A DNA stretch of 64,000 bases, from positions 23,808,001 to 23,872,000 of the forward strand of contig OX485804.1 in the NCBI GenBank assembly GCA_950295325.1, read 5' to 3'. The stretch comes from Polytrichum commune (lineage: Eukaryota > Streptophyta > Polytrichopsida > Polytrichales > Polytrichaceae). Positions within the stretch are counted from its first letter, which is position 1, and the number at the start of each line of letters is the position of its first letter. The notes under the pieces are model-generated. The model had not been told where the DNA came from. It saw only the letters and a program-made list of their open reading frames with translations, and did no database searches. The position numbers and the translations under genes are program-made. Positions 1 to 64,000 of this stretch are shown here, in pieces.

Positions 1-1230
1 GGTGAGGTTCCTGATTTCTCAAACTAATGGAATGTCAACTTTCTTCCATTTTTGATTCCTTGCTCTCTGCCTTGTGCCCTACGGGTGAACGCCCGTGGGC
101 CATGTAACAAGTAACTTGGTTAGGCATGTCTTTATGAGGCACTTTGGTTGGTTCTGAGTATGTAAACTAGTTTGTGTGTGAGGCCTCGGATCCGAGGCCT
201 CTCGGCTGAGGCCACTTGAGGTTTTTTGATTCAAAGTATAACTTGTATGAATGAGGCACTTTGCTTGTTTTTGAGGATGTAAACTAGTTTGTGAATGAGG
301 CCTCGGATCGGAGGCCTCTTTTATGTGTTCCAAAACAAGTGTACGGAAGAGGCACTTTGGTTTGTTTTGAGTATGTAAACTAGTTTGTGAATGAGGCCTC
401 GGATCCGAGGCCTCTTTTATGTGTTCCAAAACATGTGTACGGATGAGGCACTTTGGTTTGTTTTGAGTATGTAAACTAGTTTGTGAATGAGGCCTCGGAT
501 CCGACGCCTCTTTTATGTGTTCCAAAACATGTGTACGGATGAGGCACTTTGGTTTGTTTTGAGTATGTAAACTAGTTTATAAATGAGGCCTCGGATCCGA
601 GGCCTCTTTTATGTGTTCCAAAACATGTGTACGGATGAGGCACTTTGGTTTGTTTTGAGTATGTAAACTAGTTTGTGAATGAGGCCTCGGATCCGAGGCC
701 TCTTTTATGTGTTCCAAAACAAGTGTACGGAAGAGGCACTTTGGTTGGTTTTGAGTATGTAAACTAGTTTGTGTGTAAGGCCTCGGATCCGAGGCCTCTC
801 GGCCGAGGCCACTTGAGGTTTTGTGATTCAAAGTATAACTTGTATGAATGAGGCACTTTGCTTGTTTTTGAGGATGTAAACTAGTTTGTGAATGAGGCCT
901 CGGATCCGAGGCCTCTTTTATGTGTTTCAAAACATGTGTACGGATGAGGCATTTTGGTTTGTTTTGAGTATGTAAACTAGTTTGTGAATGAGGCCTCCGA
1001 TCCGAGGCCTCTTTTATGTGTTCCAAAACAAGTGTACGGAAGAGGCTCTTGGTTGGTTTTGAGTATGTAAACTAGTTTGTGTGTAAGGCCTCGGATCCGA
1101 GGCCTCTCAGCCGAGGCCACTTGATGTTTTTTGATTCAACGTATAGCTTGTATGAATGAGGCACTTTGCTTGTTTTTGAGTATGTAAACTAGTTTCAAAA
1201 TGAGGCCTCGGATCTGAGGCCTCCTTTTAG
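1..1230. repeat. Diverged left part of the palindromic satellite
   Basis: The segment holds about a dozen copies of the 22-bp palindrome (half-site GAGGCCTCGGA), most about 96 bp apart. They are mixed with longer variant units in which the palindrome is followed by TCGGCCGAGGCC and then a CAAAGTATAACTTGTATGAATG-type stretch. Single-base variants of the palindrome occur near 309, 505 and 999. Positions 78-105 carry a second imperfect inverted repeat, ACGGGTGAACGCCCGT, which recurs in the 682-bp units further right. The minus-strand open frames here are by-products of a repeat length divisible by three. Confidence 0.9.
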
Positions 1231-1440
1231 TGCCCTCGATCAGCAGTCCCCAGGGAGTGGCTCCCGGGACTGCGAATGTTTAAACAGGCATAATTTCCTT
1301 CAATTTTGCTCAAATGGAGCAAGTGAGGTGTCCATCGGCATCTACATTTCACGTAGATGACGATAGAGTGGTTGATTGTTAGATTCGGAGACAACACGTG
1401 GAAGATATGGAGGTCTGAAGCTGCCGGGGGGGGGAAATGT
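1230..1440. repeat. ~210-bp block inside the satellite, related to the dispersed LTR-like repeat
   Basis: This non-palindromic block recurs at about 4402-4612 and 4889-5095 inside the satellite. It shares a clear order of short matches (GGGAGTGGCTCC, AGGCATAA(C/T)TTCCT, CATCGGCATCTAC, GAGTGGTTG) with the repeat at 51790-52758 and, in reverse orientation, with 35559-36482. All three satellite copies end in a run of G after GAAGCTGC. The block looks like a captured piece of that dispersed repeat which was then amplified with the array. Confidence 0.75.
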
Positions 1441-1474
1441 GTTTTGTTAAGTGCATATGTAGGAGCTAGGAGAA

Positions 1475-4258
1475 GAGGCCTCGGATCCGAGGCCTCTTTT
1501 ATGTGTTCCAAAACAAGTGTACGGAAGAGGCACTTTGGTTTGTTTTGAGTATGTAAACTAGTTTGTGAATGAGGCCTCGGATCCGAGGCCTCTTTTATGT
1601 GTTCCAAAACATGTGTACGGATGAGGCACTTTGGTTTGTTTTGAGTATGTAAACTAGTTTGTGAATGAGGCCTCGGATCCGAGGCCTCTTTTATGTGTTC
1701 CAAAACATGTGTACGGATGAGGCACTTTGGTTTGTTTTGAGTATGTAAACTAGTTTGTGAATGAGGCCTCGGATCCGAGGCCTCTTTTATGTGTTCCAAA
1801 ACAAGTGTACGGATGAGGCACTTTGGTTTGTTTTGAGTATGTAAACTAGTTTGTGAATGAGGCCTCGGATCCGAGGCCTCTTTTATGTGTTCCAAAACAT
1901 GTGTACGGATGAGGCACTTTGGTTTGTTTTGAGTATGTAAACTAGTTTGTGAATGAGGCCTCGGATCCGAGGCCTCTTTTATGTGTTCCAAAACATGTGT
2001 ACGGATGAGGCACTTTGGTTTGTTTTGAGTATGTAAACTAGTTTGTGAATGAGGCCTCGGATCCGAGGCCTCTTTTATGTGTTCCAAAACATGTGTACGG
2101 ATGAGGCACTTTGGTTTGTTTTGAGTATGTAAACTAGTTTGTGAATGAGGCCTCGGATCCGAGGCCTCTTTTATGTGTTCCAAAACAAGTGTACGGATGA
2201 GGCACTTTGGTTTGTTTTGAGTATGTAAACTAGTTTGTGAATGAGGCCTCGGATCCGAGGCCTCTTTTATGTGTTCCAAAACATGTGTACGGATGAGGCA
2301 CTTTGGTTTGTTTTGTGTATGTAAACTAGTTTGTGAATGAGGCCTCGGATCCGAGGCCTCTTTTATGTGTTCCAAAACATGTGTACGGATGAGGCACTTT
2401 GGTTTGTTTTGAGTATGTAAACTAGTTTGTGAATGAGGCCTCGGATCCGAGGCCTCTTTTATGCGTTCCAAAACATGTGTACGGATGAGGCACTTTGGTT
2501 TGTTTTGAGTATGTAAACTAGTTTGTGAATGAGGCCTCGGATCCGAGGCCTCTTTTATGTGTTCCAAAACATGTGTACGGATGAGGCACTTTGGTTTGTT
2601 TTGAGTATGTAAACTAGTTTGTGAATGAGGCCTCGGATCCGAGGCCTCTTTTATGTGTTCCAAAACATGTGTACGGATGAGGCACTTTGGTTTGTTTTGA
2701 GTATGTAAACTAGTTTGTGAATGAGGACTCGGATCCGAGGCCTCTTTTATGTGTTCCAAAACATGTGTACGGATGAGGCACTTTGGTTTGTTTTGAGTAT
2801 GTAAACTAGTTTGTGAATGAGGCCTCGGATCCGAGGCCTCTTTTATGTGTTCCAAAACATGTGTACGGATGAGGCACTTTGGTTTGTTTTGAGTATGTAA
2901 ACTAGTTTGTGAATGAGGCCTCGGATCCGAGGCCTCTTTTATGTGTTCCAAAACATGTGTACGGATGAGGCACTTTGGTTTGTTTTGAGTATGTAAACTA
3001 GTTTGTGAATGAGGCCTCGGATCCGAGGCCTCTTTTATGTGTTCCAAAACATGTGTACGGATGAGGCACTTTGGTTTGTTTTGAGTATGTAAACTAGTTT
3101 GTGAATGAGGCCTCGGATCCGAGGCCTCTTTTATGTGTTCCAAAACATGTGTACGGATGAGGCACTTTGGTTTGTTTTGAGTATGTAAACTAGTTTGTGA
3201 ATGAGGCCTCGGATCCGAGGCCTCTTTTATGTGTTCCAAAACATGTGTACGGATGAGGCACTTTGGTTTGTTTTGAGTATGTAAACTAGTTTGTGAATGA
3301 GGCCTCGGATCCGAGGCCTCTTTTATGTGTTCCAAAACATGTGTACGGATGAGGCACTTTGGTTTGTTTTGAGTATGTAAACTAGTTTGTGAATGAGGCC
3401 TCGGATCCGAGGCCTCTTTTATGTGTTCCAAAACATGTGTACGGATGAGGCACTTTGGTTTGTTTTGAGTATGTAAACTAGTTTGTGAATGAGGCCTCGG
3501 ATCCGAGGCCTCTTTTATGTGTTCCAAAACATGTGTACGGATGAGGCACTTTGGTTTGTTTTGAGTATGTAAACTAGTTTGTGAATGAGGCCTCGGATCC
3601 GAGGCCTCTTTTATGTGTTCCAAAACATGTGTACGGATGAGGCACTTTGGTTTGTTTTGAGTATGTAAACTAGTTTGTGAATGAGGCCTCGGATCCGAGG
3701 CCTCTTTTATGTGTTCCAAAACATGTGTACGGATGAGGCACTTTGGTTTGTTTTGAGTATGTAAACTAGTTTGTGAATGAGGCCTCGGATCCGAGGCCTC
3801 TTTTATGTGTTCCAAAACATGTGTACGGATGAGGCACTTTGGTTTGTTTTGAGTATGTAAACTAGTTTGTGAATGAGGCCTCGGATCCGAGGCCTCTTTT
3901 ATGTGTTCCAAAACATGTGTACGGATGAGGCACTTTGGTTTGTTTTGAGTATGTAAACTAGTTTGTGAATGAGGCCTCGGATCCGAGGCCTCTTTTATGT
4001 GTTCCAAAACATGTGTACGGATGAGGCACTTTGGTTTGTTTTGAGTATGTAAACTAGTTTGTGAATGAGGCCTCGGATCCGAGGCCTCTTTTATGTGTTC
4101 CAAAACATGTGTACGGATGAGGCACTTTGGTTTGTTTTGAGTATGTAAACTAGTTTGTGAATGAGGCCTCGGATCCGAGGCCTCTTTTATGTGTTCCAAA
4201 ACAAGTGTAAGGAAGAGGCTCTTGGTTGGTTTTGAGTATGTAAACTAGTTTGTGTGTA
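1475..4258. repeat. Homogeneous 96-bp satellite array, 29 phased palindromes
   Basis: Perfect or near-perfect 22-bp palindromes start at 1475, 1571, 1667 and so on to 4163. Since (4163-1475)/96 is exactly 28, there are 29 palindromes with no indel between them. Each contains GGATCC and two AGGCCT sites. Units differ by only a few substitutions, for example AAGTGT versus ATGTGT after CCAAAAC, CGTTCC for TGTTCC near 2464, and GAGGACTC at 2725. Because 96 is 32 codons, the minus strand stays open for 990 codons as a 32-residue repeat. That frame shows no sign of being a gene. Confidence 0.97.
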
Positions 4259-5255
4259 AGGCCTCGGATCCGAGGCCTCTCGGCCGAGGCCACTTGATGT
4301 TTTTTGATTCAATGTATAGCTTGTATGAATGAGGCACTTTGCTTGTTTTTGAGTATGTAAACTAGTTTCAAAATGAGGCCTCGGATCCGAGGCCTCCTTT
4401 TAGTGCCCTCGATCAGCAGTCCCCAGGGAGTGGCTCCCGGGACTGCGAATGTTTAAACAGGCATAACTTCCTTGAATTTTGCCCAAATGGAGCAAGTGAG
4501 GTGTCCATCGGCATCTACATTTCATGTAGATGAGGATAGAGTGGTTGATTGTTAGATTCGGAGACAACACCTGGAAGATATGGTGGTCTGAAGCTGCCGG
4601 GGGGGGAAATGTGTTTTGTTAAGTGCATATGTAGGAGCTAGGAGAAGAGGCCTCGGATCCGAGGCGTCTTTTATGTGTTCCAAAACTAGTGTACGGATGA
4701 GGCACTATGGTTGGTTTGGAGTACGTAAATTACTTTGTGTGTGAGCCCTCGGATCCGAGGCCTCTCAGCCGAGGCCACTTGAGGTTTTTTGATTCAACGT
4801 ATAGCTTGTATGAATGAGGCACTTTGCTTGTTTTTGAGTATGTACACTAGTTTCAAAATGAGGCCTCGGATCCGAGGCCTCCTTTTAGTGCCCTCGATCA
4901 GCAGTCCCCTGGGAGTGGCTCTCGGGACTGCGAATGTTTAAACAGGCATAACTTCCTTGATTGTTGCCCAAATGGGGCAAGTGAGGTGTCCATCGGCATC
5001 TACATTTCACGTAGACGACGATGGAGTGGTTGATTGTTAGATTCGGAGACCACACGTGGAAGATATGGAGGTCTGAAGCTGCGGGGGGGGGGATTGTATT
5101 TTGTTAAGTGCATAAGTAGGAGCTTTGGGAAGAGGCCTCGGATCCGAGGCCTTTTTTTGTGTCAAGGTTTGTGCTTGAAAAATGAAAATGTTAGGTTCAT
5201 TTTTGAATTCTCTCGGCCATTTTCTGTAGTATGTATTTCATAAGGAGGGGCATTC
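4259..5255. repeat. Transition zone between 96-bp array and 682-bp units
   Basis: The zone holds diverged palindrome units (near 4260, 4375, 4647, 4746, 4860, 5132) and two further copies of the ~210-bp captured block. It reads as an older, more diverged flank of the homogeneous array, with several palindromes carrying one or two substitutions. Confidence 0.85.
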
Positions 5256-5259
5256 GGAA

Positions 5260-8200
5260 GAGGCCTCGGATCCGAGGCCTCATTTTTGTGTCAAGGTATG
5301 TGCATGAAAAGTTAGGTTTTAACATGATCAAATGTGTGCCCCACGGGTGAACACCCGTGGGCCATGTAACAGGTAACTTGGGTAGGATTTAGCATCATCA
5401 CGGGGCGATGTCTCCATGTCAAAATTTTTTTTAAATTATGAGTTTTTTTTCTCTATATTCATAACCATTGATTATACCTTTTGGTTATTTTTTTGAAATT
5501 TTTTGTCATCTTCATTTTTCCTAGTAATTGTTTTAGTTGAATTCTGCGTCATTCTAGGTAGAAATGGTATGTTTTCTAGAAAAATATGATCATCAAATTT
5601 GGTCATGCTATTTTACTTCGTAGTAGATATCATGTATATCTACCTTCCAAAAAAATTTGAGAAAATTTTGACCCATTTGGTGGATGCAACTTGGCAATGG
5701 AGTGACCTCCCCTGGAACATCATCAAATGTGAACCTCACGGGTGAACACCCGTGAGCCATGTAACAAGTAAATTGGTTAGGTTTTAAAATCATCAAGGAG
5801 GGGCATTTGGAAGAGGCCTCGGATCCGAGGCCTCATTTTTGAGTCAGGTTGTCTGCTTGAAAAATGAAAATGTTAGGTTCATTTTTGAATTCTCTCGGCC
5901 ATTTTCTGTAGTATGTATTTCATAAGGAGGGGCATTCGGAAGAGGCCTCGGATCCGAGGCCTCATTTTTGTGTCAAGGTATGTGCATGAAAAGTTAGGTT
6001 TTAACAAGATCAAATGTGTGCCCCACGGGTGAACACCCGTGGGCCATGTAACAGGTAACTTGGGTAGGATTTAGCATCATCACGGGGCGATGTCTCCATG
6101 TCAAATTTTTTTTTAAATTATGAGTTTTTTTTCTCTATATTCATAACCATTGATTATACCTTTTGGTTATTTTTTTGAAATTTTTTGTCATCTTCATTTT
6201 TCCTAGTAATTGTTTTAGTTGAATTCTGCGTCATTCTAGGTAGAAATGGTATGTTTTCTAGAAAAATATGATCATCAAATTTGGTCATGCTATTTTACTT
6301 CGTAGTAGATATCATGTATATCTACCTTCCAAAAAAATTTGAGAAAATTTTGACCCATTTGGTGGATGCAACTTGGCAATGGAGTGACCTCCCCTGGAAC
6401 ATCATCAAATGTGAACCTCACGGGTGAACACCCGTGAGCCATGTAACAAGTAAATTGGTTAGGTTTTAAAATCATCAAGGAGGGGCATTTGGAAGAGGCC
6501 TCGGATCCGAGGCCTCATTTTTGAGTCAGGTTGTCTGCTTGAAAAATGAAAATGTTAGGTTCATTTTTGAATTCTCTCGGCCATTTTCTGTAGTATGTAT
6601 TTCATAAGGAGGGGCATTCGGAAGAGGCCTCGGATCCGAGGCCTCATTTTTGTGTCAAGGTATGTGCATGAAAAGTTAGGTTTTAACAAGATCAAATGTG
6701 TGCCCCACGGGTGAACACCCGTGGGCCATGTAACAGGTAACTTGGGTAGGATTTAGCATCATCACGGGGCGATGTCTCCATGTCAAATTTTTTTTTAAAT
6801 TATGAGTTTTTTTTCTCTATATTCATAACCATTGATTATACCTTTTGGTTATTTTTTTGAAATTTTTTGTCATCTTCATTTTTCCTAGTAATTGTTTTAG
6901 TTGAATTCTGCGTCATTCTAGGTAGAAATGGTATGTTTTCTAGAAAAATATGATCATCAAATTTGGTCATGCTATTTTACTTCGTAGTAGATATCATGTA
7001 TATCTACCTTCCAAAAAAATTTGAGAAAATTTTGACCCATTTGGTGGATGCAACTTGGCAATGGAGTGACCTCCCCTGGAACATCATCAAATGTGAACCT
7101 CACGGGTGAACACCCGTGAGCCATGTAACAAGTAAATTGGTTAGGTTTTAAAATCATCAAGGAGGGGCATTTGGAAGAGGCCTCGGATCCGAGGCCTCAT
7201 TTTTGAGTCAGGTTGTCTGCTTGAAAAATGAAAATGTTAGGTTCATTTTTGAATTCTCTCGGCCATTTTCTGTAGTATGTATTTCATAAGGAGGGGCATT
7301 CGGAAGAGGCCTCGGATCCGAGGCCTCATTTTTGTGTCAAGGTATGTGCATGAAAAGTTAGGTTTTAACAAGATCAAATGTGTGCCCCACGGGTGAACAC
7401 CCGTGGGCCATGTAACAGGTAACTTGGGTAGGATTTAGCATCATCACGGGGCGATGTCTCCATGTCAAATATTTTTTTAAATTATGATTTTTTTTCTCTA
7501 TATTCATAACCATTGATTATACCTTTTGGTTATTTTTTTGAAATTTTTTGTCATCTTCATTTTTCCTAGTAATTGTTTTAGTTGAATTCTGCGTCATTCT
7601 AGGTAGAAATGGTATGTTTTCTAGAAAAATATGATCATCAAATTTGGTCATGATATTTTACCCCGTAATAGATATCATGTATATCTACCTTCCAAAAACA
7701 TTTGAGAAAATTTTGACCCATTTTGGTGATGCAACTTGGCAATGGAGTGACCTCCCCTGGAATATCATCAAATGTGAACCTCACGGGTGAACACCCGTGA
7801 GCCATGTAACAAGTAAATTGGTTAGGTTTTAAAATCATCAAGGAGGGGCATTTGGAAGAGGCCTCGGATCCGAGGCCTCATTTTTGAGTCAGGTTGTCTG
7901 CTTGAAAAATGAAAATGTTAGGTTCATTTTTGAATTCTCTCGGCCATTTTCTGTAGTATGTATTTCATAAGGAGGGGCATTCGGAAGAGGCCTCGGATCC
8001 GAGGCCTCATTTTTGTGTCAAGGTATGTGCATGAAAAGTTAGGTTTTAACAAGATCAAATGTGTGCCCCACGGGTGAACACCCGTGGGCCATGTAACAGG
8101 TAACTTGGGTAGGATTTAGCATCATCACGGGGCGATGTCTCCATGTCAAATATTTTTTTAAATTATGATTTTTTTTCTCTATATTCATAACCATTGATTA

Positions 8201-8690
8201 TACCTTTTGGTTATTTTTTTGAAATTTTTTGTCATCTTCATTTTTCCTAGTAATTGTTTTAGTTGAATTCTGCGTCATTCTAGGTAGAAATGGTATGTTT
8301 TCTAGAAAAATATGATCATCAAATTTGGTCATGATATTTTACCCCGTAATAGATATCATGTATATCTACCTTCCAAAAACATTTGAGAAAATTTTGACCC
8401 ATTTTGGTGATGCAACTTGGCAATGGAGTGACCTCCCCTGGAATATCATCAAATGTGAACCTCACGGGTGAACACCCGTGAGCCATGTAACAAGTAAATT
8501 GGTTAGGTTTTAAAATCATCAAGGAGGGGCATTTGGAAGAGGCCTCGGATCCGAGGCCTCATTTTTGAGTCAGGTTGTCTGCTTGAAAAATGAAAATGTT
8601 AGGTTCATTTTTGAATTCTCTCGGCCATTTTCTGTAGTATGTATTTCATAAGGAGGGGCATTCGGAAGAGGCCTCGGATCCGAGGCCTCA
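5260..8690. repeat. 681/682-bp higher-order satellite repeat, five copies
   Basis: Copies begin with a palindrome at about 5260, 5942, 6624, 7306, 7987 and 8668. Each unit has two palindromes 553 and 129 bp apart, two imperfect inverted repeats around ACGGGTGAACACCCGT, and an AT-rich core of about 317 bp. Copies 1-3 are nearly identical to one another at 682 bp. Copies 4-5 form a second type at 681 bp with shared differences such as CCCCGTAATAG and TTTTGGTGATGC. Short minus-strand frames of 62-67 codons in every copy are repeat artefacts. Confidence 0.95.
5399..5715. mobile_element. Fossil hAT-like MITE embedded in each higher-order unit
   Basis: The segment begins CACGGGGCGATGTC and ends TGGAGTGACCTCCCCTGG. 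Its terminal inverted repeats are degraded versions of those at 60801-61210, and its AT-rich body matches that element over most of its length (for example TTTAGTTGAATTCTGCGTCA versus TTTAGTTCAATTCTGTGTCA). It is flanked by AGCATCAT on the left and AACATCAT on the right, a 7/8 match expected of an old 8-bp target duplication. Equivalent copies lie at 6081-6397, 6763-7079, 7445-7760 and 8126-8441. The insertion therefore predates amplification of the unit. Confidence 0.8.
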
Positions 8691-9300
8691 TTTTTGTGTC
8701 AAGGTATGTGCATGAAAATTTAAAATGTTATGCTCATTTTTAAATGCGCTTGGCCCTATTGTTTTGGGTAGTGCATAAGTAGGTATTTTGTAAAGAGGCC
8801 TCGGATCCGAGGCCTCATTTTTGTGTCAAGGTATGTGCTTGAAAAATGAAAATCTTATGTTCATTTTCGAATGCTCTCGGCCTTTTTGTTTTGGGTAGTG
8901 AATAAGTATGTGTTTTGGGAAGAGGCCTCGGATCCGAGGCCTTATGTTTGTGTGAATTTTATGCTAGAAAAATCAAAATGTTATGTTCGTGTAAGATTGC
9001 TCTCGGCCTTCTTGTTTTGGGTACTACATGAGTAAGAGGTTTGTGAAGAGGCCTCGGATCCGAGGCCTCATTTTGGAGACAATGTATGGGCTTTAAAAGT
9101 CAAACTGCTATGTTCACATAACATTTCTCTCGGCCTTTTTCTTTTGGGTAGTGCATGAGGAGGAGGTAGGAAAAGAGGCCTCGGATCCGAGGCCTCTCAT
9201 TCGTAGGTAGGTTAGTGCTAGAGTTTACCACTTGACTTAGCATTCGGCCATTACCATTTGTAGTTTGCTCTCGGCCTTGTATTGTTTTTGTGAGGATTTG
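8691..9300. repeat. Diverged ~125-130-bp satellite monomers at the gene edge
   Basis: Palindromes at about 8795, 8926, 9048 and 9175 are spaced about 124-131 bp apart. Each is followed by a tail containing CTCTCGGCC(T)TT and TTTTGGGTAGTG. The 129-bp spacing also appears inside the higher-order units, so this is probably the older monomer form. A last CTCTCGGCCTTGTATTG tail at 9268-9286 lies beyond the final palindrome, about 85 bp before the start codon of the next gene. Confidence 0.85.
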
Positions 9301-9368
9301 TTTCTTTATAGTTACGAAGTTATTGACTTTTCTTTGTGAAATTCTCATTTTCTCCATGTTCTTAGGAT
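9197..9368 (+). promoter_or_regulatory. Putative 5' leader/promoter of the ParB-methyltransferase gene
   Basis: This is the only sequence between the last palindrome (9175-9196) and the ATG at 9369. It still contains a satellite-monomer tail, so the promoter or 5' leader is at least partly satellite-derived. TTCTTAG ends three bases before the ATG and could be a 3' splice site of a leader intron. No convincing TATA box was seen. Confidence 0.35.
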
Positions 9369-12300
9369 ATGGACTCTTCACAGGTTGCGCAATCGCAACC
9401 CCAATCTGGAGAGGATGTTGTTCTTGCGGCCCCCGCGGTTGAAGTTGAAGCTGTGCAGGTTGAGAGTCTAAATTCGCAGGGCCCATTACAAATAGAGGTG
9501 AGTTGGATAGTTGTTGAGTAATTTGTTGAGCAAGTTTTTTGAGTTCTAGCTTTCTAAGTATGGTTTTACTATTTGTGTTTTTGTTAGGCTCTCGCAATAA
9601 GCGAAAATGCCGTTCAAGCAGTTGCCGACACGGATCCCGTGGTGTGTGAGCTTGAGCTTCGGAAATCACAAAATGAGGACTCCATTGGTGTTATCCAACG
9701 CCTCCGGATTAAGCCAACATGTAAATCCCGCTTATCCATTCCTTTGTGCCGCTTGAGAGCCCTCCCTCTCGTCCGTCCTATAAGTGAGGTTGAGGTGCAA
9801 CGCTTGGAATGTGAATTTGTAATGGGATACCGAGAGGGTGATCGGGTTCTTTACGTGTCTGCTTTCAACGACGTTCCCGTGGACCTCCCCATTCCCCTTG
9901 GTATTATGGCCTCTTGGAGCCCTCTCTGGCAAGAGGCCTCCGCAAAATTTGACGCCAAACTCAAGGAGGATCCGGATCTTGCACATTTCGCCGGGAAGAT
10001 GTTATTCGTCTGGGAAGGCAATCATCGTCTCACCGCTTGGTGGAGACACATCAATAACCACCACGCCGATGACAAGAGTTGGCATATCTCGGTGGGTTGC
10101 ATTGTTGTTGACCCTAGAGGATACACCGGTGTATTTCTCAATGCCATGAGCGACATTAATTGGTAAGCTCACTCATTTTTTTCATTTATTTTTTATTTTT
10201 GTTTCAATTCTTTTCCATTCTTTTCACCTCACGTTCCTCACATATTTTCTCTCAGGTCAACCGAGCATGATTATGTCAAGGCAAACATTCCGACCAAGCT
10301 CCTTCAAATCCGCACTTTTGGAAAGTTAGAGTTGTCCACCTTCAAGGATCTCATATCGCCATCTGACTACAAAGTATGCGAGAAGATAAAGGAGAGTCGT
10401 CCAACTTGGTACACCTTGACCGCGGATGTGTTCGTTAAGTTTCTTTACAAGGTATGGTTTGTGCATTCAATCATTTAGAACTTCCAACATAGACAATTTC
10501 TATGCCGATTATATGAACTCACAAGATCATTTCTTGCAGAGAGACATTTCGGCTCAAGCAGACCTTGCAGTGAGGCATTACCGTGAGACCACACCCGTTG
10601 CGGAGAGATCGGCCACTGAGATTTGGAATGTTATGACCAAGGCCCAGGAGAGGACAATCAAAAGTATTCGGGCCCGTTCTTTTGAGAAGTACATATCCGT
10701 TGCACACCCTGACAATGGAGAGGATTTTTTTCATGAGGTACTCTTTTGAACTCAAATCAATCTTGAACGCAATTCATCCAAATCACTCTTCAACTCTATT
10801 ACTCTTTTGAACTCAAATCATTTTTATTTTGTGCACAGATTGACCGCCATTTTAATGAGTTCTTTTCGACGGACATGACAATTGAAAAATTGCAAAAAAT
10901 TGTTACATGCCCGGTCGAACCTTCGTTCAAAGCTAAGTGGCTTTACTGGTGGAACGGCCCCCTTCGTGAAAGGTTAGATAACAAGTTCCCCGTCGACAAG
11001 CCTATGAGGGAGAGGGCTTTGGACGACTGGCTACACAAGGCGTCCTTCTGGGCTCAGGTAAATCCATTCCTCGGCCTTCTTCATTTTCATTTTCCTCTAT
11101 TCCATTTATCTCATATCTAATCATCTCCCTCTCTGCAGTTGGAGAAGGAAGTCGCGGTTGAAATTGAGACCTTAGAGGAGAGCCTCTCCGTCGACATTGA
11201 TTGGGACGCATCAGAAACTATCTTGCGCCCTCGTGAGTACGTTGATCATTGGCGGATTGTCCTTTGGGACAAGGCCTTCAAACCTTACCTCAGCGATAAG
11301 CTTGACATCGCCTTTGCCAAAGATGATAATCTCTTGGAGTTCGAGGAGGGGGCTCTCGCTATCAAGCGTGTGGCCTATCGGTAATACATCTATCCTCCAC
11401 TTTGCACCTCTCCTTAATTTCATTTCTTGCTCGTTTTCTTGGTTTTCTTACATTCTTGTTTTGTCATGTAGGTATATCATGAGAGAATTGGTTGTGAAGA
11501 ATGCATTGGCCTCATCTTCCTTGCCGGACTACCTCTCGGACTGGGTGAATATTTTTTCTAGCCTCTGCGTGTACACGACCGCGCAAACAAACAAGTTCTC
11601 CGAATTGCACTTGCAAGGTGGTGGATGGTACTTGGATTGTACTGCAGGATTTGTCCCCGGGGAAGAGAAGGCTTTGTTTGCTAGCCTTGTGGGTAGTGCT
11701 CCGGATGATAACATTGTTACCTTGGAGGAGCCTGACATCGTTGAGCTTCCCCCTCCTCCTTCTAAGGCACCAAGGAGAAAGGGCAGAGCAAAGAAGACCG
11801 CCACTCAAGCATCTTCCCAAGTTCTCATTCGGTCTGCTTCTAAGACCCCAGTTGAGCCACCCACCCTCCCACACAGTCCATCTATCGTTCCCTCCGTTGC
11901 TCCCTCTCTTGCCCCCTCTGTTACTCCATCTGCATTTCATCCACAATCTCTTGCCACTCCATCTCATAGTGGCATTTCTCTCCTCTCTTTGCCTCGCAAG
12001 AGGAAGGCCGCTCTCTTGGATACCAGTGCCACCTCTTCGGATGCCCCTAACACGCTTTCCCTCATCGAAAATGTGGACATGGTTCAACTAATGCTGGATT
12101 CCGAGGTTGCCGGAGGTCCCCTCCCCGCATATACCCGCATCCAAGAGTTCATTGCCAAGGTTTGTATACTTGCCTTCGTCAATTCTCAATTTTTTTTTCC
12201 TTTGCTTTGATTATTTCTTTCCTTCTTATTTTCTCATGAAGTTTCAATTGCAGGTTGGGGCAGGTCGTTCCCGTGTGAACACCTCGACTACAACTCACAA

Positions 12301-13542
12301 GGGCCTCGATTTGCTCTTCGCCGACATTCCCGAGAATTTGCCGGTGCCGAACATCTCCACCGATGTTCCTGCTTGGAACAAGCTCCATGAATCATACTAT
12401 GAGTGTATTTTTGCATTTGCGAAATCTAACCTCTATGATCATGGTGTCTTTGTTCTTGCCCATTGTGCGAGTGCCAGTGTTTCTAGGAGTATTTTCGATT
12501 GGGCACACACTTATGACTTCTACGTCGCGGAAGATTGGTTTGGAATGAATGATTTGGACCTCCAATCTCCCGTTGTTCCCTCTGGAGTGGTAAGCAAGTC
12601 TCCCTCTCTTCCCCTTCCGTATTGCTTATCATTTCAATTTCAATTCCATTTCATGTTCATTGTTGCAGACTCGGAAGTTCAGCATCAAAGTTCTTGTTCG
12701 TATTAACTCCGTTCTTAGAGTGCGGGAGGAGGCCATACAAGAGTATGGTTACAACCTCCAACGAGATGGATGGTTGAATACCTTCACCGATGAAAAGAGC
12801 CAGGCGATGCGCAGTGATGGGGTACCTTGGCGAGGTGCCCATGAGAAGCATCCTATTTTTTTTTCCATCCTTCTCGCTACTCTCACCGACAAGAATGATG
12901 TTATTATGGACTGGCAGTGTGGTGTAGGTACGCCTTGTTTTTCAACTTCATCCTTACTTTGAATTTTCTATTATTTTTCCTTGACTAGTTTCCATACTAA
13001 CATTTTACCTCTCGTTGCTTTAGGTGGTTCGATTACAGCATGTCGCTCCCTTGAGCGGCATATTGTGGCCCTTGAGAGTGACCCCGTCATTTTCAATTCA
13101 CTCCTACTCCCCATGCGCGATCCCCAGCCTGCGCGTTTATCTCGCTCAGTTACCGCACCGTCTACATCTATCTTTGATCCTCCTCAAAAGATGACCAAGA
13201 GGGCATTCGGATTCCTTTGTGCGTAAGTTTGCTTTTTATATTTTGCCATGTTTGCCTTTATTTCAAATTCTCATTTTCTAGTGTCATCATGTTTCTAATC
13301 ATTTTGCTTGGGTGTTTAGAGAGCCAGCGGAGGTCGCAGTCATTCGTCGAGACATGTTTTCAAGTCCTCCGAAGCCGTTTGAGCTTCCCCCGTATGCTAG
13401 TGCAATGGCGGATAGTTTTGCGAAGGCGGAGTCCCCATCTCCTCCTCGCGTTCGTCATTTCTCGCGTGGGACACGAAATCTTTTCTTGTTAGAAGCAAAT
13501 GAGGGTGAGGAGAGTGATAGGGAATGTTCTCCAAGCCCTTAG
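9369..13542 (+). CDS. ParB-like domain + beta-class DNA methyltransferase-like protein, 11 exons
   Basis: Eleven exons join in frame at GT-AG sites: 9369-9497, 9588-10162, 10256-10451, 10540-10737, 10839-11057, 11139-11380, 11472-12159, 12254-12589, 12669-12927, 13024-13222 and 13320-13542, giving 1087 aa. Residues ~65-260 resemble the ParB/Srx fold: a box EGNHRLTAW at 186-194, then a strand-rich stretch and AMSDINW. Exon 7 adds a basic patch (PRRKGRAKK) and a Ser/Pro-rich linker. The C-terminal part has N4/N6-methylase features in beta-class order: DLLFADIPEN (motif IV position, ~768-777), then HEKHPI (~920) and VIMDWQCGVGGS (motif I, ~939-950) followed by ALESDP. ParB-methylase fusions are known from phages and bacteria; the family call here is by eye. 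The DPPY-type catalytic motif reads DIPE, so activity is doubtful. The unbroken splice frames argue for a functional gene. Confidence 0.72.
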
Positions 13543-13597
13543 TTTATCATTTTGGTTTTGGAGATTATAACTCCGTTTGTTGTTGTTATCCGGCTTT

Positions 13598-13603
13598 AAT
13601 AAA
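13598..13603 (+). terminator. Poly(A) signal AATAAA
   Basis: A canonical AATAAA lies 56 bp after the stop codon of the ParB-methyltransferase gene, in a T/G-rich context (GTTGTGTGTTGGTTTT follows). It is a plausible 3'-end signal for that transcript. Confidence 0.5.
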
Positions 13604-14790
13604 AGTTGTGTGTTGGTTTTATTTTTGATATCCGGCGCAAGTTTCATTCTTTCTCTCCATTATTTCATATTCATAATGTCAATCCGCATTGCATTCTTTA
13701 TTTTTTCTTCATCATTCGGATCTCTTAACTTCTAGTCACAAAACAATCTAGCTCTCGGCTCTTAGTGTGAGATCTTAGTTATAGGGGGACCATACTTTCT
13801 ATTAGTGTGGATGGTTTATTTTATGGTTGTGCACACTAATCACATTGGCCGTCTTCCAATCCCAATTGCTATATAGCAATTGGAAGTTTTGTTTGGCACG
13901 CGAACATAACCTCGTCAAACTTTTTAAATTGAACTTCATGTTGTTCTCAAAGAGTCGGCACGTCACCTCAAAAATTTCCAAGAGGATTCTAAGGTTGAAC
14001 TTGGGGGATTTGTCTTTGAGGTCTTTGGCTAAGCTAAGGACTGAATTGGAAGGCTGTTATGGTGCGACGGAGTTTTATGGCATGTTCTTTGGATCATTTT
14101 ACCCATATTGGACATGCCCGGCAGATAGGGTGTAGATGGCCCCAAACTAGAGTATATAGCTATTTTAACTAACTACCCATTTTTGTAAGTCTTGAGGTTG
14201 GCTACATTTTGTTAACCAATAAAATATTTTGTGTATGGTATTTTGATTTCAATTTGGTGACGTCGGCCTTAATTTAATATGATACATTTGAAAACATATA
14301 CTATAAGATGTTTGATAATAAATGCAATCTTCCACGCCTATAGGATCCGTTGGTTTCTCAAACAATTCTGGGTTATTATGTCCACGGGAATGGGGGTACC
14401 TTTCCAAATATAGAATTCAAACTATCTCTAATTCCACGGAAATAGGCACTGCTTCTCCTAAAATTACCCAACAAAATCTAAATTTTCCGCTCTCCAATCT
14501 CCGCTCTCCGCTCTCCGCTCTACGCTCACATACTTGAGTTTCCCTGCGGACACGCGGCAGCCCCCGGTTTTAGGTGCCTGCACGGCCTCCAGTGGGTTGG
14601 GCATAGGGTCACAGTCGGCCATAGGTCTTCTCCGATGCCGAGGTGCATAGATCCTCTTACCTACGTCCGCTAGTCTCCATTGTGGTGTCTGCTGCAACGC
14701 CGATGTGTTGCTTTTCCTACGGCGCTGCGCTGCCTTCCCACGCCCTTGTGTTGCTTTTCCGATGCGTTGTGTTGCTTTTGGGTGTCCAAG
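13604..14790. other. Intergenic stretch, no recognised gene
   Basis: The stretch contains a perfect 22-bp AT-rich palindrome at 13862-13883 (half-site CCAATTGCTAT), AATAAA-like signals near 14218, and a short tandem of CTCCGCTCT units at 14489-14523. Open frames up to ~147 codons around 14464-14987 overlap on both strands in GC-rich sequence and are not convincing. The left end of the CACTA element should lie here or just inside 14.8 kb, but no clean CACTA terminus was found. Confidence 0.6.
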
Positions 14791-17700
14791 ATGTTGCGGA
14801 CACGGGATCGCACTGGGAAGCGCAAGGAGATGTCTCCAGCAACATTGGTAGAACACAGGCGCGCAGCTGGAGAGCGGCGATCCAAGGCCAGAGAGGACCC
14901 GCGGCATGTGGCTGGGAGGCGTGGCTCACCCCCGGCAAGACGCCGCCGCATAATCGAGGTATCATCATCATCGGAGGATGCGGTTGAGGACGTGCCGGAG
15001 CAATCCTGGAGGTAAGTGGGTCTTTCTCCTCCTTTCCTGACCTCTTCCTGGTGTTGATGCTAGCGTAGAGCACAACCAGTCTTCATCGTTGCGATGTCCG
15101 CGCCTGTTCGACCAGTTCAATTGAGCCGCGTCTAGGCCCATGTGTCACAGTGGATGTCGGTTAGACATCTGGTTGTCCAAGTGGACGCCCAATTTGAAAA
15201 GTGACATTTCGATCTCTGCTGGAATCAGAGTCGGGGCGTGGGCATAATCGGTATTGCAGTCTGCGCAATTAGTAGACATCACCTGTAGTTGTCTCTAGCA
15301 GGTCCTTAGAGCGTCCCCACCCTAAAACCCTGTAGCAATGTACTATGCTAGACACAGACACAGACACAGACACAAACACAAACACAAACACAAACCACGC
15401 CACGCTCCAGCTCCCTGGAGCTCCATGAATTTTTTCTTTTATACCTGCAACTTGGGGTTTTGATGACGGTTATGGGACCATGAGCTTTTGACCACCCTGA
15501 TCTGCAGTCACTAAAAGACTGCAGATTTGTTTTGTGGGTTTTACAGCTGAAATTTTAAGAATTTGGGGGCATGTTATATACCGTTGGAAAGGTATTGAAA
15601 ATATCTTTCCAGCGGTATATAACATGCCCCCAAAGTCTTGAAATTGCAGCTGGAAAACCAAGAAAACAAATCTGCAGTCTTTAAGAACCCATTTCAAGAT
15701 GGTTTAGGTTTCTCGCACTATTTCAGTTTCGCGTGATGGGTAATCTTCCTGGGCTCTCAACATCCAGGTTGTTATTTCTTTCACTCAACCAATTCACGTG
15801 TGACGGGTAGTTTTTTTGTACTCTGAACCCTCAGATGGCCATTTCTCACACTCAACCAGCTTGAACATCGTGATTGGTAATCTTCCTGAACTCTGAAGTT
15901 GCTCGACCATGCTCTTGACTGCGTGTATGATTCATAGGGGCAGTAACTGGTTGCAATGTGGCTGCTCAAGCTCAGTGGGTAGTCGCATATGTGTGCACCT
16001 GGAGATTCCTTGATTGTGGAATGTGGTTGTTGTAGCCGAGGATACGCAACCAACTCGGGCACGGAATCAGACGGCGATCAGGAGAACAGTGATGGGATTG
16101 AAACATCACATCCACTACCAACACGTAAGGGAGGGGGGGAGCACTGCCTTGAAGAAACGTGTGGAGCTGGATGCGCAAGGGCAGCCTTTTGGCGCCATGA
16201 AGGCTGTCCTGTGAGCCGACATCAAGAAATATGCAAAGGACTTGGATCCCACGACGGGATGGGAAGGCCAGCCACGGCACGAGAGGAAGCGATTATTCAA
16301 ACGCCTATACACAGGTAAGGTTTGCACATCAATTTTTTGGCATGCATGTGTCGCGTTAATTTGCGATGTGAAACCCGAATCTGACATTTTAAGTACAACC
16401 AAACATCATTCTGGACATGAGCAACAGGGTGTATGTCTATGTAGGCAGGCATGACATTCTCGCTGACGTCAGGGTGGACATGTATTTAGCACAGAGTGTC
16501 ATGCTGACAATCTGTGAGTGGATGCCGAACAAGACGTCCGTGCGTTTTTGTGGACATGTGTACTGAAACGCTCGACAATCGCTATCGACGTCCATAGGGA
16601 CGTCGATGATATCAATTTTCTCTCTTGTGGTGACATACTGGTTTGTACCCTTTCTAACGTGGGTGTAGTGTGGGCACCCAGTGTTGGTCGCTTGTGAAGT
16701 GAATGTGATGGCATTGACGTGTGTGTCCGGCATGCAGACTAGGAGATGTGCGGGCATTGTGACAAAGTGTGCGAGAAGTGGATGCGGCCTATTATAACAA
16801 AGGTACTCATCAACACCCGGTGGAGGTTAAACCAGCTCATAGACAACAATGCGGGTAAACCAGCCGATGTGGATGCAGAGCATTGGAAAACACTTGTAGG
16901 TATGCGCGCCACCAAGGCTGCGCATTTGAAGTCTCACCACATGCGCTCAATTTCAAAAGGGAAAGGATCGACCACAGCTCAACTGAAAGCTATTGAAAGG
17001 GAGGTCATCTCCCGTCTGGTAAGAGTGCCACTATGTCTATGTTGACATGGCTGACAATGTTGCAATTCTCTTTATAAATCTGTGATGGCCCTTATCCCCT
17101 ACAATGTCAATGTCGACAACAGATGTCATCCAACACGTTTACTTAGACGTCCGATGAGCCGGCAATGTAACTCTAGTTGTTTGAGTTGATGTTCGATGTT
17201 AATCATGGCACTTTCAAAGGCGTCACGGGACCTGCACCTATTGGAACGCATTGTTGTCGACGTCCCCTTTCATCCGTAATGACTTTAATGTGCCATGCAG
17301 GCGATGTTGAAGAACAGGGCACCGTACGATACGGAGGTTGACGCCGAGGTTGCCAAAGAGTACCAACGCATACAGGAGGAAAAGCGCCGAGCGCGTCCCA
17401 ATCATGGCTCGGAAATGAAGTCGATGCACACTCGAGTGACGGATTTGGAGGGCAACGTCACACGCCTTGGAGAGAATGTGGCAGCCTCAAACAAGCGCAT
17501 GGAGGACATGATGCGAATGATTCTTCAGAATCAGAGTCAGAAACATCCGACTAACATTGATAGCATGACGGAGCCTTCATCGTCTGCGAAGATGCTCGAT
17601 ATTTCGGCATTGACGTCAACGACGGAGGATCTGGTGATGGTGGCACAGAAACAAGCTCCCACCCCAGTTATCAGCGCGGTGGGCGGTGCGGACATGCGTG

Positions 17701-18436
17701 TGGCGTCCGCGATTCCTGTCCCGAGCGACGTCTCCGAGGATGCTGCGACTGATGCAGTCACAGACGTAGAAGCAGTGCCTCCCGGCTTTGAAACCATTAT
17801 CGCGTCTATAATTGAGGACATTCTCGAAGTGCCGAAAAAAACGACACAGACACCTGTAATTGATGACCTTGTAGAACCCACCAACGAGGAAGTGCCAGTG
17901 CAAGCTATGGAGGACGTCGAGGAAGGACACCCTGAGATATCCGGCAATGCGGACGTGCCTGAAGAGATTGCATCTCTGGATCAGGTAACATCAAGTAACA
18001 CCCACCCATATTAGACATACTGGAAATCCTCTCATCGTCGTTTAAAAAATTATACCTTCATGTATTTGTCTAGCATGTTCTTCGTGGTGTCATTGAGAAT
18101 GTCAACATGTACATTAGGCTGGACGCTTGCCTTGACAGTTTGAATTATCGCAGAACAAAACGACCATAATTTGAAACCTCCAAGTACTAATGCGGAATGC
18201 TATTACAGGATGAGGTGCCCGTACCGGAGGAGTCAGGTGGCCGACCCCGCCGTGCGGGTAGAAGCGCACAAGCGAAATCCTCAATGGCCAAACTCGGTGC
18301 ACCAAAAGCGGTTGGTTTGCCTAAACCTCCCCAAAATCTTGCGAAGGTGAGGGAACTAGTGTTTGCATGCCTACATTGCTTGCATGATTGCAGGAGGAGT
18401 GTGGAGCACTCGAATATAGTCACGTCGTTCGTGTGA
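14791..18436 (+). pseudogene. CACTA-associated (En/Spm 'Transposase_24'-like) multi-exon gene, broken
   Basis: Likely exons are 14791-15011 (Arg-rich start, donor GTAAGT), ~16036-16314, 16738-17020, 17301-17984 and 18209 to ~18347 or 18436. Exon 2 carries REGGSTALKKRVELDAQGQP, reminiscent of the plant Ptta/En/Spm second protein. Exon 3 continues with WRLNQLIDNN and KAAHLKSHHMRS. Exon 4 has a coiled-coil-like stretch (VTDLEGNVTRLGENVAA) and an acidic, Ala/Val-rich tail. The frame is broken by TGA at 16212-16214 and by TAG just after the 16738 splice site. Its place inside an element ending in a CACTA terminus supports the call. The family assignment rests on by-eye similarity and element context, so it is moderate. 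Confidence 0.5.
15513..15683. repeat. ~170-bp foldback (imperfect inverted repeat)
   Basis: Two arms of about 80 bp face each other around a short loop near 15598. Inner arms read GGGGGCATGTTATATACCG and CGGTATATAACATGCCCCC. Outer arms read AAGACTGCAGATTTG and CAAATCTGCAGTCTT. It lies in the first intron of the CACTA gene and could be a small foldback element or a hairpin-forming RNA. Confidence 0.85.
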
Positions 18437-18439
18437 GTC

Positions 18440-19049
18440 CATTTCATGTTCGGATGACCACTAATGTAATTCATGCGGTTTTGTGAATGGTGGTGGAATG
18501 GGGCAGGTGGGGACTAGTACGAAGGCACAGACACAAAATGGGAAATGAGTGGACGTTCTCAATAACGACGCGGCTCTCCATTCGAGTGCTCATGAATTAT
18601 CCACTTAGTCGTGGAGGTGTAGACTCGCGACTATAGACATGGATGCCTCGATCATGGACAATGTTTAAGTTTTTGGGCAACTAGCGATTGATGTGTAAAT
18701 GCAGCCTCTTGGTTGCAATATGTTGTATCAATGAAAACGTTGCATTTACGGAATTGGAAAGCATTGGTGTACATTTGTTCCACGCGTTCTTTGTGTCTGT
18801 TCCGACTGTCTGGTGGAACAGTTGACGTCGGTGTTTGTTCTCGTAGATGGCATAAGTGACGGGCATCTGACATTTGGTCCTGCTAATAGCCAAACAACTT
18901 GATGTCAGTAATGTGTTTGAGAATTTGAGGCAATCAGCCACGTCAAGGCGGGCTAAGCTTGAAAACGGCATCATCACTCCCAAACAAGCTGTGGTTTTGG
19001 CCAGAGGACATCCCCATAATTTGTAATGCCCCATTTGATGTCACACATA
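18440..19049. other. Interior of the CACTA element, no recognised gene
   Basis: Between the last likely exon and the motif-rich subterminal region there are only short overlapping frames on both strands. Nothing recognisable was found. Confidence 0.5.
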
Positions 19050-19584
19050 ACATCCCACTGTCAAAAAGGATGTCCAAGAAAACTAAAAGTCACCCCGAAA
19101 ACACCCAAAAAATACATGCGTACGTCGAGGAAAATGTCTCATGTGACATTTTCGTGTCGCAGAGGACGTCGGTAACAGCACACATCGCCACGTAATGCAA
19201 TGTCCACGTCAGCAACAACGAATGCCACGTCAGTTTTTAATCACATTCCACGTCATCTCAAGAAGGTCCACGAGGCCATCCACGTCACCGAGGGGGCGGA
19301 TAAAAAAGCGTGCCGACGTGGCACTGCCCGCAAAAAACATGCTTGCGTGGCATGCCGGTGGCGTCCACGTGTCTTCACGTGGACACTATGGAACACCATG
19401 TTTTATGTGACGTCACATAAAAACGTGCTGAAATTCCCCATGTTTTCGCATGTCCACGACGTGTTTTTCTCCTGTCTGACATGACGGATTTTAGGTGACG
19501 TCCAAGAGAAGAACCTCCATATCAAAGTGAACGCGCACTCCCGTTTTTTTTTGACGTCACAAAAAACAGGATTTTCTTATAGTG
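19050..19584 (+). repeat. CACTA right subterminal motif cluster and terminus
   Basis: More than fifteen ACGTC, GACGT or CCACGT cores occur in both orientations, including TGACGTCA-type palindromes near 19408 and 19553. The cluster ends in TTTTTTGACGTCACAAAAAA and TCTTATAGTG. Such clusters are the expected binding sites for the TNPA-like protein of CACTA elements. Confidence 0.75.
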
Positions 19585-20440
19585 TGGAATCCCATGGTAC
19601 GCTCTTGTTCATCAGCCAATGGCTTGGTATGGGTTTTGGTGTGATTATCTCACACCACGCCATGCCCCCAATTACAAAATGCGAATGACTATGGGAAAAT
19701 CATAACGGTGGGGAAAATCCTCCGTGGTGTCCCCACTTTGTTGACCAATGCCAACTGGGGTAAATCATCTCGAACAACCGATAAAGAGGTATGGTGTGGA
19801 TCCAAGATGTCATCCACCTTTTCATCAAAAGGTGAAAGCATTGCAGAAAATGATGTAGCTAAAGTGGATGGAGATACGAGGTTGGTCCAGAGCCATTGAG
19901 GCCGGTGGGAATAAGAGCCAAGGCCCACAACATCCACAAAAATGGGATCACCAAGGTGTTAACAAACATCATGCTTGCCTTGTAACACCTTGTTCCGATA
20001 ATCTCCCAACAGAGGTACATTCTCGAATATGTACCATGGAGGGGAAGGTTGATGGGCAAACCACCATTGAATGACTGAATGAGGTCCCCAAAAAGACTAG
20101 ATCTGGGATCCTCCAGCCCCGGCCTGCTCTAGCATGTGCGTGGCCCTAATAGGGCCATCCCGCTATCACCAAATCCACGGGACCCAATCTTCGTAAGTTT
20201 GCCTCACTAATAAGTGTAACATCACGAGGGAGACGTGCAAAATACCCACAAATGGCAGTTGAATCCAATTGTTGTGGGTACAACATCATCAACTGGTAGA
20301 AATGATAACGCGCCACACAGGTGGACACCTGACTGTCATCCACATAGACATATTAGTGAACCGTGAGACCAACCTCCAATATGGCCGCCAGTCTTGTCCT
20401 GATGCCCCCAAGTAATTCCACCAAAGTGATCCCCTCGTCT
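19585..20440 (-). pseudogene. Retroelement-borne C5-cytosine DNA methyltransferase, broken
   Basis: Read on the minus strand, the frame gives LVELLGGIRTRLAAILE (SAM-binding motif I) and VYVDDSQVS. After RLPRDVTLISEA comes GPVDLVIAGWPY and a stop, then SYSHRPQWLWTN (the HRPR-like motif of DNMTs) and DEQERTMGF near the end. The catalytic motif IV Pro-Cys-Gln is replaced by Pro-Tyr-stop, so the copy is dead. Further stops lie near 20361 and 20433. The frame is cut at DEQERTMGF by the CACTA terminus at 19584, so the 3' part is missing. Its position directly behind a protease frame shows it is part of a retroelement polyprotein, not a host DNMT. Confidence 0.75.
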
Positions 20441-21120
20441 TACGGACGCCATGAAATGGTATGTGCCAATGTCGCTAAAGTATCACGTATGACTGGTGTT
20501 GTAGAAACGAGAAAGATGACAATGTCCTCACACCTTCGGAATTGGTTGGCAAAATCGCGCCATGGAGAAAGAGGATCCTTGGGATGGCGCACCAATGCAC
20601 CCTTAGGTGCCATCTCTCGTTGATCCTCAGCACTCCCCATGAATGCCAATACCTCCTTCAATAATGCGGAAGCATATGACAATATATCCACAATAGTATC
20701 ACATCCAAAAACCATGAATAATGGTGCTATGGTCACGGCCGCCGTGAATGCCACAAGAATAAATTCCCTACGACTGTCTCCAACCAACCAACCTAGTCGG
20801 ATCCAAGCCTCCTCAATCCAGTTGTCCAAACCAAAACTGTGCGGATAAAGTACTTGCTGACCAACTAGAATATTGTAGTTGGTCGCATATGTTACAACAC
20901 ACCGGAGAATAAGAAGTGCGGGTGGATCTCCAAGCTTCAAGCAAAAGCTAAGTTGCAGTGGCTCCCGAGTGTAACCAATGGCTCGCTCCACACGACCAAT
21001 AGAGGTGACAATGGTAAATGAACAAGGAGCCAAGTCGTCGGCCGTCAACCGTAATTTTTGGGCAAACTTTTTGCTGATCATAACTGGTTGTGCTTCCAAA
21101 TCTATCATCACACACTAGGG
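20440..21120 (-). pseudogene. Retropepsin-like protease region plus spacer of the same retroelement
   Basis: The frame runs VMIDLEAQPVMISKKFA, then TYATNYNILVGQQVLYP, the two halves expected of an aspartic-protease fold in LTR retroelements. The active-site D-[ST]-G-A reads D-L-E-A. A ~110-residue spacer with no recognised domain (FGCDTIVDILSYASALLKEV onward) leads to the methyltransferase. An in-frame TAG stands just before the active site (near 21118). The protease is followed by the methyltransferase rather than reverse transcriptase. Confidence 0.6.
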
Positions 21121-21198
21121 TACAACCCGAATAGGATTGCCTCCAGCTTGACTGACCACCAAAATGCTGGTATCATTCACCATACGCACGACACCGGG

Positions 21199-21894
21199 TC
21201 AAATGTCGCGGCGCTCGCGAGTAGGTCTAGCAACTACATCAAACAAATAAGCTACTCCTGCGGATTCTGGTGAATCAAAAGATGCGGTCAGATCCCTGTT
21301 ATTTGAGGTGTGTGCGTCAAAAGACGCAATGGCCTCCGCCGCAAGCCCCACTCGTTGTTTGGCCATTTCCTTAGGATTCTTAGTGGCAGGTAGGTCTACG
21401 GTGGCTTGAGTCACAGTGAGAAAAGACAATGATACCTTGCCTTCCAAAATCCTACCTGTTAGGTGGAAAACCTTAGCCACTTGGATGTTGGGTGACGATC
21501 ATTCCATGGTTGTAAACAAAGGTGTGTGCAACACGTTGGATGCCAATATGTATAACATGTCGGTCGCCAGATTTGAAGCCTCCATACTCAAATTTTGGCC
21601 ACATATAAATTGGACAGCATATGCCAATCCAAAAGACATTGGCAGACGTGCCTGACTAATCTGATCCGTGGGATCATTGTCTCGAGCCCGTAAGGTCTTC
21701 ACAGGCTCCCCTACGGTAAAAAATGTGGCTCGTGATACGGATTGAACACGTGCCACAGCTGCCGAACTCACCATCTCCCCCGAAGCTCCAAAAATATAGT
21801 AATCGGGAATCGACGAACTAGCCATAGCTCCGGGTGGAGCCGGTGATTCCAAGATTTGGCTAGATGATGCCAAATTCTTGAACATCTCTTCCAA
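21199..21894 (-). pseudogene. gag-protease linker frames of the retroelement
   Basis: Two minus-strand frames (21499-21894 and 21199-21480) lie between the CCHC knuckles and the protease. They contain Ser/Ala-rich stretches (NLASSSQILESPAPPGAMAS) and no recognised fold. They are most simply the linker of the gag-pol polyprotein, interrupted by stops. Confidence 0.5.
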
Positions 21895-21989
21895 GACGCC
21901 AAGTTTGCCTCCAACGCCTTTTTGTCATTCAGAAAAAGGGCGTTTTTCTAGATGAAGAGCGAAGCAATTTTCCACCGTATGATTGTCTC

Positions 21990-22146
21990 ACCCACAGTAG
22001 GAACACCTCAACTGCTTTGGTAAATGTTTACCGGCCTTCTTCGTTGAACTGTTAGCAGAAACAACTGGTTTGCGCTTTGGATGATTTGTAGCGTGAGTCT
22101 GTCTTTGCTTCGAAGGACAATCCTTCTTAGCGTGGCCCCACTATCC
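21990..22146 (-). pseudogene. Two CCHC zinc knuckles of the retroelement gag, each with a nonsense codon
   Basis: On the minus strand the sequence reads C-W-S-C-G-stop-W-G-H-A-K-K-D-C, then about 45 codons later C-S-Y-C-G-stop-D-N-H-T-V-E-N-C. Both keep the C-x2-C-x4-H-x4-C spacing of retroviral-type nucleocapsid knuckles. In each the residue after Cys-Gly is a stop (TAG and TGA), as expected if CAG/TGG and CGA codons decayed by transition. Confidence 0.75.
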
Positions 22147-23190
22147 ACAAGACCAACAATATAAGGTCTTGTCTCCCTCCGCCTCTACCAATCCTAAAGT
22201 CGCGACTGGAATTTTCCGGAATTTGATAAAATTCACTATTACGGTCACCAAATTAGTGGCATCGTGTTGAGACAAGGCACGATCACACTGCTCCACAATG
22301 ACGAATGCCTTTGCAAGTGTTGTATGCCCACCATAATTCATGATGATCTTGGGTAATATTAAGTCAATGAATCGTTCGTCAATCTTTGATAAAAAAAAAC
22401 CTTCACCAAATGACTCTCCGCAAACCACCTCCAGATTTCTTGACAAATCTCGTCAACCTCGTGTACATGGTACAAGATGTGTCGTCATTTTCTCGCCTGT
22501 AGTCTTGAATCCACTGCATTTGATCCCTACGGAATTCTCCATATTTCTCCTTCAAATGAAGCTTGAATTCCCATAAAGGATCAAAATTTGGCGGAGCCCT
22601 TAAAGAAGTTAATGCCGATTGGGTAGCCTGGGCATAACAGGAGAGTGGGAAAATCGGGCTTGACATACTGATGAATGCAGAAGTAGAAACCTTCTCCTTA
22701 GGTTCAGCATAGAAGGTCCATTCCACATCCATTACAAAAATGCCCTTCGCTTACTCCGTCTTCATCACAAGATCAGTCAATAAACTAGAAGTTGCGCCTC
22801 CTTCAATGCCAAAACCAACTCCACATGAGTTTCCTAGTACCGCTCCACCTGGCGCACCTCCATCCAATGAACAACCCTCCATTGCTTATAAGTATGAAGC
22901 GCTTCGTGTTCTAAATGTTGGGGCAGAAACTTGAACGCATACTAGTCATTAAAATTGGTATTACATTGATGCTTCTTATGTATCCACGCCCTAAACCGGA
23001 TTTTCCAGTCTTGCAGGAAAATGATCCCTGCTCGTCCGATAAATTGGTCTCGGATTCCTCCTCGCATCTCCTCCTCCATATCATCAAAGATTCATATCCA
23101 AAGAATGTGAGATCGAGTAGTAATCTCCCACGCCGAAGTAGGTTGAAAAATCTCGTTGGGTGCTATCACTGGTTTAACGTATGAGAGGGC
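22147..23190 (-). pseudogene. Retrotransposon gag region
   Basis: The frames carry WEFKLHLKEKYGEFRRDQ and ERFIDLILPKIIMNY-like stretches typical of Retrotrans_gag. Upstream a frame reads LPQHLEHEALHTYKQW, again gag-like, with several stops. The start is uncertain, because the frame fades upstream of about 23190. Together with the knuckles, protease and methyltransferase this defines one minus-strand element. Confidence 0.55.
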
Positions 23191-23917
23191 AGAGGATCGA
23201 CCTTCCGATGCCTTTGGAGATGGAGAACGATAATGTTGACTTCAAATTGTAACCATAAACCCACAATGAATTTGATCACTAGAGCTAACAATCTCAACCA
23301 ATTTGGTATCAAGGTAAAATGTCAAAATATGGAAGACAACCTATACCTGCAACCACCACCCACTTTATGGTCTGCTGGTAATCAATTCATCATCACCATA
23401 AGGAAATACAAGCACCGCCCACTTGATGTATACAGAAGGATCTCATTGGTTATTACTCCAACCTCACTCCTAATATATCCTATTACAAACTAGAATAACA
23501 GAAAATGAGGCAATGCTGGCAACGTCCAGCAACACAACCCGCCACAGGGGAAGGTATCACAATGAAATTTGAAAAACAATGCAATTGTAGCATTGGATCA
23601 TGTTTTCCAAATAATGATTAATAAAAAATTGAAATTGACCGCACACAACTGGCACTCGCATGTGGTTGGTGGTTAAATATGAAATATCTATGTTGCCGTG
23701 GTAAAAAATTGGCACATAAGCACATTTTTAATCTCCCCATTACAACTTAAAAACTCTCTCCCACAACAATCCTCAAAATCTGTGTTGCTAAAGACAATTC
23801 AATATTAATAATTATGTTATTAAGTCTAATGATGATTCTAAGTGCTACCTCACACAAGCTTTCTCCACACACTTACTTAATTACAATGCTTGATTTGGCA
23901 AGAATGCCAAGCCAAGG
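23191..23917. other. Stretch between the retroelement and the hAT-like element, no gene
   Basis: AT-rich sequence with only short frames; nothing recognised. It may contain the retroelement's leader or LTR, but no terminal repeat pair is available to prove it. Confidence 0.5.
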
Positions 23918-23925
23918 AGGAGGCT

Positions 23926-24774
23926 CACGGGGAGATCACTTAGTGCATTTTAAAAACGACGTGCGGCATAATATAAGGAGGATTAAAATCATTTGACATA
24001 AAAATTATAAAAGAATTCCAAATAATGAAGGGTCCATTAAAAGTACATAAGCCCATTACAAGTAAAATAGATAGGTATAAAATATGGGCCATTCCCTTTT
24101 AGTAAAAATAATATAGGGGCTGAAAATAAGGATCTTAGGATGTATGTTTAGTAGAATCAATTTCGTACGCATGCCTCACGAGGGATGGATGAAAAATTAC
24201 TCATCATTCACCCAAAAATGGATGAAATTGGAAGCCTAACTCTATGCCCGACTTTTCTTGGTGGTTTTTCTTCCCTTCTCTTTTGAAACTCTTCAAGCCG
24301 ATTGCAGGGCGCCCGTTTGTGTACAACATTTGAGCCTCACCGTTGTGTTTAGGGTTTAGGATTGCTTGTCGTCATCCTCTTCTCCAATCTTGTGTAGAGT
24401 TTTTTAGCCAGGCTGCGTGATCATGTTGTGTTCCATCCTAAGTCTTCTTTTTGTATTTTCACTTTAAGTTTTTGTACTTGGTTTTTGCAATGGTACGTAA
24501 TTTTTATATTTTTCTGTTGCCATGCTTTTTCCATCACTTTTGCATTGCATACATTCTTAAATTCAGTTTTTTTAATTAAAAGGAATATAGACTACAAAAA
24601 AATTCAATGACATGGGCATTATAAGTAATGGTAGGGTACAAAAAATAGGCCATTTTAGAATATTATGTAATTATAGGGAGCTTTTAATTCGTGCCTTGGA
24701 GGTAAATAGACCCTAAACAAATACCCCTCCGCCGCACGTGGTACACAAAAATCCTACTGAGTGACCTCCCCGTG
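23926..24774. mobile_element. Non-autonomous hAT-like element, 849 bp, with 8-bp target duplication
   Basis: The ends are CACGGGGAGATCACTTAGTG and the complement of ACTGAGTGACCTCCCCGTG. Subterminal ACGTGCGGC lies inside on the left and its inverse GCCGCACGTGG on the right. AGGAGGCT occurs immediately on both sides (23918-23925 and 24775-24782), an exact 8-bp target duplication. Start CA, 8-bp duplication and lack of coding capacity fit a hAT-type MITE. The termini match the element at 60801-61210. Confidence 0.85.
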
Positions 24775-24782
24775 AGGAGGCT

Positions 24783-26368
24783 CCTCACTTGGGAGCATCT
24801 CTCCAACTTCTAAGATTCATCCATCCAAATCTAAATGGATGAAATTCCACGGATAAGGTGCGGCCACCGACGCCGCATACCGTGACAACCAACTTTTGGC
24901 TTCAAAAATTTACATTAATTTCAATTTAAAGAAGAAAAATACCACAAAAATTGCAATCCTCTTTATTTCTATCTTCCCACATGGGAAAAAATTGCACCGC
25001 CTTATACTTCTCCTAATTTGGCGCATAATCTCTTACGCGATTGGTTATGGATGCCTCTACTCTATGTGGTTTTCGCATGCTCAACTACTCAGCTTCTCGC
25101 CTCCTTGTTGCACATTCTTTACCTTCTCGGTGTTCATTAGTTCCTCTTTGTTATTTTTATGTTCACTTGGAAGCCTCTAGCCTTTACATCAATTTTCCTT
25201 TGGTCTTCCATTACAATACCTCAAAGCCTGAAGCAAACACTAATATTAGGTAACATTAATGATAAACTACAAGCCAAAGCAGGCATAAAACCATATACTG
25301 CATCACGGAATACCATGATCAGTATAAGGCCAACGGGCTCGAAGTCACGCCGGTATGCCAATACGGGCGTTATTTTTTCTTTTCTTTTCTTAATCTACAA
25401 GCAACCACTTTAGACATGGTCCAAGGTTGGATAACAAAGGTCAATCGAAATTTTGGTAGAGCTAGTCATGGGGAGCGATAAGGAGATATCTTGTACATGA
25501 TGTACCGTTCTTTGTGAAATAAAGTTACACATTTCATGGAATTGATTTTGTAAAGTTGTGAGTATAGGTACCAAATCATGAAATTGTTCAAAACATGTAG
25601 TGAAATTGGTTGAAAGTTCAAGTTAAATTGGTTATCTTTATAATGAACTTGGTTCACAATTCCAATGAAATTGTTAGAACCTACTGCTAAATTGGTTTGT
25701 AGAATCATGAAATTGAGTTCGCACTTTTGTGAATTCATCTTACCAAAGGAGTATGTTGTGCACACATATTTTGTGTTGAATACCATATGAAACATAGATT
25801 AAATGTGTAACCTACATAATAGACATCATTGTCATCAATATTAATGTAGTCTTTCACATAAATTAACCCTTGATGGCCTAAAAGTTCCAAAATGAGACTC
25901 TATGATCAAATTTCAAATGGTCGTATCTTGCTCCAAGGTACATATTTTTATGCAATTTGTTCTTTTCTAGATGACTTATTGATCACATACTCTTGCAACA
26001 CAAAGGCTTCTTCAATTCTTCGGTAACTCGTCAACATTCTATCTCGGGGGGTGCACTGTACTAAACATGTACGAGTATACGTGAGTGCACAGGAGGGGTA
26101 TTGATTTGGACCTTGCCGTATTACGTATACATATGGTATACATGTTATAATTTATAGTTACGTACATATACGGAAGGCCTTTAAAAAGTATACAATAATT
26201 GTACTTGTATGGTACTGTTATTATACTACATATCATAAGTTTTCATATTGGATGAAATTAGGATTAACTAGGATTAACGATTTTCGTTAGCAACCTTATA
26301 GGGTAGTATGAACCATGTACAAGGTGTCAAGGTAATATCGGGGAAAGAGGTAGTATTAGGGTTTTGAA
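24783..26368. other. AT-rich stretch, no recognised gene
   Basis: Short frames only. Positions 25550-25700 contain AAATTGGTT repeated in diverged context. Positions 26085-26230 are rich in GTATAC/TATACG words. No domain or RNA was recognised. Confidence 0.5.
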
Positions 26369-26687
26369 ATGATTCGTTCAGCTCAAAGTAACAAGGACCT
26401 TTTTCCCCTCCCATCCCTAGGTTTTGTTTTCTCTTTTTGTCGGGTGCTGAAGGTTTTTGTTTTCTCTTCTAGTCGGGCACCGAAGGTTTTGGTTTTCTCT
26501 TTTCGCATAGCCTACTTCTTTTGCCGACAACTGCTTCACTTTTCCTTCTTTCACCTGTTGCTTCCAGTGCTTCTTAGCGTCCCTGCGGTTACTGCTGCCG
26601 CGGGAATCACCGAAAGTCCTGACATTGTCATGGCCTCGTTCTGAAATTCCCTCTCTATCAAATGCAAAGTCAGCTGTGGCTTAAGAT

Positions 26688-27230
26688 ATGGTAGGGGAGT
26701 CTAGAATTTTTAAAAGTACATTTGTTAGTCAATTGAATGGCAATCCTTCTTTGTCTAAAGATCGGTTGACTCGAATTAAATATGGCATATTATATATGAA
26801 GCCTAAACTCCTGAGTGTTGGAAACCATGACACTTTGTTAAAACTTGGTTGTGATTGTGGTGTGTGTTTTTTGAACACACCTGAAGCTAAAACTGTGAAA
26901 AAACGAGGTAGGCCAAAAAAATCTACTCGAGTTAAGGTTTGGTTTGTTAGGAGAGTTTATAGGATGCGGAGGAAGTTTGGTAATCGTTGGGTGGAGTATA
27001 GGGATCCAATTGACTTGATGGACCGTCCATCAAACGTGGAGATTGGTTTATGTTGGTATCAAAAAGGGGCTAACAACAAGTGGACATATGATCTTACTAA
27101 TCATTTGATGATATTAGACTTAGAGACAATAATTGCATTGGCTACAATGACATATATTGGTGAATCAAATGTTTATGAGTTACATCCGGGAGATGAAAAA
27201 GTTTTCAACGACTTTGCTGATGAAAGCTAG
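26688..27230 (+). CDS. Unrecognised 180-aa ORF with an AT-hook-like motif
   Basis: A single uninterrupted frame begins with ATG (MVGESRIFKSTF) and ends in TAG. It contains KKRGRPKKS, a close match to the AT-hook core GRP flanked by Lys/Arg, followed by a basic stretch VRRVYRMRRKF. A pair CDCGVC precedes the hook. The sequence after it is neutral to acidic. Amino-acid composition looks coding, but no family was recognised. It could be a small nuclear DNA-binding protein or a fragment of a domesticated transposon protein. No splice partners were identified. Confidence 0.4.
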   Translation: MVGESRIFKSTFVSQLNGNPSLSKDRLTRIKYGILYMKPKLLSVGNHDTLLKLGCDCGVCFLNTPEAKTVKKRGRPKKSTRVKVWFVRRVYRMRRKFGNRWVEYRDPIDLMDRPSNVEIGLCWYQKGANNKWTYDLTNHLMILDLETIIALATMTYIGESNVYELHPGDEKVFNDFADES

Positions 27231-28894
27231 GATATTTTGTTATACATATCATAGGGGTTGATTATTGTTCAAAAGTATATTTGTATACTTATGTTAATGA
27301 CTATATATGAATGGATGTTTTTTTGTGTATACATATTGTCACTTGTATATTTATTGTTGCAATTGTATGTGTATTACTTCATTTCACAAAAAAATAACTT
27401 GTATATAGGGGATTTTTAGAGTATGCAGTGAACGCACGTGATTCTAGGTTTTAATAAAAGGTGCACCCCCCGAGCATCCTATTGGAGCTTGGAAAGCCAC
27501 ACATTATTCAAGCTTGACACGATTTGGTCACATAAAGATGAGAAATTGTGTACACCTACTCAAAGTCCTTACTGGTAGGTTACTAGTCCAGTGCTAAATA
27601 AAGGCCTAGCTACAATTCTAGGTTGTTCCCAAAGTACCAAGAATACTAATCCAATCCAACAAAAAAATAAGGCTTGGGGTGGCAATTCCCATATTCTATG
27701 CAAGGAAAAAAATTTGGTGTTTGTTTCCAACAATTTAAAAATGCAATATATGGAATTTGAATATTTTAGAGTACTGCTTTGTTGCCGTACTCTTGTAAAA
27801 TCGCAAAATTGCAATTCTAAAACTAGGAAAGATTGATGTTGGTCATGGATGAAGTTGCCAGGGTCATCAAAAAAGTCATAAAATTTGGGTGAATGTGTCC
27901 ATTTTTTGATGAAAATGTTCAATATCATCCATATGTGGCTTCATTACTCTAAAGACTGTTGCCATTTTGGCTATCTTGAATATTTGGGGGAAAGGAATCC
28001 CTGGTCTGTACTAAATCTATAGAATCTTATAAGCTATGTCTGTACAATAGTTGCCCTTGTGATGAGCTTGGAGGAGGGGCAGTCTGTTAAGTTATATCTG
28101 AAAGTTTTAATGAGCATGGGGGAGGCCCCTCCGCCTCAGAATTTTTACTACCTTAGGTCTGTACACATTATGGGAGGAGCCTTCAGGAAGTTTTGGAGAA
28201 AGACTGCTCATTTACTCAATCAAGAAATGCGGGATGCGGGTGTTATTTGGTTACTTTTCTTAATCAGACACTGGCATTTGATTGGTATATGGTTTAGTGA
28301 GGATCACAAATCAAAGACCATAAAGATGCATGTTTAAATGCGATTGTACTGCGTCTTCAAATTCTATCAACTACTCCACACGCAATAGTGAACACAATTG
28401 GGATCAGAATATATGTATTAAGTTAAGAAATGATCAAACGTGCACTTTCGATAACCATAACTAAATTAGGACAGGTCCAATTTTCAATTTGATTTTCATT
28501 GATGTTTCATCATAGATTTTCTAATGCAACACAAAATGTGAAAATGTAAATCTGATCAACAGGAGATGGTAAAAGAGAGAAAAAACGAATGGAATAACAC
28601 AGTCCGTGTGGAATAGATCAGCGAGGACTTTCGGAGCCTGTTAGGACTCTCTCAACTGGTGGGAATCAAACTATTTTAATCAGTTTGAGGAGTTGGACTC
28701 CGACTGACTGGCAGCCTGCTACCTTAGCTTAACATAAAAGGTTCTAGCACTGTCTGCCTTGTGCATTGTGCAAGCCTCCTCATTTATGTGGCCCATTTTT
28801 CTGTTCGTAAGTTAGCAGGACTTTTGAAACTCTCTCTCTTCTCCACACAGTTTGTTGTGCTCCCTGCTGCTGACTAAGTTACTTACAATGTCAT
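27231..28894. other. Intergenic stretch, no convincing gene
   Basis: A 92-codon frame at 28059-28337 (containing FRKFWRKTAHLLNQEMRDAG) and a few shorter frames are present without supporting signals. The rest is AT-rich. Confidence 0.4.
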
Positions 28895-28904
28895 GTGTTT
28901 TGCA

Positions 28905-29161
28905 GAAGCACCTCAGACCTGGTCTCTGATCCGGGCATATCTTTTTGTACAACTGAACTTGGTGTTGGTGGGAGTCACACCTGGTTGTTAACCTATTACA
29001 TGGAAAGATCAGCAGTTATTTTACAGTTGCACTCATCGACTCTAAATAAGCAGTCTCCTGGTTTCAGAGAAGTGTTCATGATACAAGCCAAACTGGAAAC
29101 CTTTCAGCGGTTGTTTTCCTTCTACAATTTGCAACACCCTATGTCAGTTCATTTCCAGTAG
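28905..29161 (+). other. Possible exon
   Basis: TGTGTTTTGCAG (3' splice-like) directly precedes a frame of about 85 codons containing WLLTYYMERSAVILQLHSS and ending at TAG 29161. No family was recognised and no partner exon was found, so this is weak. Confidence 0.25.
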
Positions 29162-30204
29162 GCACACTGCATTTGTTATATGTTCATACATGTTTCTGAC
29201 TGTAGTCCAGCAGATGCTATCTCTGTCCAGTGGTTCTATTTAATTTAAACACGCAAATAATGACACATTATAGTTATTTTTGCAAATTTTAGATAGTAAC
29301 CACATACAGGATAAGTGCAACTCCTTCTAATACTTTGGATTCATCTCTTGCATTGGAGTGGTCAGGTGTGGCAACACTGCCAACCGAGTCACAAATTGAA
29401 ACTACTGACTTGAGCTGATCAACAAAAAAAACTGCAAGGTGCACATTGTAATTTTTTTACTGTTTCCCTTGGATTGTTAACATAAATGAAGTTTATCTCA
29501 GATAATAACAGATGTTTGAGCACAAGTTTATGAGATTCAACAGATAGGAAGTAGTGAATGACTTACATGTAATATAAAAATGATGTCATTGTATGCCAAT
29601 GATGGTCTCATGGTTAACATCGAGTGTAGAATATGACTGGATCACTACATGCATTATTGTGTAATTTATTTCATGTAAATTGTGATTGCTGGAATCTCAG
29701 AGATTCAGATAACTTGTAAATCAGCCAGAACTGATTGCAAAATTGAATCTTCAAGGATTTTTTGTTGTTTGGGGAACACATGGAGGTGGCCATGTTGGGC
29801 TTTGATCTAGCTTGGGTCTAGTGCCAAGTATGTTGTGTTGGTTCTAGGCAATGGAGGTGGGGGTCCTCATCAATGGAGGAGGTGCAAGGTCGTTATACAC
29901 GGGACCTAGCGATCGGTTTAAGGAAGCTAGTGGTTTTGACTTTGAAAATTCCTCAAATGTGCAATTGATGTTAATTTATTTTTTTCTATCCTTTATACCT
30001 ATGTTTAGCCCACGGGCTAGTTTGATGATTTATTAAATATCAACCACATAGCCATGTGTATGTGCAATAGCTCTAAATGTTGGTTTAAGCACCCTCTACC
30101 TTAGTGCCTAGAAGTTAAGAAAGAAAGAAAGGTGATTATGATGGTAACACCATCGTGATTTATGGTTTTACGAGAATTAGAAGGCTCTAGAGACTGTTGC
30201 CTCC

Positions 30205-30375
30205 TTTCAAAGGTGAACATCTTCAACGGGTGCGGACAAGCTACCCCCCCCCCCCCCCCGCCCTCCACCTCCAAAAGGGCTAGCCCCTAGGTTCCCACAT
30301 GGTTGGTTGAAGTTATCCGGTTCACCCATATACTCCCACTATGATTGGATGGACCATAGGTGGTAGGATAGACCA
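30205..30375 (+). repeat. Dispersed repeat with a C-run, inverted relative at 47762-47935
   Basis: Shared words in order are CCTCCTTTCAAAGG, the region after a run of 17 C, TTCCCACATGGTTGG, TTCACCC and CCACTATGATTGG, and finally CATAGGTGGTAGG. The other copy lies in reverse orientation inside an intron of CCDA. The C-run at 30245-30262 marks the position where the second copy has CTTGTCC..GGGAG. Confidence 0.75.
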
Positions 30376-30654
30376 CTGGATCGTGCTTAGAAGTTTATAT
30401 TATATACACTTTAGTAATATCAAACACATATTGTATGACAGATTAAATCTGAAATTGATAGACCTGTGAGCCTTCACTGCTTCACAACCATCATGATGGT
30501 GCTCACCTGATGACTCTTTGCTATGATTCTGTAGTAAATTCGTAATTCATCAGCTGATATAAATTAGTGCTGATAGCGTTTTTTCCTTGAGTGCCCGATT
30601 GATTACAAATCACACACCAGCCATGGCCTAATTTGTTATGATGTTGGGGAAAAC

Positions 30655-31769
30655 ATTACACAAATGGACCTGATTTTGAGGATTTGGACAATATTTAAGT
30701 TGCCATAGGAGAAAAACTTGAGGAGAAATTTCCCTCGGGCTTTGATTTTTGTCAAGCATCCATGCCCTTAAGGGTCAATAGTAATACTTCTATGTCCAAT
30801 AAGAAGAGCGGCCATGGTTTCTATTGGAGATTCAATTACTTCGTACACCTTGATGTTTCATATTTGCTGACAAGGTGTGTCCAATATTCGCAGAAAATGA
30901 ACCTGTTGGCAGTCCTGACTTTCCTAGCCTCTTTAGAGTCGATGACGGAGGAGTATACAAACTCTCAAAGACGGTGGCGGATGATTTTGTTGACATTAGT
31001 TATGACAGCTACTCTAATCCCCAACCTCATGGACCTCTATGAATTCTTTACTTCCCCCATGTCCAAATTGTTGAGGATCCTAGATGCCCTCCATGATTAC
31101 CTTTATGGCATTAGCAAAGACAAGTATTACGATTATCTGTGTAGCATTGGCAAGCCCATGTTCTGCAACCCTTTCACGCAGAGGAGCATGCCTTGCAAGC
31201 ATTATAAAATCATGACTGAAGAGGTTATAGAAGAAGGGAAACACATAATATTTCCAGACAGTGGATCTTTATGCTGTAGAATAGTGGTCACTGATCAAGA
31301 ACAAGGGGTCATAGACAGAATGATGCAAGAGGGGTTCCTCATTTTTGACAAAGATGATGGGGTGCAGCAGTTTTACTGCAAGACCACCAAAGCTCTGGCT
31401 TCATTATGGATTGAACCAGGGATGCACTGCAAGATTGATTATAACATAAATCTCCTCGACTCTGAGGTTGTTCTGCTGTATGATTTCTTTGATGAGAGAC
31501 TGCAGTGCACAACAGTGAAGGCAACAGGCTCCTTGTTCTCAGATGCATTCGAGTGCAGCCGCGATGATGTAGTCCATGTGATAAAATTTCTGGAGTTTGT
31601 AAAATTCACAACCAGAGAATGTTGTTTTACTGTCAAGTCTGTCAGGAGGTTCACCAAGTCATCAAGGCTACACTGCCACAGCCTAAAAGAGGCACTAGCC
31701 TTGATAATAAGCAAGAAGAGATTCATATTTACTGATTTGCCTGGCGATAAAGTGGCTGAGGGGGATTGA
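30655..31769 (+). pseudogene. Unrecognised gene remnant with a 335-aa C-terminal open frame
   Basis: The longest non-satellite, non-transposon single frame in the middle of the window starts at ATG 30762 and runs 335 codons. The same frame looks coding upstream: NGPDFEDLDNI, then a TAA, then VAIGEKLEEKFPSGFDFCQAS directly into the ATG. That suggests the 5' part decayed (a CAA to TAA change would explain the stop) and that the apparent start is not original. Features seen are a predicted hydrophobic stretch (ILLTLVMTATLIPNL), several Cys (CSIGKPMFCNPF, MPCKHY) and a Lys/Arg-rich C-terminus. No domain was recognised. It may be a degraded mobile-element gene. Confidence 0.4.
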
Positions 31770-33094
31770 GCTGAGATAATGTTTCATAAGGTCACGATTA
31801 TGGACATGATCCTTGAAGGGTGTATTAACTGCAGTTATGCAGATGTTCCTCAATTCGAGTGACCTGCAACCCAGTGTTGGAGATTATTCCAAAGTCCAAG
31901 ATTTGGAGGTTCATCAACAACAACAACATACAGCGGGTTTGGGATTCACAATAGAAGCAGTTGGACGTGGAATTTTCAAAAGAACCTGGCGTTAAATGTT
32001 TAATGCCTTTTCAAGTACTCAGACACTTGATTACATATAGCACAAGCTTTGCAGTGTTTAGGGTCTCGGTTAGAACTTTATTCATAGAAAATGGTTATGA
32101 AATGATTTTTTGGACATCAAAGTGTAGAACACATCTAGGTCTATATCTCAGAGTAATCAATGTAAGCGATAGTGAAAACATGAAAACTTGATCATCATCA
32201 TAGTTCAGGACTATGAGGCTTTGGATTGAAAAGCGTGCTATCTGTTGTAATTCAATGAATTTCTAATGGCAGATTATAATGAACCTCACTCGACGTATAT
32301 GGATTGTATCCATCACGAAACATGGAACACCATCAAGTTTGAATCCCAGGGTGGCAACTAGTGCAAAATAATTTATAATAGATAATCCATCCATATTATT
32401 CTTGTACATTCATACCAAAGAACAATTTTACAGATGTTAGAATGGAGTGATGTAGTGTACATTGAGACCGTCCATAATATGTAATAATTTTTTTGATTTG
32501 AACATGTCTATGTATTATAACACATCAATAATTTGAAAATAATGTGGACTCTCTATTGGATAGAGGGGCTCGTCCATAATTTGGTCTCCATTAGACCCAA
32601 TTATAATTTAGATAATTTACAAAAAATTGAAGATAATCTGGATTATTTTGGCTTGTGAGCCCTTACCCTAACTCTCTTCCCGACTTCTCTCGGTGGCTTC
32701 TCTCCCACTTCTCTTTTGAAACTCTTGAATCCAAATAATTTGAAACATGATCTAGATTATATATACAATTGTGTGTACATAATCTATGCCTTTGTGATGT
32801 TTTTGGGTGAGCCCCCTGTAATTATTTGTTTGAGTTGCCACCCCGGGGTTTGAATGTCTGGTTACTGGACCAAGGCTCAAGTATGAGATTCTAGCATAGT
32901 GAAAAATCTTACTGCTAAATGAATGGAAAGAAATTTCACGGCAATGAGCTTACCTGCTGTGGAAGAGCGTCAGATGATTACTTCTGAAACATTCCATTAC
33001 ACAAACTTTAAATTCGCAATCAGCAGGTAGTCTGCTGCATGAATAGGTACATAAGAATGAAATCAACCTTAAAGATCTCTTCAGGAGTTCCGAA
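31770..33094. other. AT-rich stretch with a dispersed-repeat fragment
   Basis: Positions 32660-32730 (CCGACTTCTCTCGGTGGCTTC, CTTTTGAAACTCTTG) match the interior of the hAT-like element near 24245-24295, so a related non-autonomous element probably sits here. Its ends were not found. No gene was recognised. Confidence 0.45.
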
Positions 33095-33282
33095 ATTGGG
33101 GAGGGCCGTGCCAGAGTTGTAGGTAGTGCTATACTAAGACAATGCCTGCAGGCCTTAGATTAATATCAAGAGACTCAAGAAATTGGATTCATATCAAGAG
33201 ACTCAATGAGGTTCGTACCAGATTTCAAAGTGATAAGACCAGATACTACACTTGATCTTACCCGAAAGGCCGAGAAAGGTAA
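33095..33282 (-). ncRNA. U2 snRNA-like gene or pseudogene, module A
   Basis: Read on the minus strand it starts TTACCTTTCTCGGCCTTTCG and continues GTAAGATCAAGTGTAGTATC, the hallmark 5' half of U2 including the branch-point-pairing GTAGTA. Downstream it has mutations in the usual TTATCAGTTTAATATCTGATA segment (CACTTTGAAATCTGGTA) and a poor Sm-type site. The 3' domain GCACTACC..CTCTGGCACGG is still recognisable, and the length (~188 nt) fits plant U2 (~196). It is the best of the three copies in the branch-recognition region but probably a pseudogene overall. Confidence 0.7.
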
Positions 33283-33732
33283 AATGCATCTCCACTGCAG
33301 CCCTTTGCATGTTGGATAGCTTGTCCATCTCTCGTATCTCACTGCCAATACACATGGACACTCGTCGTCCACGTAATTGCAACCCTGTGGTTGTTCTTGT
33401 TATCTGTCTTTGTTCTTTAGCCAATGGTCACTTCTTTTTTTGCTACTGGACACAATGTTGTGTCAATAGTATTCACTGGCCTTGTAAATCCACTTAGTCC
33501 CACCAATCGCCTTTTATCATTGATGTCGTGGAGTTTTCAGAGATCATAAATGTTGGAGCCTGTGAGCCTGGCATCTGCACAAGGCTTGCAGTTGATAATC
33601 CAATTAGCATATTGCTTGGAGGTGTCCTGTCTTTATCGTTACCGTGGAGGCTCTAATTTCACCCCCATAAGGTTTGCAACAGTGTTGAGCAATTCACAAG
33701 CATAGAGGCCCCCCAGATTCAACTGGATCTTC

Positions 33733-33870
33733 ATCTTTGCGCTTGGGGCAATGATGCAGTTAATGAGGTGAATCCGAGACGCGTCAATTGCTGGTTGAAA
33801 ACTATTTCCAACCCCCCTGTGGTGCCTGCAAAGGCGCCCCAGAATTTCTGGAAGGTCCGCCCTATGCTCG
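33733..33870 (+). ncRNA. U4 snRNA-like gene, module A
   Basis: The sequence begins ATCTTTGCGCTTGGGGCAAT and continues with TTAATGAGG, CGAGACGCGTCAATTGCTGG and TTGAAAACTATTTCC, all hallmark U4 segments (stem II, 5' stem-loop, central region). AATTTCTGG near 33842 stands where the Sm site should be. A conserved CCCATAAGGTTTG block sits about 70 bp upstream, as at the other U4 copies. It has two or three changes relative to the copies at 44.2 and 57.8 kb. Confidence 0.75.
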
Positions 33871-34024
33871 GACCTCACAATCTCAACCTAAATTTTATAT
33901 AGCACTCCTAGAATCATTCGTCGGATCGAGAATCTGCACTCCTAGAATCATTCGTCGGAGAAAGAATCTGCGTCTTCGTCCTCCATTTCAGGGTTTTATA
34001 AATTAAAAGCGTAGGATTGCAGAC

Positions 34025-34620
34025 GGCGGATGTCAAACCTCCCCCTATGAGCTTTTCGGGGAGGAAGATACGGGCAGGGGCAGCCCCCCATAAAGAAATC
34101 GATATTTTCTGGACACGACCGAAATTTCTGCCCGCCCTGCCCAACTTCGAAAAAATCACCGTCCTTGCATTCTTGAAGGCCACTTATCCACAAATCTCAT
34201 ATTGAGTACACTTCATCTTCAAGGTTCAAAATTCAATATGTATGTTCATTTTCATTGAATAAATAAGCAATTGAATAGGAATTCATTTTCGAAGTGAATC
34301 TGTCAAGAACCATGTAATTAGCTTGGAAGTCACAAATATTACAAAACCCTCATAACCATTGAGGTTATGATTTTTTTGTGACTTGCCATTGAAAAGATCT
34401 TTGTAATTCTAAAATGGAACTAAAATTAGTGATTTATTTTTAATATTTTAGTAAATCATATTTTAGTAAATACCTTCTACTTTCACAAAATCCTAATGAA
34501 TCCTAATTAAGCCCAATTACATTCAATCACATGTATTACAGCTGGGGGGGGGGGGGTTGGCTGCCCCTGCCCGTATCTACCTCCCCAAAAAAGCTTGTAG
34601 GGAGAGATTTAACATCCGCC
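34025..34620. mobile_element. ~600-bp element with ~65-bp terminal inverted repeats
   Basis: The left end GGCGGATGTCAAACCTCCCC..ACGGGCAGGGGCAGCC is matched in inverse orientation by GGCTGCCCCTGCCCGT..CATCCGCC at 34558-34620, about 83% identical by eye. Between them are AT-rich sequence and a G-run (34543-34556). No target duplication was seen. It separates the U4 copy of module A from that module's downstream flank (34680-34940), so it is probably an insertion. Confidence 0.6.
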
Positions 34621-34679
34621 TAACATACACATGGCACACGTAGATCCTTTGGGATGAAGTATTGATGTGCCCAACAGTC

Positions 34680-34940
34680 TCACCTCGCCTTTGGAACTAC
34701 AAATGACGCATAGAGCCTACTCAGCAATGAACAAATATGATTCCCATGTGCACCATTTCCTTCCATTATGCACATGCTGCACAAAGGGAGGACACATAAA
34801 TATTTCGTAAACTAAGCCATGATTGATAATTGACCCATTTAGTTTATGTACCAATTCAATCTCTCCAATTGTGTGTTGCCCAAGTCTTTCCAGTCAAAGA
34901 AGTTTGTCCATTTCAAGGAGACTCCAAAAAGTTGATTTGT
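34680..34940 (+). repeat. Downstream flank of snRNA module A
   Basis: Matches 58170-58410 of module C in order: CTCACCTCGCC, ATTATGCACATGCTGCACAA, GGGAGGA, CGTAAACTAAGCCATGAT, ATTGTGT, AAGTTTGTCCAT. This shows that the snRNA modules are larger duplicated units and not isolated RNA retrocopies. Confidence 0.7.
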
Positions 34941-35558
34941 AAGTGAGTCAATGCGTTTCGCATTGGTTACTTTGTTCAATATTGGTCACTTGATTAGTTA
35001 GAGTAGTTAGATTGAATAGTGATAGAAGTTTCCTTACTCATATCAATGGCAGTGAAGAGGATTAATAAGATGAGCAACAAGCTCAATGATGATATTGTCT
35101 GCAAGATATTTGTGAGTGTGAGTGCATGTAGTTGATAGAAAGTTGATCAAGATTTGAAATGTAGATGAGTGCTTGAATTACTTACTCACAAGAAATAAAA
35201 GCATATTGTACCAAGTGTATCTCTGCATGAGTGCTTTGTGCATCATCATGTGTATGTGTGTCTAGAGTTATCAACACGTGAAGAAAGCAATTTAGACAAA
35301 AACCGTGAATAAAAGTAGTGTCAACATGTATGTAGAATGTTTCACCGAAAAGTGAATGTTTGAAGATTGGTTAAAATTGTGTTGCTAACAACAAGTTATG
35401 GGCCTACATTTATGTCTCTAACAATCTTGGACCATAGTTTCGGTAGCAAAAGTATCTTCAGAGGCCATAGTTGCAATCATGTAGATGGTTTTCTTAAAGT
35501 CTATAAGGGTTCTTGAAGTTTCATTTGTTTACGTGTTGTGAGTTGTGTCAAATATGAG

Positions 35559-36482
35559 TGTCGCAACCCTTGCTAGCTTTCCTTAACTTAGCTTGACCAC
35601 TTTCCAACTCTAGCAAGTGCCACAAGTGCTAACCTGCACATCCCACGCACATGCATGGTTAGCTCCCAATACCACGGACCTCCAAGCTCATGGCTTGATC
35701 ACCAAACCTTCCTACACATGCATGCGGGGCTCTCCCCTTATTAGGTAGCCAATGGTTAATGTGGACTTCCATCTTTGGAAGTCCACTCTTGGGTTGATCA
35801 TCGTGTTGCCAAAACAATACTATAACAATCCAGAGCAAATTGCCAAGTATGCTCCGGGGGGGATCAATCGACAAAGCCGCCTCACCCATATAAGCCTCTA
35901 GGCCTTTGGGCAAGGCCCCTACTCCACCGTCAAGTATCATTTTGTCTCTCTACAAGGATTGGGGCCAAGTAGACATTTTCCCTTAGCCGTTGGGGCTAGA
36001 AGCCCCCAGCAGCTTCAGAGCATCATAACTTCTTCCCATGATCTTTGATGCTATCAACAGACCACTCTATCGACATTTACTCTTCGCATAGATGCCGATG
36101 GACATCTCAATTACCTCATTCAAGCAAGTATTGAGGATGTTATGCATGTTTAAATTTCTGAAGTCCTGGGCACCATTCCCAGGTCACTGCTGTCCTAGGC
36201 AATGCCCCACTCAAAGTACCATATCGCCTAGCTCACACCTCCGATTGAGGTGTTCTTGAGCATTCTAGATTTCCAATGCCATAAGCTACTCATAGCTCAT
36301 GGCCTTACCCTCGTGATTCTTAATCTCCATGGGTGGGAGGCGTTCTCAACGCCTGGGGCCCTCACCTACATTTGGATCACTTGGGCCTTCTCACCAATGG
36401 CGCCACAAGTCCTAGGTGTCACTCCGGGGTCCCCCTTGCACCCATGGTGTTGCGGGCACTCTTCATGAAGAGGTGCGCGACA
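35559..36482 (+). repeat. LTR-like repeat flanking the copia element
   Basis: Begins TGTCGCAACCCTTGCTAGC and ends about GAGGTGCGCGACA. It matches, in opposite orientation, the 969-bp repeat at 51790-52758 that begins TGTTGCAACCC and ends AACA. A perfect 10-bp-stem hairpin TGGACTTCCA/TGGAAGTCCA lies at 35761-35784. The copia gag frame starts two bases after it, and no tRNA primer-binding site was seen in between, so the LTR label is tentative. No second copy lies at the right of the copia element. Confidence 0.55.
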
Positions 36483-36483
36483 A

Positions 36484-37610
36484 TGAGTGACCTTAAAGAA
36501 CTAAGTAATTTGCAAAAGTATAGTGGCAAGAAGTATGCTCTTTGGAAGTTTCATGTACATGTCTTTTCCAATGGTAGAGGACTCATGAAGATTGTTGATG
36601 GGATAGAGTCTATGCCAATTTTGCCATCACAACAAGCTTCCTCCTAAATACCTGAGATACAATGTGGTAAAACTTTGTTTTCAGAGTTTATTCCAACCCG
36701 AGATGAATGGATGTCACCAACATAAAGTGATGCTATTTAGAATGCTATTATTGAATTCAAAAAATGAGATAAGCAAGCATTCTCCATACTGATTCAGTTG
36801 GTGGACAAGCAAATCCTTCATCAGATCATCAATTGCAAGACCTCCAAGGAGATAATATGGGACAAGCTTGCGCTAATTCACCAAAAAACTGTTGTGCAAT
36901 CCTTGTATCAGTTGCAAGAAAACTATTACAACATTAGACTTGGAGAAAATGGTGATATGGCAACATTCATTGGTAATCTTGAAATCTTCAACAACCAGAT
37001 TGTAGAACTTGGCACAAGACCCTTTTCGAAGGACATGGTCATCTCAAAGATGCTATGCAACCTTCCTGCAACCTATGATACATTCTAAACCACGTGCAAA
37101 TTTGTGACTCTAGATTAATAGACATCAATCAATCTACAGTCATGGTTACTTGATGAAGAGTGATCAATTCGCAAACGTGAAATTGAGAATGCCCAGAGCC
37201 ACAACTATTCCATAACTTCTCGAGTTCCAAGCAACCCAGGGAGGCATCACCCCAACTTTGAAGTCGGTGGGAGCACGAGTGGAAATGCTTCACGAGCTTT
37301 CTTGCCTCATGAGCAACAGGATACACGTTTCCACCGAGCTCAAAAAATCGCAGCTCGGAAACAAGTCTCAAGTTGTGGCAATTGGGGGGAGATTGGCCAT
37401 TGGCACAAGGAGTGCCCCCATCCTCCAAGAAAACATGCACCACACAAAAGCATACCAAATCATAGTTCCATAGAGCATCTTAGCTCGCAAGCGCCTAGAG
37501 CTTCTTCTCCTTCTCAATTTTCTACTCGATCACCTCACATAACCACGACAATGCCAAGAGCATACATGCTCGGGGAGGGGGGGCAGTGTGTTAAAAAGTT
37601 AAGGATATAG
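36484..37610 (+). pseudogene. copia gag with broken zinc knuckle
   Basis: ATG at 36484 gives MSDLKELSNLQKYSGKKYAL followed by WKFHVHVF, the typical copia gag start. A second frame, 36798-37088, has SLYQLQENYYNIRLGENG (UBN2-type gag domain). Near 37370 the knuckle reads C-G-N-W-G-E-I-G-H-W-H-K-E-C, with Trp at the second Cys position of C-x2-C-x4-H-x4-C. Stops at 36647, 37088 and others break the polyprotein. Confidence 0.75.
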
Positions 37611-37910
37611 GTGCGAACAACCACTATTTTATAGGGGGGTATTACTTTCAATTCTCTTCTTTTTTTCACATGCTATCATTATGTAAATTTCTACTTTGGG
37701 TTAATAGAAAAATGGCTTGCATTGCTTATAATTCCAAATTACCTATTATCTCATACCCTATAGTACTTTAAAGATGTCCAGTGCCATTTTTGATACCCTA
37801 TGTTACTCTTAAGTCCATTTATAATTTTTAGCCCCCATGTTTTTAAAATACCCTATCATTTGTTCGCACGTATATTGCTACTCCAACCAATGACTACCCC
37901 CCCCCCCCCC
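37568..37910. mobile_element. 343-bp non-autonomous insertion with G/C-run ends and 10-bp target duplication
   Basis: GAGCATACAT occurs exactly at 37558-37567 and 37911-37920. The enclosed segment starts with a G-rich run and GTGTGTTAAAAAGTTAAGG..GTGCGAACAA, and ends with TTGTTCGCAC..ACTACC followed by a C-run. It therefore has imperfect terminal inverted repeats of about 45 bp. A 9-11-bp duplication is typical of Mutator-like elements; that assignment is an inference. Confidence 0.8.
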
Positions 37911-37920
37911 GAGCATACAT

Positions 37921-38180
37921 GGTACAGTTTCCTGACCAAGATCTACAAACCAACCACATATTCGTTTGTTGACAATGGCTCTTTGCACCACATGTCAGAT
38001 CAGCGTTCATGGTTCACCAACTTCACATCAGTGCATGCTGGCACTGGGTATGTTCAAGCAGTAGTTGGACATACAACTTTTGTTGAAGGGTTCGGTCACA
38101 TTGCCATTGAAATATTCTTACGGATCAGTGGGAACATTGCATATGAACTGATGTTCTGTATGTGCCAACTCTTCAGATAA
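37921..38180 (+). pseudogene. copia protease region
   Basis: The frame reads TYSFVDNGSLHHMSDQRSWF, matching the copia protease signature in which D-S-G-A/S precedes HM. Here Asp-Asn-Gly-Ser stands at the active site, so activity is doubtful. It ends in a stop at 38180. Confidence 0.65.
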
Positions 38181-38535
38181 ATCTTTTCTTTGTTTCTTCA
38201 ACAACATTCAAGAATGTTGATACCCTCTACACTAAGATGGGTTGTTGAATGCTTGTTGATGGGATTGTACTCATGGAGGGTTCTTTAGAAGGAATGCTCT
38301 ATAAACTTCACATAAGGCACTACTTTCCTCTTCGCATGCAAATATGATACAATTCATGGGCACTAGTTCTAAGGTAGATGGCACTCGAAGCTTGGTATTC
38401 TATTATCAGCAGCTTTGTCACCTTGACTATTAGACAATCCTCCCAATGGTATCGAACTAAGGTAGTCAGTGGGATGATTCTTCAAAATAAACACATCCCT
38501 GAGTTTTGTCAAGGCTACGGTCTTGGTAAGAGTCA

Positions 38536-39411
38536 TTGACACAGTTTTGTTTCTCAGCCACTAAGAACTCCTTCATTGACATGTGGTTATCTCATGCATT
38601 CAGACATATGCGGACCCATGGCTTTTGTTTCCTTGGAAGGAGCTCTCTACTATTTATTCTTCAAAAAATGATTATTCATGCTACCGCTATTTTTGCCTTT
38701 CGTTGTTTCCAAGACGTCTACAATGAAGTTTTTTGTGACACTCGAAATTACATGCAGATTTTTCACACTGATGAAGGTGGAGAATTCAACAACAAGGAAT
38801 TTCAAGAATATCTTTCTCAAAAAGGTATCCGCCATATAATCACTAGACCTTATTCACCGGAACAAAATGGATTCTGTGAGCAAGATAATCACACAGTCAT
38901 GGAATGTGTCTGGTCTCTCCTCCACTCCAGTGGATACCCTTTGAGTTTTTGGGCTCAAGATTGTCACACCACCATCTACACCTTGAATCGCACTAGTTCT
39001 CAATCAATCCCTGGAAATACACCTTTTACTGTATGGTATGGCTTTAAGCCATCACTAGAGCATCTTAGAGTTTTTGGGTGTCAAGCTTATGCATACATTG
39101 ATCAGCAACATCACAACAATTTAGGCCCCAAGAGACATCTCTTTTATTTCATGGGATACTGTGATAATACTAAAGGTTATTGGCTATGGGATCCTATAAC
39201 CTCCAAAATTTTGCTTCATCGTGATGTCATTTTCAATGAACAATTTCTTTATGGCACCTCGGTCATGCAGTTTGCCATCACTTCTTCTTTTGTCATTCTG
39301 CTGGATGACACTACTTCTTTCACCAAAGCTTCTATTCGTTATGATGATCTCCCTAACTCTTCACCATTACTTTCTACATCTTCCTCTAAGAATCTCCTTC
39401 CTCTTATCTAG
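38536..39411 (+). pseudogene. copia integrase
   Basis: The frame has HTDEGGEFNNKEFQEYL, then GIRHIITRPYSPEQNGFCEQ, the second Asp and final Glu region of the D,D-35-E core of retroviral-type integrases. It continues through FWAQD..YTLNR and LRVFGCQAYAY, the conserved C-terminal part of the copia core. The upstream first catalytic Asp and the HHCC zinc region (38200-38535) are only traceable in broken frames. Confidence 0.8.
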
Positions 39412-39773
39412 TGGCACTGCTCCTACCGAGATTCCTCTTGAAGCTCTTGTCTACCCATCTCCTCTTACACCCAAGGCTCTTCTTTCAAGTCCAAACTACT
39501 AGATGCACACACATGTTCGGTTGCACCCTCTTGCAAAAGTTGACAATGTCACTCCTAGATCCTCATCTTCTGCTACTCCTCTCCCATTAGTTCATGCACA
39601 TTTGGTCCACATCATCACCGATCCTCTTCCATCCATCACCTCAACCTCCCTTGAGTTTGTATGCTACTCTTTCGACCTTCTCAAACCCTGTCATTGCAGA
39701 TGTTTCTCCGAATGATCCTTTCACCTACCAAGAAGCTCTATGAAGTCATGATGCTGCACAATGGGTTCATGCC

Positions 39774-40484
39774 ATGACTGACAAGATTGATTTCCTCAAA
39801 GACAACAAAACTTGGGAACTCCTTCGTTTTCCTGATAGCAGAAAGGCTATTAAATGCAAATGGGTCTTCAAAACGAAATACCTTCCTAACAACATTGTTA
39901 ACAAGTTCAAGGCTCGTTTAGTTGCAAAGGGTTGCACTCAAAAAGTTGGGATTGATTACAACGAAACTTTCTCACCAGTGGTTAAATTTGAAATTGTTTG
40001 CCTCGTCATGGCCATCATTGTTGCAGATGATATGAAGATTCTTCAAGTTGACATCAAAACTGCATTCTTGCATAGCGACATTGTTGAAACTCTTCACATG
40101 GAGCAACATGAAGGATTTGTCGACCCTGATCATCCCCATTATGTTTGCCTTCTTCAAAAAGCTCTTTATGAGCTTAAACAAACTTCTTGCAATTGGAATC
40201 ACAAATTCCATCAGTTTCTTCTCCACTCTGGCTTCGAAGTAAGCAATGTTGACCCGTGTGCTTACTGTTGCTCTCAAGGTGGGCAGACAATCATCCTCTT
40301 AATTTATGTCAATGATAGGCTCGCTTGTTTTACCCGCGGCAGCAATATTGATCACATCCTAGACTCTATGAATAAAGCATTCTCCAACACCCAAGGACCA
40401 ACAGGTTGTTACATTGGCTTACATATTACCCATCACCGTGAAACTCATGAGATTTTCTTGGATCGGACCCACTATCGTACCTAA
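39774..40484 (+). pseudogene. copia reverse transcriptase
   Basis: The frame reads KWVFKTKYLPNNIVNKFKAR, LVAKG.TQ..GIDYNETFSPV and LQVDIKTAFLH, and then KALYELKQTSCNW, the standard order of copia RT blocks. The catalytic YVDD box is YVND (near 40305), which would kill polymerase activity. The frame stops at 40484 before RNase H. Confidence 0.9.
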
Positions 40485-40799
40485 TTGGTTCGAATATTTG
40501 GTTTTCAAGACTCTATTCCATTGTATGTTCTTGCTAATTCTCATATTCATTTGAGTTTTCTTTCCTATGATGACTGCACTCCTAATCCTTCAATCCATAC
40601 CACACCATCATCGGATCCCTTCAGTTTGCTTGCATTGGAACTCATCTTGATCTTTCTTATGGAGTTAGTTTTGCAGCCAGGTTTTGTGCCAACCCTTCTC
40701 TTACACACCATAGTGCTCTTTGACACATCTTTAAATACCTTGTTGGGACTCTTTCCTTCAGCATCTCTTTCTCTGGACATGGCCGTTCTCTTTTTCTTA

Positions 40800-41250
40800 T
40801 TGCCTACAACGATGTGGATTTCGCAATGGACCTAGATGGCCGTCACTCTCGCTCTAGATTTGTTTTAATTGTTAATCACGGTCCTATTCTTTGGGTTTCT
40901 CGTAAACGAGCTAGTTATGTTGGCAGCACCATTGAGGTAGAGTATCTTGCTGCCTCCTCTACCACCAAGGAGATTATTTGACATCGACAACTTCTCTCCA
41001 ACCTCAATAAACCCCCCACCTCTCCTACCCATTTGTTCACCGACAACCAAAGTGCTTTACGTCTTATCAAAAACTTTGAATTTCATTGCTGAACTTAACA
41101 TATTGATGTCCAGTTCCATGTCATACACAAAACATTTTCACCTGATCTCAGCCTCCTAGCTTCCTTTGTCTCCACTCATGATCAATTGGCTGATATCTTT
41201 ACTAGGGCACTTCCCAAGGAGACTTTCTATTGTTTAGGGTTTGTCCGGGT
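40800..41250 (+). pseudogene. copia RNase H region, frameshifted
   Basis: Short frames carry GPILWVSRKRASYVGSTIEV, EYLAASSTTKE, FTDNQSALRLIKN and LADIFTRALPKE, which are the landmarks of copia RNase H through to the polyprotein end. At least two frame changes or stops separate them. Confidence 0.8.
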
Positions 41251-41260
41251 CATCACTTTG

Positions 41261-43364
41261 CTGACTAGAACTTGCGAATTGGGATGTCCATGTAATCAGT
41301 TCGCCATCTCACCCTTAGTCTTCCTGCTCTCGTTTGAAAGGACTTTGGTAGTGGCTTTCCCTCTTTGCGGAACGAGCAAAGCAGGAGTTTCACCGACCAA
41401 CCCCTCCCTGACAACAGGGTTGCAGTATTCACGCTCAGGCATACTCCTGGCAGTAGCTATCTCATCTAACCACATATTCTTGCTGATAACTTTGTTGCAA
41501 TTCCTATGGGGCAAACTGCAAATATATCCTAGTCTGCCTCAAACGAAGCAAAGACTATCACATTCTGTCATTCCGTAGTGTATCGTTATAGAAAGAGATG
41601 AGCCCGACTACTGTAAGTACTTAGTTTGATTGAACATGATATGATCAAAAACGTTGTCACTTGAAAATAGATTTGCAGGCATTCACGTCTTGCACCTACG
41701 CCCAAAAAACCTTCGAACAAATGATGCACTCCGCATAATATTGGTTGGTTTAATATAGTAGATTGAGTTCGAGCCTGCCATTTCCTGATATTAACCAGGA
41801 CCTGTGCCCAAGAAACCAAAGTGCAGAGAGGAAAGGGAGAGGAGTTCGCAGAAACTGTTGATAATGATCAAGGCCTCCAGACAGTCCTAAACATAAAGTC
41901 AGAGTCTGAGACAATTACAATAGTTCACCGGTATAGCCAGATTGTGAGCTTTTGCTGTGAGATTAAATAAACTTGAACATACTAGAAGAATGTCCAGCCA
42001 TGGCCCATAATGCTGGAGCTACAACAGACAGTTATTTAAGACGAGTTTGCAGAGAATCATACGCTCATTTGAGTTTGCAAATTCTAATAGTTCAAATCCT
42101 CTAGAACGTTCACATCAAGTTTCTGAACTTAGACAAATTGGTTTACATTATACGTGAGGGTTGGAAAATTAGTTTGAATCCACCGAATTTGTATCACCTC
42201 ATTGCACACGAGGTAATTATATGTAGAAGCTACATCAATCTAATGAAGTTCTAGTTTTCCCTTGCCACTTGATCACTCATTCTCTTGTATTTTAAAAGGT
42301 TTCAACTTACCTCATTGACAACAAATTACCTTGAAGTCGATCCCCTCTTAATTCCATCCATTGTTCCTTCGGCTCAAACTTGACATGTAATTGTGTAAGA
42401 ATACAGGCTATCACAGGCTTGCTGTTGTGGTGCTATTCGGCATCCAACCAGGGAAGCGATTGGATCATCCTCAAGTTGAATATGCTAGTGTGGACATAGT
42501 TCGTGCTTACAATTTGGATATAAATCAAGTTTCAACTCTGACAACAACTCCACAGTCTCCACATGAACCGATTCAACAGTCTGTGATGCTTCATTCTTCT
42601 CTTCACCACACTCGCAATGTCCAAAACCATGAAGTGCAGGAAATTAAGGCATTGGGTCACTGAACGTATTTCTCTGTGCCCATACGTCACTCAAGTGAGG
42701 GTTAGGTAATTATTCTCCGTCTTCGTCTTCCATGGTTGTGCTCTGTTAGGAGCAAAAGTGAAAAATAGGGCATTCCGGTAGGTGTACTCAGAGCACAGTA
42801 TTCTTTAATACAAGTTTGCTTATGCTTAGCGCCCGGTTCTGTGATTTCTCCAGCAGCTCAAAGGCATTATGAAGCTCAGTGCTACTCAGGTTATGTCGCC
42901 CCAACCCTATGGCAAGAACTCCTGCATACTCTATGTCCAATTTATATTTGATTGGGTGTGGCCTCGTGAGGGGCAGTCCAAAAAAAAAGTATGTCGATAG
43001 GTGTGTACCCAACACACGGTATTCATTAGTAAAAGGCAAAAGAAAAACTTACATTGCACTGAATACCCGTCTGCTTGATGATAGTCTAAAAGTCCCGGCT
43101 CATATACGCTGCTGGGTTCAGACTCGTTTCTTACGGTATGGTGTATATGTGGTTTCATTTTAGTCAATTGTTGTTAACTATCCACACATCTCTGTCATAA
43201 TGTTTTTCCTCAGAACAGGCATACTCATCCCACTACAATCTGTCCAGCAACGAACATTAATTCGACTTTAGACTGGAATTCCTTCAACCGTCAGAATTTG
43301 ATGCAGAACGAGGTTGAGCACTTGTTCAGGATCAAATCCTTGTTGGAAATATGTAGGGGGTCCT
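41261..43364. other. Intergenic stretch, no recognised gene
   Basis: Contains 130-, 90- and 94-codon frames (41186-41578, 42391-42663, 42879-43163) without recognised domains. GTGTACCCAACACACGGTATTC near 43005 resembles the GTGTACTCAGAGCACAGTATTC stretch at 42782, a local tandem duplication of ~220 bp. Confidence 0.45.
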
Positions 43365-43515
43365 GAAATGGGGGAGGGTTTAGTATCTGCCAGATTGTCC
43401 CACAACCGAGAGAAATTGGAATAATGTCAAGAGACTTGATGAGCCTCATATCAGATATTAAACTGATAAAATCAGATACAACACTAGATCCTACCCTAAA
43501 GGCCGAGAAAGGTAC
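43365..43515 (-). ncRNA. U2 snRNA-like pseudogene, module B
   Basis: On the minus strand: GTACCTTTCTCGGCCTTTAG, then GATCTAGTGTTGTATCTG and TTATCAGTTTAATATCTGATA. The branch-pairing GTAGTA is changed to GTTGTA. The 3' domain is shortened by about 45 nt relative to module C. The upstream flank is shared with the other modules. Confidence 0.7.
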
Positions 43516-44177
43516 AATGCATCTCCAAATGCAGCCCTGTGCGATTTGAATGCACTCCTCCATCACTCGCCTCCCACTGCCAATATACATAGGCACTTGT
43601 CATTCATGCAATTGTATCCCTGTGGTCACTCTTGTTAAGCGTCTTTTTTCTTTAGACGGGTGGTCACTCAATTATTTTGCTTCTGGACATGAACAAGCTT
43701 GTATAATAAGTGGAAGAACTGGGAAGAAACTCAATTCAAGAGACTACAAGAAGTTATCGATCAACTTAGTTTGCAAAAGATCACTGTATCTACCTATTGT
43801 GCAGCATGTGCAGAATTGAAGGAAGTGGCGCACTTGGGAATCAGATTTGTTCGTTGTTGAGTAAGCATTTTGCTGTATACGTTTCACAGTCGAGGCTGAA
43901 GCCCAACATCATTACAGTTTCAGGGCGAGGTAAGGATGTTGGCAACATTAAGAATTAAAAACGAATGACTCCCAGATTGTCATGCTTTCGCAATTTCTGA
44001 AGCCTTTTGACCGTTGGCCTTTCGAGGTATGAGGAATCTGTGTTCATTGCTCGGATCCGCCATTAAAGACAATACTCGTGCGTGCAGGAACTACAATTTC
44101 ATTTCACAACATATATCATATGACTGTAAGGCAGGAGTCGCCTGAGGAAATACAACTTCGATTGAGATTGTGAGGTC

Positions 44178-44315
44178 CGAGCATATGGCAGACCTTCCAG
44201 AAATTCTGGGGCGCCCTTGCAGGCACCGCAGGGGGGTTGGAAATAGTTTTCAACCAGCAATTGACGCGTCTCGGTTTCACCTCATTAACTGCGTCATTGC
44301 CCCAAGCGCAAAGAT
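44178..44315 (-). ncRNA. U4 snRNA-like gene, module B
   Basis: Nearly identical to the copy at 57761: same 5' stem (ATCTTTGCGCTTGGGGCAAT), same GACGCGTCAATTGCTGG and central TTGAAAACTATTTCC, with AATTTCTGG at the Sm position. TCCCATAAGGTTTG lies about 70 bp upstream. High conservation between B and C, compared with their poorer U2 partners, leaves open that U4 copies are expressed. Confidence 0.75.
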
Positions 44316-44390
44316 GAAGAATCTGCTCAATCTTGAGGGTTCCTATCCTTGCGAATTGCTGAACTCCACTGCAAACCTTATGGGAGTGAG

Positions 44391-45484
44391 ACATAAGTAC
44401 ATGCAAGACTCAGTTGACATAAATGCCATTCATACATGGTAATTATTTGTATCAGGGATGACTCGTTCCAAGCCAGTTTGTTAGAAACCTGGAAACAGAA
44501 CAATTTGTATGTTTTGAGTTTGGACATGCATTGCCATGACTCCTTGTGAAGCAGTGTTTTTAATTCTCACAATTGTGTGAAACACATCCATTTGTTTCTC
44601 TCTTCCAGCAAGAGAAACATGACCTCACTTGGAACTACCAGATACACAAATTCATGTGACCCTCAGAAGCATCATGTGAAGAGGAGACAGGTTGTTAGGG
44701 ATTCATACCTGGTTAGAATTTGAACTACGAGTACTGGTGCTTCATTCCTCCTGTGCAAGGGCAGGATGAGGCAATTAGTCCACCTGCTTATAAACTTTTC
44801 TATGATATTTGAAAGTTGACACACAGGCTCTTTGAAAGACTTAAAGCTGAGAATTGTAATATGAATTATCCTATGCTAAATTTTCAACCCACCACACATC
44901 CATTTTTCATGAACCATGCACTTTAAATCTATCACATTCAAAGCAATATAAGCTAACATCTATGGATGAAAAGCACAATTGAAACTGTACACATTTTTGG
45001 TGAGAGTGAGACTATAAGTTACTCCTTGACCACAATTATTGGCAGGTTCTCTTCAGATTCAAAGCCTCTGAACTTCTGGATTTCAAGCTATCTGGGGTGC
45101 TATAAGAATCCAAAATGTAACATTGAGGTGCAGACGGTTCAATCCAATTTCTGGAACTATGCCATCTATGGGCAACTTGGATCAACAGGAACGCCATTGT
45201 AACTCACCATTCTGTAGAAGTTCAGAGGATTTAATGGTCCAATCAATGGTCGGGAAAACCGACGGCTAGTTCATTATCAGCCGATGGATTTCCCCTCATG
45301 GCCGATCCAAATTTCCAACTATCAGATGGCAATCCGATTGTAATTTCAATCCTCCGGCAATTAGCCGATAGACCAGAAAATGTCCCGGAAATGTAGCCGA
45401 TTCTTCTTGTGAGTTACTAGATTTCAGCCAGAAGAAGTATTCAAATACTGGCCGATACCCGGGAAATGGTAACCGATACCCTCC
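44391..45484. other. Intergenic stretch
   Basis: No recognised gene. A 78-codon frame at 44966-45202 has no known domain. From about 45240 the sequence contains repeated GCCGAT/CGGCAATTAGCC words that probably belong to the adjoining transposon remnant. Confidence 0.4.
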
Positions 45485-45713
45485 AGGTCATGAGCTAAAT
45501 ACTATTAAACAAAAACTTCGTAATCGAATGTCTACATCTAACTTAGAAAGTATGATGCGTGTTGCTATAGAAGGCCCAGACAATGATTTTGATGACATTC
45601 TAACAAGTGCTCTAGATCTTTGGAAGGATGTTGCCAAGTTTCACTATTTGTATAGCAATCCAGAGCGTTATTTGTCTAGGGCATCTGATGATGCACTTGA
45701 GGAAGTACCCTAA
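45485..45713 (+). pseudogene. C-terminal fragment of a hAT-family transposase-like protein
   Basis: The frame reads ELNTIKQKLRNRMSTSNLES, then MMRVAIEGP, then ALDLWKD and YLYSNPERYLS before the stop. NR-x-S-x-x-x-L-E/D-x-x-M-R followed by L-W is the usual C-terminal end of hAT-type (zinc-finger BED/hAT dimerisation) proteins in plants and animals. Everything upstream is lost. Confidence 0.5.
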
Positions 45714-46438
45714 ACCTTAAACTTTTTGAATGATGCAACCTTTCCATGACCAAATCCAATTGCTTCTATGAAGAATTGGGGGACCATTGGCCTTCAAGCG
45801 GTGAAGGCATTGCTAGGTTCAATTCCTGCCAAGGATATTAACTCTTCAAATTTAAAGTTTTGAACATGCCTTTCTTTTCACTTATCAAGATTTTGTACTA
45901 AGAAATGATTTCTAATAACTTTTCATACATTTTTTAAACAATTAGTGCCGATATGAATTCCATTTAATCGGATATTTGGCCAATGAAAATATGAAAATAT
46001 AGGCAATTGGCCGATTGATTTTGCAAAAGACCCGCTCTTGCTGATGTAAATTGGAAAAAATCCGACCCTTCGTAGCAACTACCGGCAATTAGCCACTAAG
46101 GCTTCAAAAACTTCCTGAACTCTGGGTCCAATGTAAAATGATGACCTAGAGGATTCCAAGTCCTTGGTGAAAGAACTATCAACGATACATAAAACATTGT
46201 GTCATTGTTCGGGTGATTATCATATCTTCTCAATTGTTGCCACGATATAGGTTGGGGAAAGCACATGTTCCAAGTGGTAAAATCTTTAAATTCTAAAGAG
46301 GTGAATTGCCTCTATATTACATGTTTTCCTGCAACACATTTTGCTTGCAGTCTCTTTCTCATCTAAATGATCACAATCCTCGGATATTTGACACAGATTA
46401 CATTTGTTGCAACGCTTTGGGGAAGAATACAAGTCCAA
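45714..46438. other. 3' flank of CCDA and hAT remnant tail
   Basis: GCAATTGGCCGATT and CGGCAATTAGCCACT near 46000-46095 echo words left of the hAT fragment, so they may be subterminal repeats of that transposon. No gene was recognised. Confidence 0.4.
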
Positions 46439-49400
46439 CTACATCATCATGTTCATTGAAGACTCTGGAAAACTGCGCGTCAAAAAACTGTAAAGTCCTC
46501 CTCCGAGTAGCAATGCTCCACTGCACCCAATGAAGAGTTTGTCAGTAAGTCATACAAAACCATTTCTACAAATTCAATGCTCAACAGAAGTGCACAAAAT
46601 TAGGTCTAGCAGAAGAAGATCTCTTCTTCTGACATTTCCAATTCAGGTGGAGCAGTCCTCTTTAAGCTGATTGAAACTGCAACATTCCCAAAAATAGGCA
46701 CTGGGACCCTCATCGCAGACACAGCCAGATGAAAACATATCATTTGATGTTACAGCATGAGGCAGCACTTCAGAATAACATTGCTCAAACAAAAAGTTAA
46801 TGGCTGTGAAGTGGACCTGGTCGGATTGATCCATGCAGAATATTTGCGCAAAGACATGAGTTGCTGCACACATAACAAAATTCATGGTGTATGAATTTAA
46901 ATCCCGGATAGGAATATCAACACCTGTGCTTAAGGCAGTTTCTTTTCCTATCACCCAAGCCCTACATTACTCGCTTCTAAGCATAAACCAACAAACAGAA
47001 CAACGGTAGGGTACACAAAATTTATACCACCCTAATCGTGCATAAAAACCCAACCACATCAACTGCGGACATCATTTGTGTGTGATATTTCTAATGTGTG
47101 ACATTAGAAATAATTAAGCCACTTCATTTAAGTTACCTGAAGGGCACCAGCAAATGATGCTGCAACTAGCAGTGGGGCTACATAGCCAGTTGTATAAGCC
47201 AACAACAAACTTCCTCCCACAAGAGGATCCTGGTGCATTGACAGAAAATTGTTTGATTAGTGCAGAATATATCAAGGTGAAGTCAATGTGTATTCCTCTT
47301 ACAAGAGGATCCTGGTCCATTGACATAAAGTAGTTGAAGTAGTGCCCGCAGAACATATGAAGGTGAAAAAGCCTATGCATAATGTACTGAGATTTGACCA
47401 GTAATAGCTAATTCAGCAGACACAAAAATCACAAATTGTATCAGACAATCACCATCACACATTGCAAGGTTGATGAATCTCCTGTACAAAATCATATCAA
47501 TCATCTCTGATGCAACCTATGATATACGTCATGTAAAAAATGTCATGACTACCATAATAGAAACTGACTGACCTGTGATGAGGCCACATAGGCTAGTAGG
47601 GAAGCCAGAACTGGTGTGCTGCATGGTGATGCTGCCAATGCAAATGTAAGACCTGCCAAATATGCTTGTGCACCTGTTTCACAAGAAATTTATTCAGACC
47701 TATGGCAAATCACGTCCTGAATGCTTTGATTGTACATCCGTTCTATTCTGACATGAGTGTACATGGCCATAGGTGGTAGGGTGCATCAGTACCCTACCAA
47801 TCATAGTGGGGGCATCAGGGTGAACCAGATAATTTCATCCAACCATGTGGGAACTTCTGGGCATGCTCTTGGGGGAGATAGATGCGGGCTGGCTTGTCCA
47901 TACCCGTTCAAGGTGTTCCCCTTTGAAAGGAGGCAGTATACGCTCAATAAAGATATATTAAAATAAAATCAACAACGAGATTAGCAGATGAAGATGGTAT
48001 ACATTCTGTTGACAATTCCTTGTAATGCCCATTTCAGGATTACATATAGACTTAGACCAACTTGAAGATAGAGCAACACCATGATTCACACCAGAGTCAT
48101 CTCTTCATTTTGATACACAATCTGATTGTATCTTATGATAGGAAGGATTCACACGTACTTGAAGGAAGGCTAGCAGCGGCTTTTCGTGCATCAAAGTTGC
48201 CAAAAAAGGATGGAAGTTGCAATTCAATGATCTGCAACATGGAAATATTGACTCAAACGCACAACAATATAGGCACCACACAAAGAGCGTGCAAATATGA
48301 CAAAAACACAAGCATTACGTCTTAGGGACTAAGTCACCCACCTCAAGAAGGTTCAAACCCATGATCATAGCCACAACTGACACAGCAATTGGGAGACCCT
48401 GGCCAATTTGACCATACGCTTTTCCAGCTAGTGATGCTCCAATACCCAACACTGCAAGTGTAGTTGCGAGTCCTAATGAGAATGCCACTGAATCGAAAAA
48501 CAGCTGGTGTCCAAATGCATCACAACAGTTGATTGTGAGAGAAGAGCATAATGTGCCATGCCATGCATTACAAATGACATATGACATCATGATGAATCAC
48601 TTCTCAAAAGAGTTGTCACTGTCTCAACGTGTGTTTAGAAATCCTTGCAAGTAATAGACTTTCCAACCACTCTCCTTACAGTCCATGCGCTTGTAGCAAC
48701 AGCACTCTAGACATAATGACAGAAATAATCATATGCGCTCTTGATCATGTATCATTGTATGCCTTGATAGAAAACTCCTCTGACTGTTTCAACATCTCCG
48801 GTATACACAAAAGAAGTGAAGGGCTGACAAACTCTGTTTAACTAACTCAACAACATTTAAATACATACCTGTGTGCGATTCTTCCCAGACCCAGAGGCCC
48901 CTGCATTGACATTAAATTTGCTCAGAAGCGAAATACACATTCTGTGCTACTGAATATGATATAAACTACAAATCTGCTAGTCCAGTCACAACATAGAGAC
49001 AAATAATGAATGAGCTAATGAAACTTTCCATCCTCACGCATATTACAGACAAGATGGGCCAGCCAAACAGGATCAAGCTTTCAGGACAAACCCTTCCCTT
49101 CATGTTTTTGGCAGACTAAATGACAGAAGCCTCATGACATGTCCAACGTAAGAGCAATAGAATTCAGGATCAGACTTCAGGCACTGGAATCAAATGAACA
49201 AGAGAACTGAAAGGCATTACAGTGATCAAACGTACCAATGTAACCAAGAGTGAGAGGCAAAACGCTGAGAGTACAAGGAGACAGACTTGTAACAAGACCT
49301 GCCCCAAATATGACTGCCACACTGCTCCAACCACCACGTAGGTTAGTTAGGTGGTATATGTCTATCCTCATTGTTACTCACATCTGTCACTTCAGAAGAA

Positions 49401-51069
49401 TACCAAGGTCTTAAAAAATCCCTCTCCAACTCACGCTGCAGTAACTCTCAGACTTCATCTTACTTGTAAGACAATTAGGATGGGAATTTGCAACAAGATG
49501 CTATAGCTCCGGAGAGCCCTGGGCGGGCTCCCTTGCTTGTCCCCCACCCGTGTGGGTGTGGGGCAGGTCTCCACTGACGAAAACAAGTATTAATCTTACA
49601 TTTTTGCGCTTCGCACATACATAAAAAAACCACTTCACAGGTGCCGAATGACGTCATCAAAGTACAGAGACGGAAATGGAAATTCATGTAAATTGGTATT
49701 TACTAGAGATCCCCAGAAAAGTTGGTTACTTTCAGCATATCTGTCCCATACGAATTACAATACTTGCAAGTCTCCTCAATCTCACAGGAGGATGAGACAC
49801 AGACTGGACTTGAGAAAAAGAGCATTGTTAAAGTGCCGTACATCAACTATAAGATACGCATGAATATTTGTTTGACAAGGAATTCGCATTTCTAAAATAC
49901 TCCACAGCCTATCAGGGTGGTACAATGTAGGATAGAGAGGAACCTGGCTGGCGTGAGCGAGCCTGACAGCTGATCCTGCACCAAAGAGTTGGCATTTTGC
50001 CCTGCGGTGTAGAGGCTGTTGCTCAGCCAGTCAGATGCAGTACCCTCATCTGCCACCATAGCCACCATCTGCAACCATTCCTTCCCTACACCTCCAATGG
50101 TCTGAGCCCCACCACCAGAATCAGTAATTTGTGAATCTTGAGAACGTTAGAAATCACATGAATTGTGCACAGGTGTCATACATTTAACTACCAAGAATGA
50201 AAAAGTTGCACAGAAGCCCAGTCACCTATCAAGTTAGGAACTGTGCAGAAGAATCTCTCACTACAGTATTAAAAAAGAAGATAGATTCTTTACGGTTAGG
50301 GGTAAGGAATAACTTGGCAGCATTTGGAACCCTACTTCCTGTCAATATTCGCAGTCAGCTGGTACGCAACTACATGGAAATTGGCCCTGAGAGCACAAAT
50401 TCTGTCTCCCACAAGAAGCATATATCATTGATCCACTATTATCCCGGGCTGCTCGAGGATTTGTCAGATTCGGGCTCAGAATTGTTGTGAATGCGACATA
50501 GTATACGTGGATTTTTTCGGGGGCGAGATTTGTCGCCCCAAAAATCCACGTCTACAAAATCGAATACACAGAAACTCTGAGCTTGATTCTGTACATACTC
50601 TCTGCCTTCCTGTGGTTGCCTAAATTTGGCAAATATCAGCAAATTGTGATGGTAAGCACATCAGAAACTCCTGATATTTCGCAATTTGTGATGTCAATCA
50701 GCTACAGAAGCAATAACAGATATCCCCAAGCCCTTTCCAGAGTGCTACAAAATGACCTGGTCAGAAAACTTAACTTGTACCCTAACCCAGTTTCCGTAAC
50801 TCATTCGTGCAAAATTTACAGATTAAAAGACATGGGAAGCATGGCTGCAGAGATGTAAATTGACAAAGTAAAGGCAAGTGATGGCTAACCACATCCGTGA
50901 GAGGAGCCAGAGTCTCAAGCGCAGCAACAGGCCGAGTCAAGCGCTCAAACCTCTGCCGTTTGAGATTCAATTTGAGCTTCAAAGGAAATGAAATCCCTCG
51001 CAAGCCATAAATTCCCTGATTCAGACATGCCCCCGCCCCAACTCCGAAGCTGGCCGCACATTGCGCCAT
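46439..51069 (-). CDS. CCDA: Chloroplast CcdA-like thylakoid thiol-electron transfer protein, 10 exons
   Basis: CcdA proteins carry reducing equivalents across the thylakoid membrane for cytochrome f/b6f assembly. Minus-strand exons 50890-51069, 49944-50101, 49236-49321, 48869-48900, 48342-48503, 48159-48231, 47573-47673, 47137-47229, 46817-46863 and 46439-46520 join in frame at GT-AG sites to 337 aa, close to the ~350 aa of seed-plant CCDA. Exon 1 is a Ser/Ala/Arg-containing transit-peptide-like start. Hydrophobic segments follow with both conserved cysteines: [16 protein letters not shown] (exon 3) and [15 protein letters not shown] (exon 7). [12 protein letters not shown], the loop [33 protein letters not shown] and the C-terminal [14 protein letters not shown] are all family-typical. 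The start ATG at 51069 is chosen because no upstream ATG is in frame. No break was seen, so the gene is probably functional. Confidence 0.93.
47137..47345 (-). repeat. Tandem duplication around the 3' splice site of CCDA exon 8
   Basis: AAGAGGATCCTGG and CATTGACA near 47221-47245 recur at 47303-47330, about 80 bp further into the intron. The duplicated copy repeats the acceptor and the first three codons (Asp-Pro-Leu) and is followed directly by GTAAGA on the minus strand, a donor-like site. Confidence 0.65.
47762..47935 (-). repeat. Dispersed repeat in CCDA intron 6
   Basis: Inverted relative of 30205-30375, with CCATAGGTGGTAGG, CATAGTGGG, CCAACCATGTGGGAA and CCTTTGAAAGGAGGCAG in reverse order. 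Confidence 0.75.
50475..50581. repeat. Foldback of ~107 bp in CCDA intron 1
   Basis: The inner stem CGTGGATTTTTTCGGGGGCGA pairs with TCGCCCCAAAAATCCACG around a short loop. Outer CTCAGA and TCTGAG also pair at the correct distance, giving an imperfect hairpin of precursor size. Confidence 0.75.
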
Positions 51070-51516
51070 ATCTGCAGCTCTTGTGCAATTCGCTCCAATT
51101 CCTTCACCAAAACCCTGAGTCGTATCCGTGATCGACAAGAAGATTCTCAGAAGCTTTGAATCAACTCCGTCCAAAGAAATTCACTAACGTTATTGTGCAA
51201 AAAAAATATCTGAAACTCGGAATTCGTTCGGCATCAGGCAATTTCTGCACGCAACACTACCTCCAGAGTCATCAGCTTGGCAATGACTCTAAACTGTACC
51301 AAACAATTAAATTTGAGAACACGTGAGAAGACTCCGGGGAGTTCCACAACATCAGACTGGCTGCAGCCCTGAAATGTATAGAAATTGCACATTTGGAACC
51401 AGGTGAACGACTTAGGGGAGATTGCCTTGAGGCCTGGAATGTGCGTGTGGACGACATTTCAGAGTGTCCAGTTGGGTGTTGTCAATTAGAGAGGATAACA
51501 GCCTCTGGAACTATCT

Positions 51517-51663
51517 CATAACATTATTCAGATCCATAACAGTGTTTTATGGGACTGATAGTATTCCACGGAATATTCTTCATATTCAAACTGGATATGA
51601 AAAATATTCTGTGGAATATCGTCAATCCCACATGACATTGTTATGGATTTGAATAATGTTATG
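51517..51663. repeat. 147-bp foldback element upstream of CCDA
   Basis: Arms CATAACATTATTCAGATCCATAACA.. and ..TGTTATGGATTTGAATAATGTTATG pair along nearly their full ~68 bp, with inner TATTCCACGGAATATTCTTCAT against ATGAAAAATATTCTGTGGAATA. It lies about 450-600 bp upstream of the CCDA start. Form and size fit a small foldback/MITE. Confidence 0.85.
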
Positions 51664-51789
51664 CTTTAGTAGGTAACTAAAAAACTATTACATAGCATTA
51701 AACCTCTACTATAGAAATTGGAAACATGAACGGTAACCGCACGGGGTAATGCCATTGCCGTTCCAAACGGTCAGATGTCAACGGTAGCA

Positions 51790-52758
51790 TGTTGAGCTAC
51801 TATCTCGCACCTCTCCATGGGGAGTGCCCAAAACACCATGGGCACAAGGGGGGACCCCATAGTGACACCCGGGACTTGTGGCGCCATTGGTGAGAGCGCC
51901 CAAGTGATCCTAATGTGGGTGAGGGCCCCGGTCATTGGGAACGCCTCCCACCCACAAACACTAGGAGTCACGAGGGTAAGGTCATAAGCTATACATAACT
52001 TATGACGTGCTTATTCTAGAATACTCAAGAACACCTTAATCGGAGGTGTGAGCTAGGAGATATGGCAATTTGAGTGGGGCGTTGTCCCGGGACAGCGCCC
52101 TGGTACAACAGTGGCCTGGGAGTGGCTCCTGGGAGTGCCAAGGTTTGAATAGGCATAACTTCCTCAATACTTGCCCGAATGGGGCACAAGAGGAGTCCAT
52201 TGGCATCTACGTGAAACGTAACTGGCAATGGAGTGGTTGTGTATTAGCATCAAAGATCACACAAGGAATTATGGTGATCTGAAGTTGTTGGGGCTTCTTG
52301 CCCCAGCGGTTAAGGGAAAATGTCTACTTGGCCCCATGTCTTAAGAGAGAGACAAAAGGTTACTTGACAATGGGGTAGGGGCTTTGTCAAAAGTCCTAGA
52401 GGCTTATGAGTGAGGCGGCGTGGCCGGCCAAACTCACCCTCCGCGGGCATTGGTCCAATATGGGGGCATAGTTGCCTAGTATGGGTTAGGTTGTTATAGT
52501 GTTGCTATGGCAACACAATGATGAACTAATAATTGGACTTCCATAGATGAAAGTCCATATCTTATCATTGGTTACCGATTAAACGGTGGGTGCATAATGC
52601 AAGTGTAGAAGGGTTGGTCTCCCTCATATGAATTAAGAGGTCCGAGGTATGGGGAGCTAATCATTAGCATGGCGGAATGCGAAGGGTTGACGCTCGTGAC
52701 CCTTGCTAGAACTGAAAATGGTCAAGATTGTTAAGGGGCGCTAGCAAGGGTTGCAACA
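51790..52758 (-). repeat. LTR-like repeat (possible solo LTR), relative of 35559-36482
   Basis: Read on the minus strand it starts TGTTGCAACCCTTGCTAGCG and ends GCTCAACA, i.e. TG..CA borders over 969 bp. It shares the whole layout of the copia-flanking repeat, and its middle (52085-52290) matches the ~210-bp block of the satellite. No 5-bp target duplication was found at the borders. Confidence 0.65.
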
Positions 52759-55540
52759 TGTAGTATTAGAATAGGGTTCCAATCTTTGAGCTATCACTTT
52801 GAAGAAAAGATGGCTATCAAACATGCGGGTTATAATGGTGAGCCTGGGTTTCTAAAAGGTTGTGACGTTCAAATTGGAACAAGGATCATGCCCAAATGGA
52901 TTTTGGCCACATTATTTATTCGAATAATGATCGTGGGAATGATGGGAATGACCAAAATACATATGGCGCAAGAGGGGGGGGCAACGACACTCGACACCGG
53001 TGCCAAACCACCTACATATGGCAACCACCCTCGCCAGTGCATCGTGCAACCCATAAACATTAACCCGCATGCAACCCTATGCCCAAAATCCAAACCCGAG
53101 ACACAAAGACGCCACCCAAAGGCTACCAAAATGGTGGTGGTCAGTTGATCGGGTTGACATCACAACCGTCACCCATCTAAACCATGTTATACCCAACATT
53201 TGGTGACATATACCCGAAGTGCAGTCACGGAGGCAGCGAAAATGCGGGTTTTAGTCAAAATGGTTGTGGAGACAAAGGTTGCCATCACCACTGATCAAGG
53301 TTGATTTAGACACGATTCCTTCTAGTGAATGTATGTATGTGAGTGAAGTGTGTGAGGGCTATAATTTTATTTTATTTTTGTGGTGAAGATTACACAAAAT
53401 GTGATGATAACCACATTGTGTATGTTTCAAACACAAAGGAGGTCATTTTATAAACATGCCACCTCCTTACCACCTACATTTATTGCTAGCCACAAGAGCA
53501 CTGACATGAAAAGGGGAGCCATCTCCCATGTGTGCTCAACAATTGCATACCTCAACCTACATTCCAACCATAATCTCCAAAAAGGCCAATTATAATGTAG
53601 TGAAAACCAAGTCTCCTCAATTTGGCAATAAAATGGATATTTCTTCTGCTAATCACCTCCTATGTATCTTCTTAATCTCCATGTACATGTACTTGAAGGC
53701 TTCTAGAACAATTGTTGTAAAGTTGGTCAACTATCGCTTCCTTCAGTCCCCCATCAAACACAAATACATGATACACACAAACCTTACCTCCAACAATAAC
53801 CCTTCTATGTGTACAATATACATGACAAGCTAAATCAATACCCCTAGTTTGCATCCACGTGGGGAGATACTGCAACATAGTGTAGGCATAGTCTAACTAC
53901 CGGTAAGTTCTCCCCGTTCATTGGAGTGAGGCTCATGCACCCTTAACAACCCTTGCATTCTATGATGAGTTCATGGTCGGAGAGATGAGCGCCCCTTAAC
54001 CTAGGGCTTTGTTAATATCCGGCGACATCCACAGAGTCTCACATATACAAAAGCTAGGGTTCCGGTTTCAATAAAAGATGTACCATACAAAAAGGAAAAG
54101 GAAAATATCTTATTTGAGTTGACATATAAAAGAATGTTGAGAAGAGTGAATTTTATGTTACAATCGTATACTTGGAATAAGGATTGTTGTCCTTGATGTA
54201 TGCCAAATCATTCTAGAAGTATTTTCCTTCAAGAAATACTAGAATTCTAGATTTTTTTTATGTAAAATTATATTTGATATGATTGGCGACAATTGTGAGT
54301 TCATGACTTGGTGAAAAATAGTATTATTCACATTAGTAACTTGTTTTTGTCGTCAAGAAGTAAATTTTGTAACAAAACAAACGTAAGGATTCCAACCAAT
54401 GTTGGACCATTGCATAGGTGAATGCATGGTATCAATAATGGCATCAAAAACCTATATGTGGGTATGAAAATTGTAATACCACTCAGATATTGACATTTGG
54501 TGAGCATGTCAAGGTGAGAGAATTTGTATATACCGAGTTATTATTTGGGTCAGTACCATTTTAAACCATATTGATACTAGGGTGACTTTTACCTAGGTAT
54601 GAAAGTTGTTGCATGGTATATAAACCCGAATAGTATCATAGATAAAAATACCATCAAATATCCATACCCATCAAAAAATATGAGATCCTCATTATAGATA
54701 CCCAAATGGTATATATATATATTTTTTATTTTTTATTTACAAAAAAAACTTTATCAGTCCAACATTGGTTCCATCTATATCATCGTCAATAAAATTGATT
54801 TTGTACTATGAAATTACTATTGGTTTGTTCAATATAGTATAGGGCTTTATTAGTTCAAATTGCAAGGAAAGAAAAAAAATCAAATTAATACTCATATTAA
54901 TTGATTTATGGTGTCCAAAGAGTATACTTACCTCCCCAATCATAGCACCCTAATGATTTGTACAAAACTAGGTGAAAACAATGCCCCTCCCATATGTATA
55001 CTTTGTAAGTCAAATTTCAATAGAAGCCTTAGCTAGTAGATTGTAGTGTATAATCCGATATTTGTGAAAACGTCGCATGGCACATGAAAATGTTGTTTTC
55101 TCAAAAACAAGGAATGCCGAGTTGAATTGGTCTTTGGCTACAATCTCGATTGTTTTGAAAGATTGTGAAAGCCTTCCTCTGTGGCTGCACTAGAATACAC
55201 CACCAACATAAAGTGACATGGTTTTATGTTTCAACATCCTCCGTTATATTGTGTACATCTAATCCTTGGAGGGGTTTTTTTTGTTGACTACAACAATAGT
55301 TGCATGTGTTTTTGGGTGATATTGTTGACATTGGTAGATACCAAAAAATTTGCATTCGTGATCCTCTATGGCTACAATGTAAACATTAAATTTGTAAAAT
55401 TTTCATGTTGCAATCCACTTCACATGAAAGGATGTTTTCCAACAATTTAGGCACATTGACGTTGGTTCCAAATTTCACTAAGATTTTCAAGATTCTTTAG
55501 AATTGACACTCCCAATACTTCCCAAGGCCTTCTCATAGCT
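52759..55540. other. AT-rich repeat-derived stretch, no recognised gene
   Basis: A 120-codon frame at 52786-53148 has no known domain and a repeat-like composition. Positions 54560-54720 include ATATATAT runs. Nothing else was recognised. Confidence 0.5.
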
Positions 55541-56560
55541 TCTACTGACTATATGGGTTCCAATTGTTGTTGTAAATGGGTAAATGGGTATGTCATCAAT
55601 GAGAGGATCATTTCCAATCCAATGGAGAATCCCTAAACCCTTCTTTTTCTAATTGGATTATTTGAATTTGGAAAGCACATGATGGTTCTTCATGGCCTTA
55701 ATAGTGTTTTGTTGATGACTATTGGGGGTCCAATTGTTTTTGTAAATGGGTATCTCGTCAACGAGAGGGTCGTATCAAATCCAAAACGGATCTTAGGTTG
55801 ATGACCATTGCCTCCATCCAAAACATCAAAATTTTTGGAGAGCCCTTGAAGAGGTCAAAATGTTGAAAAACAACCCAAAAAGAACCTAAAATTTTGGAAA
55901 TTGTTGTCTTGGTATCAAGACGACAATTTTTAGAAGAAAATGATTTGTTTATTTATTTTCTCCACATTCAAGCCCTTACAAGGTTCTTCTAAAATTTCAA
56001 TGAACTCCCAAATGCCAAATATGAGCCTCTTGTTGTGTTGATGACCAACTCCCTCCATCCCATAAACATGCATTTTTAAAGGGTTCTTGAAGGGGCCCGA
56101 TTATGGGGAAAAACCTTTAAAAAATTCAAAATTTTGGAAAATGTCATCTTGGCACCAAGACAACAATTTTCACATTTATTGATATTTTTTGTTGGTTAGT
56201 TTTTTCACACTCTGGCCCTTTCAAGTGTCCTAGCTTGGGGTTTTTTGGGGGCTCCATCGGTTGAGAAGGGGTTGGCTCATGTAATTCCCCCCACCATTGC
56301 AATCCTCCCATAGCCATTTGAGCATTCTAACACCCCCTTACAGGTTGCCTTGAGATGGTTGAATGGGCACCTTAAGAGCCATGAATGGACCCCAAATGCC
56401 AGGTATGAGCCTTTTGTTTTGCTGAAAGTGGGGCGGGGGGAAGGCCAGGTTGATGATTGACCATTTCATCCAAAAGTACTGGGATTTTGAAGGGCCTTCA
56501 AAAAGGCTAGAATGTGGAAAAATTTACAAAACATAGAATTATGAAAAACTTCTTTGGGTT
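55541..56560. repeat. Diverged tandem repeats
   Basis: CCAATTGTT(G/T)TTGTAAATGGGTA..GAGAGG occurs at 55559 and 55728. A longer unit (GATGACCA..CTCCATCC..TTTTGGAAA.TGT.(A/G)TCTTGG.A(C/T)CAAGACGACAATTTT) occurs at 55800 and 56038, with a partial third at 56453. Similarity is only moderate, so these are old duplications. Confidence 0.65.
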
Positions 56561-57560
56561 TTTTTTTGGTAGTTTTTGGTCACCATTTTGTCCATTTCTA
56601 GAACTGTTGTTTGTGTTACATTTGGTTTGCGCAAGGGAAATGGAGGAGGTCACCCAAGCTACCTATGAATCTTGGGATGAGCATCGGCAAATCATTAATA
56701 ACCCTTATAAGTTATTATTATCCACTGAGTTAACCTTGAGTCAACCTTGTGTTTGTCAATATTCAAAGTAGAGTAAGACATTTCATGAGGCTAATTGTTG
56801 TTTGTTTGCACATTATTGAACAAACATGGTGTTCTTTATGCCAAGATACCATGGATATAGGATACTAGTGGGTGTAAATCCATACATTTAACCTTCCTCA
56901 GTGCTCATATGTTATGGATCATCGCTCAAATGATAGCATTCTCCATTCTAAAACCCTCTCAGTAATGAGGATTTGGACTCATTAATTTTTCCCTAGAGTT
57001 AAAGATATGAGTAACTCCGAACAGTTTGTGACAAAATACCATAAAAGGTGTAGTCACCCACTTCAAAACAATCGTCAACTTCATATCCGAGCAATGTTAT
57101 TCTGCATTGCTGACTTACAGTGGTGTACGTAACAACATGTGAATTCATCATCTGATTGTGTCTGCGATGAAGGTCTCAGGGTTCCAAGTGCTTCGCGATG
57201 GGAAGCTTGGAGATTTCTCCAGCTGGATTGGAAACGCCCGTATAAGAAATTAATCTTCCTCGACACCTTATAATGTGCACATCTGTTCAGCGTTCCATTT
57301 GTAGGCATTGTTTTGTATGAATTACTGACAACTCTTCATCGGAGAATTGCTACTCGGAGGAGGGCTTAGTAAGCACTGTCTCACTTTATGAGTGGGTTGA
57401 CAATTTAGCACTTAGAAATAATTTTTACATTAAGATTCTTAGCTTTGAGTCTTTGAGAGCGGCTGTGTCTCAACTTTCATATTCTAAACTACCACATATG
57501 CATGCAGTCTTAGTCCAACCTTGCAACAATGGTGTCATCCCGGTGTCCTGGATAAATTCT
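56561..57560. other. Intergenic stretch, no recognised gene
   Basis: Only short frames (maximum 85 codons, 56514-56771) and no recognised motif or RNA. Confidence 0.45.
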
Positions 57561-57690
57561 CATAAGATCATAAATGGTGGAGCCCGAGAGTCTCGCATCT
57601 GCACGAGGCTGGCAAAAGTTTATCCAATTGCCTCACCGCATCGAGGTGCCCTGTGTTTCTCATTGCTCTTGGAGCGGAGGGCTGTCTTCA

Positions 57691-57703
57691 CCCCATAAGG
57701 TTT
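57691..57703 (+). promoter_or_regulatory. Conserved block ~70 bp upstream of U4 (candidate snRNA upstream sequence element)
   Basis: CCCATAAGGTTTG occurs at the same -70 position before all three U4 copies (also ~33664 on + and ~44375-44387 on -). Plant snRNA genes carry RTCCCACATCG at about -70 and a TATA box at about -30; CCATAGATAC lies at about -32 here. The block is a plausible lineage variant of the plant element. Confidence 0.5.
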
Positions 57704-57760
57704 GGAGCGGGGTTCGGAAATTCGCAACCATAGATACCCCCACGATTGAGGTGAGCCTTC

Positions 57761-57897
57761 ATCTTTGCGCTTGGGGCAATGACGCAGTTAATGAGGTGAA
57801 ACCGAGACGCGTCAATTGCTGGTTGAAAACTATTTCCAACCCCCCTGCGGTGCCCGCGAGGGCGCCCCAGAATTTCTGCAAGGTCTGCCACAGGCTC
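57761..57897 (+). ncRNA. U4 snRNA-like gene, module C
   Basis: Starts ATCTTTGCGCTTGGGGCAAT, with GACGCAGTTAATGAGG, ACGCGTCAATTGCTGG, TTGAAAACTATTTCCAACCC and a 3' stem GCGGTGCC..GGGCGCCCC, followed by AATTTCTGC at the Sm position. Almost identical to module B, and the upstream 150 bp is shared with module A. Confidence 0.78.
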
Positions 57898-58586
57898 GGA
57901 TCTCACAATTTATAACCTAATTTGTATACTTGGGCGAAACTTTATTTTGTGTCATATGATTTCTGTTGAGAACTGGAATTGTAGTTTTCTTGCACACACG
58001 GCGACTGTCCTTCAGTGGAAGATTTGAGCAACGAAGACAAATTTCGTTCTCATGCCTTAATTGAAGGTTATTCGCCGACCATCAAAAGCCTTCATATGTT
58101 GCGAAAGCATGACAATCTGGGGGTTATTCGTTCTTAATTTTTTGATGTCGCCAACATCCTCACCTCGCCCTGGAACTGTGATGGTGTTGGGTTTCAGCCT
58201 CGACTGTAAGGAACGGAGAGAGCAAAATCCTTATTACAACGAACAAATCTGATTCCCACTTCCACCGATTATGCACATGCTGCACAACGGGAGGATACTG
58301 TAATTCTTTCGCAAACTAAGTCATGATCGATAATTGGGCCATTTCTTGAACCAATTCATTTTCTTCAATTGTGTATCTCCACAGTCCTTCCACTCATATA
58401 AGTTTGTCCATGTTCAGAAGCAAAAGAATCGAGCGGCCACCGTCTAAAGCACAGAGGGGCTTAACAAAAGCTACCACAGGGATGCAATTACATGAATGAT
58501 GAGTGCACTATCTGTATTGGAAGGGGCAGGCGAGAGACGGAGGATGTGTGCACACAAAATGCGAAGGACTGCATTGGAGAGGCAAT

Positions 58587-58794
58587 ATGCCATTCTCGGC
58601 CTTTGGAGTAAGATCAAGTGTTGTATTTGATTTTCTCAGTTTATTATCTGATACGAGGCTCAATCGAGTTTCTTCATATTAATCCAACTTCTCTCGGTTG
58701 CGGAACCGTTTGGCAGCTTGCTGCTTGGCCCCCAGGTGTTGCCTTAGTATTGCAATACCTCCAAGGCTGGTGCAATCCTCCCCCTATTCTGGGG
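58587..58794 (+). ncRNA. U2 snRNA-like pseudogene, module C
   Basis: ATGCCATTCTCGGCCTTTGG, then GTAAGATCAAGTGTTGTAT and CTCAGTTTATTATCTGATA follow the U2 order. The branch-pairing GTAGTA is GTTGTA, and the first ten bases differ from U2. The 3' domain TTGCAATACCTCCAAGGCTGG is the most complete of the three copies. Confidence 0.7.
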
Positions 58795-58870
58795 CCTCCT
58801 AGTAAATCTTCAACGAGGATTTGATGCTGAAGGAGTGTTCAACCTCGTTCAACATGAAACTATGATGATT

Positions 58871-59757
58871 TATATTATTCAAATTTAAAGTCGAGTTCAT
58901 GGTCATTGCTGGACAACTTGCAGTGGAACATATATTTTTCAAGGTCTATGAGACCAAACACAATGGGAGAAATGAGTGGAACACATATAAACCATATTGG
59001 CAGCAGAGATTGTTTATGTATAAAGGTTGATTTATTTCATAAAATGCATTTGTGTCCAGAAGAGGCATTTAGCAGATGAAATCAGAAAGCTTAATATAAT
59101 ACATGAGTCCATTATCTAGCCTACGATTAGTATGTATACTGATTCTAATCTATATAATTTAAGAATTAAATATATTTAATTGTATGCATGTATTTTGGAC
59201 AATTCCAACCATCAATATGATGTACACTAGATCACAAAACTAAGGTAAAACTACACAAATATGGTGGTTGGTAAACATGGCAAACAAACTTTTGAAGTTG
59301 TGGTTGTTATGTTATTGCTTTTGCTATTCTTGTTTGATGTTTTTATCCCCACATGTGCACCTCCCTTATTATTTTTGGACAAGTGGTTTGTCCATATACA
59401 TTTAAATATCAATTTAAACTTCTTGTATATAGGAGGTTTTATTCTATAGTATTATCAAGCTAAATTATTTCCATATGACATGATTTCCACAATACTAAAT
59501 ATCAAGCTTGTAAGAGCCAACTGAATAAAACGACATATTACGTATACTTCAAATTCATGGCTTGTCATAGGTGTGCGGCAAACGAAAAAATTCATGCAAA
59601 GTTGAGAGCCTAGATGATAACATGATACAACAACTAATAATACACTCTTGTAATAGACGCGAGTTGCTTCACCAAAAGCTTTTCACCAAATTATAGGTTT
59701 ATATATATATTTACAACCTACACCTAGTTAAGTCGCATCCCTATCACTAGGTGTGAT
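58871..59757. other. AT-rich stretch, no recognised gene
   Basis: A 62-codon hydrophobic frame (59261-59449, LLLLLFLFDVFIPTCAPPLL) has no support. Nothing else was seen. Confidence 0.45.
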
Positions 59758-60273
59758 CTAAAAGTTGACGACATTGCGCCACCCTCGCCTTCTTCGATCA
59801 CGAGACTTCCAGTTTTGGAAATTGCGTTCAAGATTACCACGTAGATCCCTCAACTCCCATACAAACATTGCGTGAAGGGGCTCTGTTTGTAAACGTGTCG
59901 AATAGGGTCTACAGAGTCGCCACGAAGAACTGAACCACATGCAATTTATTCGAAAGTTTTCCAGAAATGCCTTCTCGAAGATTCGGCGATTCATGAGCCA
60001 AAATCTTGGATTGTTGATAAGGATGTTCAAATCATACTTTGTAAGCCGTAAAGCATTCCATACAATCGTCTCTTGAAACCCCTCACTCCATGCTTTGTTG
60101 ACCATCATGTATTGAAAAATGCACAATAAGGTTGAAAAATCAAATTGGGTAGTGGTGTTAACAACCTCGAAAGGCATTTGAGTTGTAATCGGCTCCAAAA
60201 TTTTCGGGAGAATGTAATTCTTCACAATCCGGTCTGTCAAGGCTGGTATTAACGGCGACATAAGCTCTGTCAT
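59758..60273 (-). CDS. Unrecognised 171-aa ORF, possible exon
   Basis: The frame starts MTELMSPLIPALTDRIVKNY and ends in a basic tail (KSRDRRRRGWRN). The part FQYMMVNKAWSEGFQETIVW followed by NALRLTKYDL recalls the helix after an F-box (..NKAW..W..LRL), but the match is weak. Further minus-strand frames at 60393-60696 could be upstream exons (ADSLVKKTQKYLYFGLGV). Family not recognised; coding status is uncertain. Confidence 0.35.
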   Translation of the reverse strand: MTELMSPLIPALTDRIVKNYILPKILEPITTQMPFEVVNTTTQFDFSTLLCIFQYMMVNKAWSEGFQETIVWNALRLTKYDLNILINNPRFWLMNRRIFEKAFLENFRINCMWFSSSWRLCRPYSTRLQTEPLHAMFVWELRDLRGNLERNFQNWKSRDRRRRGWRNVVNF

Positions 60274-60800
60274 TGTGGACCACCTTGCATCTACCTTAAT
60301 CTAGCAAAAGTTTGCAAACCACAAATTGAATTCAAAAAAATGAATGTGTTGAAATGAAGATTTGAAAGGGTCTAACAAAGTTTTAAGGACTCTCAAATAA
60401 TACGAAGAAAAAAAATGAACACATAAAATAAACTCGTCCATTGATAAGCACAACATACCTCACCAACCCTAATCATAATAAACCGATCATATAGTATTTG
60501 AATGTTATTAACAATGTCTGGCCCAATCAAAACTTTGTGTAGCCTGTTCCAATCCGATGTAATCACCAACTCCAAGCCCAAAATATAAGTATTTTTGAGT
60601 TTTTTTTACCAAGCTATCAGCCATATCAACATAGAGTGACAACGATAATATATCAAAACTATGCAAAAATGACACACAATGCAAAATCCACCACATTTTG
60701 TCTTATTAGTTAGTCAAAATATTCTCTCACCAAAATATGTTTTATCAAGAAATCAAAGCCAATAAAAAATTTAATAGGTAATGATTGAATAAATTGCATA

Positions 60801-61210
60801 CACGGGGAGGTCACTTCATTGTCAAGTTGACACCACGTGCGGACAAAGTTTGCTACCCCTATATTACATGCCATATATAATTTTAAAATTTATGATATTT
60901 TTTCTACATATACATAACCATTGATAATATCTTTTGTATACTTTTTTGAAATTTTTAGTCATCTTTATTTTTTTTAGTAATTGTTTTAGTTCAATTCTGT
61001 GTCATTCTAGTTAGAAATGGTATGTTTTATGAAAAAAACAAATCATCAAATTTAGTTACCACTTTTAACTATGTCATAGGTATTGTGTATATCTACTTAT
61101 GAAAAACAATTGATAAAATTTTGACCCATTTTGGTGGTGCAACTTACCAAAAGAAGATTTTGTTTGGCCGCACGTGGTGTTCAACTTGACAATGGAGTGA
61201 TCTACCCGTG
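60801..61210. mobile_element. hAT-like MITE, 410 bp, with exact 8-bp target duplication
   Basis: Left end CACGGGGAGGTCACTTCATT, then GTCAAGTTGACACCACGTGC; the right end is its inverse, ending GATCTACCCGTG, giving ~43-bp terminal inverted repeats. ATTGCATA flanks it at 60793-60800 and 61211-61218. The AT-rich interior matches the core of the 682-bp satellite unit. No coding capacity. Confidence 0.92.
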
Positions 61211-61218
61211 ATTGCATA

Positions 61219-62840
61219 AGATTAGAGAGAGAGAATGAGGTGCTTTCCATATTAGCCACTCATCAAAACAATATCCCCTAGAATATAGGTACAATTGTTG
61301 TTGGAAATGAATTCGCATCAAATACAACATTTTCAATATGATCACAATTACACAATTTTTTAAGTTGATTTTACCAAGCCGTATTTCAAAAACCTAGAAA
61401 TTTTTGACATTATTTCATAAGATGATTATTTAAAATGAATATAGCCTATAGAAACTAGAATTTGGGAATACAATATTGGCATTTAAAAAAGTACTATTCA
61501 AATTAAGAAAATGTTTGGCCGTCATGTCATCAAAGTTTTAACCTTCACTCTTGATGACCAGTATTATTTTTTTATCCAATTTTAAGGTTCTTAGGAGGGT
61601 GGATAGAGATGGAGAAAAAAATGACATAAATTTTGATCAATTTTTTTTATGGCAATAAATGGCATAGTGCACCAGTAAAAAGAAGGAGTTGTCATCTTTT
61701 TACATAACAAAGTTTGTGTTTAAAATTTGCGTGCAACTAGGGAACGGATTTTACAAATTAAGTAAAATGAAAACACCAAAAATTTCCTTAAAAACAAAGA
61801 GGCACCCATGTCCAAAAATTACATACATTTTAAATTACATTTTACAAAAGCAGTTCATGCATCTTGTAATGGACTTTATGATGCTCGGAAACAAATTTTA
61901 TATAACTTTTAAACATTCTTAATTTGTAAGAAATGCACATTAAATTAAGATAGAATGAAACTCAAGACATGTAAACATTCATCATTATTTTGTATGCCAC
62001 AATTGTTACTCACTCATAAATTTTAAGTAATTTAGTACCCAATTCGTATTTTGCATTTAAACATCAAATATCATCTAATTATAGCACCAATACAAAAATC
62101 TAATATTATAATATTTGTGCTATTCAACTTAATTCCATGTAGTTTCCATTCTCTCGGACTTTTGAAGCCTCGTAATATGCATAGAAATGTATATGTAGCT
62201 TGCAAATGATTGTTACAAGCTAATTTGACACTAAAACCGGAATCTCAAATCTCAAGAAGGTAGTTTAATGAGACACAATTAGGAGAAAGTAAATAATTTT
62301 TTTCTTTTTTCTTTTTTTATGGGGTGAGTGTGAGCCCAAATCCCCCTCACCCTTCAATTGCGTCCTAGTCCGGGTGAGGGTTCTTGAGCCACATTCGAGT
62401 TAGCAAGTCACAAGTGCAAACAAGGGAGAGAGATTGGAACACTATATTCGGTAATTGGAGACTTTTTGTTGATTATGAGACTATATAAGGATGCGCATTT
62501 CAAAATTGGACCAGTATTGACGACTAAAAATCCCATATGTATAATGGTATGCTACTATTATTATACATAAAGGCATGGAAGTGAACAAAAATGTGAGGCA
62601 TACATGAAAATAATTGCGTATGAAATGACAACTCGTTATGAATGGAAGGGAAGGTGCGAAGAATGAATGGAAGTTGAATGAATTAATTGGGATTGAAATA
62701 CAATTATAATGGAAATACCATCAATGTCTTGAGTAACTTGGAATAGCATACTAGAAAGTAAGCACTTAAATATGTTCTACACCTAAGCATTTAGGGAGTC
62801 CGTCCCACTAGTACGCTTCTAGTCACACTAGTCCGACCCA
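61219..62840. other. AT-rich stretch, no recognised gene
   Basis: About 1.6 kb of AT-rich sequence with short frames only. Long T and A runs suggest old retro-derived sequence, but no element ends were found. Confidence 0.5.
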
Positions 62841-63790
62841 CTATTTTTTTTTTGCGGCTAAGTCTTTTTTTTTGGCGGCCTCCATGGCTCTAAAAATCTC
62901 AGGCCCACGACTGTATCCTTGTGTGTTGCCTGGACAGGAATATGTGTCGTTCTTGCATGTTTCAGGACGCGCTCCCGAATTGTACGAGGTGGTATTATAA
63001 GTAGAATACGAGGGTGTTTGCGAAAGGGAACGTCTTGCGCTTCTCCGGAGGGCCAGACAACGATCGGACTTGGAAGATGCGGCCTTGAGGGCGTGCCTAT
63101 CCAAGGAGGACGTGGAGGAGGGCCGGGCACCAAGCGAGCGGGTAGCCACCTGCGAAACAACGTCATAGGAAGATAAGAATAGGAATGGAGTGGGAAAAAT
63201 AATGAGGGCGGTTTGGGATGGGCGCTCGTAAAGAGAACGGCACGCACACGGAAGACAAGCAAAACAAAAGCGGCAAAGGGGTTTAGGGTTGAGGAGGGCA
63301 CCTTGGCTGTGGGGACGTCCATGCGGGGAACGGTAGGAACGAGGGGGGCGTCGACGGGAGCATCCGGAGCCGATGGAACTATTGCACTGTTGGATGGCGG
63401 GGGGGAGTCGAGGCGTGGAGGAACGGAGTCGGCGGGGGAGGTGTGGCAACGGGGGCCTTCCATGCGGAGACGCCAGCTCGGCCCACGACGAGCGACGGTG
63501 TCGTCCCTCGAGGGTGAGAGGTGTCCCAAACGAACGAGCGTCCGTTTCTCCTTGGAGAGGGGGGAGGGCGACGGGGCGTACGCGCGGGGGACAAGTGCTG
63601 GGGGCGGGCTGTTGACGACGCCGTCGTCGATGCCGACGTCGCGGGAGTAATCCACGGCCGAGGCCGCGTCGACCGCTGAGAAGTGGTAGAGGGATGGCAT
63701 TTGGAAGTCCGTGACGTCGCGGGAAGGGGATGCCGGGGGCGAGAGGTGACGGGAAGGGCCATCGACTACAGGGGCGTCGCATATGGGGGC
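62841..63790 (-). CDS. GC-rich Pro/Ser-rich open frame near the right edge, uncertain
   Basis: Sudden GC-rich sequence with overlapping long minus-strand frames. The most protein-like one reads upstream as DGPSRHLSPPASPSRDVTDF and on through MPSLYHFSAVDAASAVDYS and PDAPVDAPLVPTVPRMDV, a Pro/Ser/Asp-rich, probably disordered stretch. TTTCGCAG near 63150 may be a 3' splice site that would shift to another frame (VATRSLGARPSSTSSLDRH). The start or upstream exons may be outside the window. No domain was recognised; it may be host or retroelement-derived. Confidence 0.3.
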
Positions 63791-64000
63791 AGATTATGGG
63801 CAAGAACAAGAACAACAAAAAACAAAAACAGACATCCAAAAACAGAGCAAGCAAACACATGGAGGCATTTCAAATCAATTTATTGAGTTTGGCGAGCCTC
63901 ATGATGCTCTTATATACATTATCGTGAGGGCTTAGCGCCGCATTGCCGAAGGGGTTGGACCTAACAAAAAATGGGATGCTACCGGCGTGGAGCACGAGCC

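Follow-up and report, generated by a model that had tools for sequence, protein, structure and literature searches.

The window, as the whole 64,000-nucleotide stretch of Polytrichum commune DNA analysed here is called, contains an intron-rich gene that raises two questions: to what kind of unit it belongs, and what its predicted protein may do. A first-pass annotation had described it as a plant gene fusing a ParB-like domain to an N4/N6 DNA-methyltransferase-like domain and domesticated after an old transfer. The gene is referred to below as the accessory gene, and its parts are located as follows.

9369..13542, plus strand: accessory gene of a transposon, 11 exons, 1087 amino acids and a stop codon, obtained by splicing and supported by its splice sites and by dN/dS against copy C
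9369-9497, 9588-10162, 10256-10451, 10540-10737, 10839-11057 and 11139-11380, plus strand: exons 1-6, spliced in silico
11472-12159, 12254-12589, 12669-12927, 13024-13222 and 13320-13542, plus strand: exons 7-11, spliced in silico
9696..10163, plus strand: N-terminal domain with the ParB/Srx-type box WEGNHRLTAW (residues 185-194), part of exon 2
12254..12589, plus strand: motif IV region in exon 8, ADIPE (an altered DPPY), aligned to LIFADPPYNLQL of CcrM
12669..13222, plus strand: motif X/I, the SAM-binding region DWQCGVGGS...ALESD, in exons 9-10 and split by the intron 12928-13023

The protein consists of an N-terminal half with the ParB-type box, a basic linker and a C-terminus of methyltransferase fold. 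As had been proposed, the 11 exons join with correct phases into one open frame; EGNHRLTAW is present at residues 186-194, and the methylase motifs occur in the order described, IV-like (LDLLFADIPENLP) at residues 767-779 and X/I-like at about 920-967. All ten introns are GT-AG and measure 79-101 bp. Copy C, found elsewhere in the genome, is 80% identical in DNA across the gene (20% diverged) and keeps GT in ten and AG in nine of the ten introns. Between the window copy (W) and copy C, exons are 82.6% identical and introns 72.2%, with a dN/dS of 0.189 across 1046 codons. This retention of the splice layout, the higher identity of exons and the low dN/dS indicate that the gene is genuine rather than a chance frame and that the protein has been under selection in the W-C lineage.

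By residues, dN/dS between W and C is 0.27 (1-87), 0.083 (88-235), 0.12 (236-600), 0.30 (601-745), 0.22 (746-990) and 0.76 (991-1087), the lowest value being that of the segment with the ParB-type box. Among close copies the overall values are 0.51 (W against B) and 0.48 (W against A), and between very close copies, which few changes separate, the values for some segments come near or exceed 1, as in the methyltransferase part (1.66 for W against B, 0.92 for W against A) and in residues 1-87 (0.95 for W against B). The window copy carries the sole intact gene among the four close copies compared, since copies B and C contain four and two in-frame stops, respectively, and copy A has lost about residues 569-897 and has GNHC in its box. 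The gene may be longer than 11 exons, given two open exons upstream of the window (stretch L018) that join in frame to window position 9366.

Comparison of copies shows that the accessory gene lies within a large DNA transposon that remains fairly intact, and that this transposon, rather than the gene alone, is the meaningful unit. Its edges were located as sharp edges of homology between copies.

C2:23799740-23822544: whole element (W), 22,805 bp, 3' end at window position 14544
1..14544, plus strand: part of the 22,805-bp transposon within the window
14525..14544, minus strand: 3' terminal inverted repeat, GGGAAACTCAAGTATGTGAG on the minus strand, element end at 14544
14545..14554, no strand: 10-bp target-site duplication TGCGGACACG, 3' copy; its 5' counterpart immediately precedes C2:23799740 and falls outside the window
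C2:23800885-23804680, minus strand: transposase open reading frames (ORFs), stop to stop, outside the window
C1:2246924-2261912: copy A, 14,989 bp, flanks TCCTTATATA
C1:12936313-12948890: copy C, 12,578 bp, flanks ACTCACTCCC

The element ends in GGACGACACTTGTATGTGAGCG and, inverted, GGGAAACTCAAGTATGTGAGCG, imperfect terminal inverted repeats that are the same in W and C. A perfect target-site duplication of 10 bp flanks each of the three copies with both ends read (W, A and C); copy B is covered at its 3' end only. Copy A inserted into or beside a relative of window 62481-63991, since a reverse-oriented stretch 86-97% identical to that region (L012, 2256-3825) ends exactly at the start of copy A. 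Relatives of the accessory protein are encoded in four of the eight stretches examined beside palindromes (described below) or upstream of the window. Five palindrome clusters were compared, all of them on C1 among the matches listed, and one (L013/L015) has element sequence and palindromes with no accessory gene in the stretch examined.

The element is a Mutator-like DNA transposon in which a palindrome array separates two main genes that lie on opposite strands. This assignment rests on the encoded transposase, for which a search of 5.8 billion proteins recovered 138 relatives; a model of these relatives matched best the fold of the ISCth4 transposase, together with a WRKY/GCM-like N-terminal domain, at low Foldseek TM-scores (0.28 and 0.36). 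ISCth4 belongs to the IS256 family, which is akin to Mutator-like elements (MULEs). The element was thus found to encode a transposase of the IS256/MULE DDE type, and the sequences of W and C indicate that transposase and accessory gene both evolved under purifying selection. The transposase ORFs had no Pfam match below E 0.04, and MULE profiles were unmatched up to E 1 for either ORF. The element resembles MULEs in its terminal inverted repeats, its additional ORF, the modelled fold of the transposase relatives and its 10-bp target-site duplications, those of MULEs being described as 8-11 bp (PMC6446971). It differs from them in the absence of a Pfam match for the transposase, in its long palindrome array and in the methyltransferase fold of its accessory protein.

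The C-terminus of the accessory protein is supported by its sequence as an N6/N4 DNA-methyltransferase fold. Single-sequence matches are weak, and those below E 0.01 are all methyltransferases (0.002 in PHROGs, 0.0022 for NCBIfam CcrM, 0.0091 and 0.0096 for DpnA in the PDB); Pfam PF01555 matches the window protein at E 0.092 and 13.1 bits, below the curated cut-off. A profile with two paralog rows places DpnA at E 1.6e-5 as the best PDB match. The divergent paralog, 37% identical and with exons joined by hand, passes the N6_N4_Mtase cut-off of PF01555 (E 3e-6; 27.8 against 26.7 bits) and matches a DNA methyltransferase in PHROGs at E 2.9e-7. Phage genomes gave 69 records for the C-terminus (best E 9e-4), and each of the 30 listed among these 69 coincides with a gene annotated as a methylase or methyltransferase. 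Motif IV precedes motifs X/I, the order that marks the beta class, and the SAM-binding motif region is partly conserved between paralogs.

The methyltransferase-like domain claimed in the first-pass annotation is upheld as to fold and motif order, and fails at the catalytic tetrapeptide. In phmmer alignment, ADPPYNL of CcrM corresponds to ADIPENL in the window protein and ADIPEGL in the paralog; ADIPE is identical in all three rows (window, L016 and L017) and departs from the catalytic pattern (D/N/S)PP(Y/F/W), whose forms are given as SPPY, NPPY, DPPY/F or DPPW (PMC8885841). At motif I, DWQCGVGGS takes the place of the DPFMGSGTT of DpnA. The domain is probably inactive catalytically, since DPPY is replaced by a conserved DIPE; as DIPE is retained across the distance between window protein and paralog, mere decay is unlikely, and a different chemistry, or none, is suggested. 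N4CMT of bdelloid rotifers is a parallel case of a bacterial-type amino-methyltransferase domain in a eukaryote, and it too is connected with transposons and tandem repeats (PMC8885841). N4CMT is encoded by the host and has both a chromodomain and an active SPPY, whereas the gene here lies within a transposon and has an altered motif. Conservation of a non-canonical motif in a transposon-borne methyltransferase fold offers a lead on how eukaryotes reuse bacterial-type DNA-modification domains.

The ParB-like assignment of the N-terminal half holds for the GxxR box and not for the profile tests. The box (Box II, P motif) reads EGNHR in W, B and C and recurs as DGNHR (DGNHRRQAW) in the divergent paralog, which is 37-40% identical in the aligned parts. 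A GxxR box by itself is weak evidence for a ParB/sulfiredoxin fold. No significant ParB match to the N-terminal domain was found in Pfam, NCBIfam, PHROGs or the PDB, the best being phrog_1033, 'ParB-like partition protein', at E 0.47 and over the box of the paralog only. In hhalign against seven ParB sequences, a comparison of low power with four rows and no positive control, 39 of 100 column shuffles scored at least as high. A single-sequence structure model has a mean pLDDT of 38.9. The stretch of about 60 residues from the conserved helix to the box greatly exceeds its counterpart in the ParB sequences of that alignment, and a search of phage genomes with this region returned four records with a best E of 7. 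The ParB assignment rests on a short motif, and the fold is putative.

Fusions of ParB with N6/N4 methyltransferases are reported to be more frequent in phages (PMC12704722). Two examples (L007 and L008) share with the window protein the order of a GxxR-box domain followed by an N6_N4_Mtase fold. They are 430 and 420 amino acids long against 1087 in the moss protein, which has about 500 amino acids between the two parts, DIPE for DPPY and an N-terminal domain that matches no ParB profile. Among 5.8 billion proteins, neither the whole accessory protein nor its residues 745-1020 had a relative at E <= 10 (7999 and 3865 exact-word candidates scored, respectively); intron-rich genes may be missed by such protein collections. 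A Pfam search with the accessory protein gave no match up to E 10, and two pattern scans of viral contigs gave two and five matches, none of them confirmed. The divergent paralog, with both halves, was found in the moss genome itself (L017 and L019, C1:13834500-13854300), where its reading frame shifts immediately ahead of the box and only two palindromes lie nearby, 3' of the gene.

The palindromes within the window are of two kinds.

180..9196, no strand: 61 arrayed copies of the 22-bp palindrome GAGGCCTCGGATCCGAGGCCTC, 49 of them exact and the others with at most 3 mismatches
5342..8480, no strand: 10 exact copies of a second and less frequent near-palindrome, CACGGGTGAACACCCGTG

Thirteen further palindromes lie just upstream of the window, giving 74 in the element (60 exact) in an array that occupies the internal positions 6353-17457 between the two divergent genes; should the two upstream exons be joined to window position 9366, all 74 would be intronic. 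None was found in 100 shuffles; in the 407.8-Mb assembly of 64 contigs the exact 22-bp palindrome occurs 1903 times, and the pattern read backwards does not occur. Within the window the palindromes have a mean pairwise identity of 98%, against 49-74% for the flanking blocks. A comparison of the 74 sites of W with the 18 of C gives 95% identity for the palindrome and 29, 24, 30 and 21% for the blocks beside it, which is at chance level, since random stretches of both arrays are 26% identical; the spacers have thus been replaced while the site was kept. Fifteen of the 18 sites in copy C share one change (GGGCTC, variant GAGGCCTCGGATCCGAGGGCTC) and two are exact. The central GATC is intact in all 74 sites of W, and none of the 15 mismatches falls in it, an absence just marginally unlikely by chance. 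The array is built of units of 96, 117, 127 and 552 bp that vary in number, and many of these are near-identical and look recently amplified.

The closest parallel is that of the Arabidopsis VANDAL elements. VANC, itself encoded by a MULE, binds motifs in tandem repeats of the element that carries it and brings about the loss of silencing marks (PMC5735166, PMC10398659), and the VANDAL target motifs are multiple, short and located in tandem repeats of noncoding parts of the element (PMC5735166). The moss element likewise combines a MULE accessory protein with many short motifs, to which that protein would bind. Its motif is a perfect 22-bp palindrome, unlike those of VANDAL, and here the spacers, not the motif, have turned over. 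The Pfam search up to E 10 found neither DUF1985 nor DUF287 nor any other domain in the accessory protein, which, having none in common with VANC, is not classed in that family. MULEs with accessory genes are already known (PMC6446971); none described in the literature searched pairs a methyltransferase-fold accessory gene with a conserved array of palindromes.

By analogy with VANC, the explanation preferred here, though tentatively and short of even confidence, is that the accessory protein is a palindrome-targeted, anti-silencing regulator of the chromatin of its own element. On this reading the palindromes would be bound by this protein rather than by the transposase or a host factor. The protein, or a complex containing it, would bind the palindromes, binding would change the local chromatin or DNA-methylation state, and the genes of the element would thereby stay expressed, as with VANC and VANDAL. 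Since its catalytic motif is the conserved DIPE, the methyltransferase fold would serve to bind DNA or SAM and not for catalysis. A bolder and doubtful form of the idea is that the element has its own parS-like partition or anti-silencing system, in which the ParB-box/methyltransferase-fold protein loads at the 22-bp palindromes, spreads from them and excludes the silencing machinery, with the fold as reader. If the N-terminal ParB fold were real, loading would be NTP-dependent and subsequent spreading would cover the element. Should the protein target the palindromes, it would represent a second and unrelated solution to the problem met by VANC, countering the silencing of its own element alone. 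The palindrome is short, perfect and present in 1903 genomic copies, so that binding can be tested in one experiment.

The palindromes might instead be recognised by the transposase of the element or by a host factor acting in replication, insulation or transcription, with the methyltransferase-like protein otherwise employed, for example as a transposase cofactor. Transposons often have repeated internal binding sites and the array lies between two divergent genes, but its internal rather than subterminal position speaks against this explanation, which is rated as unlikely. An active N6-adenine or N4-cytosine methyltransferase that marks the element's DNA, for instance at the palindrome-centre GATC, as a label or protection would fit the fold, DpnA as best PDB match, the unbroken GATC and the partly conserved SAM-binding region. 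It is nevertheless improbable, as motif IV is neither DPPY nor SPPY in any of the three rows, motif I departs from that of DpnA and the absence of mismatches in GATC is marginal; moreover, replacing S and Y of SPPY by A is reported to abolish the activity of rotifer N4CMT (PMC8885841). The variable and apparently recently amplified units are what a functionless selfish satellite expanding inside the element would produce, but this explanation is very unlikely, two arrays with unrelated spacers having kept the same palindrome. Finally, the long intact frame, the many introns and the purifying selection would also suit a host gene domesticated from an old bacterial or phage transfer, with the adjacent repeats there by chance. 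The gene, however, lies inside element ends with target-site duplications and recurs in further copies with the same neighbours; the domestication proposed earlier is unsupported, since what carries the gene is a transposon present in multiple copies, and is scarcely credible. Its location makes the gene less surprising than a domesticated fusion would be, and the element itself poses a testable question.

Other features were identified in the remainder of the window. A CACTA-type element is suggested directly to the right of the MULE (15983-19584) by ORFs and, on the minus strand at 19570-19584, a CACTATAAGAAAATC terminus; its other end was searched for and not found. Membership of the accessory gene in this right-hand CACTA-like element was considered and rejected, the end of its own element at 14544 being fixed by the homology edge and the target-site duplication. 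At 15511-15685, two inverted arms of 86 nt, 90% complementary and 3 nt apart, form a long hairpin, perhaps a source of small RNA or a miniature element. The 181-codon open frame at 26685-27230 has a weak AT-hook-like stretch (E 0.2), and the region is repetitive, since positions 26975-27478 have a 96.6% match in L014. A bacterial locus or contamination was likewise rejected, given the introns, the snRNA genes and Copia element of the window and the 70-Mb contig. The spliceosomal RNA genes (three U4, three U2 and one U5) lie at 33101-33873, 42959-44315 and 57761-58780 in clusters that repeat in differing orientations, and the Copia-type retroelement (37164-41578) is divided among several open frames and includes domains for integrase and reverse transcriptase.
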